Source of the DNA: Gammaproteobacteria bacterium
GTDB taxonomy: Bacteria > Pseudomonadota > Gammaproteobacteria > Poriferisulfidales > Poriferisulfidaceae
Assembly (NCBI GenBank): GCA_026706895.1
Contig: JAPOXW010000017.1
Coordinates: 1 to 47,068, forward strand
Length of the DNA stretch: 47,068 nt
Direction of reading: 5' to 3'
The position numbers and the translations under genes are program-made. The notes under the pieces are model-generated. The model was not told the origin of the DNA, did not search any database, and saw only the letters and a program-made list of their open reading frames with translations. This document shows positions 1 to 47,068 of this stretch, piece by piece. How positions within the stretch are numbered: position 1 is the first letter of the stretch; each line of letters starts with the position of its first letter.

Positions 1-44
1 TATTAGCTCGCGATCGTCAAGCAGGGCCTGTTCCCATATGTCCT

Positions 45-62
45 GAGCCTGTGCACAGGCTC
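45..62. repeat. Perfect 18-bp palindrome upstream of rpsP
   Basis: The two halves GAGCCTGTG and CACAGGCTC form a perfect inverted repeat about 65 bases before the rpsP start. No T-run follows, so it is not a clear terminator. It may be the end of an upstream unit or an operator. The first 128 bases hold no gene I can support. Confidence 0.5.
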
Positions 63-82
63 GGCTCGAAGCGCCTTTCTGT

Positions 83-88
83 TAGAAT
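83..88 (+). promoter_or_regulatory. Possible -10 element for rpsP operon
   Basis: TAGAAT lies 40 bases before the rpsP start and is one base away from the sigma-70 consensus. No convincing -35 box is seen at the expected spacing, so the call is weak. Confidence 0.25.
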
Positions 89-128
89 GCGCACCCCGCA
101 ACCTGTGGACGACTTTCTGGAGCAACTT

Positions 129-383
129 TTGGTTACCATACGTCTGGCCCGAGCCGGAGCGAAGAAGCGCCCGTTTTACCACCTGGTGGTTACCGATTCG
201 CGCAAGCCCCGCGACAGCGGGTACATTGAGCGTCTGGGCTTCTTCAACCCCATCGCCACCGGCAAGGAAGAAGAGTTGCGCATCGACCAGGAACGCGTAC
301 AGCATTGGCTGGAACAGGGCGCGAAACTATCCGACCGTGCGGCGCAGCTGGTCCGCAAACACGCCAAGCTGCAGGCCGCCTGA
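129..383 (+). CDS. rpsP: 30S ribosomal protein S16
   Basis: This is a small ribosomal subunit protein that binds 16S rRNA and helps 30S assembly. From the chosen start the protein begins [10 protein letters not shown] and continues with [14 protein letters not shown] and [10 protein letters not shown], which are signature stretches of S16. Its 84 residues match the family's usual length. The start is a TTG codon, preceded seven bases upstream by GGAG. An upstream ATG at 51 would add 26 residues that S16 proteins do not have. It leads the conserved rpsP-rimM-trmD-rplS operon; rimM follows after 10 bases. Confidence 0.96.
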
Positions 384-393
384 GGCCATCCCC

Positions 394-936
394 CTGAACA
401 CCCCCTCCGCCACGGACCCGTCCGGCTCCGCGGCCCCCGCCTATGTGCTGTGCGGTTACATCAGCGGCGTATACGGCGTACGGGGCTGGGTCAAGATATT
501 TTCGTATACCCGCCCCATCGACAACCTTCTCCGCTATCGCCCGTGGCAACTGCGTGACGATGGAAACAGCGGCACTTACAACCTGGAATCGAGCCGACGC
601 ACTCACCGGGGGCTGATCGCGAAGCTTCACGGTGTGGACGACCGCGACCAGGCGGAAGCGTTGCGCGGCCAGAAAATCTGGATTGATGCGGCTCAATTCC
701 CGACCCTGCCGAAAGGCGAGTACTACCACCGCCAACTGCTGGGGCTGGCGGCATTCGATCAGCAAGGCGAAGCACTTGGGACCGTCGACCAGATCCTGGA
801 GACCGGCGCCCACGACGTTTTGCTCATTCGCGGAGAGCAGGAATACCTCATCCCCTATGCTCCCGGCGAGACCGTGCTCAAGATTGACCTGTCTCAAGGC
901 CGGATCGAGCTGCGATGGGACGGCGTGCGGGAGTGA
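394..936 (+). CDS. rimM: 16S rRNA processing protein RimM
   Basis: RimM assists maturation of the 30S head domain and binds S19. The protein carries the N-terminal YISGVYGVRGWVKIFSYT block (GxxGxxGxV-type) and a C-terminal PRC-barrel-like half ending in LIPYAPGETVLKIDL. No ATG, GTG or TTG lies in frame between the rpsP stop and GTG 445, which would cut into the conserved N-terminus. A CTG at 394, eight bases after GAGG (382-385), gives about 180 residues, the usual RimM length, so I place the start there. If so it is a rare CTG start; an ATC at 388 is another possibility. trmD follows after 4 bases. Confidence 0.92.
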   Translation: MNTPSATDPSGSAAPAYVLCGYISGVYGVRGWVKIFSYTRPIDNLLRYRPWQLRDDGNSGTYNLESSRRTHRGLIAKLHGVDDRDQAEALRGQKIWIDAAQFPTLPKGEYYHRQLLGLAAFDQQGEALGTVDQILETGAHDVLLIRGEQEYLIPYAPGETVLKIDLSQGRIELRWDGVRE

Positions 937-940
937 CGTC

Positions 941-1702
941 ATGCGCTTTGATGTCGTTGCGCTGTTTCCGGGAATTGTCGAGGCCGTTGTCTCCGAAGGG
1001 GTGGTCGGCCGGGCATGCACCCAAGGAAAACTGGAAGTCCATTGCATTAACCCCCGCGATTTCACCGAAGACCCACATCGCACCGTTGATGATCGCCCCT
1101 ATGGCGGCGGACCCGGCATGGTCATGCAGTACGAACCGCTGGCACGGGCGCACGAAGCGGCACGCCGGGCGAGCCCGGAAGCCCGCACGGTCGCACTGAC
1201 CCCGCAGGGAATCCCCTTTACCCAGGCACTGGCGCAAGAGACGGCAAAAGAAGACGGCTTGATCCTGATCGCCGGACGCTACGAAGGAATCGACGAACGC
1301 TTTCTGCAACAGCGGACAGATGCCGAGTGGTCGGTCGGCGACTACGTGCTGTCCGGCGGCGAATTGGCCGCAGCCGTGGTGATCGACGCCGTTGCCCGTT
1401 TACTGCCGGACGTTCTCGGCTGCGCGGAATCAGCCGGGCAAGACTCGTTCAGCGAGGGACTTCTGGACTGCCCGCACTACACCCGGCCGGAAGAAATCGA
1501 CGGCCTGCGCGTGCCGGAGGTGCTTTTAACCGGCGATCATGGCAAAATAGAACGTTGGCGACGGCGGGAAATGCTTGGACGCACCTATCGACGCCGCCCG
1601 GACCTGCTTGGACGTACCGCACTGTCGGCGGAAGACCAGGCATTGCTGGACGAATACCTGAACGCAACCTCTGAGGACAAGAACCGTGAGCGCGACAATT
1701 GA
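941..1702 (+). CDS. trmD: tRNA (guanine-37-N1)-methyltransferase
   Basis: TrmD methylates G37 next to the anticodon using S-adenosylmethionine, which prevents frameshifting. The 253-residue protein begins [16 protein letters not shown] and has the trefoil-knot SPOUT motifs: [24 protein letters not shown] and [13 protein letters not shown]. The ATG at 941 has GGGAG about seven bases upstream. Longer in-frame extension into rimM is not family-like. The 3' end overlaps rplS by 17 bases, suggesting coupled translation. Confidence 0.97.
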
Positions 1703-2042
1703 GAAACTGGAAAGCGCCCAAATGCGCCAAGACCTGGCGGATGTTGAATTCGCCCCGGGCGACACGGTCGCAGTCTCGGTTAAGGTTCGGGAAGGCGAAC
1801 GCGAGCGCTTGCAGATATTCGAGGGCGTGGTGATCGCCCGGCGAAATCGCGGTCTGAATTCTTCGTTCACGGTGCGGAAAATCTCGCACGGCGAAGGCGT
1901 GGAACGCGTATTCCAGATGCACAGCCCGTTGATCGACTCGATCAATGTCAAGCGCCGCGGGAAAGTGCGTCGCGCGAAGTTGTACTACCTCCGCGGCCGT
2001 ACCGGCAAAGCCGCCCGCATTCAGGAAAAACTCGGCGGGTAA
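1686..2042 (+). CDS. rplS: 50S ribosomal protein L19
   Basis: L19 lies at the 30S-50S interface. The 118-residue protein has the family core [51 protein letters not shown] and [20 protein letters not shown] in a collinear order. The start is GTG at 1686, inside the trmD 3' end, with GAGG about ten bases upstream. It is the last gene of the ribosomal/tRNA-modification operon, and ogt follows after only 4 bases, so read-through into ogt is likely. Confidence 0.96.
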
Positions 2043-2046
2043 TCTC

Positions 2047-2562
2047 ATGGCCGTGTCGGATGCCACCGGCTTCCAGAGTTTCGGCACGCCTCTCGACGCA
2101 CCGATCGAAATCTATGCCGACCCGCACGGCGTGTCGGCGGTCTTCTTCAATCTAGACCATCAGGAACGGCGCCCGAACCACCCGAACGCTTTGACCCGTG
2201 TGGCCGTCCGGCAACTTCAAGAATACTTCGAAGGAAAGCGTCAGACGTTCGATCTTCCGCTTTCAACCCTCGCCTTGGACAACCCTGTTACCGAATACCG
2301 GCGCAAAGTGTGGAGTACGCTTCTAGAAATCCCTTACGGACAGACCCGGACTTATACCGACATTGCCAAAAAGGCTGGAGGCAGTCCGCGTTCGGTCGGT
2401 ACCGCTAATGGCCGCAATCCGCTTTGCATTGTCGTGCCTTGCCACCGCGTGGTTGGGAAAAATGGTCTCGGAGGCTATGGCGGACCGTTGATTCCCGAGA
2501 AAGGACCCGAGCTTTTAGAGATCAAGCGTCGTCTTCTGGAGCACGAGCAACGCCACGCCTGA
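2047..2562 (+). CDS. ogt: Methylated-DNA--protein-cysteine methyltransferase
   Basis: This suicide repair protein transfers the alkyl group from O6-methylguanine or O4-methylthymine to its own cysteine. The acceptor is Cys132 in VVPCHRVV, the PCHR motif of the Ogt/Ada-C family, preceded by the helix-turn-helix region IPYGQTRTYTDIAKKAGG and RSVGTANGRNP. At 171 residues it is a typical Ogt without an Ada N-terminal half. The ATG at 2047 lies 4 bases after rplS. Its last 41 bases overlap the convergent znuB gene. Confidence 0.93.
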   Translation: MAVSDATGFQSFGTPLDAPIEIYADPHGVSAVFFNLDHQERRPNHPNALTRVAVRQLQEYFEGKRQTFDLPLSTLALDNPVTEYRRKVWSTLLEIPYGQTRTYTDIAKKAGGSPRSVGTANGRNPLCIVVPCHRVVGKNGLGGYGGPLIPEKGPELLEIKRRLLEHEQRHA

Positions 2563-3376
2563 CACCTTGGCTCCGGCCCAATCGCTGAGTCCCTCCGTCG
2601 AACGCAAGGCATCCCAAAAAGAGAAATGCGGCTACCGTGACGATCGTCGGTCCGGCCGGAGTGTCGAACCAAAGCGAACCGTAAAGACCCAGCACGCCGG
2701 AAAGTGTCGCGATCAGTACCGCGATCAACGCCATTTGTTCCGGGGTGTGTGCCAAAGTTCGTGCCGCCGCAGCCGGAACGATCATCAGGGCGACGACCAG
2801 CAAAGCACCTACCACCTGCATGCCCACGGCCACCACGGCGGCCACCAGAGCCATGTAAAGTAGTTGATTACGCAAGGGCTTCGCGCCTTCGGCTGCCGCC
2901 AGACCCTCGTGCAGAGTTGCCGCCACCAACGGGCGCCAAATCACCGCCAGCACCACAAGACCAAACAGTCCGCCCAATCCGATCAGCACCAAGTCTTCCC
3001 GACCAACCGCCAGCACATCTCCAAACAGGTAGGCGGTCAATTCATACTGCCGGTAGTTATCCGTCAAGGCCATGGCAACGAGGCCAATGGCAAGAGTCGA
3101 GTGCGCCAGTACCCCGAGAATCGTATCGCCTGGCAGACGCGACACCCGCTGCAACACCACCACTGCCGCCGCCACGAGAAACGCGACTCCAAACACTCCG
3201 GCTTCCGGGTTGAGTCCGAGAATTATGCCGAGCACCACGCCGAGCAATGCGGAATGCGCCATGGTGTCACCAAAATAGGCCTTGCGCTGCCAAAGAATCA
3301 CGCAGCCAGTCGGCCCGGCCACTGCCGCAACGGCCAAGGTTGCGAACAAGGCGCGAAAGAAGAAGTCGTCCAACAC
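2522..3376 (-). CDS. znuB: Zinc ABC transporter permease ZnuB
   Basis: This is the membrane subunit of the high-affinity zinc importer, working with ZnuC and a periplasmic ZnuA not present here. The protein is a string of hydrophobic helices with the ABC-3 family motifs AGPTGCVILWQRKAYFGDTM near the N-terminus and TLSGVLGLYGSLWFDTPAGPTIV near the C-terminus. The start is uncertain. GTG 3376 gives 284 residues and aligns best with family N-termini; GTG 3415 would add 13 residues and overlap znuC. Neither has a clear ribosome binding site. The 3' end overlaps ogt tail to tail by 41 bases. Confidence 0.9.
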   Translation of the reverse strand: MLDDFFFRALFATLAVAAVAGPTGCVILWQRKAYFGDTMAHSALLGVVLGIILGLNPEAGVFGVAFLVAAAVVVLQRVSRLPGDTILGVLAHSTLAIGLVAMALTDNYRQYELTAYLFGDVLAVGREDLVLIGLGGLFGLVVLAVIWRPLVAATLHEGLAAAEGAKPLRNQLLYMALVAAVVAVGMQVVGALLVVALMIVPAAAARTLAHTPEQMALIAVLIATLSGVLGLYGSLWFDTPAGPTIVTVAAFLFLGCLAFDGGTQRLGRSQGVRRGVARAPEDDA

Positions 3377-3387
3377 AGGCAGGAGAG

Positions 3388-4122
3388 TCAGGTGTCCAGC
3401 GACTCGCCTTGGCACTGGTGGCGGACATGTCGGTAGGCTTCAGCGCGGGTGCCAAACAACTGATGGAACTCCGGGTGGTCCACCGTGTCCTCCGGCGCCC
3501 CCATGCAGCGAATCGTTCCATTCAGGCAAACGACCTGGTCGGTCCGACTCATCACGTAATGCAGGTCATGGCTGGTCATCAACGCCGCGCATCCCCGGTG
3601 TTCGACAACTTCCGAGATCAACTGGTACATCTCCGCTTCGCTGGAGAAATCGATGCCCCGCAATGGCTCGTCCATCACCAGAAGATCAGGATTGCGTGAC
3701 AGCGCCCGGGCCAGCATCACCCGTTGGAATTCGCCGTGCGAGAGTTCATTGACCTGAGAACCAGACAGATGGCTGGCACCAACTTCCCCCAAGGCATTTG
3801 CAATGGTATCCGCTGGACACGGAGAAGTTAACGTCATCAGGCGCCGTACTGTCAGAGGCAGGTCGAACTGAACCGGGTCGGTAGGCGGCACGTAACCGAT
3901 CTGAAGTCCGGGCGCACGAACTACGTTGCCGGCATCCGGGCGGTACAACCCGAGCAGGGTCTTGAGCAGGGTGCTCTTGCCGGCCCCGTTGGGACCGACC
4001 ACGGTCATCACTTCGCCAGGGCAAATCTCAAGGTTTACGTCATGAATGATCCAGCGCCCTCCCCGATGCACCCCTATGGAACTCGCACGAACCAGGGGCC
4101 TACCCGGATCATGCGCCGGCAT
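3388..4122 (-). CDS. znuC: Zinc ABC transporter ATP-binding protein ZnuC
   Basis: This cytoplasmic ATPase powers zinc import through ZnuB. It has Walker A GPNGAGKST, a signature loop LSHGEFQRVMLARAL and Walker B DLLVMDEP followed by the switch His in MTSHDLHYV. The signature reads LSHGE rather than LSGGQ, a tolerable variation in this subfamily. I chose ATG 4122 because AAGGAAG precedes it at good spacing; GTG 4140 would lengthen it by six residues. The gene starts 14 bases inside zur, so the two are probably translated together. Confidence 0.92.
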   Translation of the reverse strand: MPAHDPGRPLVRASSIGVHRGGRWIIHDVNLEICPGEVMTVVGPNGAGKSTLLKTLLGLYRPDAGNVVRAPGLQIGYVPPTDPVQFDLPLTVRRLMTLTSPCPADTIANALGEVGASHLSGSQVNELSHGEFQRVMLARALSRNPDLLVMDEPLRGIDFSSEAEMYQLISEVVEHRGCAALMTSHDLHYVMSRTDQVVCLNGTIRCMGAPEDTVDHPEFHQLFGTRAEAYRHVRHQCQGESLDT

Positions 4123-4609
4123 TTTCTGCTTCCTTGGCACAATTGGGGCAATGCCCGACGGCTTCCAGCAATCGGGTATGGATTGTAAAGCCGGATTGCT
4201 GAGCCAGTTCGTCCATCATGGACCCTAGCTTGACCTCTTCACGCTCCATGACAATGCCGCATGCCTTGCACACGAAAAGCACAGCACCGTGCCGCTCGGC
4301 GAGCCGGTAACAAGCGGCATAGGCGCTGCTGCTGGCAACACGGTGCACCAGACCCATGGATGCCAGAAAATCAAGCGCCCGATATACTTGGACCGGGGCC
4401 CGGGCACGACCCCCCCAGTCGAAACGCCTGAGGATTTCATAGGCACCAAGGGCACAGTGGCTATCGAGCAGCAACTTCAAAACTGCCCGTCGATTTTCGG
4501 TCAGCCGCTTATTGCGACTCTGGCAGACTGTCTCTGCATACGCCAAGGCATCCGAGATACAGGACTGATGATCATGCGGAGAGGCTGGGAGTCGGGATTC
4601 AGCGGTCAT
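4109..4609 (-). CDS. zur: Zinc uptake regulator, Fur family
   Basis: Zur is a zinc-sensing repressor that shuts off zinc uptake when zinc is plentiful. The 166-residue protein has the Fur-family winged helix (RLTENRRAVLKLLLDSHCALGAYEILRRF), then the dimerisation domain with two cysteine pairs, FVCKACG and HCPNC, which hold the structural zinc. It heads zur-znuC-znuB with overlapping reading frames. That neighbourhood is the main reason to call it Zur rather than Fur. A candidate Zur site lies about 45 bases upstream, so autoregulation is likely. Confidence 0.93.
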   Translation of the reverse strand: MTAESRLPASPHDHQSCISDALAYAETVCQSRNKRLTENRRAVLKLLLDSHCALGAYEILRRFDWGGRARAPVQVYRALDFLASMGLVHRVASSSAYAACYRLAERHGAVLFVCKACGIVMEREEVKLGSMMDELAQQSGFTIHTRLLEAVGHCPNCAKEAENAGA

Positions 4610-4651
4610 TCAAGTCATCACGTGGGCAAGATCAGCCCAAGTAATCTGCAT

Positions 4652-4664
4652 GTAATATTATAAC
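4652..4664 (-). promoter_or_regulatory. Candidate Zur operator with embedded -10 box
   Basis: Read on the minus strand this is GTTATAATATTAC, a near-perfect palindrome that closely resembles the core of known gammaproteobacterial Zur sites (GTTATAnTATAAC). It contains TATAAT, a consensus -10 hexamer, about 45 bases before the zur start. Zur bound here would block the promoter of zur-znuC-znuB. It lies just downstream of the stop codon of the upstream iron-transporter ATPase gene. Confidence 0.65.
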
Positions 4665-4665
4665 T

Positions 4666-5721
4666 TTAGATGCCCGATGACCGGGAAAACGCTACCAAAT
4701 GCTCCAGGTCAAAACCCAATTGAGCCTCTTCGCCAACCTCCAGATCCCTGTGGCTTGAAGCCAGCGCCAGCAGCCGGGTGCCGGATGGCAGTCGCAACGT
4801 GTACAGGGTGTCGTCGCCCTTGAAGGCTTTTTCGATCACTGTGGCGGAAATCTTCCCTTCCGGATCGATCAGCACGTCGTCCGGGCGCAGCAAGATGTCC
4901 ATGCGGGTCCCCGGAGGATGCGGGTAATCGTGATGCTCGTCCCTGATCCGGCCGATTTCAGTATCAAAAGTGCCCGCCTCGCGCAGGACACCCTCGATAA
5001 AGACTCCTCGGCCGACAAGGCTCGCGACTTGTCGGGAGACCGGACGGTGGTAGATGTTAAATGGCGTGTCCCATTGCAGAATGGTGCCATCTTCGATAAT
5101 CCCAACCTGATCACCCATGGCAAAGGCTTCATCCTGATAGTGCGTTACGACGACCGCCGTGGAGCCGGTTTCCTTGAGGATATTACGGACCTCGAAACTC
5201 AGCCGTTCACGCAGATCGATGTCGAGGCTAGCGAATGGTTCGTCGAGCAGCAGCAGGCGCGGCTGCGGAGCCAGAGCCCGGGCCAGCGCCACCCGTTCTT
5301 GTTGACCGCCGGACAGCTCGTGCGGAAAACGGGAAATGCAGTGTTCCAAACCAACGATTTCCAGTAGATTTCGAACAACCCGGTCCTGATCGGCTTTTGG
5401 TTCGCGGCGAATCCCAATGGCGATGTTCTGCTCCACCGTCAGGTGTGGAAACAATGCACGGTCCTGAAACACCATGCCGACCGGCCGGCGCTCCGGCGGA
5501 ACGTTGAACCCCGGTCGGGACATGACCTCGCCCGCGATGCGGATCTCTCCCTTCAAGATCGGCTCGAAACCCAGAATGGCGCGCAACGCGGTCGTCTTGC
5601 CGCCGCCTGACGGTCCCAGCAAGGCGGCAATCTCCCCCTGCACGACTTCGAACGAAAAATCGTGCAGCGCCGAACTGTCGCCGTAGGTACAGGAAATTCT
5701 TTCTACTTCCAGAAGCGCCAT
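4666..5721 (-). CDS. fbpC: Ferric iron ABC transporter, ATP-binding protein
   Basis: This ATPase energises uptake of free ferric iron. The ABC domain fills the first 240 residues: Walker A GPSGGGKTT at 36-44, signature LSGGQ at 136-140, Walker B LLLLDEP at 156-162, and the H-loop in VVVTHYQDEA. The C-terminal part (about 245-351) is a TOBE-like regulatory domain with LRPDDVLIDPEG, typical of FbpC/PotA-type ATPases. GAGGT precedes the ATG. It lies 9 bases after the permease gene in an fbpA-fbpB-fbpC order. Iron is inferred mainly from the binding protein and Fur-like site. Confidence 0.9.
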   Translation of the reverse strand: MALLEVERISCTYGDSSALHDFSFEVVQGEIAALLGPSGGGKTTALRAILGFEPILKGEIRIAGEVMSRPGFNVPPERRPVGMVFQDRALFPHLTVEQNIAIGIRREPKADQDRVVRNLLEIVGLEHCISRFPHELSGGQQERVALARALAPQPRLLLLDEPFASLDIDLRERLSFEVRNILKETGSTAVVVTHYQDEAFAMGDQVGIIEDGTILQWDTPFNIYHRPVSRQVASLVGRGVFIEGVLREAGTFDTEIGRIRDEHHDYPHPPGTRMDILLRPDDVLIDPEGKISATVIEKAFKGDDTLYTLRLPSGTRLLALASSHRDLEVGEEAQLGFDLEHLVAFSRSSGI

Positions 5722-5730
5722 GACTTTACC

Positions 5731-7350
5731 TCAGCGTCGCCCGCGCACGGCCAGGAGAAACACCGGAATCAGGCCCGCCACCACCAATGCCACCGATGGC
5801 AACGCAGCCCGCTCCCAGAGGCCTTCCGAAGACAGGCCGTAAATCCGGACCGCCAGCGTATCCCAACCGAACGGGCGCAGAAGCAAAGTCGCCGGCATTT
5901 CCTTCATCACGTCAACCAGAACCAACAACGCCGCCGTCAGCAGGCCAGGGCGCAGAATCGGGATGTAAATCCGCCAGATCAACGCCACGCCGGTGAAGCC
6001 CAGCGATTGTGCGGCTTCTCGAACGCTGGGGCGGACCCGCTCCAGCGCACTGTCGATCGGGTTGAACGCCAGTGCCAGAAACCGGGCGAAGTAAGCCAGT
6101 ATAAGACTGAACACACTGCCGACAAAGAACCATGTCGCTTCGGTTCCGGTCAACCACAACCATATTTCGGCGACTTGGCGATCGATCCAACCCAACGACC
6201 ACATCACGGCCACTGCCAGCACCGAACCCGGGATGGCGTAACCTAAGGTGCCGATGCGTACGCTCGTCCGGGTTAGCCAACTCGTGTCGCGTCGCAGGGC
6301 ATAAGCAAGAATCAGGCCTCCCGCCGTAGTTGCCGCCGCCGCCATGGCACCCAAGGCCAAAGTATGGCCCAGTAGTGACAGATAGGCAAAATCCAGGTCG
6401 CCGATCCAGTTCCAGGCCCACAGCAGGAGTTGCACCATCGGAATGATGAACGCCAGAAGCAGAATCAAGCCGCAGTATGCGCTTGCCGCCACCGCACGGG
6501 GGCCGTGCAGGCGGTAGGTGCGAAGATTCGGCGCGCTGCCGCTGTCATCGAATCGGGCTCTTCCGCGCCCGTAACGCTCCAGGTACAGCAGCACGAAAAC
6601 AAACGTCAGCAACAGGGATGCCAACTGGCTGGCGGCATTGAGATCGAAGAAGCCGAACCAGGCCTTGTAGATGGCCGTGGTGAACGTATCGTAGTTGAAT
6701 ACGGCGACCGCGCCGAAATCGGCCAGCGCTTCCATCACGGCCAGGCTGACACCCCCGATGATCGCCGGGCGAGCCATCGGCAGGGCCACCCGAAAGAAAC
6801 TTTCCCATGCGGTCATGCCCAGCGTACGAGCCGCTTCCAGCGCAACCCGGCCCTGCTTCAGAAATGCCACTCGCGCCAGCAAGTACACATAGGGATACAG
6901 CACCAGCACCATGACGGCCAAAACGCCGACGGAATGCCGTGCTTCAATACTCCAGGAGGCCGGCAGACCGAAAGCCTGCCGCAAAAAACCCTGTACTGGC
7001 CCCTGAAAATCAAGCAGCCCGAGAAACACGAACGCCATGACATAAGTCGGCAGGGCAAACGGCAGCATCAGCGCCCAATCGAACCAGCGCCGTCCCGGGA
7101 ACTCGCAGGTGCTGACCAGCCAAGCCAAGCTGACCCCAAGAATCAGAGTGCCAATCGCGACGCCGAAGATCAGCAGCAGAGTGTTGCCGACCAGCGTCGG
7201 GAGTACGGTCGCCGCTAAATGCCCCCAGACCTCGGTGGCCGGGACCAACCAGGCTCCGAAAATCACGATCAGCGGGACCAGAATGGCCGCCGCTAGAAAC
7301 CGGCTACCCCAATACCAAAAGCGACCGGAAAAGCCAGTAACCAATGTCAT
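5731..7350 (-). CDS. fbpB: Ferric iron ABC transporter permease, fused double domain
   Basis: This 539-residue inner-membrane protein contains two complete permease halves in one chain, as usual for FbpB/SfuB proteins. Each half carries an EAA loop that contacts the ATPase: EAARTLGMTAWESFFRVALP at 172-191 and EAAQSLGFTGVALIWRIYIP at 445-464. About twelve hydrophobic helices can be seen. It follows the binding-protein gene by 13 bases and precedes the ATPase by 9, so the three form one operon. Confidence 0.91.
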   Translation of the reverse strand: MTLVTGFSGRFWYWGSRFLAAAILVPLIVIFGAWLVPATEVWGHLAATVLPTLVGNTLLLIFGVAIGTLILGVSLAWLVSTCEFPGRRWFDWALMLPFALPTYVMAFVFLGLLDFQGPVQGFLRQAFGLPASWSIEARHSVGVLAVMVLVLYPYVYLLARVAFLKQGRVALEAARTLGMTAWESFFRVALPMARPAIIGGVSLAVMEALADFGAVAVFNYDTFTTAIYKAWFGFFDLNAASQLASLLLTFVFVLLYLERYGRGRARFDDSGSAPNLRTYRLHGPRAVAASAYCGLILLLAFIIPMVQLLLWAWNWIGDLDFAYLSLLGHTLALGAMAAAATTAGGLILAYALRRDTSWLTRTSVRIGTLGYAIPGSVLAVAVMWSLGWIDRQVAEIWLWLTGTEATWFFVGSVFSLILAYFARFLALAFNPIDSALERVRPSVREAAQSLGFTGVALIWRIYIPILRPGLLTAALLVLVDVMKEMPATLLLRPFGWDTLAVRIYGLSSEGLWERAALPSVALVVAGLIPVFLLAVRGRR

Positions 7351-7363
7351 GGCACTGGAAGGC

Positions 7364-8365
7364 TCAGCGATAGCCAGCCCTGTCCATCAGGCGCACGGCT
7401 TCCGCCTGCAGGCGACCTGCTTCAGCGAGATTCAGCGAATCCCCTTGGAATTCACCCCAAGCCTGGACTTCCGGTGCCGGGGGGATGTCTTCCCGAACCG
7501 GGTATTCCAAGTTGAGTTCAGCGAACAAGCCCTGGGCCTCGGGCTTCGCCAGCCATTCGAGAAAGGCCTGCGCTTCTTGAGGATGCTTGGAAAGCGCCAG
7601 GAGGCCTCCGCCGGAAATATTGACGTGGACGCCCTGGGAGTCCTGATTCGGCCAGAACAGGACAAGCTTGAGATCCGGCTCTTTGCGCATCAACCGGCCA
7701 TAGTAGTAAGTGTTGACGATGGTGACATCGCACTGCCCCATCGCAACCGCCTGCAGCGCCTTGGTGTCGTTGGAAAAAGGTTCGGCTACGAGGTTGGCCA
7801 CCCAACCCTTCACGGTCTCTTCGGTCGCTTCTTCGCCGTGATGCGCGACCAGGGTTGCGACCAGCGACTGGTTGTAGACTTTCTTGGAGGTGCGCAGGCA
7901 AAGCCTCCCCTTCCACTTCGGGTCTGCCAGATCCTCGTAGGAGGAAAGGTCGTCCGGAGAAATCTTTTCAGTGTTGTAAGCCAGAGTGCGCGCCCTTTTC
8001 GAGAATCCGAACCAGCGATTCCCCGGGTCACGCAAAGCGGCCGGAACGGATTGGACTAGCGCTTCGGAATCAACCGGCACCAGCAAGCCGCGCTCGGCGG
8101 CATGCCAGAGGTTCCCGGCATCCACCGTCAAGAGGATGTCGGCTCCACCGTTTTTGCCCACTGCGGCAAGGCGTTCAAGGATAGGGCCCGGTTTCCCGGT
8201 ATGGAGGTTGAAACGAATACCGGTTTGTTTCGTGTAGAGTTCCAGCACCGGCTCGATCAGATGCGCCTTGCGCGAGGAATACAGCGTCAGCGTGACCGGG
8301 TCGGCTGCCATCAAGGCAGGTTGGACCGCGAGAGATGCCAGCAAAGCCAGAACGAGCTTTCTCAT
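7364..8365 (-). CDS. fbpA: Ferric iron ABC transporter, periplasmic binding protein
   Basis: This protein captures Fe(III) in the periplasm and delivers it to the permease. Residues 1-20 (MRKLVLALLASLAVQPALMA) form a signal peptide, with cleavage likely after the ALMA. The mature part begins VTLTLYSSRK and includes NTYYYGRLM around residues 218-226. The paired tyrosines there are the family's iron ligands. Its length (333 residues) is usual for FbpA/FutA-type proteins. It is the first gene of the operon, with a candidate Fur site 14 bases before its ATG. Confidence 0.92.
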   Translation of the reverse strand: MRKLVLALLASLAVQPALMAADPVTLTLYSSRKAHLIEPVLELYTKQTGIRFNLHTGKPGPILERLAAVGKNGGADILLTVDAGNLWHAAERGLLVPVDSEALVQSVPAALRDPGNRWFGFSKRARTLAYNTEKISPDDLSSYEDLADPKWKGRLCLRTSKKVYNQSLVATLVAHHGEEATEETVKGWVANLVAEPFSNDTKALQAVAMGQCDVTIVNTYYYGRLMRKEPDLKLVLFWPNQDSQGVHVNISGGGLLALSKHPQEAQAFLEWLAKPEAQGLFAELNLEYPVREDIPPAPEVQAWGEFQGDSLNLAEAGRLQAEAVRLMDRAGYR

Positions 8366-8378
8366 TGCAAAAGGCAGT

Positions 8379-8400
8379 GGTAATGAGAATGACTATTATT
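8379..8400 (-). promoter_or_regulatory. Candidate Fur box upstream of fbpA
   Basis: The plus-strand stretch GGTAATGAGAATGACTATTA, with two more T bases after it, resembles three consecutive NAT(A/T)AT hexamers (aatgag, aatgac, tattat), the pattern bound by Fur. It begins 14 bases upstream of the fbpA start codon. Iron-dependent repression of fbpABC is inferred from this. Confidence 0.6.
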
Positions 8401-8471
8401 GGGGTTTATGTGTGCCTGTCAACCTGCTCCATCCCATGAACCAATGAGGGAATATGCGGTTTCGCGTCTCT

Positions 8472-8477
8472 TATAAT
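8472..8477 (+). promoter_or_regulatory. -10 element before the DUF4325 gene
   Basis: A consensus TATAAT lies 33 bases before the ATG at 8510. No good -35 hexamer is seen at 16-18 bases upstream, so only the -10 part is supported. Confidence 0.35.
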
Positions 8478-8509
8478 TGCCCTCCCATTTCAGGCTCAGG
8501 AAACAACCC

Positions 8510-8833
8510 ATGGAAACAGAGCAAGGATCCTCAGTCCCCGAATTAGCTCAAATGATCGTTTCGATCCAGGAATCCTCGCTTACGGAAGGCGGCTGTCCAA
8601 TCACCCGGTCACATGCCAAGCGATTGCTGCAACATGCGGAAAAGTTCGAGAGGGTTGTGTTCGACTTCTGTGATGTGGAAGAAATTGGACCAGCATTTGC
8701 GGACGAACTCTTCCGGGTCTTCGCCCTGCAGCACCCGGAAATCGAACTGGTTCCGGTCAACGCGAATCTGCAAGTAGGAAAAATGATCGCAAGGGCAAAG
8801 CACCATTTGGAAACGTTCCTGAAGGACAATTAG
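8510..8833 (+). CDS. STAS-like DUF4325 protein
   Basis: This 107-residue protein matches the pattern of the STAS-like DUF4325 family: PITRSHAKRLLQHAEKFERVVFDFCDVEEIGPAFADELFRVFALQHP followed by NANLQVGKMIARA (quoted in overlapping parts of the middle and end). Such proteins are thought to be small signalling or phosphorelay partners and often sit beside histidine-kinase-like ATPases. No such partner is present here. The ATG at 8510 is preceded by AGGA; a TTG at 8477 would add 11 residues. Its function is unknown. It is not clearly co-transcribed with the Fic-like gene that follows, which has its own long leader. Confidence 0.75.
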   Translation: METEQGSSVPELAQMIVSIQESSLTEGGCPITRSHAKRLLQHAEKFERVVFDFCDVEEIGPAFADELFRVFALQHPEIELVPVNANLQVGKMIARAKHHLETFLKDN

Positions 8834-8856
8834 TTCAAGACCGATCGGCCTACGCC

Positions 8857-8940
8857 TTATTGCGCAATTTATTGTTGCGTAATGAGAATAACATTGCGTG
8901 ATTTTATGTTATAATTGCGTGAAAACATTATTGCGCAATA
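8857..8940. promoter_or_regulatory. Array of five TTGCG half-sites before the Fic-like gene
   Basis: TTGCG occurs at 8860, 8875, 8894, 8915 and 8931, spaced 15, 19, 21 and 16 bases apart. The first and last copies are part of palindromes (TTATTGCGCAAT at 8857, TTATTGCGCAATAA at 8928). The array ends about 10 bases before the ATG at 8949 and covers the likely promoter. It looks like a multi-site operator, possibly for autoregulation by the helix-turn-helix domain of the Fic-like protein. Confidence 0.6.
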
Positions 8941-8948
8941 AAAATAGC

Positions 8949-10349
8949 ATGCCTAAACGCTTACGCGAAGCAGACCTTCAGGCTATCGAAACCGCCGTTC
9001 GACAGTATTCCGAAGGGGCGTCAGCCCGAGAAATTGGCGAAATACTGCCAATCGCGGTGCCGCATCGTACGCTTCAGTACCGACTCAATACCCTTGTCAG
9101 GGCCGAGCGCCTGGTCATGGAGGGAGCGGGTCGCGGAGCACGCTACCGTATACCGAAGGTCGTTTATATATCCGGTCAAGCTACGTCCGGACGCCCCACT
9201 GCCACAGCACGGCTTGAAGCCATCCCACCATTGTCCGAAGCGGGTGCCGAGATCCGAGAGTACGTCTCCCAGCCGGTCGGGGCACGCAAGCCAGTCGGGT
9301 ACGACCCGTCATTCCTCTTGTCGTACCAGCCCAACGACACGTTCTACCTCTCGCAGGCGGAACGCGAGCATCTACAGGAAACAGGACAGTCAGGCGAGTC
9401 CGGACAACCCGTCGGCACCCATGCTAGAAAAATTCTTAACCGGTTGTTGATCGACCTATCGTGGAATTCCAGCCGCCTTGAGGGCAACACCTATTCCCTG
9501 CTTGAAACCAGCCGCCTGCTTGAACTCGGCAAAGAAGCAGAGGGGAAAAAGCGGAGCGAAGCGCAGATGATCCTCAACCATAAGGAAGCCATTGAGTTCC
9601 TCGTCGAAGCAGTAGAACACATCGGCTTCAATCGACACACCCTTCTCAACCTTCATGCGTTGCTAGCTAACAATCTGCTTCCCGACCCTGATGCGGAAGG
9701 ACGGCTTCGGCGTGCCAGTGTCGGAATTGGAGGATCAGCCTTCCATCCTCTAGAGACCCCGCAACTTATTGAAGAATATTTTGACCGGATTCTCGCCACT
9801 GCCTCGGCGATTCACGATCCCTTTGAGCGAACCTTCTTCGCGATGGTGCAACTTCCCTATCTGCAACCATTCGACGATGTCAACAAGCGGACGTCCCGGT
9901 TGGCCGCAAACATTCCTCTGATCCAGGGAAATCTGTCTCCATTGTCTTTCGAAGATGTTTCCCAGAAACTCTATACCGAGGCCATGCTCGGCGTGTACGA
10001 ATTGAATCGGATCGAGCTGCTCAAGGATGTGTTTCTTTGGGCCTACCAGCGGTCGGCCGTCCGCTACGCCGCCATACGGCAATCCATCGGCGAACCTGAC
10101 CCGTTTCGCATGCGGCACCGAACTGCTTTGCGTGAAGTCGTCGGCGATGTTGTCCGCCAACGCATGAACAAGCAGCAAGCCGCAACCCATATCCATGCGT
10201 GGGCACAATCACAGGTGGATGAATTGGAACGTCCCCGCTTCTGTGAAATTACCGAAAAGATCCTGCTGGGGCTACATGAAGGAAACGTGGCGCCTTACAG
10301 AATTCGGCCATCCGAATTCACGGCATGGCAAGAACGGTGGGGAACCTAA
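8949..10349 (+). CDS. Fic-domain protein with degenerate catalytic motif
   Basis: The 466-residue protein has an N-terminal winged-helix-like DNA-binding region (about 1-75, with EGASAREIGEILPIAVPHRT), then a Fic domain. An inhibitory-helix motif is present at SSRLEGN (Ser174, Glu178). The catalytic motif, normally HPFxxGNGRxxR, reads QPFDDVNKRTSR at 306-317: the catalytic His is Gln, and both glycines of GNG are lost. AMP transfer by the usual mechanism therefore seems unlikely. It may act as a regulator or use another chemistry. The ATG at 8949 is preferred over a GTG/ATG-like start at 8898, which lies within the repeat array. No good ribosome binding site is visible. Confidence 0.8.
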   Translation: MPKRLREADLQAIETAVRQYSEGASAREIGEILPIAVPHRTLQYRLNTLVRAERLVMEGAGRGARYRIPKVVYISGQATSGRPTATARLEAIPPLSEAGAEIREYVSQPVGARKPVGYDPSFLLSYQPNDTFYLSQAEREHLQETGQSGESGQPVGTHARKILNRLLIDLSWNSSRLEGNTYSLLETSRLLELGKEAEGKKRSEAQMILNHKEAIEFLVEAVEHIGFNRHTLLNLHALLANNLLPDPDAEGRLRRASVGIGGSAFHPLETPQLIEEYFDRILATASAIHDPFERTFFAMVQLPYLQPFDDVNKRTSRLAANIPLIQGNLSPLSFEDVSQKLYTEAMLGVYELNRIELLKDVFLWAYQRSAVRYAAIRQSIGEPDPFRMRHRTALREVVGDVVRQRMNKQQAATHIHAWAQSQVDELERPRFCEITEKILLGLHEGNVAPYRIRPSEFTAWQERWGT

Positions 10350-10397
10350 ATCAAGTGAGTCGGCACCCTGTTTGACTTGGACACTTCTCACACCTGG

Positions 10398-10417
10398 ACG
10401 CAGCTTACTTGCTGCGT
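10398..10417. repeat. Stem-loop after the Fic-like gene
   Basis: ACGCAGC and GCTGCGT flank a six-base loop (TTACTT). Only a short TTTG follows, so it is a poor intrinsic terminator, though it could still end transcription from the Fic-like gene. Confidence 0.35.
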
Positions 10418-10447
10418 TTGTACCGAAGAAAAATCTGTGACCGCAAT

Positions 10448-10485
10448 ACCACTAGCGCGACAAATGGTCGGGCGTTTCTAGTGGT
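10448..10485. repeat. Inverted repeat upstream of the cupin gene
   Basis: ACCACTAG (10448-10455) and CTAGTGGT (10478-10485) are exact inverted copies separated by 22 bases. They lie about 60-100 bases before the cupin gene. They could be an operator or a leader hairpin. Nothing else was recognised between 10350 and 10546. Confidence 0.4.
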
Positions 10486-10546
10486 TGATATGGGTCACAA
10501 TCGGAGTAGAATGAATAATCCCCTCCATTAGAAAAGGAGTAAGGAT

Positions 10547-10918
10547 ATGTCACTGCCTAATATGTTGAAGGCGAGCATCGACGGCGCCGAACCGGATGTT
10601 CACGGAAAGATTTCCAAGCAGGTCGTCACACTCGACGAAGTCACGGCCATCAAGGTGACCTTCAACCCTGGAGCCAAATGGTCTGTGGATCTCAAGGAGT
10701 ACGCCGGAACGGAATCATGCCAGCTTCCGCATGTCGCGTACGTGATCTCCGGCGCAATCGAAATCCTGATGGATGACGGTTCAAAAGAGACTTTCCGCAA
10801 AGGCGACATCATGATGTTGCCCCCGGGACATGACGCCTGGACCGTAGGCGACGAGCCTTGCCAGTTCATCCAGATGTCGCAGGGCGACAACTACTACGCG
10901 GATCGCTGTTGCGCATAG
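10547..10918 (+). CDS. Small cupin-domain protein
   Basis: This 123-residue protein has a single cupin barrel: LPHVAYVISGAIEILMDDGS followed by GDIMMLPPGHDAWTVGDEPC. The histidines and glycines are compatible with metal or small-ligand binding, but I cannot name a substrate. It ends with a Cys-Cys pair (RCCA). A strong ribosome binding site (AAGGAGTAAGGA) precedes the ATG. It is flanked by its own 200-base leader and converges on the glycosyltransferase gene 49 bases downstream, so it is probably a single-gene unit. Confidence 0.75.
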   Translation: MSLPNMLKASIDGAEPDVHGKISKQVVTLDEVTAIKVTFNPGAKWSVDLKEYAGTESCQLPHVAYVISGAIEILMDDGSKETFRKGDIMMLPPGHDAWTVGDEPCQFIQMSQGDNYYADRCCA

Positions 10919-10967
10919 GGCAGGCTCGGGCCACAGTTGAAATTGGAAGCCATCCGGCTGCCAATCG

Positions 10968-12182
10968 CTACGCCTGATTGTCCTCTTCCACGGCCATTTC
11001 CAGGCGTTGCAGGAAGTCTGGAATAGCCGAACGAACCCGACGCCAACTCGGGACGTACGGGCTTTCCATCGGGTGCGCCAGAAAATCCTCCCCGGCCTTC
11101 AGCAGGTTGCTGGCGAATAGTTCCGCCGCCTGTTCCTCCGCATCCCGGTCCAGATTCAGCCCGTTGGTGATGGCGTCGCTCTGGTAGTATTCGATCAGGT
11201 CCAGCGCCTCCCGAAGATAGGCCGCCTTGAGGCTGCGGAACACGCCCTCGGAGAACACCTCGCCCTCGATCGCCATCTTCCTGAAGACGGCCTTGCAGAT
11301 GTCTGTGCTCATCTTCGACAACCCCGATCGCGCATCGACCTCTCCCATCTGCTGGTGTTTGTGGTCGTACAGGTCCGCGATGTCGATCTGGCAGACGCGC
11401 CGGCTTGAGTACATACGCCGGATCTCGGCGAGCAGGCCGATCTCCAGACCCCAGTCGTCCGGCAGGTACAGGTCCTTCAGCACGTGGGTACGCAACGAAC
11501 ACTCCCCGGCCAGCGGATAGCGGAAACTGTCGATGTACTCGACGAAATCGTGCGGTCCGAACACCTTGCGCAGGGCACGCAGCAGCGGTGCCACCAGCAG
11601 CCGCGCCACCCGGCCCTTCAACTCCTGATCGGAGATGCGTGAATAGTAACCCTTGCAGAACGCGAAACTGAAACTCGGGTTCGCGACCGGATAGATCAAC
11701 CGCGCCAGCAGGCGACGATCATACGTGATGATGTCGCAGTCGTGCAATGCCAGGGCTTTTGCCCGGTCGGATGCCAGCACGTACCCGAAACAGAACCAGA
11801 CGTTGCGCCCTTTTCCTTGCTGGGTTGGCGCCAAACCCCGTGCCTCCAGTTCATCCGCCAGGGCCCGCAGCCTGGGGCCATCGTTCCAAAGCACGTGGTG
11901 GGGCTGTGGCAGGCGGGAGAAGAAGTCTCGTGCCCGTTTGAACTGTTCCGCATCGGCCGCGTCCAAGCCGATTACGATCTCGTTCAGGTATTCGACCTGC
12001 GCCAGTTCTTCGATAATCCGGTCAAGCGCCGGCCCCTCCAGTTCCGAATACAGGGAAGGCAGCACCAGCCCCAGCGGGCGGTCTTGGGAGAACCTAAGCA
12101 GTTCCGCCTCAAATTCCTCGGTGGGGCGTCCCGCCAGATCGTGCAGCGTGACGATCTGTCCGTTCTGGAAAAAATCACTCAT
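10968..12182 (-). CDS. gpgS: GT81-like glucosyl-3-phosphoglycerate synthase
   Basis: The 404-residue protein resembles retaining glycosyltransferases that join a nucleotide-sugar to 3-phosphoglycerate. Visible motifs are LPSLYSE near residue 41, QQGKGRNVW near 121 and the metal-binding DxD at 148-150 (HDCDI), then GECSLRTHVL and DWGLEIGLL. The ATG at 12182 overlaps the stop of the phosphatase gene by four bases (ATGA); an upstream start at 12221 would add 13 residues. Placed after a sugar-phosphoglycerate phosphatase and pgi, it probably makes the precursor of glucosylglycerate, a compatible solute. Mannosyl rather than glucosyl transfer cannot be excluded. Confidence 0.75.
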   Translation of the reverse strand: MSDFFQNGQIVTLHDLAGRPTEEFEAELLRFSQDRPLGLVLPSLYSELEGPALDRIIEELAQVEYLNEIVIGLDAADAEQFKRARDFFSRLPQPHHVLWNDGPRLRALADELEARGLAPTQQGKGRNVWFCFGYVLASDRAKALALHDCDIITYDRRLLARLIYPVANPSFSFAFCKGYYSRISDQELKGRVARLLVAPLLRALRKVFGPHDFVEYIDSFRYPLAGECSLRTHVLKDLYLPDDWGLEIGLLAEIRRMYSSRRVCQIDIADLYDHKHQQMGEVDARSGLSKMSTDICKAVFRKMAIEGEVFSEGVFRSLKAAYLREALDLIEYYQSDAITNGLNLDRDAEEQAAELFASNLLKAGEDFLAHPMESPYVPSWRRVRSAIPDFLQRLEMAVEEDNQA

Positions 12183-12955
12183 GGCTGGCCCTCCAACAGC
12201 GTCTGAACCGCGCGCGACCAAGCCGCCGGTCCAGTCCCCTCCGGGACGCGCGCACCGGGATATTGTATGTTGCGCCCACCCGGGTTGTTGATAACCACCG
12301 CAATATCCGCTGCCGACATCATGCCCAGATCGTTCGGCCCGTTGCCGAGCGCCACGCTGACCGCTTCCGGGTGCTGCCGCCGGTAACGCGGCACCAGGTG
12401 CTCCAGCGCAACCCGCTTGTCGGTTTCCCCCATGACATGCACGAAGCGGTCTCCGTGCTTGAGGATCAGTCCATGCGGACGCAGGCTTTCCGCAAATTCG
12501 TCGAAGCGCCCCGGGTCATCGTGCCAGACCAGCGGCTCGCTGAAGCGTCTCTCTCGGGCCGCCGCCACCGAACCGGGCGGCAAGCCGCAAGCGGCTTCCA
12601 CCTCTTCTTCACTCATGTCGGAAATCCCCTGGAAGCGGAACGAGGCAGACAGTCCGTCCAAGGCGGCCCGGATCGCCGGATGGGGGGCGCCAAACGGAAT
12701 CAGCCCTTCTGCCTCGCCGTCATCGAAAGTCCCGGGCGGCACGTATACCGCGCCCCCATTTTCAATTGAAAACGGCCCGTGAATTCCGAGTTCCTCCCCC
12801 AACTGAAAGGTCTCTTGTTCGGTCTTGCTGGTGTTGAAGATGATCGGCACGCCGTGCCTTCGGGCGCACTCGATTCCGGGCAGCGCCTCTTCCCAACGAT
12901 ACGTCTCGACGTCGAGCATCGTCCCATCGACGTCGCTGAACAGCAGATAGCGCAT
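12179..12955 (-). CDS. HAD-family glucosyl/mannosyl-3-phosphoglycerate phosphatase
   Basis: This 258-residue HAD-IIB hydrolase removes the phosphate from a glycosyl-3-phosphoglycerate. Motif I is DVDGTMLD with Asp8 (nucleophile) and Asp10, motif II is FNTSKT, and motif IV is GNGPNDLGMM. The stretch KHGDRFVHVMGETDKRVA is typical of the MpgP subgroup. Its ATG shares a base with the pgi stop codon (TAATG) and its own stop overlaps gpgS (ATGA), so the three genes are translationally coupled. Together with gpgS it would complete a two-step route to a sugar-glycerate osmolyte. Confidence 0.8.
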   Translation of the reverse strand: MRYLLFSDVDGTMLDVETYRWEEALPGIECARRHGVPIIFNTSKTEQETFQLGEELGIHGPFSIENGGAVYVPPGTFDDGEAEGLIPFGAPHPAIRAALDGLSASFRFQGISDMSEEEVEAACGLPPGSVAAARERRFSEPLVWHDDPGRFDEFAESLRPHGLILKHGDRFVHVMGETDKRVALEHLVPRYRRQHPEAVSVALGNGPNDLGMMSAADIAVVINNPGGRNIQYPGARVPEGTGPAAWSRAVQTLLEGQP

Positions 12956-14499
12956 TACCGGTGCCGCAGTCGGTCGAGGAGGGCATTCAGGGTGTACCCA
13001 GGGGCTGGCACTGATGAATCCTGCAATGCCGCCGCCAAAGAGCGTGACAGGTGTTTCCCGTATTCCACCCCGAACTGATCAAAAGCATTGATCCCCCAGA
13101 ACACGGCCACCGAAAACGTCGCGTGTTCGAACAGCGCCAGTAGCGCCCCGATCCGCCGCGGGTCCAAGTCCTCCATCAAAAACAGCGTGCTTGGCCGGTC
13201 TCCGGGATGCACGTAGTGCCCGGGTGCCACCCCGGCGGCGGGCTCCACTTCCTCAAAAGTCCGCCCTGAAGCCAACAGGTCCAACTGGGACAAGCACTGC
13301 GCCAGCAATGCCCGTTCGCGTTCATTTTCCAGATCGCCCCGCGCGATGATCGCGTCCACCGGCACGACCTGCGACCCCTGGTGCAATAGCTGGAAAAACG
13401 CATGGGCGCCGTCATTGGCGGAGCCGCCCCACACGACCGGCGCCGCAACCTCCTGCAATTCACCGTGCATGTCCGCACGTTTGCCCAGACTTTCCATCTG
13501 CAACTGCTGCAAGAACCTCGGCAAAGTACGCAAGCCGTGATTGTACGGAAGAACCGCCCGCGTCGCCGCGCCCAGGAACGTGTGGTTCCAGAGCATCAGC
13601 AGCGCCAACAGCAAGGGGACGTTGGATTCTGCCTCCGTTTCCCTGAAATGTTCATCCACCGCGTGGGCACCTGCAAGCAATTGTTCAAATGCACCCCAGC
13701 CAGCGTGCAGCACAACCGGCAAGCCGATCGTCGACCAGACCGAATAGCGGCCGCCAACCCCTTCCCAGAACGGGAAGATCCGTTGCGCGTCGACACCGCT
13801 CTCCTGCGCGCGGTCGGTGGCGGCCGTGGTGGCCGCAAAATGTTCCATCATCTCCCCGGATCCCATCCCTTGTTCCGCAAGCCACTGCTTGGCCGCCGAA
13901 AAATTCCGCTGGGTCTCTTCGGTCGTGAACGTCTTGGAAGCGACGATGAAAAAGGTCTGGTTCGCATCGCAGCCATGCAGCGCGACATTCAGTTCCTCAG
14001 AATCCAGTGTGGATGCGAAGCGGACATCCGGTGCGCCGGATGCGCGGGGAAACGTCTCGCACAGCATGCGCGGACCCAGGTCCGAGCCGCCGATCCCGAG
14101 ATTGACAACCGTCCGCCAGCGTGTGGCGCAAGCATCCGCGAACTCGCGCATCCGCTGGTGCTGCCGATGCACTTCCGCCAGAATATCGACTCCTTCCACG
14201 ACCAGGCCCTCCGGGCGCGGGTCGCGCAGAGCCGGATGCAACGCCGGACGATTTTCCGTTGCGTTCACCAGCATGCCGGCAAACAGATCGGACCGGGCCG
14301 GCTCCAACTGCTCCGCCACGCGCAGCAGGTCCGCCCAGGCTGCAACATCCAGCCGCTGGCGCGAGGCATCGATGTAAATACCCTCGATATCGCGGCACAG
14401 GAAGGAACGTTCCCGGTCTTCCGAAAACAGGGTTCGCAGCGGAATTTTCCGCAGGCGTTCCGCATGACGGAGAAGGGATTCCGGGTAGGGATCAGACAT
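12955..14499 (-). CDS. pgi: Glucose-6-phosphate isomerase
   Basis: Pgi interconverts glucose 6-phosphate and fructose 6-phosphate in the cytoplasm. The 514-residue protein contains the SIS-fold signatures VVNLGIGGSDLGPRML, ASKTFTTEET, FWEGVGGRYSVWS and GGSANDGAHAFFQLLHQG, and a late GINAFDQFGVEYGK. It is somewhat shorter than the E. coli enzyme (about 549). It leads the pgi-phosphatase-gpgS unit, so sugar-phosphate supply and solute synthesis are linked in one transcript. It is divergent from ppc across 67 bases. Confidence 0.95.
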   Translation of the reverse strand: MSDPYPESLLRHAERLRKIPLRTLFSEDRERSFLCRDIEGIYIDASRQRLDVAAWADLLRVAEQLEPARSDLFAGMLVNATENRPALHPALRDPRPEGLVVEGVDILAEVHRQHQRMREFADACATRWRTVVNLGIGGSDLGPRMLCETFPRASGAPDVRFASTLDSEELNVALHGCDANQTFFIVASKTFTTEETQRNFSAAKQWLAEQGMGSGEMMEHFAATTAATDRAQESGVDAQRIFPFWEGVGGRYSVWSTIGLPVVLHAGWGAFEQLLAGAHAVDEHFRETEAESNVPLLLALLMLWNHTFLGAATRAVLPYNHGLRTLPRFLQQLQMESLGKRADMHGELQEVAAPVVWGGSANDGAHAFFQLLHQGSQVVPVDAIIARGDLENERERALLAQCLSQLDLLASGRTFEEVEPAAGVAPGHYVHPGDRPSTLFLMEDLDPRRIGALLALFEHATFSVAVFWGINAFDQFGVEYGKHLSRSLAAALQDSSVPAPGYTLNALLDRLRHR

Positions 14500-14530
14500 G
14501 CCGAAAGGTCCGGGCTTCGGGTGCGCCTAG

Positions 14531-14536
14531 TATAAT
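14531..14536 (+). promoter_or_regulatory. -10 element for ppc
   Basis: A consensus TATAAT lies 30 bases before the ppc ATG in the 67-base divergent spacer with pgi. A matching -35 box is not obvious. Confidence 0.4.
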
Positions 14537-14566
14537 GGGCGGCCCAAACGCCACCGCCTTTTCTTT

Positions 14567-17362
<2,796 letters not shown>

Positions 17363-17363
17363 C

Positions 17364-17744
17364 TCAGGCCGCCTGGACCGGAATCTTGTGGGTGATGCGT
17401 TCGATGCGGTTGCCCGCGCCTAAGTAAACGAGGACGGGCTTGAAGTCCGCCACTTCCTTCGGCTCCAGCTGCGCGTAGGCGGCAATGATGACCTGATCCC
17501 CCGGCGATGCCTTGTGCGCCGCCGCACCATTCACCGAAATGATCCGGCTGCCGTGGCGGGCCTGAATGGCGTAGGTCGTCAGCCGCTCCCCGTTGGTAAT
17601 GTTGTACAGGTCGATCTGCTCGTACTCGCTGATGCCGGCCGCTTCCAGCAACTCGCCGTCAATCGCGCACGAACCATCGTAGTCCGGCTCGACATGAGTC
17701 ACTGTTGCCTGATGCAGGCGGGCACGGAGGAAAGTCAGTTTCAT
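17364..17744 (-). CDS. panD: Aspartate 1-decarboxylase
   Basis: PanD makes beta-alanine from aspartate for pantothenate and thus coenzyme A. The 126-residue proenzyme has the self-cleavage site Gly24-Ser25 in DYDGSCAID, where Ser25 becomes the pyruvoyl group. [13 protein letters not shown] and [19 protein letters not shown] are also conserved. Its usual partners panB and panC are on the same strand but lie 12 kb away, beyond the polyketide island. A GGGC...GCCC stem-loop of low quality lies upstream, between it and the synthase stop. Confidence 0.95.
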
Positions 17745-17808
17745 ATCCGAATTTTAGCAAATGGGCTTTTCGCGGCAAAACGCCCCTGCGAGACAACACA
17801 TGGGCAGC

Positions 17809-20800
17809 CTATCGCCCCGATGTTTTTATCCAGTGATGACGGCGCTGGAACGGATAGCCCGGCAGTGAGATTCGGCGCCGTGCCTCTCCCGCGAACAGCC
17901 CCTGGAAGGAAACCGGCAGCCCCGCCTCGTACACCTCCGCCACGGCCCCCACGAATTTCCGGCAAATGTCCTCCACCGGTTCGTCACCGGACGGCTCGTG
18001 CAAGCTCGGGATCAGCGCCGGCTCCCCGGCATCTCCCGCCGATTCTGGCCAGGCAGAAGCGAGCATGGGGCCAAATGCCTCGCACGGGCCGATTTCCACC
18101 AGCCCATCGATTCCGAAACCCGACAGCGCCTCGGCACATTTCTGGAGTTCCACCGGCTTGCTCGCCTGCTCGCGCCAGTATGTTGCGTCGAGTATCTCGT
18201 CGGGCCCGACCGTGCGACCCATTGTGCTGCTGATCAGGGTGATCGACGGCGGCGCGATCGCAATATCCGAGAAAGCCGCTTCCAATTCATCTGCGCCACG
18301 CGCTGCCGCAAACAGCAAGCCATCCTTCAGATTCAATACTCCCGCCGCCTGTGCTGCCGCAACTTCCCCGAGAGCATGGCCGATCACCGCGCTCGGGCGA
18401 ACCCCCATGCTCAGCCACCATGCCGTAAGCGCGCATTCCAGCGCATAGATAGCCGGCTGCGCCCATGCCGGATCATCCAGGCTTCTTTTCGAATCGGCTC
18501 GACCGAACATGACATCCAGCAGCGAAACTTCCCGTTCTTCCTGAAGCCAGGCATCGCATTGATCCAGCACCGCCCGTATCACCGGCTCACTCCGATACAG
18601 CGCTTCTCCCATCCCGACCCACTGGCTGTCCTGCCCGGTGTACACGAACGCGGCTTTCGCCGCCATTCGCGGTTCTGATCCCTCACCCGCTTCTACCAGT
18701 GCCTCCAGTCCATCCCTCAAGGATCCGGCATCGCTGAACACCACGCCTGCGCGGTGAGTGAAATGACTCCGCCCTATCCCGGCCGTCCATGCCATATCGG
18801 CAAGCAACCGGTCCGGATCTTCGCCTTCTTCGGAAAGCTCCTCCGCGTGATCGCCAAGCCATGTCCGGTATTCCCCTGCCAACTCTTCAAGCGCCGCATG
18901 CGACTTTCCGGAGAGGGGCAGGATTCTTGCCGCACGCGGATCGAATTCCCCTGCCGCCGGCAGCGAATCCGCGACGGACTCCGGCAACGAGATGTCGACA
19001 GTCTGTTCAGCCCCCTTGGGGACGGACATCCCGTTGGACTTGGATGGCCCGCTTTGCGGCGCGTCGTAACCTTCCACAATGACATGGGCATTCGTCCCCG
19101 ACAACCCGAAAGCGCTCACACCCGCCCGCGGCGGCCGACCGGGGTCGAGTGGCCAGTCGGTCGTTTCCGATGTTACCCGTATGGGCAACTGGTCCCAGTC
19201 CACCTGCGGGCTCGGGTTCTGGAAATGCAATTGCCCCGGGATCTTCCCTCGCTGCATCGCCAGCACGACTTTGATCAACGCCGAAACTCCCGCCGCCCAC
19301 TCCAGGTGTCCGATGTTCGGCTTGACCGAACCGATCAGCAGCGGGCGATCCGCCTCGCGCCCTTCGCCATACACTGCCGCCGCTGCGCGCACCTCGATCG
19401 GGTCGCCCAACTCCGAACCTGTTCCATGAGCCTCCAGGTAGTCCACTTCCGATGGCGGAATCCCGGTCTGGGCCAGTGCCTCTCCGAGCACCTGCTCCTG
19501 TGCGGTTCCGCTTGGTGCCGATATGCCGGCGCTCGCCCCGTTCTGGTTGACCGCCGAACCCCGGATCACACCCCAGATTCGGTCACCGTCTGCTTCCGCT
19601 TTGCTCAACCGCTTGAGGACCACGATCCCGCAACCCTCGCCTCGCACGAAACCATCTGCTGCGGTGTCAAAAACCTTGCACCCCCCGCTCGTCGACAGCA
19701 TCCCGAAGTCCGCCATGAACTTTGTGACTGCAGGGGACAGAACCACGTTGGCACCTCCGGCCAGAGCCAGATCCACCTCGCCCCGCTGTAGGCTTGCGGC
19801 CGCCTGGTGCACAGCAACCAGCGACGAGGCACAGGTCATGTCCAGCGGAATTGCCGGCCCCATGAAACCCAGTGCGTAGGAAATCCGTCCGGCCGCTACG
19901 CTTCCGGCAGTGCCAATATAGTTATCCTCCTCGCCAAGGGCCGCGACCAGGTCCCGATATTCGCTGCCGCCCAACCCCACATACACCCCGGTTTGACTGC
20001 CTTTCAGCAGATCGGGGTCCATTCCGGCATCCTCAAGCGCCTGCCAACTCGTTTCCAGCAGCATCCTTTGCCGGGGATCCATAGTGCGCGCCTCGATCGG
20101 CCGGATGCCGAAGAAACGCGCATCGAACTTGTCGAGCCCCTCCACAAATCCGCCTCGACAGTAAGCGGCGTATTTGGCGCGAAAGTCTTCCCCAAGATCG
20201 CCCCAGAAGTCGACATCCTGGCGCCCGTCGGTCACCATGTTCTCGCCGGACTCAAGCACGCGCCAGAATGACGGGAGATCCGGAGCGCCCGGGAAGCGGC
20301 ACGCCATGCCCACGATCGCAATGCTGTCATCTTCGCGCTGTTCTACCGGCTGGGGCTCGGGCTCGGGTTGAGCCTGAGGAGCAGGCGCGCTGCCGACATC
20401 GCCGACCTCCTCGGCCAAATGACCGGCGAGCGTAGTAATGTCAGGATAATCGAACACGACCGTGTTGGATGCCGTGTACTCTTCGGAAAATGCGCGGTTC
20501 AGGCGGTTCCGCAACTCCACTGCCATCAGTGAATCCATCCCCAGATCGAAAAACCCCACTGTGGGTGCAGGCGCCGACGGCAGCCTCAGCACCGCCTGCA
20601 CCTCCTGCTGCAAGAAAGAAACGAGGAGTCCCTCGTGCGCTGCCGCAGGCGCCCCGCGCAACTGGGAAAGCAGGTCTCCCGACGGAGCTGCGGCCTCAGC
20701 CTCGTTGTCCGACGCGACGGACAGCAGATCCTCCAGCAGGGGAGGACGGGTTCCGGTGGCTTCCTCGAACACGGTCCAGTCCATCGCCATCACCACGGAA

Positions 20801-23800
20801 GTCGTCGTGTCTTGACGCACCAGATTCTCAAGCGCCTTGATTCCCTGCTGCGGAGTAAACCAGCGGCCGCCAAGCGCCGCGCGCCGCCGCTCGATTCGTT
20901 CCCGTTGCTCCGCCGCTTCGCCGATTTCCGACCAAGCCCCCCAAGCGATGGCCTGTCCCGGGAGACCCAACGCGCGGCGATGGCCGGCGAGTTGATCCAG
21001 AAAGGCATTGGCCGCGGCGTGATTCGCCTGGCCGGGATTGCCCATCACGCCGACCCGGCTCGAGAAGAGCACGAAAAGATCCAGGTCGCGATTCACTGTC
21101 GCGCGGTGCAGATGCCAAGCCCCCAGAATCTTTGGCCACAGCACCTTCTCGAAACTTTCCCAACTCTGGTTGGTTAGCGCGGCGTCCGACAGCACCCCCA
21201 CGCTGTGGATCACGCCGCCGAGGGACGGCAACTCCTGATCGATTCGCTCCAACATCTGGTCCACCGCAGCGGCGTCCAGCACATCCGCCAGCTCCACCTG
21301 CACCGTTATCCCGCGTTCCCTGAGTGCGTTGATCGTTTCCTCGGCCGCAGCATCCGGGTCCCGGCGCCCATTCAGCACGATGGCTCCCGCTCCCTGACCC
21401 TCGAGCCATTCGGCCACGGCGCACCCGATTCCACCCAATCCGCCAGTCACCAGATAGGTCCGATCCTGCCGCAACTGACCCCTCATGAGCGCCGGCGGCG
21501 TCAGGACGATTTTTCCGAGGTGCCGCGCCGAACGCATAAACCTCAGTGCGGCTCCTCCTTCGGCCAGTGGCCACCTGCTGTGGACGATCGGCGTCAACTT
21601 CCCCGATGAAAACTGTTCCATGACGCCATCCAGGACTCTTCCGACCCACGCCGGGTCTGTTTTTTTCAGAACGTCCAACTCCAGAATGTCATAGCCCACG
21701 TCCGGACGTACCGCCGCCATCTCGTCCTTGCTCAGAATGTCACGCCGGGCCAGCTCCACAAAACGCCCTCCCTTCGCCAGGCAGGACAAGCTGGCGTCGA
21801 TGAAGCCTTCTCCCGTCAGGCAGTTCAGCACCACGTCCACTCCCGCACCATCCGTAACTTCAAGGATCTCCTTCCCGAATGCCGTCTGGCGGCTGTCGAA
21901 CACGTGTTCCACACCCAGTGACCGGAGATAGGCCTGTTTTGGCGCGCTTGCGGTGGCGAAAACTTCCGCCCCGGCGACGTTCGCAAGCTGGATTGCCGCG
22001 AGCCCCACGCCGCCCGCACCCGCATGGATCAGAACGCGGTCCCCAGCTTCCAAGCCCGATAGTTCATAAGACAGCGCCGCCGACACGAATGCGCTCGGAA
22101 TCGTGGCAAGCGCCGACACTGAAACGCCCGGCGGGGCCTGCGCCACCAGTTCTTCCCGGGTAATCATTTCCGGCCCGAATGCCCCGAACCCCAATCCAAC
22201 CACGCGGTCTCCGGCCGAGACGGTAGAAACGTCAGAGCCCACCTCGAGAACATAGCCGCACAGCTCCCGCCCCAGGTTTCCTTCCTCGATGAAACCGAGC
22301 GAGCGGAACACGTCCCAGAAGTTGAGCCCTGTGGCCTCGACCGTAACGCGGACTTCCTTCGGCTCCAGAGTGCGCTCCGGGAGCAGCTTGATTTCCGGTT
22401 TCTCGAACACCCCGCCCGGATCTGGAGACAGCACCCAATCCGATTCTTCCGGCAGAACCAACCGCTCCGCCTCGGTGCCAAATCGAACCAAGCGCGCAAC
22501 CAAGCGGTCGCCCAAACGGTAAGCGATGTGGTTTTCCGGGTCCGGATACAGCAATTCGTTGAGAAGGTCGTTTGAGAAAGTCGCTTCTGCGGGATCCAGA
22601 TCGACCATCCTCGGTTGCAGATGCGCCGCTTCCTGGGCCACCACCTTGCCAAAACCCCAGAGCGTCGCGCCTGCGAGTGCCCCGCCGCGCTCCCGCTCCA
22701 GCACTTGCGCCCCGCGCGTAACAAACCATACGCCCTTCTCGGGTGTCACGTCGGCATCGGTCAGGCCCTGCACCAGCGCCAATGCGCTCGCACCGATTTG
22801 CTTGACGTCTTCCGCCATTTCCTCGACCGCCGACTCTGTCCCACGGCCGTCCAGCGCCACAAGATGCACCACGCCGTTGAATGGCACCTCCCGGGGCAGG
22901 CTTTCCAGCAGCGACTGCCACGATTCGCGCTGATCCATTTCCACGGCGGCCTTGAAGACCCCGGGACCACCTGCTGCCAATTGCCCGTCGTCGGACGATT
23001 CGCTTCCCGCCAATACGACCGTCTGGTTCCGTGCCGCCAACAAACCCGCAAGCTCTGTGGCCTTGTCTCCGTCGGATGCTGTCAGCACCCATACGCCCGG
23101 AGGCTCCGCCACTTCTACGGGACCCCGTGCGACGATCACGCCCTTGTCCGGCATCTTGGCTTCATCGGACTCGTCCACTCCAAGAACTTCCACTTCTCCG
23201 AAGCCCGAGTTGCCAAGCGCTTGACGCCACACCGCGGGGCTCGCGAGGGCGTGGTGGGGACGGTAGTCGTCGGCAAATCGCCACCAACCGTCCAACTGTC
23301 CGAAAGTCAGATCCATCCAGCCTTGGCCGTGGAGATTCTCAAGCGCGATCAACTGTCCCGATGGAGCAAGAAGATCCCGGCAGTGCCCCAATGTCTCGTC
23401 AAGATGGCGCGTCGCGTGAAGCACATTGGATGCAATCAGCAAGTCATAGCCATGGGAGTTGAAACCTTGATCGATGGGGTCTTTTTCGATGTCCAGCGGC
23501 CGGTATTCGATGCAGCCGCCGGCATCCCCGAAGCGTCCCTCCGCTTCCGCGAAGAAGCCTGCCGAAATGTCCGTGTACGTGTAGTCGAACCGTCCCTGCG
23601 GAAGCTCCGGGAGGACGGATGCAGTCGCCGATCCTGTGCCTGCACCGACTTCGATGACCTTGAGGCGCCGCCCCTCGGGCAATGCGGCCACCAGCATCCG
23701 AACCGCGTCGGCCAGCAACTGGTTTGCGGCACGTGCGACCGGTGCCTTCAGGTACAGATCCGCCGCAGTCGGCTCTCCGCTGCTGAACAGGAGCGTCAGC

Positions 23801-26800
23801 GGGTCCTCTTGCCCGCGCAGCACTTCGGTCAAGGCGCCGCCGGACCGGCGGAACAACCCGATCTCGGTCGAGCCGTGAGGATAGAGTTCGGCCATCCGGG
23901 TATGGAATTCCTCGGGATTGTCCGGCAGTTCGTCCGGCAGTGGATCTTCTGATCCCAACACGACGGTGAAACCCTCCTCCGTCTCCTCCAACACTCCCGA
24001 TTTGGCAAGCATTTCGAACAGCCGGCGGAACAAGCGCTTGTGATCCTCGATAACCCCCAAGCGTTGCCGCAGCTCATCGGGGTCTACGGTTGTGCCCACC
24101 TCGCGCTGCCAACCCAGCTTCTCCAGGTTAGTGAGCGCATAGGATCGCGACCACTGCTCCAGATCCATTAGCAGGGAACTCCTGTCCTCCGGCTTGACCC
24201 CTGCAGCTGCCACATACTCGGAGAACAATCCCGTGCGAGCCGCGACAGAAGACGGATCCGGGAAGAAGTCGGCAGGAGTTATTCCCTGTGCGAGGGCACA
24301 GTCGCGCCAGACAACCTCGTACAGCAGATCCTTTACTCCCTCGACCGCCGACAACAGCGCCGCCCGCGTCGCCCGCTTCACCGTGTACCCGCTCAACCCG
24401 CCAAGCAAGACCCCATCCGGATCGTAAATACGCAATTCCCCGCTCAGGACCTCCGGCGCCTGGCCCGTTTTCTCTTCCGATTGTCCGGGAGCCTCATTGA
24501 TGCGCACGTGGCAAAGCACCCGGTCCGGCAGTCGCTTCGCCAGCCACAGTCGCTCCCAGCCGAACGGCAGGTACGTCGCCTCCCCCTCGGCGCCCGTCAT
24601 GTTTCGTGCCACGCCCACGACCTGGAAGCAGCCGTCCAGCACAAGCGGGTGGACATCCAATTCGTTCCGGCCTAGAGATTCCGGCAAACGCACTTCTCCC
24701 AGGGCTTCACCCGGCCCGGACCATACCTTCCCCAACGTGCGGAAGAATGGGCCGAGGTCGATCCCGGTCGCCGACTTGGCGCGGTAGTAGGCCGACACGT
24801 CGGCCGGCGACAGGTCGGACTTCAGTTTTTCGACATCGATCCGCGCGCTGTCTTCCGGCATGGAGGTGCCCGGCGACACGCGGCCCTCGATGTGCTTGAC
24901 CCAACCTTCTTCGTTTCCCTTGCTGAATATCCGGACACGCTGCGATGGCGCCTGTTCGGGGGCATCGAGCACAACCTGAACTTTTCGGCCATTCTCTTCC
25001 TCCCCTTCCCCGGCCCCCTCGTCCGAAAAGATCAACGGGTTGTGCAACTGCAGGTCTTCCACCACCATCGGCCGGCCGCCTTCGGCAAGAGAAGCCGATG
25101 CCGCCATGGCGCCATAAAGCGCGCCCGGTGCGATGAGTCGGCCGAATACCCGATGGTCGCTCAGCCATGTCGGATCCGAGGGGAAGATCTCGGTCTCGAA
25201 CGTGATCTCGCCGTTGGCGGATTCATGCCGAACGCCCAGCAAGGGGTGACCCTCGGCCAAGTGCCGTCGCTTCGAGGCCTCGACCCAGTGGCGTTCGCGC
25301 TGGAACGGATAGCCCGGCAATGAAATTCGTCGCCGCGTTTCGCCCGCGAAAAGCCCCGGGAAATGAATCGGCAGTCCTGCCTGATAGGCTTCTGCGACTG
25401 CCTCTGCAAAATCGCTGCCGCTTCCGGATGCCTTGCCGTTGCCGGATGGCGGGCGCAGGCTCGGCAGTACTGCGGGAGCCTGTGCGGATTCGGGCCAAGC
25501 CGCAGCTGCCATGGGGGCCAACACGGAGCGTGGGCCGATCTCCAGCACCAGATCCACCCCGAGTTCCGCCAATGTCTCGGCACCGCGAGCGAATGCCACC
25601 GGCTCCCGAGCATGCCTTCTCCAATAAGCCCCGTCCAGCAGTTCGTCAGGCCCGACTGCTTGGCCCGTCAGGTTGCTGACCACGGTCAGGGAGGGAGGCT
25701 TGATGGTGATGCCCTCCAGAGACGCTTCCAGCGCATCCAGAGCCGGCTTCACCAAGGCGCTGTGGAACGCCCGGGCCGTATTCAGCCGCTTGACCCGGAT
25801 CTCCTCCGATTCGAGGTGTTTCGAGATGGCTTCAATTTCCTCGATCGGGCCGCTGATCACCTGATGGGTTCCGTTATACCCCGAAACGCTCAGCCTAGCG
25901 TCGGATGACGATGCATTGAACGCCTCGATTTCCGATGTCACCTGCTCCGCTGGCGCGAAAACTGCGGCCATGGCGCCCGGTTCGGTTCCCGACAGCAGAG
26001 CGCCCCGGGTCGCGGCAAACCGCATCCCGTCCTCGAGACTGAACACTCCTGCCGCCTGTGCCGCCGCCAGTTCCCCGACGCTGTGCCCCACGACCACACT
26101 GGGCCTGATGCCCAAACTCGCCCATAGAGCCGTCAGCGCGCACTCCAAAGCGTAGAGAGCCGGTTGTTCCCACGCCGTGTCTTCAAGTTCACCTTCGCCC
26201 TCGTCCCGGCCGAACATCACGTCCAGCAGGGAGGTTCCCCGTTCGTCCCGGAATGCCGCCTCGCAGCGATCCAGAACCGCGCGCGCGATCGGTTCGTGTT
26301 CGTAGAGTGCTTGCCCCATGCCGGCCCACTGGCTTCCCTGCCCGGTGTAGGCAAATGCCACCTTGGCCGCCATCCCGGGTTTGATGCCGTCGTCTGCTTC
26401 AGCCAAATCTTTCAGGCGTTCCCGCAGCGACTCGACATCGCGGAACACGACCCCCGCACGACAATCGAAATGACTCCGCCCCACGCCGGCGGTCCACGCC
26501 ATGTCCGACAGCAACGGTTCCATGGCAATGTTCTCCGACGATTCTTCGGCCCGGTCGTCGAGCCACGACAGGTATCGCTTCGCCAGATTCCGAAGTGCGT
26601 CTTCCGATTTACCCGACAACGGCAAAAGACGACTCTTGCGTCCACTCTTTTCCTGCTCCGGCAGCGGCAGATCCGCTACGGTCGCTGGCAGTGAGATCTC
26701 TATAGCCTTTTCGGAACCTGCAGCCCGATACCCCTCGCCAAGAGCCGGACTCGGACCGTCGTACTCTTCCACCACAATGTGGGCATTCGTTCCGGATATC

Positions 26801-28116
26801 CCGAAGGAATTCACGCCCGCCAGTCGCGGCCGCCCGCGATGGCGTGGCCAGTCCGTCGTGGACGAGGTGATCTGCAGCGGCAGATGATCCCAGTCGATGC
26901 CCGGGTGGGGATCCTGGAAGTGCAGGTGTTTCGGGATGACGCCTCGCTCCACCGCCAACACTGCCTTGATTAGTCCGGCAACCCCGGCAGCAGACTCCAG
27001 GTGACCGACGTTGGTTTTTACGGAACCGACCAGAAGCGGGTGATCGGCCTCGCGATCCTTCCCGTAGACAGAAGCCACCGCATTGATCTCGATGGGGTCG
27101 CCTACCGTCGTTCCGGTTCCGTGCGCCTCCAGGTAATCCACGTCCGACGCAGGGATGCCCGCCTGCGACAGTGCCGTCTCAATCACCTGTTCCAATGCGG
27201 GCGTATTCGGAACCGTCAGTCCGACGCTGGCCCCGCCGTGATTCACTGCCGAACTTCGGATGACGGCCCAGATGCGATCGCCATCCGCTTCCGCCTCGCT
27301 CAATCGTTTCAGAATCACGACCCCGCAGCCTTCGCCGCGTACGTAGCCGTTCGCAGATGCATCAAAAGTCTTGCACTGACCGTCGGGAGACAGCATCATT
27401 GCGTCCGCACGCAGTTCGTATACGCGGCCGTTCAAGAGAGCCTGCACGCCGCCGGCAATGGCCAGGTCCGCCTTGCCCTGCTGCAAATCAACCACTGCAT
27501 CGTGGACCGAGACCAGAGACGATGCGCAAGCGGCATCCACGGCCTTCGCCGGCCCCATGAGGCCCAATACAAAAGAGACCCGCCCGCTGGCGCCATTCAG
27601 GTTGGTGCCGCTGAGGGCATAGAGGCATCCGGCCGCCTCGGTCGGTTTGGTCGTGTCCAGAACCAGCATCCGATATTCGTCATTGCTGATTCCGGTGTAG
27701 ACGCCGGTCTGGCCGCCCTTGAGCCGGTCCGGGTCGATCCCCGCATCCTCAAGCGCCTGCCAGCTCGTCTCCAGCATCATGCGCTGCTGCGGATCCATCA
27801 ACTGTGCTTCTGCCGGTGAAATCCGGAAGAACGAGGCATCGAACTGGTCGATATCGGCAACGAAGGACCCGAAGCGGCAGGCTTCGTTCGGGACCACGCC
27901 GCCAGGGAAAAGTTCTCCCATGCGTTCGGCACCTGCGCCAGAGATTCCCTCGCTGATCGAGTTCCCGCCGCTTTCGAGCAGGCGCCAGAAAGACGGGATA
28001 TCCGGCGCGCCGGGGAATCGGCAGGCCATGCCTATGACCGCTATGGGCGGATCACCCGCAACGTGCTTCGATTCCTGAGGGTCAGGGGGAGCAGAAGATT
28101 TGCCCGGCTTTGCCAT
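17809..28116 (-). CDS. Type I polyketide synthase, KS-AT-DH-MT-ER-KR-ACP-KS-AT*
   Basis: Domains by residue: KS1 23-450 (Cys197, His332, His372); AT1 585-890 (GHSVGE, Ser679; RAFH, so malonyl-type); DH 955-1245 (His988 in HRVFGRLIAP, Asp1161); C-methyltransferase 1454-1640 (VIEVGAGTGSA); structural KR half 1665-1890; ER 1900-2206 (HAGAGGVGLA); KR 2219-2400 (GGLGGIG; His2366 where the catalytic Tyr usually lies); ACP 2490-2570 (Ser2529); KS2 2597-3020 (Cys2762, His2897, His2937); AT2 3155-3350, degenerate (GHALGE, Ala3248; about 86 residues missing). There is no final ACP or thioesterase. The predicted product is a reduced, alpha-methylated acyl chain. GAGG precedes the ATG. A free ACP and a hydrolase are divergent neighbours. 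The product is unknown. Confidence 0.95.
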   Translation of the reverse strand: MAKPGKSSAPPDPQESKHVAGDPPIAVIGMACRFPGAPDIPSFWRLLESGGNSISEGISGAGAERMGELFPGGVVPNEACRFGSFVADIDQFDASFFRISPAEAQLMDPQQRMMLETSWQALEDAGIDPDRLKGGQTGVYTGISNDEYRMLVLDTTKPTEAAGCLYALSGTNLNGASGRVSFVLGLMGPAKAVDAACASSLVSVHDAVVDLQQGKADLAIAGGVQALLNGRVYELRADAMMLSPDGQCKTFDASANGYVRGEGCGVVILKRLSEAEADGDRIWAVIRSSAVNHGGASVGLTVPNTPALEQVIETALSQAGIPASDVDYLEAHGTGTTVGDPIEINAVASVYGKDREADHPLLVGSVKTNVGHLESAAGVAGLIKAVLAVERGVIPKHLHFQDPHPGIDWDHLPLQITSSTTDWPRHRGRPRLAGVNSFGISGTNAHIVVEEYDGPSPALGEGYRAAGSEKAIEISLPATVADLPLPEQEKSGRKSRLLPLSGKSEDALRNLAKRYLSWLDDRAEESSENIAMEPLLSDMAWTAGVGRSHFDCRAGVVFRDVESLRERLKDLAEADDGIKPGMAAKVAFAYTGQGSQWAGMGQALYEHEPIARAVLDRCEAAFRDERGTSLLDVMFGRDEGEGELEDTAWEQPALYALECALTALWASLGIRPSVVVGHSVGELAAAQAAGVFSLEDGMRFAATRGALLSGTEPGAMAAVFAPAEQVTSEIEAFNASSSDARLSVSGYNGTHQVISGPIEEIEAISKHLESEEIRVKRLNTARAFHSALVKPALDALEASLEGITIKPPSLTVVSNLTGQAVGPDELLDGAYWRRHAREPVAFARGAETLAELGVDLVLEIGPRSVLAPMAAAAWPESAQAPAVLPSLRPPSGNGKASGSGSDFAEAVAEAYQAGLPIHFPGLFAGETRRRISLPGYPFQRERHWVEASKRRHLAEGHPLLGVRHESANGEITFETEIFPSDPTWLSDHRVFGRLIAPGALYGAMAASASLAEGGRPMVVEDLQLHNPLIFSDEGAGEGEEENGRKVQVVLDAPEQAPSQRVRIFSKGNEEGWVKHIEGRVSPGTSMPEDSARIDVEKLKSDLSPADVSAYYRAKSATGIDLGPFFRTLGKVWSGPGEALGEVRLPESLGRNELDVHPLVLDGCFQVVGVARNMTGAEGEATYLPFGWERLWLAKRLPDRVLCHVRINEAPGQSEEKTGQAPEVLSGELRIYDPDGVLLGGLSGYTVKRATRAALLSAVEGVKDLLYEVVWRDCALAQGITPADFFPDPSSVAARTGLFSEYVAAAGVKPEDRSSLLMDLEQWSRSYALTNLEKLGWQREVGTTVDPDELRQRLGVIEDHKRLFRRLFEMLAKSGVLEETEEGFTVVLGSEDPLPDELPDNPEEFHTRMAELYPHGSTEIGLFRRSGGALTEVLRGQEDPLTLLFSSGEPTAADLYLKAPVARAANQLLADAVRMLVAALPEGRRLKVIEVGAGTGSATASVLPELPQGRFDYTYTDISAGFFAEAEGRFGDAGGCIEYRPLDIEKDPIDQGFNSHGYDLLIASNVLHATRHLDETLGHCRDLLAPSGQLIALENLHGQGWMDLTFGQLDGWWRFADDYRPHHALASPAVWRQALGNSGFGEVEVLGVDESDEAKMPDKGVIVARGPVEVAEPPGVWVLTASDGDKATELAGLLAARNQTVVLAGSESSDDGQLAAGGPGVFKAAVEMDQRESWQSLLESLPREVPFNGVVHLVALDGRGTESAVEEMAEDVKQIGASALALVQGLTDADVTPEKGVWFVTRGAQVLERERGGALAGATLWGFGKVVAQEAAHLQPRMVDLDPAEATFSNDLLNELLYPDPENHIAYRLGDRLVARLVRFGTEAERLVLPEESDWVLSPDPGGVFEKPEIKLLPERTLEPKEVRVTVEATGLNFWDVFRSLGFIEEGNLGRELCGYVLEVGSDVSTVSAGDRVVGLGFGAFGPEMITREELVAQAPPGVSVSALATIPSAFVSAALSYELSGLEAGDRVLIHAGAGGVGLAAIQLANVAGAEVFATASAPKQAYLRSLGVEHVFDSRQTAFGKEILEVTDGAGVDVVLNCLTGEGFIDASLSCLAKGGRFVELARRDILSKDEMAAVRPDVGYDILELDVLKKTDPAWVGRVLDGVMEQFSSGKLTPIVHSRWPLAEGGAALRFMRSARHLGKIVLTPPALMRGQLRQDRTYLVTGGLGGIGCAVAEWLEGQGAGAIVLNGRRDPDAAAEETINALRERGITVQVELADVLDAAAVDQMLERIDQELPSLGGVIHSVGVLSDAALTNQSWESFEKVLWPKILGAWHLHRATVNRDLDLFVLFSSRVGVMGNPGQANHAAANAFLDQLAGHRRALGLPGQAIAWGAWSEIGEAAEQRERIERRRAALGGRWFTPQQGIKALENLVRQDTTTSVVMAMDWTVFEEATGTRPPLLEDLLSVASDNEAEAAAPSGDLLSQLRGAPAAAHEGLLVSFLQQEVQAVLRLPSAPAPTVGFFDLGMDSLMAVELRNRLNRAFSEEYTASNTVVFDYPDITTLAGHLAEEVGDVGSAPAPQAQPEPEPQPVEQREDDSIAIVGMACRFPGAPDLPSFWRVLESGENMVTDGRQDVDFWGDLGEDFRAKYAAYCRGGFVEGLDKFDARFFGIRPIEARTMDPRQRMLLETSWQALEDAGMDPDLLKGSQTGVYVGLGGSEYRDLVAALGEEDNYIGTAGSVAAGRISYALGFMGPAIPLDMTCASSLVAVHQAAASLQRGEVDLALAGGANVVLSPAVTKFMADFGMLSTSGGCKVFDTAADGFVRGEGCGIVVLKRLSKAEADGDRIWGVIRGSAVNQNGASAGISAPSGTAQEQVLGEALAQTGIPPSEVDYLEAHGTGSELGDPIEVRAAAAVYGEGREADRPLLIGSVKPNIGHLEWAAGVSALIKVVLAMQRGKIPGQLHFQNPSPQVDWDQLPIRVTSETTDWPLDPGRPPRAGVSAFGLSGTNAHVIVEGYDAPQSGPSKSNGMSVPKGAEQTVDISLPESVADSLPAAGEFDPRAARILPLSGKSHAALEELAGEYRTWLGDHAEELSEEGEDPDRLLADMAWTAGIGRSHFTHRAGVVFSDAGSLRDGLEALVEAGEGSEPRMAAKAAFVYTGQDSQWVGMGEALYRSEPVIRAVLDQCDAWLQEEREVSLLDVMFGRADSKRSLDDPAWAQPAIYALECALTAWWLSMGVRPSAVIGHALGEVAAAQAAGVLNLKDGLLFAAARGADELEAAFSDIAIAPPSITLISSTMGRTVGPDEILDATYWREQASKPVELQKCAEALSGFGIDGLVEIGPCEAFGPMLASAWPESAGDAGEPALIPSLHEPSGDEPVEDICRKFVGAVAEVYEAGLPVSFQGLFAGEARRRISLPGYPFQRRHHWIKTSGR

Positions 28117-28135
28117 CGAGACCTCGCGACATGAG

Positions 28136-28167
28136 TTGGAATGAGCTCAAGAGACATGGTATTCCAA
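28136..28167. promoter_or_regulatory. Inverted repeat near the synthase start
   Basis: TTGGAAT (28136-28142) and ATTCCAA (28161-28167) are exact inverted copies 18 bases apart, 20-51 bases upstream of the synthase ATG. This is where its promoter or leader should be, so it may be an operator. Confidence 0.4.
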
Positions 28168-28225
28168 GTCGAGCCTAACGGCAAACTTATGCCAATACGA
28201 CTGTGCGTGACCCCGCCAAAATGAG

Positions 28226-28234
28226 TGCTACAAT
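28226..28234 (+). promoter_or_regulatory. Extended -10 promoter element for the free ACP gene
   Basis: TGCTACAAT fits an extended -10 (TGn plus TACAAT, one base off consensus). The -35 region is weak (CGTGAC). Transcription would start near 28241, leaving a leader of about 130 bases before the ACP gene. Confidence 0.45.
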
Positions 28235-28240
28235 GTCCGA

Positions 28241-28279
28241 GACGCCCCTCGAACGGTGCTTTGGCCTCATAGGGGCGTC
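28241..28279 (+). repeat. Stem-loop in the ACP leader
   Basis: GACGCCCCT (28241-28249) and AGGGGCGTC (28271-28279) form a nine-base-pair stem with a 21-base loop. It lies at the predicted 5' end of the ACP transcript. It might stabilise the RNA or regulate it. Confidence 0.45.
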
Positions 28280-28299
28280 GGTTTGTCCAGCGATCTCCA

Positions 28300-28314
28300 A
28301 GTCCAGTTTGGACT
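28300..28314. repeat. Short palindrome in the ACP leader
   Basis: AGTCCA and TGGACT flank GTT, forming a compact inverted repeat 56-70 bases before the ACP start. It could be a protein-binding site or a small hairpin. Confidence 0.35.
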
Positions 28315-28369
28315 AGGAATCTCGAACCTCGCACATAACAATAACAATCACTTTCAGGGAGAAATAGAC

Positions 28370-28597
28370 ATGTCTGGAACCGAAGACCGCCTAAGAACGC
28401 TCATCACTGAAAACTTCGACCTAGACCATAGCCCAGATTTTGACGGGTCATTCAGTGACATCGGAGTTTCTTCGGTGGATGCGATCGCATTTTTCAAAAT
28501 GGTCAATCAGGAGTTCGGCCTCGGATTGATTGCGGACGAATGCACACAGTTCAAGAACCTTCGCGAACTTGTCAGCTTCATCGACGCGCGCGGCTAG
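28370..28597 (+). CDS. Free-standing acyl carrier protein
   Basis: This 75-residue acidic protein fits the four-helix ACP fold. The phosphopantetheine site lies in FSDIGVSSVDAIAFFKMVNQ; the usual DSL is replaced by SSV, with a serine still in place. It resembles discrete ACPs of secondary pathways more than the fatty-acid AcpP. The ATG at 28370 has AGGGAGA upstream; the longer frame from 28256 is non-coding leader. It is divergent from the synthase, whose terminal KS-AT lacks an ACP, so it is the obvious candidate acceptor in trans. That pairing is inference. Confidence 0.85.
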   Translation: MSGTEDRLRTLITENFDLDHSPDFDGSFSDIGVSSVDAIAFFKMVNQEFGLGLIADECTQFKNLRELVSFIDARG

Positions 28598-28603
28598 TAA
28601 GCA

Positions 28604-28633
28604 TTCCGGCTAGCATCCGCGCACTCGCCGGAT
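28604..28633 (+). repeat. Hairpin repeat, copy 1
   Basis: TTCCGGCTAGCA (28604-28615) is followed by CGCCGGAT (28626-28633); TCCGGC and GCCGGA pair into a stem. A second copy of both blocks lies after the hydrolase gene. The second arm can instead pair with TCCGGC at 28638-28643. No other feature was recognised in 28598-28763. Confidence 0.55.
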
Positions 28634-28763
28634 AATCTCCGGCACCAGTTGAGCGGAACCGGCCTCCCCTAGTCCGAAGGCGGTCGGCGATTCCGGCATC
28701 GGGCGCTCGGCAGTGCGGCGTTTCGTTTAGGATGCGTATTGAGAGGCAACCGAACCCTCTGCC

Positions 28764-29663
28764 ATGATGACTGACATTGTGTGGGAGATGCCCAACCCCT
28801 TATCAACCCTCGATGTTCGTCTCGACGCCGACACCGTCACCACCGTGCGCCAGCACGGCAATCCGTCAGGCACCAGAATCCTCGTGAGCCACGGCAGTGG
28901 TTTTGCTGCCGATCTTTATTACCCGTTCTGGTCTCTGCTCGCGAACGATTACGACGTGATGGTCTATGACCTCAGGAACCACGGTTGGAACAGCGTCGGT
29001 GCCCGGAGGGATCACAATATTCCGACACTCGTTTTCGATCACGACATCATTCTCGAGTCCATCGATCGTGTGTATGGCAACAAGCCAACGATTGGTATCT
29101 TTCACTCTCTCACCTCAATTGTCGCTATTCTGTCCTGCAACGAGATCTATTCGGCACTGGTTTTGTTCGACCCGCCCCTGGCCAAGCACGACATGAGCCA
29201 GACAGAGCTTCTAGAGGCCGCCGCGCTCATGGCAGCCAAGATCCGACAGCGGGAAGATCACTTTAAGTCGCGGGAGGAGTTTGTCGAGTTCCTGAAGTTT
29301 CATCCATCGTTCAAGGGGGTTAGCCCTGGCGTGCACGAACTCATGGCGCTGACGACGCTTCGAGGATCCGAAAGCGGTAACGGTTACGAGCTTCGCTGCC
29401 CCCGTGAATACGAAGCGCAACTCATGGAATACGGCCGGAGTTTCTTTCCGCTGCTCGATCTTGACCTTATCGCCTGTCCGAAGAAGATCGTCGGCGCCGA
29501 CCCCACCTTGCCGCACTCGTACCTGCCCACGCTCGACCAGCGGTCCGCCTATGAAGTGGACTACGATTTCATCCCCGAAACGACGCATTTGCTTCAACTG
29601 GAGAAGCCCGAGGAGTGCGTTGCCGTGACCCGCGAGTTTCTCGAACGGCACGACCTCGCATAG
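28764..29663 (+). CDS. Alpha/beta hydrolase, possible trans thioesterase
   Basis: The 299-residue protein has the alpha/beta hydrolase fold. An oxyanion-type SHGSGFAADLYYPFW precedes VYDLRNHGWN; the nucleophile elbow is GIFHSLTS with a serine where GxSxG is expected (the flanking glycines are replaced); and the late PETTHLLQLEKPEE supplies a catalytic histidine. Its position after the free ACP and beside a synthase without a thioesterase suggests release or editing of the polyketide chain, but it could act on another ester. Two adjacent ATG codons (28764 and 28767) start it, without a close ribosome binding site. No signal peptide is seen. Confidence 0.75.
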   Translation: MMTDIVWEMPNPLSTLDVRLDADTVTTVRQHGNPSGTRILVSHGSGFAADLYYPFWSLLANDYDVMVYDLRNHGWNSVGARRDHNIPTLVFDHDIILESIDRVYGNKPTIGIFHSLTSIVAILSCNEIYSALVLFDPPLAKHDMSQTELLEAAALMAAKIRQREDHFKSREEFVEFLKFHPSFKGVSPGVHELMALTTLRGSESGNGYELRCPREYEAQLMEYGRSFFPLLDLDLIACPKKIVGADPTLPHSYLPTLDQRSAYEVDYDFIPETTHLLQLEKPEECVAVTREFLERHDLA

Positions 29664-29678
29664 CGCCCCTGCCAAAAG

Positions 29679-29703
29679 TTCCGGCTAGCAGATTTCGCCG
29701 GAT
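29679..29703 (+). repeat. Hairpin repeat, copy 2
   Basis: TTCCGGCTAGCA (29679-29690) and CGCCGGAT (29696-29703) repeat the blocks found at 28604-28633, with a shorter loop. The stem pairs TCCGGC with GCCGGA. It lies between the convergent stops of the hydrolase and panC and could work as a terminator in both directions. Confidence 0.55.
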
Positions 29704-29713
29704 TGCCGAGGTC

Positions 29714-30559
29714 TTACGACAAAGCCAGGCCGAAACGGACGACATCCAGCAGCCGCACTCCCGACAACCGTGCCGCGGCCAGAATGACGAGGTCCCGGTC
29801 GGTTGGGGCCGGCTGGCACAGGGAATCCGCTTCACGCACTTCGACATAGTCCGGTTCAAATCCCAACTCGATCAAGGTTTCAAACGCCTGCCGTTGCGCC
29901 TGCTCGACATCAAGTCCGTCCTTGATTGATTCTGCGGCCGCTTCCAGGGTCCGGTGCAATCCGGCCGCCTGTTCACGCGCCCGGGGATCCAGCCTCCGGT
30001 TTCGCGAGCTCATGGCCAGGCCGTCCGGCTCGCGCACGACCGGAGCCGCGACAATTCGGATCGGCGGCTGGCGTTCCGCCGCCAGACGCCGCACCAGCAC
30101 CAGCTGCTGGTAATCCTTCTCGCCGAACACGGCGGCCGTCGGTACCGTCTGGTCGAACAGCCGGCTGACCACCGCCGCGACCGCTCTCGGGTGCCCCGGG
30201 CGATACCGGCCCTCCAGCACATCCGTCAAGCCCGGCCTCTCGAACGCCTCCAGCCGGGGAGGCTCGCCGCCCCAGACTGCCTGCTCGTCCGGGGCATACG
30301 TCAGGTCCACCCCCGCCTGGCGCAGGCGCTCGAAGTCCTCTTCTTCCTCGCGGGGGTAGCAGGCGAAGTCCTCCGGGTCGTCGAACTGGTGTCGGTTGAC
30401 GAACACGGTCGCCACGACCGCCCCGGGGGACTCCCGCGCGATCCGGAACAGGCTCAGATGCCCGTCATGCAGGGCGCCCATGGTCGGCACCAGAGTCCGC
30501 TCCCTGGGCTGCCGGGCCAACGCGGTCTCAAGTTGCACTGCCGTGCGGCACAGGATCAT
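29714..30559 (-). CDS. panC: Pantothenate synthetase
   Basis: PanC joins pantoate to beta-alanine using ATP. The 281-residue protein starts MILCRTAVQLE and has the nucleotidyl-transferase motifs LVPTMGALHDGHLSL (with the two conserved histidines), VFGEKDYQQL and MSSRNRRLDP. The ATG at 30559 overlaps the panB stop by four bases (ATGA). The open frame continues upstream of this ATG, but that part is the other frame of panB and not coding. In FVNRHQF the usual FVNPxQF is altered by one residue. Confidence 0.95.
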   Translation of the reverse strand: MILCRTAVQLETALARQPRERTLVPTMGALHDGHLSLFRIARESPGAVVATVFVNRHQFDDPEDFACYPREEEEDFERLRQAGVDLTYAPDEQAVWGGEPPRLEAFERPGLTDVLEGRYRPGHPRAVAAVVSRLFDQTVPTAAVFGEKDYQQLVLVRRLAAERQPPIRIVAAPVVREPDGLAMSSRNRRLDPRAREQAAGLHRTLEAAAESIKDGLDVEQAQRQAFETLIELGFEPDYVEVREADSLCQPAPTDRDLVILAAARLSGVRLLDVVRFGLALS

Positions 30560-31338
30560 GGGAAAGACCCGGAATGAACCGCTTCGACATAGGCCCGGAC
30601 CGCATCCGCGACACCCCGGCCCGAATTCATGAAGCTGCGGGCGTGCTTCGGAGCCGGATCGGTCAACCCCAACAGGTCGTACAGCACCAGGATCTGTCCG
30701 TCGCAGGCCGCGCCGGAACCGATGCCGATCACCGGGATTCCCGCCTGTTCGGTGATTTCCGCGGCCAGATCGTCGACCACGCACTCCAGCAGCAGCAGAT
30801 CCGCACCCGCCTGTTCCAGCGCAAGTGCCATCTCCCGTAATTCGTCGGCTTCCCCGGCAGTGCGACCATGCCGCCGGAGGCCGGTCAGTTTGGTCAGGCT
30901 CTGCGGGCGAAGCCCCAGATGCGCACAGACCGGGGTACCCTGGTCGGACAGGGCACGAACGATTTCGACCTGGTCCTGTGAGGCCTCGAGTTTGACCACC
31001 TGCGCACCACCCTCCTGCACCAGCCGCATGGCATTGGCCTGCGCCGTGGGGACATCGCAGCAACTCATATACGGCAGGTCGCTGATCAGCAGGGCGCGCT
31101 GAATGCTGCGGGCGACGCATTGCGTGTGGTAGACCATGTCGTCCATGGTCACCGGCTGAGTGTTGGGATGCCCCTGAATAACCATGCCAAGAGAGTCGCC
31201 GACCAAGATAAACTCCACTCCACATGCATCAAGCACGCGCGTGAATGTCGCATCGTAGGCTGTCAGGCCGGCAAAACGATCCTCGCCCTCCCGAGCCATC
31301 CGCTGCAGGGTATCAAGTGTTACGGAGGAATCCGGCAT
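30556..31338 (-). CDS. panB: 3-methyl-2-oxobutanoate hydroxymethyltransferase
   Basis: PanB makes ketopantoate from 2-oxoisovalerate and methylene-tetrahydrofolate, the first committed step of pantothenate synthesis. The 260-residue protein has LTAYDATFTRVL, LVGDSLGMVIQGH and VCAHLGLRPQS, all family signatures, and the later IGIGSGAACDGQILV. ATG 31338 is preferred; a GTG at 31344 would add two residues. It follows the FolK-kinase fusion by 8 bases and overlaps panC, so pcnB-folK-panB-panC is one unit. FolK makes a folate precursor, the cofactor PanB needs. Confidence 0.95.
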   Translation of the reverse strand: MPDSSVTLDTLQRMAREGEDRFAGLTAYDATFTRVLDACGVEFILVGDSLGMVIQGHPNTQPVTMDDMVYHTQCVARSIQRALLISDLPYMSCCDVPTAQANAMRLVQEGGAQVVKLEASQDQVEIVRALSDQGTPVCAHLGLRPQSLTKLTGLRRHGRTAGEADELREMALALEQAGADLLLLECVVDDLAAEITEQAGIPVIGIGSGAACDGQILVLYDLLGLTDPAPKHARSFMNSGRGVADAVRAYVEAVHSGSFP

Positions 31339-31346
31339 GCTCACAT

Positions 31347-32528
31347 CTACGTCATCGAGTCGGCTGGAGCCATATCATCCAGCATCCCCTCCGGTTGGCT
31401 CGGATCCAGAAAATACCGGCCGGGTTGGGTCATGCCATCCAGCGCAACCAGCAGGCTCTGGTAGTCCCGAAGGCTTTCCGCCAGATTGGCGCAGGAAGTA
31501 TCGACCGTCAGCACGGTTCCGGAGTAATTGCGGAAGTGTTCCGCCATCAATGCCGACAGCGCCTCCAGGAACTCCGGGCGCACCGCGCGTTCAAACGACC
31601 GCCCCCGCATTGCGATTCGTTCCAGTAGAACCGACACCGGCGCCTGCAGGTAGATAACCAAGTCCGGACGTGGAAGCCCGGCGGACATGTGAGTGTACAA
31701 GCTGAGCCACAGGTCATATTCGTCGCCCTGAAGCGATAGTCTGGAAAACCAGTCGCTTTTCTCGAATACGTAATCCGAGAAGGTGCGCTGCTGGAACAAA
31801 TCCACCTGGTTCAATTGCTGCAACTGGCAGGCCCGACTGGTCAGGAAGTGCAACTGGGTTGCCAGTGCCGTTTTTTCAGGGGCTTCAAAAAAATCCTTGA
31901 GAAAAGGGTTTTCCTGGTAGTTCTCCAGTATCAGCCGGCCATTGAAATCGGCTGCCAGACGGTTGCACAACGTGGTCTTGCCGACGCCTATCGGCCCCTC
32001 CACCGCAATCAGGCGCGCCGAGTCGGGCAGGCTTTGGCAGGCCCCCACCCGATCCACCCGGGAATACTTGCACTCCCGCAGCAACTTGGAGACCGTGCCC
32101 CGCCCGGGCACCTCCAGACCCGCGTCCAGCTCCTGCAGCGGAGCCAGTACAAACGCCCGCTCATGCAAGCCCGGATGCGGCAACGTCAGAGCCTTGCTGT
32201 CAAAACGTTCCTGCCCCCACAAGAGCAGATCCAGGTCCAATGTCCGCGATGCCCAGCGCTCGCGTTGTTCTTTTCGCCCATGCTGACGTTCGATCGCTTG
32301 CAGTTCATGAAGCAACTGCTCGGGCTCCAGATCGGTTTCGACCTGCACGACCGCATTGATATAGTCCGGCTGGTCCAGCCCACCCATCGGCGGGCTCCGG
32401 TACAGACCCGAAGAGGCGCACAGGCGAACCTGGGCAAGCTGCCCCAGTTCGCGCACCGCGGAGCGGACTTGCTCGGTTGGCCCGTCCAGATTGCTGCCAA
32501 GCCCGATGTAAATATCTCCCCGAGACAC
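31347..32528 (-). CDS. folK: FolK-deoxynucleoside kinase fusion
   Basis: This 393-residue protein carries two enzymes. Residues 1 to about 150 are 6-hydroxymethyl-dihydropterin pyrophosphokinase (IYIGLGSNLDGP, SPPMGGLDQPDYINAV, RTLDLDLLLWG, LPHPGLHERAFVLAPL). Residues about 172-393 are a deoxynucleoside (deoxyadenosine/deoxyguanosine-type) kinase with Walker A GPIGVGKTT at 178-186, LENYQENPFLKDF and FSDYVFEKS, and an ERIAMRGRSFE lid. No stop or start separates them. The GTG start is two bases after the pcnB stop and has GGAG in front. A fused form joins folate synthesis to deoxynucleoside salvage; sequencing error cannot be fully excluded. Confidence 0.9.
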   Translation of the reverse strand: MSRGDIYIGLGSNLDGPTEQVRSAVRELGQLAQVRLCASSGLYRSPPMGGLDQPDYINAVVQVETDLEPEQLLHELQAIERQHGRKEQRERWASRTLDLDLLLWGQERFDSKALTLPHPGLHERAFVLAPLQELDAGLEVPGRGTVSKLLRECKYSRVDRVGACQSLPDSARLIAVEGPIGVGKTTLCNRLAADFNGRLILENYQENPFLKDFFEAPEKTALATQLHFLTSRACQLQQLNQVDLFQQRTFSDYVFEKSDWFSRLSLQGDEYDLWLSLYTHMSAGLPRPDLVIYLQAPVSVLLERIAMRGRSFERAVRPEFLEALSALMAEHFRNYSGTVLTVDTSCANLAESLRDYQSLLVALDGMTQPGRYFLDPSQPEGMLDDMAPADSMT

Positions 32529-32530
32529 GG

Positions 32531-33838
32531 TTATCTCCGCCGACGGCGACGACGGCGTCGTCGGGGGGCATCGCTGGGCCCCGTTTCGTACTTTTCCTGG
32601 GCCCGTGTCCAGGCCTGGTAGGCCCCCTGCAACCGCTCGGCCCTCAGCGCGCGCAACCCGAGGAAATCATATGCCGCACGAAATGCGCTGCGCGACATCA
32701 CCCGCTCAGGGTGGCTACGCGGACCCGCTTCCAACTGCGGTTGGCGAATCCAGATCTCGCGGATCATCTGGGCATGACGAAACGGAATGCTGATGGTCCG
32801 CGCCTGATGCTCCAGGGCCCGGTCGGCGCAAATCGCCAGCGCGTCGCGAGGACTGAATTCCCCCGGCTCCAGTTCATCAAGCAGTTGGCGCACATACGGC
32901 CACATCAATACCGCGTAGGCGAAAGCCGGGGAGACCGGCATGCCCGAACGCACCCGCTCATCCGTATTCGCCAGCGCCAGGCGGATAAACTCCAGATCTT
33001 CCGGGTGGTCCCGTTCCAAAGCCGCCTCCGTGCGTGGAAATAACTGATGCAGCAATCCTTTATCGCGCAACAGTTCAAACGTGCGCTCGGCCGCGCCGCT
33101 ATGCAGGAGCTTGATGCCTTCGTCGAACAGCCGGGCCGGTGAAATGGCGTCAAGCAGATTCGCCAGCTCGGGGATCAACTGCTCCATGGCTGGATCCATC
33201 CGGAAGTTGAGCTTGGCCGCAAAACGCACCGCGCGCAGCAACCGTACCGGATCCTCGCGGAAACGCACTGCAGGCTTGCCAATCATGCGCAGGCGGCGCT
33301 GCTTCAGATCCTCCACGCCACCGACGAAGTCCAGCACGGTGTTCCGGGTCGGGTCGTAGAACAGGGAGTTGGCCGTGAAATCCCGTCGCAGCGCGTCGCG
33401 GTCGATCGTCCCGTATGCGTTGTCGCGAAGAATTCGTCCCCCCAGGGTCACCGAAACGTGAGCGCGCCCGGAGCGCGAGCGGTGTCCACCCCGGAACGTC
33501 GCGACCTCGATCAGGTCCCGACCCACATACACGTGCGCAAGCCGGAACCGCCGGCCAACGATGCGGCAGCGATCGAACAGGTTCTTCACCTGTTCAGGGC
33601 GGGCGTCCGTGGCAATGTCGAAGTCTTTCGGATGCAGTCCCAGCATCAGGTCGCGCACGCTGCCGCCGACGATATAGGCCTCGTAGCCTCCCTCTACCAA
33701 GACTTCCACTACGTGCCGGGCAGACCTGGAAACTTCCGAAGGATTGATGCCGTGTTCGTCAGCCTCCACGATCCGGGGATTGCCGTTGGTGCGTTTCTTC
33801 ACGGCATCGGACAGGCGATTGAATAGCTTTTTGGCCAT
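32531..33838 (-). CDS. pcnB: Poly(A) polymerase I
   Basis: PcnB adds poly(A) tails to RNA 3' ends and so promotes decay. The 435-residue protein has the nucleotidyltransferase head IVGGSVRDLMLGLHPKDFDIATDA with its paired aspartates, then GRRFRLAHVYVGRDLIEVATFRGG, DALRRDFTANSLFYDP and RLLRAVRFAAKL. PcnB is favoured over a CCA-adding enzyme because of the long basic C-terminus, ending in ten consecutive arginines, and because folK and panB follow as in related genomes. The ATG at 33838 is preceded by a promoter-bearing spacer. Confidence 0.92.
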   Translation of the reverse strand: MAKKLFNRLSDAVKKRTNGNPRIVEADEHGINPSEVSRSARHVVEVLVEGGYEAYIVGGSVRDLMLGLHPKDFDIATDARPEQVKNLFDRCRIVGRRFRLAHVYVGRDLIEVATFRGGHRSRSGRAHVSVTLGGRILRDNAYGTIDRDALRRDFTANSLFYDPTRNTVLDFVGGVEDLKQRRLRMIGKPAVRFREDPVRLLRAVRFAAKLNFRMDPAMEQLIPELANLLDAISPARLFDEGIKLLHSGAAERTFELLRDKGLLHQLFPRTEAALERDHPEDLEFIRLALANTDERVRSGMPVSPAFAYAVLMWPYVRQLLDELEPGEFSPRDALAICADRALEHQARTISIPFRHAQMIREIWIRQPQLEAGPRSHPERVMSRSAFRAAYDFLGLRALRAERLQGAYQAWTRAQEKYETGPSDAPRRRRRRRRRR

Positions 33839-33873
33839 AAACAGGCGTTTGCCCCAACAGGAGCCGGCGGGTT

Positions 33874-33901
33874 TGACATTTTACCGCTTCAGGCTAAAGA
33901 C
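33874..33901 (+). promoter_or_regulatory. Candidate sigma-70 promoter for the acyltransferase gene
   Basis: TTGACA (33874-33879) and TAAAGA (33896-33901) are 16 bases apart. The -35 box is perfect and the -10 box weaker. It is oriented towards the gene at 34011, leaving a leader of about 100 bases. Confidence 0.4.
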
Positions 33902-33966
33902 AGCCTTCACACCCGATTCTGTCGGGCCACATTTAGGGGCTTCAACTTTCATTCAGCTGTAACACA

Positions 33967-33989
33967 TTGAAAATACTATATACTTTCAA
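33967..33989. promoter_or_regulatory. 23-bp inverted repeat before the acyltransferase gene
   Basis: TTGAAAATA (33967-33975) and TACTTTCAA (33981-33989) are inverted copies with one mismatch around CTATA. It ends 21 bases before the start at 34011. The symmetry and AT-richness suggest a regulator site downstream of the promoter at 33874. Confidence 0.45.
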
Positions 33990-34010
33990 AGGTCACCTAG
34001 CCGTCAATTT

Positions 34011-34787
34011 ATGGCAAGCCGATACAAGTTCGAAATCGCCACTCAGGCATCCGTCATTACCGAATGCCAACGCCTCCGCTACCAGGTTTTCGCACTGGAA
34101 ATGGGAGCGTCCCTGGAAAGTGCCGCAGAGCAGATCGATTCGGATTCCTATGACCCGTTCTGCCGCCACCTGACCGTCTCCGACACAATCACTGGGGATA
34201 TCGTGGCTTGCACCCGGGCCCTTTCGGACGAGGATGTCCCGCAGGCCGGAGGGTTCTACACCCAGTCGGAATTCAAACTGGGCCGCTTGCGCAGCCTCCC
34301 CGGGAAGAAACTGGAAGTCGGCCGCACCTGCGTGCATCCCGACCATCGCAACGGCGGAGCCATTACCTGTTTGTGGCTGGGTCTTGCGGAGTTTATGCTG
34401 TCCCGAGGCTACGAATATCTGTTCGGATGTGCCAGTGTGGACATATCGGACGGAGGCCACCAGGCTCATGCCATCTACCAGAACGCGCTGGAACGCGGCT
34501 TGGTCAACCTGGACTTGGATGTCCACCCTCGCTCACCTCTACCCAAACCGGATCAGCCCACCGTGGGTGCGTCCATCGAGTTGTCCGATTCGGTCCGGGA
34601 GATCCTGCCGCCTCTGCTGAAAGCCTACCTGAATCTCGGTGCGGAAATCTGCGGCAAACCCTGCTGGGATAAAAAATTCAACGTGGCCGACATGCTGGTA
34701 CTGGTCAATCGCGCCAACATTGCACCCCGTTACGTCCGCCGCTTTCTCAAGGCCACCCAGACACCAGCAAATACATATCAGGCTTGA
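34011..34787 (+). CDS. olsB: Ornithine-acyl-ACP N-acyltransferase-like protein
   Basis: The 258-residue GNAT-type protein matches the OlsB/hemolysin-like family, which attaches a 3-hydroxyacyl chain from ACP to the amino group of ornithine to make the lyso form of ornithine lipid. Family landmarks are CQRLRYQVFALEMGA, DPFCRHLTVSD, LEVGRTCVHPDHRNGGAITCLWLGL and FGCASVDISDGG. No OlsA (second acyltransferase) is in the window. The ATG at 34011 lacks a close ribosome binding site. The substrate is inferred from the family; related proteins with other amino acceptors exist. Confidence 0.8.
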   Translation: MASRYKFEIATQASVITECQRLRYQVFALEMGASLESAAEQIDSDSYDPFCRHLTVSDTITGDIVACTRALSDEDVPQAGGFYTQSEFKLGRLRSLPGKKLEVGRTCVHPDHRNGGAITCLWLGLAEFMLSRGYEYLFGCASVDISDGGHQAHAIYQNALERGLVNLDLDVHPRSPLPKPDQPTVGASIELSDSVREILPPLLKAYLNLGAEICGKPCWDKKFNVADMLVLVNRANIAPRYVRRFLKATQTPANTYQA

Positions 34788-34849
34788 GCCCCGCTCCCGG
34801 GCATCCCCTGATGTAGAATATTAGACGTTCAGCCTAATTGGGACTTCGG

Positions 34850-35176
34850 ATGTTATTTGGCAAGAAAAAGGATTTCACGTGCACTATCGCCAACACCGGC
34901 GAGACTTTCGAGGTGCCCGGCAAAATTAATCTGCTGCAAGCCGCCCTGAACGCCGGCATCAAATGGCCCTGCGACTGCAAGGTGGGAAGTTGCGGGACCT
35001 GCCGGTGCATTCTCAAGGAAGGCAAGGTCAAGGCGCTGAACGATTTCGCCTACGTGCTGGACGGTGACATGCTCAAGCAGGGCTATATCCTGGCTTGCCA
35101 GTCCCAGTTGAAGACCGACCTGGTCGTCGAGGTGGACTTCGATCAGGGCGCGATCGAAAACATGAAATTGACGTGA
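34850..35176 (+). CDS. Plant-type 2Fe-2S ferredoxin
   Basis: This 108-residue electron carrier has Cys43, Cys48, Cys51 and Cys83 in the CxxxxCxxC...C pattern (DCKVGSCGTCRC and ILACQSQ) for one 2Fe-2S cluster. Additional Cys41 and Cys53 flank the motif. ATG 34850 is preferred because GGGA lies seven bases before it; a TTG at 34838 would add four residues. It sits between the OlsB-like gene and bfd, suggesting an electron donor role in iron handling or lipid modification. Its partner is unknown. Confidence 0.88.
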   Translation: MLFGKKKDFTCTIANTGETFEVPGKINLLQAALNAGIKWPCDCKVGSCGTCRCILKEGKVKALNDFAYVLDGDMLKQGYILACQSQLKTDLVVEVDFDQGAIENMKLT

Positions 35177-35264
35177 TCGATGCGATTTCGTCGCTTCTCG
35201 CCAATCATTCGAAACGCCTCACCTACGATATTTCACCTAACCCGCAAGCCTGTGGGCCACGCGC

Positions 35265-35450
35265 ATGATCGTCTGTTCCTGCGTTCAAGTCAGTGATCGA
35301 GAGCTGCGCGCCGCGGTGAAAGCCACCGTCAAAGCAGGACAACCCGTGAATTTCCGTTCTGTCTACCGCCAGATGGGGAAACGCGCGCGATGCGGCAATT
35401 GTCGGCCGCTAATCACCCAGATCATCAAGCAGGCGCATACTGACGCCTGA
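35265..35450 (+). CDS. bfd: Bacterioferritin-associated ferredoxin
   Basis: Bfd is a small 2Fe-2S protein that binds bacterioferritin and passes electrons to its core so iron can be released. The 61-residue protein has the cluster ligands Cys4 and Cys6 (VCSC) and Cys43 and Cys46 (CGNC), spaced as in the family. It is followed 28 bases later by bfr, its expected partner, on the same strand. No clear Fur box was seen in the 88 bases before it. Confidence 0.9.
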
Positions 35451-35478
35451 TTTACGGAAAAAGCAGGAGACCGCCATC

Positions 35479-35961
35479 ATGAAAGGAAACGAGAAAGTCA
35501 TCGACTACCTGAACCGCAGCCTTGCCAGCGAATTGCGTTCCGTCAATCAATACTGGCTGCATTACCGGTTGCTGGAAGACTGGGGCTACGGCAAACTCGC
35601 CCAAAAATCGCGAGAAGAGTCCATTGGAGAAATGCGCCATGCGGACCGGTTCGTGGAGCGAATCATCTTCCTGGAAGGACACCCCAATCTGCAAACCTTG
35701 GATCCGCTGCGCATTGGCGAGAACATCCGGGAGGTCTTGGAATGCGACCTCGCCGCCGAACAAGAGGCGCATGCTCTGTACCGGGAAGGCCGTGATGTCT
35801 GCCAAGAAGTGAGCGACTATGCTTCCATGCGCCTGTTCGAAGACCTGATCGCGGATGAGGAAATGCACATCGCCTTCATCGAGACGCAATTGCAGTTGAT
35901 CGACCAGATTGGGGTCGAGCAGTACGGGTTGCTCCAAGCAGGTTCCGACGCGGACGAATAA
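35479..35961 (+). CDS. bfr: Bacterioferritin
   Basis: This protein forms a 24-subunit haem-containing shell that oxidises and stores iron. The 160-residue protein starts [28 protein letters not shown]. The ferroxidase ligands Glu18, Glu51, His54, Glu94, Glu127 and His130 can all be placed, and Met52 (GEMRHAD) is the expected haem ligand, so it is a haem-type subunit. It follows bfd in the usual arrangement. The downstream convergent gene ends 15 bases away. Confidence 0.95.
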
Positions 35962-35976
35962 CGACCGGACCGAGAA

Positions 35977-37317
35977 TCACTCGCGGTCGAAATCGATCTG
36001 CATTCCGGCTGCGGGTGGCATTTCCTGCCCATCCCGGTGTGCGATCCGGCCCGAAACCATCGTCGTGTCAATCCGGGCATGCAACATCTGTCCTTCGAAC
36101 GCCGACCAGCCGCATTGGTGAAGAACTTCTTCCGGCTCCACCTGCTTGGCCGTCGACAAATCCGCTAAAACCAGATCCGCGTGGTAGCCTTCGCGCAGGA
36201 ATCCGCGATCACGGACCGCGTAGCACAGTGCCGGGGCGTGCGCCGCCTTTTGTACGACCTGCGGCAGGCTGAAGACACCCTGGTGAACCAGTTCCAGAAG
36301 CATCGGCAACGCGTGCTGTGTGATCGGCAGCCCCGCCGCGACTTCCTGATACGGTCCTTCCTTCTCTGACAGTAGATGTGGTGCGTGATCGGTCGCAATC
36401 ACGTCGATCCGGTCTTCGTGCACCGCCTGACGCAGCGCATCCCGATCTGATCGCTCCTTGATCGAAGGGTTGCACTTGATGCGACCGCCATGCTGCGCAT
36501 AGTCGGCGTCAGTGAAAACCAAGTGATGCACGCAGGCCTCGGCGGTAATCCGCTTGCCTTCGATCGGCCCGACATCGAACTGTGGCAGTTCGTCCGCCGT
36601 GGTCAGGTGAAGCACATGCAGCCGTGAGCCGAATCGCCGCGCCAAGCCCACCGCCATGGATGAGGATGCAAGGCACGCCTCCCGGCTACGAATCTGCACA
36701 TGGCAGTGCATCGGAATCTGCTCACCGTACTGCCGGATATGTTCGGCCAGAGCCGCCTCGATCATCGGCGTGTCTTCGCAGTGCGTTGCAATCAGGATGG
36801 GGCAGTCGGCAAAGTGCTGTACCAGCGCCTTGGGGTCGTCCACCAGCATGTTGCCGGTCGACGCACCCATGAAGATCTTGAGCCCGCACACTTTCCGGGA
36901 ATCCAGCTTTCGAACCTCGTCGACATTATCATTGGTCGCGCCGAAATAAAACGCATAGTTTGTGTGCATCGCGCCATCCGCCCGTGCCAGTTTCTCGTCC
37001 AACCGCTCAAGAGTCACGACCGGCGGCTGGTTGTTCGGCATGTCCATGACGGTGGTCGTGCCACCCGCTACGGCGGCGCGGGATTCGGACTGGAACGTTC
37101 CTTTCTCCGGTTGGCCCGGCTCACGAAAATGCACTTGGCCGTCGATCATCCCGGGCAACAGGTGAAGCCCCGCAGCATCCAGGACTTGGTCGGCAGACTC
37201 GCCGGACAAGTCCGGCCCGATCTTTTCGATCCGCGAGCCTCGGACAAGCAAGTCCGTTTCGAATACGCGGCCTTCGTTGACCGCGGTCGCATTGACAATC
37301 AGGCAGGAATTAGGCAT
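35977..37317 (-). CDS. pyrC: Dihydroorotase
   Basis: This enzyme cyclises carbamoyl-aspartate to dihydroorotate in pyrimidine synthesis. The 446-residue amidohydrolase has metal-site motifs MIDGQVHFREPG, the carbamylated lysine in GLKIFMGASTGNM, ATHCED, HVLHLTTADE and ATDHAPHLLSEKEGPY. In the first motif Gln replaces one histidine of HxH, but this form (DxQVHFREPG) occurs in a recognised dihydroorotase class, so the protein is probably active. The ATG at 37317 is divergent from the S24-like gene. A TACAAT-like -10 may lie in that spacer. Confidence 0.88.
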   Translation of the reverse strand: MPNSCLIVNATAVNEGRVFETDLLVRGSRIEKIGPDLSGESADQVLDAAGLHLLPGMIDGQVHFREPGQPEKGTFQSESRAAVAGGTTTVMDMPNNQPPVVTLERLDEKLARADGAMHTNYAFYFGATNDNVDEVRKLDSRKVCGLKIFMGASTGNMLVDDPKALVQHFADCPILIATHCEDTPMIEAALAEHIRQYGEQIPMHCHVQIRSREACLASSSMAVGLARRFGSRLHVLHLTTADELPQFDVGPIEGKRITAEACVHHLVFTDADYAQHGGRIKCNPSIKERSDRDALRQAVHEDRIDVIATDHAPHLLSEKEGPYQEVAAGLPITQHALPMLLELVHQGVFSLPQVVQKAAHAPALCYAVRDRGFLREGYHADLVLADLSTAKQVEPEEVLHQCGWSAFEGQMLHARIDTTMVSGRIAHRDGQEMPPAAGMQIDFDRE

Positions 37318-37476
37318 GGCAAATTTTGAAAAACAAACGCATTGTACCGGGTGCCCCGACTGGTCGTCGTTCAGCCCTTGAAATCACTGAGATCACAAGC
37401 TGAAGTGGCCGGGCCCAGTCCGCTCCAGATTCAGAGGTTTCCCCCGATCACCAAAATGTGTTGAAATTGATTTCCC

Positions 37477-37827
37477 ATGAGTTCTACCGATCCACACATC
37501 CAAAACCCCGTGCTGGACGATGCCGGCTGCGCGGCTCATGAGCCCTATGCCCTACGCGTGCTCGGCGACAGCATGGAACCGGAATTCGCAGACGGTTGCA
37601 TCGTCATCGTCGATCCGGCCGGACATGCGCAGCCTGGCTCCTACGTAGTCGCACGGGTAAACGGAGAGCCGATTTTCCGACAGTACTGGATCGAGGACGA
37701 GCGGCATTGGCTGCGGCCGGTCAATCCCGGCTATCCCTCGCTTGAAATCAGCGACCCTTCCGACATCATCGGCGTCATCACCCAGCGCGCCGGAACCCGC
37801 CGCTCCTACCGCCGCCACTATGTCTAA
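37477..37827 (+). CDS. S24/LexA-fold protein without DNA-binding domain
   Basis: The 116-residue protein is only the peptidase-like half of the LexA/UmuD fold. Ser32 sits in the expected LGDSMEPEFADG motif. The lysine of the Ser-Lys dyad should fall in GEPIFRQYW, where Arg68 is found instead. Self-cleavage is therefore doubtful. No helix-turn-helix is present. It is the sole gene between a 159-base leader and the convergent gcvH. Its role is unknown; a protein-interaction role or an SOS-linked sensor are both possible. Confidence 0.75.
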   Translation: MSSTDPHIQNPVLDDAGCAAHEPYALRVLGDSMEPEFADGCIVIVDPAGHAQPGSYVVARVNGEPIFRQYWIEDERHWLRPVNPGYPSLEISDPSDIIGVITQRAGTRRSYRRHYV

Positions 37828-37836
37828 TTCTTAGGG

Positions 37837-38211
37837 CTACTTGCCGGTCAACTCTTCGTAGGAATCCGCATCCATCAGGGATGCACAGGGGTTAGCCTCA
37901 GTACAATTCATCTTCAGTATCCAGCCTTCTCCCTCCGGCGAATCATTGACTTGCCACGGCTCTTCCCGGAGGATCTCATTGGCTGCCACGACCTGCCCCG
38001 AAGCCGGCGCGATCAGTTCGGACGCGGTCTTTACCGATTCGATGACCCCGAAGCTTTGACCTTGAACCAGTTCGGTTCCGGGTTCAGGCAACTCCACGAA
38101 CAGGATGTCTCCCAGTTCCTCTTGTGCGTAGTGGGTCACGCCCACGGCGGCTCCGCCGGACCCGTCGGGTTCCAACCAGAGGTGATCCTGGCTGTAACAG
38201 CGCTTATCCAT
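37837..38211 (-). CDS. gcvH: Glycine cleavage H-like lipoyl protein
   Basis: This 124-residue protein is a lipoyl carrier. Lys61 in VIESVKTASEL is the lipoylation site, and VGVTHYAQEELGDILFVELP is the typical H-protein N-terminal half. The usual partners gcvT and gcvP are not in the window, so it could serve another pathway that needs bound lipoate. It lies 20 bases after the cysteine-rich unknown gene on the same strand and is the last gene of the tkt-to-gcvH run. Confidence 0.9.
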   Translation of the reverse strand: MDKRCYSQDHLWLEPDGSGGAAVGVTHYAQEELGDILFVELPEPGTELVQGQSFGVIESVKTASELIAPASGQVVAANEILREEPWQVNDSPEGEGWILKMNCTEANPCASLMDADSYEELTGK

Positions 38212-38231
38212 AGTCCCTCGTCTGTCCCGGA

Positions 38232-38627
38232 TCAGTGCCGGCTTCGCCGGGCGCGCGCACCGCGCATCGCCTCAGCCAGAATGTCATGATCCAGCATCTC
38301 AAATTTATCCGCCACATTTCCTGCCACTTCGTCGATGTCCTCGATTCTCTCGCCCGCAGGAAGATTCAGGCATTGCAGCGTTCCAGCCAAACCACCAATC
38401 TGGATCTTCAGTAACGTGCTGTGCGGCACCTGGGTGCGATCTTCGACTTCCCCGAAAGCCTCGGCGCCAACCTGTTCGAAGAATTCCTGCAATCCCTGGC
38501 AACGGTTGCAGGAGTCTGCGTCATTGCAGTCGATGCCGGCACCATCCCGGCGCGTTACCGAAATGGCCCGGGAGCAGGCATGCGTTCCGGCGACGATCAG
38601 ACGTTCGAATGGACAGTGCGTATTCAC
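38232..38627 (-). CDS. Conserved-looking cysteine-rich protein of unknown function
   Basis: I do not recognise this 131-residue protein. It has five cysteines in the first 45 residues (THCPFERL, HACSR, DCNDADSCNRC), with a CxxC pair at the end, which could bind a metal or an Fe-S cluster. The second half is acidic and helical, and the C-terminus is arginine-rich. The ATG overlaps the stop of the upstream reductase gene by four bases (ATGA), so the two are probably made together and may work as partners. gcvH follows after 20 bases. Confidence 0.65.
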   Translation of the reverse strand: MNTHCPFERLIVAGTHACSRAISVTRRDGAGIDCNDADSCNRCQGLQEFFEQVGAEAFGEVEDRTQVPHSTLLKIQIGGLAGTLQCLNLPAGERIEDIDEVAGNVADKFEMLDHDILAEAMRGARARRSRH

Positions 38628-39676
38628 GCCGTCGCCCCCAGGCAGCGGGTATACGAATTACCACGGATGACTTCGGCGTGAAACTGTTCCCGCACCAACT
38701 GGTGCTGCATGGCCAAGGCGTCAAAGCGTTCCACCACCGGCTCCGGGGCGCAGACGTACAGGTCCATCCCGGACAGGTCCGGATGATCCTCCATGACGCG
38801 CCTCAGCATGGTCTCCACCTTTTCCATGCCGGACAACTCATCTTTCGCCCACTCACTGAACGATTCCTCGATCACCAAGGGCGTGTAGCTCAGTTCGTCG
38901 AGCGCATCCGCCCAGGAACGGCACAGGTTGTGCATGTACAGGTCTTCCTTTCCGCAGCAGATTCGGTACAAGTGCAAAGGCTGCTCTGATTCGCGCGCAG
39001 TGAGGTGTTCAAGCATGCTCTTGATGGCCGCAAATCCAGTGTCGAACGCCACGAACAGGGCCGGACGAGTGGAACTGTCATCAAACGCAAACCGACCCCC
39101 AGGCGCTTCGACCGTCACAATCTGTCCAGGACGCAGGGACTCGAACGCACTGTCGGAGAAATCGTCATCCGGCAGGCGCCGAATGTGGAAATCGACATGT
39201 CGTTCGTCGCAGGGGCAACTGGCAATCGCACTGTCGCTCACCGCGCCGTTCTCCAGCGTCAGGGTCGCATACTGGCCTGCCATGAAGCGAAGCCGTTGCG
39301 AGCGGGGTACCCGCAATTTCAGCCACAGCAGGCGTTCGCCGAGCTTTTCGGCGATCTTCACTTTCGCCTGCAGGGTTTGCCAAGGAATGGATGTTGGGTC
39401 TTTTTCGAGCACAACCTCGAGTGTGAGGTCGGTCTGCGCGCCGTTGCTGCACATCAGGAAATCGCCATGCGCCCGCTCGGCTTGGGTGAACACGAAGTCG
39501 TGATGGCGGGTGGGCTTGAGTTCGCCCTCTATCAGCCGGGCACGGCACAGCCCGCAATTCCCGGCGCTGCATCCGTACGGAAGGCCGACACCCTCGCGGA
39601 TGGCGGCCTCAAGCAGGGTTTCGTTCCCCTGGATTTCGAACGAGCGGTCGGCGTTGCGGAGCCGGACGATCGCCAT
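38624..39676 (-). CDS. 2Fe-2S ferredoxin-reductase-like protein with altered FAD site
   Basis: The 350-residue protein joins a 2Fe-2S ferredoxin domain (Cys36, Cys41, Cys44, Cys76) to a flavin/NAD reductase module. In the FAD site the usual RxYS reads SDSAIAS (147-153), so the arginine and tyrosine that hold the flavin are missing. The nucleotide part keeps a TGFAAIKS stretch but begins AFD rather than GGG. This suggests weakened flavin binding or a different acceptor. It lies 9 bases after fba and overlaps the cysteine-rich gene. The electron partner is unknown. Confidence 0.75.
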   Translation of the reverse strand: MAIVRLRNADRSFEIQGNETLLEAAIREGVGLPYGCSAGNCGLCRARLIEGELKPTRHHDFVFTQAERAHGDFLMCSNGAQTDLTLEVVLEKDPTSIPWQTLQAKVKIAEKLGERLLWLKLRVPRSQRLRFMAGQYATLTLENGAVSDSAIASCPCDERHVDFHIRRLPDDDFSDSAFESLRPGQIVTVEAPGGRFAFDDSSTRPALFVAFDTGFAAIKSMLEHLTARESEQPLHLYRICCGKEDLYMHNLCRSWADALDELSYTPLVIEESFSEWAKDELSGMEKVETMLRRVMEDHPDLSGMDLYVCAPEPVVERFDALAMQHQLVREQFHAEVIRGNSYTRCLGATA

Positions 39677-39685
39677 GGGACCGAA

Positions 39686-40705
39686 TCAGGCCGCTTTTTC
39701 CATCTCGACGTCGTAAGCCCCGCGTGCGGCCGCCCCGTTCAGGCGAGCACGCTTGGAGATCGCAGCTTGGCCGATTCCCCGATTGGCTTCGGCGCCTCCC
39801 CAGGATTTCATCGCCTGCTGCTGCAAGGCACGACCATAAGAAAAAGTCACCGCCCAAGGAAGATCCGGGTGCCGGTTGATCGCATTCAGGTGCGCGCTGG
39901 CCTCTTCGTCACTCTGCCCGCCGGACAGGAACGCGATTCCGGGCACTTCCGCCGGTACCGTCTTCTTCAGGCATTCCACCGTGCGGGCGGCCACCGTCTC
40001 GACATCCGCCTGCTCCGCGCACCGGTCTCCGGAAATCACCATGCTGGGCTTGAGCACGATGCCCTCAAGCCACACGCCCTGACGCGCCAACTGATCGAAG
40101 GTGACCTCCAGCGCACGGACGGTCACTTCATAACTGCGGCCAATATCGTGTTCGCCATTCATCAGGACTTCGGGTTCGACGATCGGCACTAGATCCGCTT
40201 CCTGGCACAGGGCCGCATAGCGGGCGAGGGCATGGGCATTGGATTCCAGGCAGGCTTCGCTCGGCAGACCTTCCCCGATGGTGATGACCGCCCGCCACTT
40301 GGCGAAGCGGGCGCCCAATTCGGCATACTCAACCAAGCGCTCGCGCAAGCCGTCCAAGCCTTCCGTCACCTTCTCGCCCGGATGACCCGCCAAGTCCTTG
40401 GCGCCTTTATCCACCTTGATGCCCGGCACGATGCCGATCGAGTTCAGGTGCTCCGGGAACGGCGTATCGTCCAACAATTTCTGGCGCAGGGTCTCGTCGA
40501 ACAGGATCGCGCCACCGACATGGTCGCCCAGACCCGCTGCCGTGACCAGCATGTCGCGGTAAGTGCGGCGATTTTGTTCAGTAAATTCAATGCCTAAAGC
40601 GTCAAAGCGCTTCTTGCAGGTCGGGTGGCTTTCGTCCATCGCCAAAATCCCCTTCCCGGGGGCCACCATGGCGCGCGCGGTTGCGCTGAGTGTTTCACGG
40701 TTCAT
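39686..40705 (-). CDS. fba: Class I fructose-bisphosphate aldolase
   Basis: This aldolase splits fructose 1,6-bisphosphate reversibly through a Schiff-base lysine. The 339-residue protein has GKGILAMDESHPTCKKRF near the start, WRAVITIG, and VLKPSMVISG with the Schiff-base lysine. This is the class I (metal-independent) form, also found in autotrophic gammaproteobacteria. The 59-base AT-rich spacer before its start separates it from pyk, so it may have its own promoter. The reductase gene follows 9 bases later. Confidence 0.93.
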   Translation of the reverse strand: MNRETLSATARAMVAPGKGILAMDESHPTCKKRFDALGIEFTEQNRRTYRDMLVTAAGLGDHVGGAILFDETLRQKLLDDTPFPEHLNSIGIVPGIKVDKGAKDLAGHPGEKVTEGLDGLRERLVEYAELGARFAKWRAVITIGEGLPSEACLESNAHALARYAALCQEADLVPIVEPEVLMNGEHDIGRSYEVTVRALEVTFDQLARQGVWLEGIVLKPSMVISGDRCAEQADVETVAARTVECLKKTVPAEVPGIAFLSGGQSDEEASAHLNAINRHPDLPWAVTFSYGRALQQQAMKSWGGAEANRGIGQAAISKRARLNGAAARGAYDVEMEKAA

Positions 40706-40764
40706 AAAAAATATCTGGTTGAAAGATTAAAAAATGGAATGTTCCCAAACGATTTATTTTATCG

Positions 40765-42246
40765 CTACTCGACCGCAACTCCCTGCGACTCAGGCATCGC
40801 CCCGGCCTCTACGATCTTCAGGGCGTTGGTGCCTCCCTGCACGCCCGCCAGATCGCCCTTGGTGATAATCACCCGATCTCCGTCTTCCACTACTCCGCTC
40901 TTCTTCAGCACGTCGACCAGATCCCGGTTGAGCTCGGCATGGTCGGTACTGATGCTGCTCAAGGTGACCGGGTACACCCCTCGGTACAGGTTAACCCGGC
41001 GGCGCGTCTCGAGGTTGCGGGAAACCGCATAGATCGGGATGCTGGAACGGAAACGCGACATCTGCCGGGGAGTGGAGCCGGATTCGGTCAAGGCGGCAAT
41101 CGCCTTGACTTCCAGATGGTTGGCGGTGAAAATCGCCGACAACGCGATCGCCTCGTCCGCATCGAACAGGTCCTCTTCTTCGTTGGCAAGATCCAAGATG
41201 TCGCCGGCGGCATTACCCTCGGAACCTACGCAGATACGGCTCATCGCGAGCACCGCCTCGACCGGGTTGTCGCCGATCGCCGTCTCTGCCGACAGCATTA
41301 CGGCGTCGGTCCCATCCAGCACGGCATTGGCGACATCGAACACTTCCGCACGGGTCGGAATGGTGCTGGTGATCATCGATTCCATCATCTGCGTCGCCGT
41401 GATCACCACCCGATTGTGTCGCCAAGCCTTTCGGATCAAACTTTTCTGTACTGCCGGCAGTTCCGGATCTCCGATCTCCACGCCCAAATCGCCACGCGCC
41501 ACCATGATTGCGTCCGAGGCCTCCAGGATCTCGTCGATGTTCTCGACCGCTTCGGCCCGCTCGATCTTCGCGATCAGGTGCGCGTTGCCGCCGGCCTCGC
41601 GCAGGAGTTCGCGTGCATAGTAGATATCGCCCCCGCTGCGCGGGTAGGACACGGCAAGATAGTCCACGCCGATTTCCGCAGCCAACTGGATATCCTGATG
41701 ATCCTTGGCGCTGATCGAAGGAGCCGACAGGCCGCCACCGGCGCGATTGACGCCCTTGGCGTCCTGCAAAACCCCTCCGGAGATGGTCTCGGTGATGATG
41801 CGCCCGGATTCCACCGCCTTGACTTGTAGAACAAGACGACCATCGTCCAGCAGCAGATTGTCGCCGACACGTATATCCTCGAACAACTCCGGGTAGGTCA
41901 GGCCGACGCTTTCTTCGGTACCGGCATCCGGCTCGAGATCCGGGTCCAAGATGAACGGGTCGCCCGGCTTGAGGGTGACCGAACCGTCACGAAAGCCGGT
42001 AATGCGGATCTTCGGTCCCTGCAAATCGCCCAGAATCGCCAAGTGGTATTTCGGTTCGGTCATCTCGCGAATCCGCTCCGCACGCTCGCGGTGCTCGTCC
42101 TGGGTGCCATGCGAGAAATTCAGGCGAACCACGTCCACGCCGGCATCGATCAAGTCGCGCAAAACTTCCGGCGAATCAGTCGCCGGCCCCAAGGTGGCGA
42201 TGATCTTGGTTCGCCGGTGGCGAAGTTCGGAGGAAGGCGCGGTCAT
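40765..42246 (-). CDS. pyk: Pyruvate kinase
   Basis: Pyk makes pyruvate and ATP from PEP. The 493-residue protein has family landmarks TKIIATLGPATDSPE, VDVVRLNFSHGTQDEH, the active-site region HLIAKIERAEAVENIDEI, MVARGDLGVEI and ATQMMESMI. The C-terminal domain has VITKGDLAGVQGGTNALKIV. The ATG overlaps the pgk stop by four bases (ATGA), linking it to the tkt-gap-pgk string. Its stop is followed by the AT-rich spacer before fba. Confidence 0.95.
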   Translation of the reverse strand: MTAPSSELRHRRTKIIATLGPATDSPEVLRDLIDAGVDVVRLNFSHGTQDEHRERAERIREMTEPKYHLAILGDLQGPKIRITGFRDGSVTLKPGDPFILDPDLEPDAGTEESVGLTYPELFEDIRVGDNLLLDDGRLVLQVKAVESGRIITETISGGVLQDAKGVNRAGGGLSAPSISAKDHQDIQLAAEIGVDYLAVSYPRSGGDIYYARELLREAGGNAHLIAKIERAEAVENIDEILEASDAIMVARGDLGVEIGDPELPAVQKSLIRKAWRHNRVVITATQMMESMITSTIPTRAEVFDVANAVLDGTDAVMLSAETAIGDNPVEAVLAMSRICVGSEGNAAGDILDLANEEEDLFDADEAIALSAIFTANHLEVKAIAALTESGSTPRQMSRFRSSIPIYAVSRNLETRRRVNLYRGVYPVTLSSISTDHAELNRDLVDVLKKSGVVEDGDRVIITKGDLAGVQGGTNALKIVEAGAMPESQGVAVE

Positions 42247-43415
42247 GAGGCCACCGTCTTGAGAATTTCAACGGCCGGGAGCGTGCGGCCCGCCGCATAC
42301 TCCAGGAATGCACCCCCGCCGGTCGACAGATAGGACATCTTGCTCTTTATCCGAAAACTCCCCACAGCGGCCAGCGTATCACCCCCGCCCGCAATAGAAA
42401 AGGCTTGCGAGTCGGCAATGGCATGTCCCAAGGCCTTCGTCCCGGCCGCAAAACGCGGATCCTCGAATACGCCCAGCGGGCCGTTCCAGATCACCGTCCG
42501 GGCCCGGGCTGCGAGCCGGCCATAGTGATCCTGGGTTTTTGGCCCTACGTCCATGATCCGCTCTCCCGAGCGCACTTCGTCCGCTTCGCGAACGACCGAC
42601 TCGTGCGAACCGGGAATCTCACAGACCACATCCTGGGGCAACGGAACGGTCGCCCGGCGCCGGGGAGAAGACTTCATCAACCGCCGCGCGAGATCCAGCT
42701 GCGCCGGCTCGTGCAGGGAATCCCCGATGTCCAGGCCTGCCGCCACCATGAACGTGTTGGCAATCCCCCCGCCGACGATCAGTTCATCGGCGATCTCGGC
42801 CAAGCGTTCCAGCACCTCGATCTTGGTCGACACCTTGGCTCCTCCGACAATCGCGACCAGCGGGCGTTCCGGTTTCTCCAGGGCACGCTGCAGCATTCTC
42901 AGTTCGCGCCTCAGCAAAGGGCCCGCGCAGACACGCGGAGCATACCGGGCCACCGCATGGGTTGAGGCATGCGCCCGATGCGCGCTGCCGAAGGCATCCA
43001 TCACGTAGAGATCACACAAGGCCGCCATGCGTCGGCCCAGATCGTCGCTGTTCCCGGTCTCCCCTTCGAGAAACCGCACGTTCTCAAGCAGGGTGACGCG
43101 GCCCGGCTTGGATTCCACGCCGTCAATCCAGTCGCGCCGGAAAACTGCCGGTTCGCCCAGCCGCTCCGACAAAGCCATCGCGACCGGTTCCAAGGAAGCG
43201 GCTGCATCGTAGCGCCCTTCCTGCGGCCGCCCCAGATGCGACATCACCAAAACACGACACCGAGCCTGCTGCAGACGGCGAAGGGTCTGGATGCTGGCGC
43301 GAATCCGTTCATCCGCCGTGATGCGGCCGGATTCTATCGGTACGTTCAAGTCGGTGCGCAACAGCACCCGGCTGCCCGGCTTGAGCTTGCCCGGCAAACC
43401 GGGAGGCATGCTCAT
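42243..43415 (-). CDS. pgk: Phosphoglycerate kinase
   Basis: Pgk moves a phosphate between 1,3-bisphosphoglycerate and ADP. The 390-residue protein has [22 protein letters not shown] at its N-terminus, VMSHLGRP, and [20 protein letters not shown]. The late [12 protein letters not shown] is the nucleotide-binding loop. ATG 43415 overlaps the gap stop by four bases, and 43409 is an alternative. A longer frame upstream to 43487 is not family-like. Confidence 0.95.
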
Positions 43416-44428
43416 GCGGAGGCGCGCATCCAAGCCGCAATGACATCCAGCATACGATTGGAAAAACCCCACTCGTTGTCGTACCACGAGAGGACCTTGA
43501 CCAGGTTGCCCGGAAGCACCTTGGTCAGCGAAGCATCAAGTGAGGACGACGCCGGGCTGTGGTTGAAGTCGATCGAAACCAAGGGATCCTCGCTGTACGC
43601 CAAAACGCCTTTCAGCGGTCCCCCGGCTGCCGCGCGCACGGCTGCGTTGACTTCTTCCGCGTTCGTCTCCCGACTGGCCACGAAGCTCAAGTCCACCACC
43701 GAAACGTTGATGGTCGGCACGCGGATGGCGAATCCGTCCAGGCGGCCGTCGAGTTCCGGCAGCACCAGGCCGACCGCCCGCGCCGCGCCGGTCGCGGTCG
43801 GAATCATCGACTGCGTGGCCGAACGGGCCCGGCGCAGGTCGCTGTGAGCCACGTCCGTCAGCACCTGGTCGTTGGTATACGAATGGATGGTGGTCATGAT
43901 GCCGGACTCGATCCCGACCGATTCCATCAGGACCTTGGCCAGGGGCGCCAAACAGTTCGTCGTGCAGGAAGCATTGGAGACCACGACGTGATCCGGGCCC
44001 AACTGGTCGTGATTGACGCCATACACCACGGTCGCATCCACGTCCTTGCCGGCCGGAGCCGAGATCAGCACCCGGGGGGCGCCTGCCTCCAGGTGGCCCC
44101 GCGACTTCTCGCGCGACGCGAAAAGCCCGGTCGACTCGATCACCACATCCACTTCCGACTCTTTCCAGGGAATGTCAGCCGGGTCACGGCAGGCGGTGAA
44201 CCGGATGCGGTCGTCTCCCACCATCATGGCGTCTCCATCAGCCTGCACACTCAGGTTGAACGGCCCATGCGCCGAGTCATAGCGAGTCAGATGTGCGCTG
44301 ACCTCCAAATCGCCGATGTCGTTGATGGCAACAATGCTGATTTCATCCTGCCGCCCGGCTTCGTACAGGGCACGCAGGATGTTGCGCCCAATGCGTCCAT
44401 AGCCGTTGATTCCCACGCGAATACTCAT
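43412..44428 (-). CDS. gap: Glyceraldehyde-3-phosphate dehydrogenase, type I
   Basis: This enzyme oxidises glyceraldehyde 3-phosphate or runs in reverse in the Calvin cycle. The 338-residue protein has the Rossmann motif [16 protein letters not shown], the active site [13 protein letters not shown] and the C-terminal [15 protein letters not shown]. The residue after the second beta strand (INDIGD) points to NAD use, although this is not decisive. It is coupled by ATGA overlaps to tkt upstream and pgk downstream. Confidence 0.95.
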
Positions 44429-46461
44429 GCTGTCACTCCCTGACCCAACATTTCCCGGGCCATCGTTGTCAAGTTTTCTACGGTAAACCCGAAGTGTTCC
44501 ATCACCCGGGCGCCTGGTGCCGAATGGCCGAATTCCTCAACCCCCAGCACGCGTCCTTGCGGCCCTATCCAGCGGTGCCACGGTGCGCTGACTCCCGCCT
44601 CGACCGCGATCCGGGCGGAAACCTCGCTCGGCAGGACTTGTTCCTGATAGCCCGGATCCTGTCGGGCAAACTGTTCCATGCAGGGCATCGACACGACCCG
44701 TGTCCGGATTCCATCCAGAGCCGCGGCACATTCGACGGCCAGCCCGACTTCGGATCCGGTGGCAAGCAAAATCAGTTCCGGCGGGCCGTCCGAATCCACC
44801 AGCACGTATCCGCCGCGCGCGGATAGCGCGACAGTCTCCGGAGTATGCTCCAGTTGCGCCACGGACTGGCGCGACAGTGCCAGCGCAGTCGGCCCGTTCC
44901 TGGGCTGCAGCGCACACTTCCAAGCGACTGCGGTCTCCACGGCGTCGGCCGGTCGCCAGACTTCGAGTCCCGGAATCAGCCTGAGGCTCGCCAGATGCTC
45001 CACCGCCTGATGGGTCGGACCGTCCTCGCCTAGGCCGATGGAATCGTGCGTCAGGACGAAAATCACCCGTTGGTGCATCAGCGCCGCCATGCGGATAGAG
45101 TTTCGGGCGTAGTCGGAGAACGTCAGGAAGGTTCCGCCATACGGGATGAACCCGCCGTGCAAGGCCAAACCGTTCATCACGGCCCCCATGCCGAACTCCC
45201 GGACCCCGTAGTAGATGTAGGTGCCGGATTCGTCCGCGCTGACCGCACGGCTGCCCTTGGGTTGGGTGTTGTTGGACCCGGTCAGATCCGCCGAGCCACC
45301 GATCAATTCCGGCAGGCTGCCGGCGATTGCATCCAGGGTGTTCCCGGAATGCTTGCGGGTCGCCGCCTTCGCGGGCTCCATCAACTGGTTCTTGATATGG
45401 GCGTCAATCGCCTCCGTGAACGCCTCCGGCAAGTCGCCTTCCAGGCGCCGGGCCAGTTCGGCTGCATCCTCCGGGCAACTGGCGGCATAGTCCTTCATGC
45501 GCGCCTGCCATTGGGATTCCATCTCCGCGCCCTGTTCCCGGGCATCCCAAGCTTCGCGGATTTCGGCCGGGACCTCAAAAGGAGGATGGAGCCAGTCCAG
45601 AGTCTCTCGCGCCCGCGCCACTTCCTCGGCACCAAGCGGAGCGCCGTGTGTGTCTGCAGTGCCCTGCTTCTGCGGTGCGCCGTAACCGATCACGGTCCGG
45701 CAGCAAAGAAACGACGGCCGGGGATCGGCCTGGGCTTCGCGAATGGCCTGATCCACCGCTTCCGGGTCATGTCCGTCGATGTCCGGGACCACATGCCAGC
45801 CATAAGCGGAAAAGCGCCCGGCCGTATCGTCGGTGAACCAGCCTTTGGTTTCGCCGTCGATCGAGATGCCGTTGTCGTCGTAGAACACGATCAGCTTGCC
45901 CAGACGGAGCGTGCCGGCCAAACTGCACGCCTCGTGCGAAACCCCTTCCATCAGGCATCCATCGCCCGCGAACACATAAGTCCGGTGGTTGACCACCTCA
46001 TGCCCGTCATGGTTGTAGCGGTCACCCAGTAGCCGTTCCGCCAGCGCCATCCCGACCGCGTTGGCCAGTCCCTGACCCAACGGGCCGGTCGTCGTTTCGA
46101 CCCCGATGCCCCGATCAAGCTCCGGGTGCCCAGGCGTGCGCGAGTGCAGTTGGCGAAAAGCCTGAAGCTCCTCCATCGCCAGCGGATACCCGGTCAGGTG
46201 CAACAGGCTGTACAGCAGCATGGAGCCGTGCCCGTTGGAGACCACGAAGCGGTCCCGGTCCGGCCAGCAGGGATTGGCGGGGTTATGCTTGAGGTGTCGA
46301 CGCCACAGGACTTCCGCGATATCCGCCATTCCCATCGGCATGCCGGGATGGCCGGAAGCGGCTTGTTCGACAGCATCCATGCTCAACGCCCGTATGGCGT
46401 TGGCCAGCGTTCGCGGTGCAGGCATCGGCCCGGAAGAAGAAGGGTTTTCAGGTGGGGTCAT
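44425..46461 (-). CDS. tkt: Transketolase
   Basis: Transketolase moves two-carbon ketol units between sugars in the pentose-phosphate and Calvin cycles, using thiamine diphosphate. The 678-residue protein has [36 protein letters not shown] (the cofactor-binding GDG...N motif) and [24 protein letters not shown]. It heads tkt-gap-pgk-pyk, each pair overlapping as ATGA, a layout common near Calvin-cycle genes. No clear ribosome binding site or promoter was found in the 88 bases before its ATG. Confidence 0.96.
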
Positions 46462-46549
46462 TGACTAAGATGCGTATTTTCCCCGGAAGTCGGGAAATTG
46501 GCAAATTTCTATGCGTCTCGCCTAAGTATGTGCCTACCTCTAACAGGCT

Positions 46550-47068
46550 CTATCTCACTTCTAAACGCGTACGCAAATCCCTTACCAAAGTTCCTAAATT
46601 GCTTAATGTCTCTTGGTCATCTGGTAAATCATTTCGTCCTGATAGTGCCTCTGAAAAAGCCCTTTGAATATGCTTCTTTGTGGGCTTGGAAACACCATAT
46701 TTCTTTGCAATAACTTTTTTCAGTGTTCCCGAAATTACATCCTCAATTTCTTTCTTCCCTGTGCCAAATACTTCCCCAATTTGGAGAAATGCGTCTTCTG
46801 AAACTGGCAAATCACGAAGATAACGGTCTTTGGATTTTTCTCCTTCTTCATCACTGTCGATAAGAAAGACAAACCGATAGGCAAGGCCAAGATATAGGGA
46901 CATTAATGCACTAGCTTTTGTTACTCCTCCAATTGGAAGAAAGTCTAGGCCGCAACCCGTGTCATGATATTCCTTGTACCAACACAATATATAAAAATCA
47001 GATTTTCCTTCAACAAATACGCCTTCACGAGTTGTCTCTAATAGCGAAGGTGAGACTTGTAGTCTATC
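46550..47068 (-). CDS. OLD-family nuclease TOPRIM domain, C-terminal part (partial)
   Basis: The gene runs off the right edge of the window; only its 3' part is present. Read from the edge, the protein goes VFVEGKSDFYILCWYKEYH and then FLIDSDEEGEKSKDRYL, the Glu and DxD motifs of a TOPRIM domain. OLD-type ATP-dependent nucleases combine such a domain with an N-terminal ATPase, which would lie outside. The stretch is clearly AT-richer than its neighbours, which suggests recent acquisition and fits with roles in phage defence. The ATPase half is not seen, so the family name is tentative. Confidence 0.7.
   Translation of the reverse strand, partial: DRLQVSPSLLETTREGVFVEGKSDFYILCWYKEYHDTGCGLDFLPIGGVTKASALMSLYLGLAYRFVFLIDSDEEGEKSKDRYLRDLPVSEDAFLQIGEVFGTGKKEIEDVISGTLKKVIAKKYGVSKPTKKHIQRAFSEALSGRNDLPDDQETLSNLGTLVRDLRTRLEVR

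Follow-up and report, generated by a model that had tools for sequence, protein, structure and literature searches.

A GcvH-type lipoyl carrier with altered substrate-cavity residues encoded behind a conserved gammaproteobacterial reductase and cysteine-rich gene pair in Ca. Porisulfidus

The window, by which we mean the whole stretch of DNA analysed here, comprises 47,068 nt (positions 1 to 47,068 of contig JAPOXW010000017.1) from a Gammaproteobacteria bacterium of the Poriferisulfidaceae, whose genome assembly (GCA_026706895.1) consists of 33 contigs and is 98.7% complete. TsSOB is entered in Candidatus List No. 7 under the name Poriferisulfidus primus, Lavy et al. 2018 (PMC12451612). The window's minus strand carries a co-directional run that leads from tkt-gap-pgk-pyk-fba through a reductase gene and a gene for a cysteine-rich protein to gcvH. 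Its genes, in the order of the run, and the sites discussed below are:

44425..46461, minus strand: transketolase, at the upstream end of the co-directional run (TIGR00232, 918 bits)
43412..44428, minus strand: type I glyceraldehyde-3-phosphate dehydrogenase (TIGR01534, 419.7 bits)
42243..43487, minus strand: phosphoglycerate kinase (aligned with the PGK part of NF010569, under that model's cut-off)
40765..42246, minus strand: pyruvate kinase (TIGR01064, 528.5 bits)
39686..40705, minus strand: class I fructose-bisphosphate aldolase, directly upstream of the reductase (NF033379, 506 bits)
38624..39676, minus strand: [2Fe-2S] flavin-reductase-like protein of the SCPC family, 350 aa (Fer2, FAD_binding_6, NAD_binding_1, SCPC motif)
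39449..39571, minus strand: [2Fe-2S] cysteines C36, C41, C44 and C76 of the reductase (C-x4-C-x2-C...C motif intact; invariant in 12 of 12 rows)
39227..39238, minus strand: reductase residues 147-150, SDSA, replacing the FAD motif RxYS (alignments to 7c3a, 5ogx and the family rows)
39209..39217, minus strand: reductase residues 154-156, CPC, the family signature (32 of 32 family rows)
38232..38627, minus strand: cysteine-rich protein, 131 aa, GTG start, of an unnamed gammaproteobacterial family (frame and family alignment)
38499..38615, minus strand: family cysteines C5, C18, C34 and C43 of the cysteine-rich protein (C5, C18 and C43 invariant and C34 in at least 90% of 11 rows)
37837..38211, minus strand: GcvH-type lipoyl carrier, 124 aa (GcvH profiles of Pfam and NCBIfam)
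38029..38031, minus strand: lipoyl-attachment lysine K61 (ESVK) of GcvH (alignment; kept in 5 of 5 Porisulfidus rows)

The reductase gene overlaps that of the 131-residue cysteine-rich protein by 4 bp, an overlap already described in an earlier note on this DNA, and 20 bp lie between the cysteine-rich gene and gcvH. A scan for promoters and terminators returned site numbers no higher than in shuffled sequences. Elsewhere in the window, ferredoxin, Bfd-type and ferritin-family genes are found at 34838-35961.

The genus concerned, Ca. Porisulfidus or Poriferisulfidus, is presumably a sulfur-oxidizing symbiont of marine sponges, to judge by its names and the label of the record. The reductase is present in all six genus genomes, GcvH and a cysteine-rich gene of the window's type each in five of them, and in these five the three genes follow one another in identical order within one co-directional run. 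In the sixth genome (G005, 76% complete), fba adjoins the reductase and is separated by it from a different frame; no GcvH was found there, and the cysteine-rich family is represented only by a distant copy. Across 10 genome pairs, dN/dS ranges from 0.04 to 0.11 for the reductase, from 0.06 to 0.15 for the cysteine-rich gene and from 0.08 to 0.14 for gcvH, values that indicate real genes under purifying selection. A sequence or annotation artefact can be rejected given these low ratios and the three frames kept intact in four further genus genomes besides the window's. The earlier note had also tied the group to central carbon metabolism. This link rests on operon position: tkt-gap-pgk-pyk-fba lies upstream in the window and fba also in the sixth genome, whereas no such run was seen in the other lineages whose loci were read, and we do not uphold it.

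In the reductase, Pfam profiles recognise Fer2 (1.6e-11), FAD_binding_6 (8.1e-6; 26.5 bits against a cut-off of 21.1) and, just above its cut-off of 22 bits, NAD_binding_1 (6.9e-5; 23.9 bits). This order of domains, along with a near full-length alignment, is shared with the BenC-type reductases of benzoate and carbazole dioxygenases (1krh, 7c3a). The NAD(P)H-flavin reductase core also aligns with the flavin reductases E. coli Fre and LuxG (104.5 and 85.6 bits, below cut-off), to which the window protein adds a [2Fe-2S] domain. By contrast with the BenC type, the FAD motif is replaced and the nucleotide motif differs in part. Residues 147-153 read SDSAIAS, and phmmer places SDSA opposite RAYS of 7c3a and RQYS of 5ogx; the alignment to 1krh is offset by one, with R opposite D148, and likewise keeps no residue of the motif. 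The nucleotide motif reads FDTGFAA where GGTGxAP is expected (GGTGIAP in the BenC type), with TG kept and GG lost. The earlier note was therefore right that the reductase lacks RxYS, and the CPC that follows the site is a further difference from the BenC type. A structural model of the reductase built from five close sequences reached a pLDDT of 43.7 and was unusable.

The altered flavin site extends well beyond the window. In an alignment of 32 family rows, made up of the 30 best loci and two further rows and with the window counted in, SCPC stands right after the RxYS site in every row, and the full motif (R, aromatic residue and S/T together) in none; R occurs in 9, the aromatic residue in 12 and S/T in 13. 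The degeneracy of the site is therefore a trait of the whole family. All 30 best loci carry [IV][AG]SCPC under a search pattern that did not require the cysteines, although a profile made from SCPC proteins favours such proteins among its best matches. Canonical sites were compared in two rows, both without CPC: the window genome's own paralogue (L073), which keeps RSYS, and the one gene below the score line that was examined (L056, 291.6 bits), which has RSFS. When 368 gammaproteobacterial genomes were scored with profile A6, a group at or above 324.6 bits comprised 81 genes in 69 genomes; we placed the score line in the gap between 324.6 and 308.2 bits after that gap was seen, and a dense group begins at 308.2 bits and continues downwards. 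Some members of the reductase family (L048, L049, L054) possess an extra N-terminal region.

An ordinary oxygenase-type reductase, which together with the cysteine-rich protein would feed electrons to an unlinked monooxygenase and tolerate the loss of RxYS, would fit the fact that the best named relatives are oxygenase reductases. However, the scores fall far under the cut-offs of these models (143 of 430 bits for BenC, 137 of 500 for another), the full RxYS is absent from all 32 rows, and no oxygenase was recognised in the reductase loci that were read by eye, so that we consider this explanation rather improbable.

The earlier note could not place the cysteine-rich protein, and neither could our searches. 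It has six cysteines and no Pfam or NCBIfam match at E<=1; among other members of its family, single proteins were matched by these profiles, none better than E 0.05. The best hit of the family in a sequence search of the PDB had an E of 1.4, and the predicted cysteine-rich model (pLDDT 74.1) matched no PDB fold better than E 1.6, the other four models having pLDDT values of 63.2 and less. In 11 aligned members, C5, C18, C43, G78 and G82 are invariant, and C34, P68, H69, K74, Q76, G79 and L80 are conserved in at least 90%. The family comprises 107 genes in 88 of the 368 gammaproteobacterial genomes, and a second copy lies on another contig (C25) of the window genome. It is undescribed in the sense that neither Pfam nor NCBIfam has a model for it, which is no statement on the literature.

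Between these two families the association is strong. Both genes occur in 58 of the 368 genomes, the reductase alone in 11, the cysteine-rich gene alone in 30 and neither in 269; in other words, the cysteine-rich family is present in 58 of the 69 genomes with an SCPC reductase and in 30 of the 299 without (Fisher P 7e-34, a value that ignores the relatedness of the genomes). Counted by family label, 35 of the 37 labels with the reductase have both genes, and 13 labels have the cysteine-rich gene alone. A first survey of 55 relatives had given a similar picture, with the cysteine-rich gene in 15, a reductase match above 200 bits in 15 and both in 14. The two genes also lie close together: 10 of 92 same-genome gene pairs are at most 2.1 kb apart (10 genomes under 9 family labels, the window's included), where about 0.15 pairs within 2.5 kb would be expected by chance for 3-Mb genomes. 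In the five closest pairs (G000, G062, G177, G144 and G327), 41 to 453 bp separate the matches, four pairs are co-directional and one (G177) is convergent, and the cysteine-rich genes score higher against the window's group. The 4-bp overlap itself recurs in G062, which belongs to another family. Co-occurrence and proximity across the 368 genomes therefore show that the pair is coupled well beyond the genus, and a functional link between reductase and cysteine-rich protein is, on this genomic pattern, highly probable.

The same does not apply to GcvH. Among 100 loci searched around these genes, GcvH was found in three, all from Ca. Porisulfidus, and in none of the 97 outside the genus. The earlier note had proposed a group of three genes and had named rare co-occurrence as an argument against it: the reductase and the cysteine-rich gene do co-occur, whereas GcvH is a third member within the genus only, and at the loci checked outside it no co-occurrence with the pair was seen. 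GcvH may merely share a transcript with the pair, since none of the 97 loci outside the genus contains it.

Sulfur- and thiol-related genes are found at some loci of other lineages. Behind the pair in G062 and G144 stands a gene of the rhodanese family, and by recurrence clustering a rhodanese gene adjoins the reductase in G202. In G053 a DsrC-family gene lies ahead of the reductase, and in G302 DsrC precedes the cysteine-rich gene at two places, at one of them with DsrE and Pyr_redox_2 within about 2 kb. Glutaredoxin genes lie near the cysteine-rich gene in G034 and G135, both of which are among the ten adjacent pairs. Rhodanese is thus near two of these ten pairs, glutaredoxin near two and GcvH near one, and at the remaining five pairs the flanks either showed none of these genes or were only partly read. 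When the cysteine-rich loci of 20 genomes were read by eye over 1.5 kb on each side, rhodanese or DsrC was seen in three (G062, G144, G302) and glutaredoxin in one (G135); among the 30 reductase loci, recurrence clustering, which misses singletons, gave rhodanese or DsrC in four (G062, G144, G202, G053). At most of the cysteine-rich and reductase loci no sulfur gene was seen. An adk gene is also among the neighbours in other lineages.

The GcvH of the window exceeds the cut-off of the TIGR00527 equivalog (134.8 against 115.85 bits), although it scores lower than six other GcvH rows (166-178 bits). It is the sole GCV_H protein over the cut-off in the window genome, a second, weak match being an E2-type lipoyl domain. 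The claim of the earlier note that this H-protein comes without gcvT and gcvP holds for the whole genome: neither gene was found in its 33 contigs. A single GDC-P match, which stays below cut-off, proved to be a PLP enzyme of Cys/Met metabolism, and YgfZ accounts for the one GCV_T match, so both were rejected as candidates. GcvP was not found over the cut-off in nine more genomes either (0 of 10 in all, including the one-contig G004), whereas 10 of 14 controls were positive; sub-cut-off matches occur in 5 of the 10, of which the one in the window genome has been identified.

In addition to its missing partners, GcvH is altered where the substrate would be held. A simulation study describes the aminomethyl arm as held by Glu-12 and Glu-14 and names Ser-67, an Asp (numbered 68 and, at one point, 69) and Tyr-70 among the residues involved in releasing it (PMC7733448). 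With the E. coli GcvH numbering taken from the 3a7a chain, Glu-14, Asp-68 and Tyr-70 are replaced by Leu, Glu and Ile in 5 of 5 Porisulfidus rows, whereas all 13 GcvH-clade rows of other genomes have E, D and Y; in the window protein Glu-12 has become Asp and Ser-67 is kept. GcvH of the window thus shares with its glycine-cleavage counterparts the sequence family, the lipoyl lysine and a score over the equivalog cut-off, and differs from them in its cavity residues, in its lower score and in the lack of a detected P or T protein. As judged from sequence, this lipoylable protein is under selection, has lost part of its substrate site and comes with no detected partners, and in all likelihood it does not act in glycine cleavage. 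Our literature search on stand-alone or orphan GcvH-like H proteins brought up no paper that describes such an orphan GcvH; a preprint is said to describe an H protein working alone.

In principle, GcvH might be no more than a relic left over from a glycine cleavage system that was lost, carried in the transcript by chance and idle towards the pair. Other loci of the pair are without GcvH (97 of the 100 checked), and GcvH was not found in any of the 14 genomes from elsewhere in the order, so that the lineage tends to lose it. Against a relic, however, GcvH is full length, its dN/dS stays at 0.08-0.14 in 10 of 10 genome pairs, the lipoyl lysine is retained in 5 of 5 and gcvH stands right behind the pair in all five genus genomes that bear it. 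The cavity residues, moreover, were altered and then held constant in 5 of 5. We regard the relic as unlikely, though less so than the other alternatives.

Lipoylation of GcvH seems feasible. The genus genomes all have lipA (6 of 6), and in 8 of 8 genomes searched there is one PF21948 (LplA/LipB-type) protein, which is probably LipB because it adjoins lipA in all eight. GcvH is known from Bacillus as a lipoyl relay, according to passages of two papers (PMC10332631, PMC6067878). By analogy with Bacillus and Staphylococcus, octanoyl or lipoyl groups would be built on the window's GcvH and passed to the E2 of pyruvate dehydrogenase, and the window genome does contain an E2-type lipoyl-domain frame between pyruvate dehydrogenase E1 and lipoamide-dehydrogenase-type genes. 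However, a LipB would need no relay, and the PF21948 search of the eight genomes found no second transferase of the LipL/LipM type, LipL being, as we assume, a member of that Pfam family. A relay role is accordingly quite improbable.

The lipoamide-dehydrogenase-type gene would also suit a lipoyl antioxidant relay, in which dihydrolipoyl-GcvH, recharged by lipoamide dehydrogenase or by the reductase, feeds the reduction of peroxides or disulfides; the ferredoxin, Bfd-type and ferritin-family genes of the window and the glutaredoxin near two adjacent pairs elsewhere could be seen in the same light. Yet these genes are mere neighbours, and no peroxiredoxin or AhpD-like gene was recognised beside gcvH. 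The chances of such a role appear slim.

A GcvH-like lipoyl carrier outside glycine cleavage exists in LbpA, as set out in passages of the same two papers (PMC10332631, PMC6067878). The window protein might itself be such an LbpA within an sHdr system for sulfur oxidation: the name of the genus points to a sulfur oxidizer, and LbpA and the window's GcvH both lack the aminomethyl-binding Glu, the Glu-14 position being V or I in 8 of 8 LbpA-type rows. In a tree of 26 rows, however, a single split (100/99) separates the 8 LbpA-type rows from 18 GcvH rows that include the five of Porisulfidus, and the lipoyl motif of the window protein is ESVKTAS, not ESGKW, on which grounds membership in LbpA was rejected. 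No hdr gene and no sLpl/LipS gene was recognised in the vicinity of the window's gcvH, and we consider an LbpA identity very improbable. Two LbpA-type loci read by eye (L074, L076) have hdr- and lipS-like neighbours, in L076 one with an HdrB CCG domain. The stem leading to the Porisulfidus GcvH amounts to 1.61 changes per column, compared with a median end branch of 0.3; after this long stem dN/dS is about 0.1, a pattern in favour of repurposing.

Overall, we favour, with a probability of roughly 0.45, a repurposed GcvH that would serve as a mobile dithiol or sulfur carrier beside a conserved gammaproteobacterial redox pair. In this reading the reductase and the cysteine-rich protein form a redox module of two genes that is conserved in Gammaproteobacteria, and electrons probably pass from NAD(P)H by way of a flavin that is bound loosely or in an unusual manner, or through the CPC cysteines, to the [2Fe-2S] cluster and on to the cysteine-rich partner. 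A GcvH no longer tied to glycine cleavage would have been added behind this pair in Ca. Porisulfidus. Lipoylated by LipB and LipA, as the presence of their genes suggests, and with its cavity residues lost, it would most likely serve as a mobile carrier of dithiols or of dithiol-bound sulfur, and the pair, if in contact with it, might reduce or oxidise lipoyl-GcvH. Such a role would be LbpA-like yet reached independently. That GcvH works together with the pair we put at somewhat less than an even chance, and the dithiol or sulfur chemistry assigned to the system is a more doubtful proposal. More speculative still, the pair at large might be a thiol-redox module, with CPC beside a degenerate flavin site, that acts on dithiol or persulfide carriers such as DsrC, rhodanese and glutaredoxin; in Porisulfidus the carrier would be GcvH, as a second, independent LbpA-like origin.

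For the cysteine-rich family, which has no Pfam or NCBIfam model, the tie to a specific redox partner provides a functional handle. GcvH of Ca. Porisulfidus would represent a natural case of an H protein that has left glycine cleavage, its partners not found and its substrate-holding residues gone while the lipoyl site is kept. If it is indeed a sulfur or dithiol carrier, it would mark a second route to the role of LbpA.

In three loci, a region of about 150 residues is fused to the N-terminus of the SCPC reductase, the [2Fe-2S] flavin-reductase-like protein with SCPC just after the degenerate RxYS site:
L048:2854-4509, SCPC reductase with N-terminal extension
L049:153-1640, SCPC reductase with N-terminal extension
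L054:1185-2768, SCPC reductase with N-terminal extension
By eye, the start of this extension resembles a helix-turn-helix regulator in all three.

Small proteins also recur around these genes. One of 120-146 residues, carrying RRRFKYGEF or a similar stretch, recurs in four genomes in the vicinity of a Cys-rich or a reductase gene (loci L126, L125, L161, and L164, with L146 being the same place as L125). Another, with an MPYFVY start, adjoins a more distantly related Cys-rich gene in L034 and L035, which belong to two families. Pfam searches of the L126 and L034 copies, respectively, returned no match.
L126:9059-9490, RRRFKYGEF-type protein
L034:3437-3673, MPYFVY small protein
L035:5454-5699, MPYFVY small protein

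Within the window, a row of ferredoxin, Bfd-type [2Fe-2S], and ferritin-family genes is close to the reductase, Cys-rich, and GcvH genes on the opposite strand, and an open frame is also present:
34838-35961, plus strand, ferredoxin/Bfd-type/ferritin-family row
17809-28116, minus strand, single open frame of 3435 residues

Contig C1 of genome G004 (one contig, same genus as the window) contains only one Biotin_lipoyl match, which we guess to be AccB-like; each of the five other genomes of the genus has a second match, in a longer E2-type frame. The E2 of G004 may be lost or divergent, in which case the orphan GcvH could be the sole lipoyl protein in this genome.
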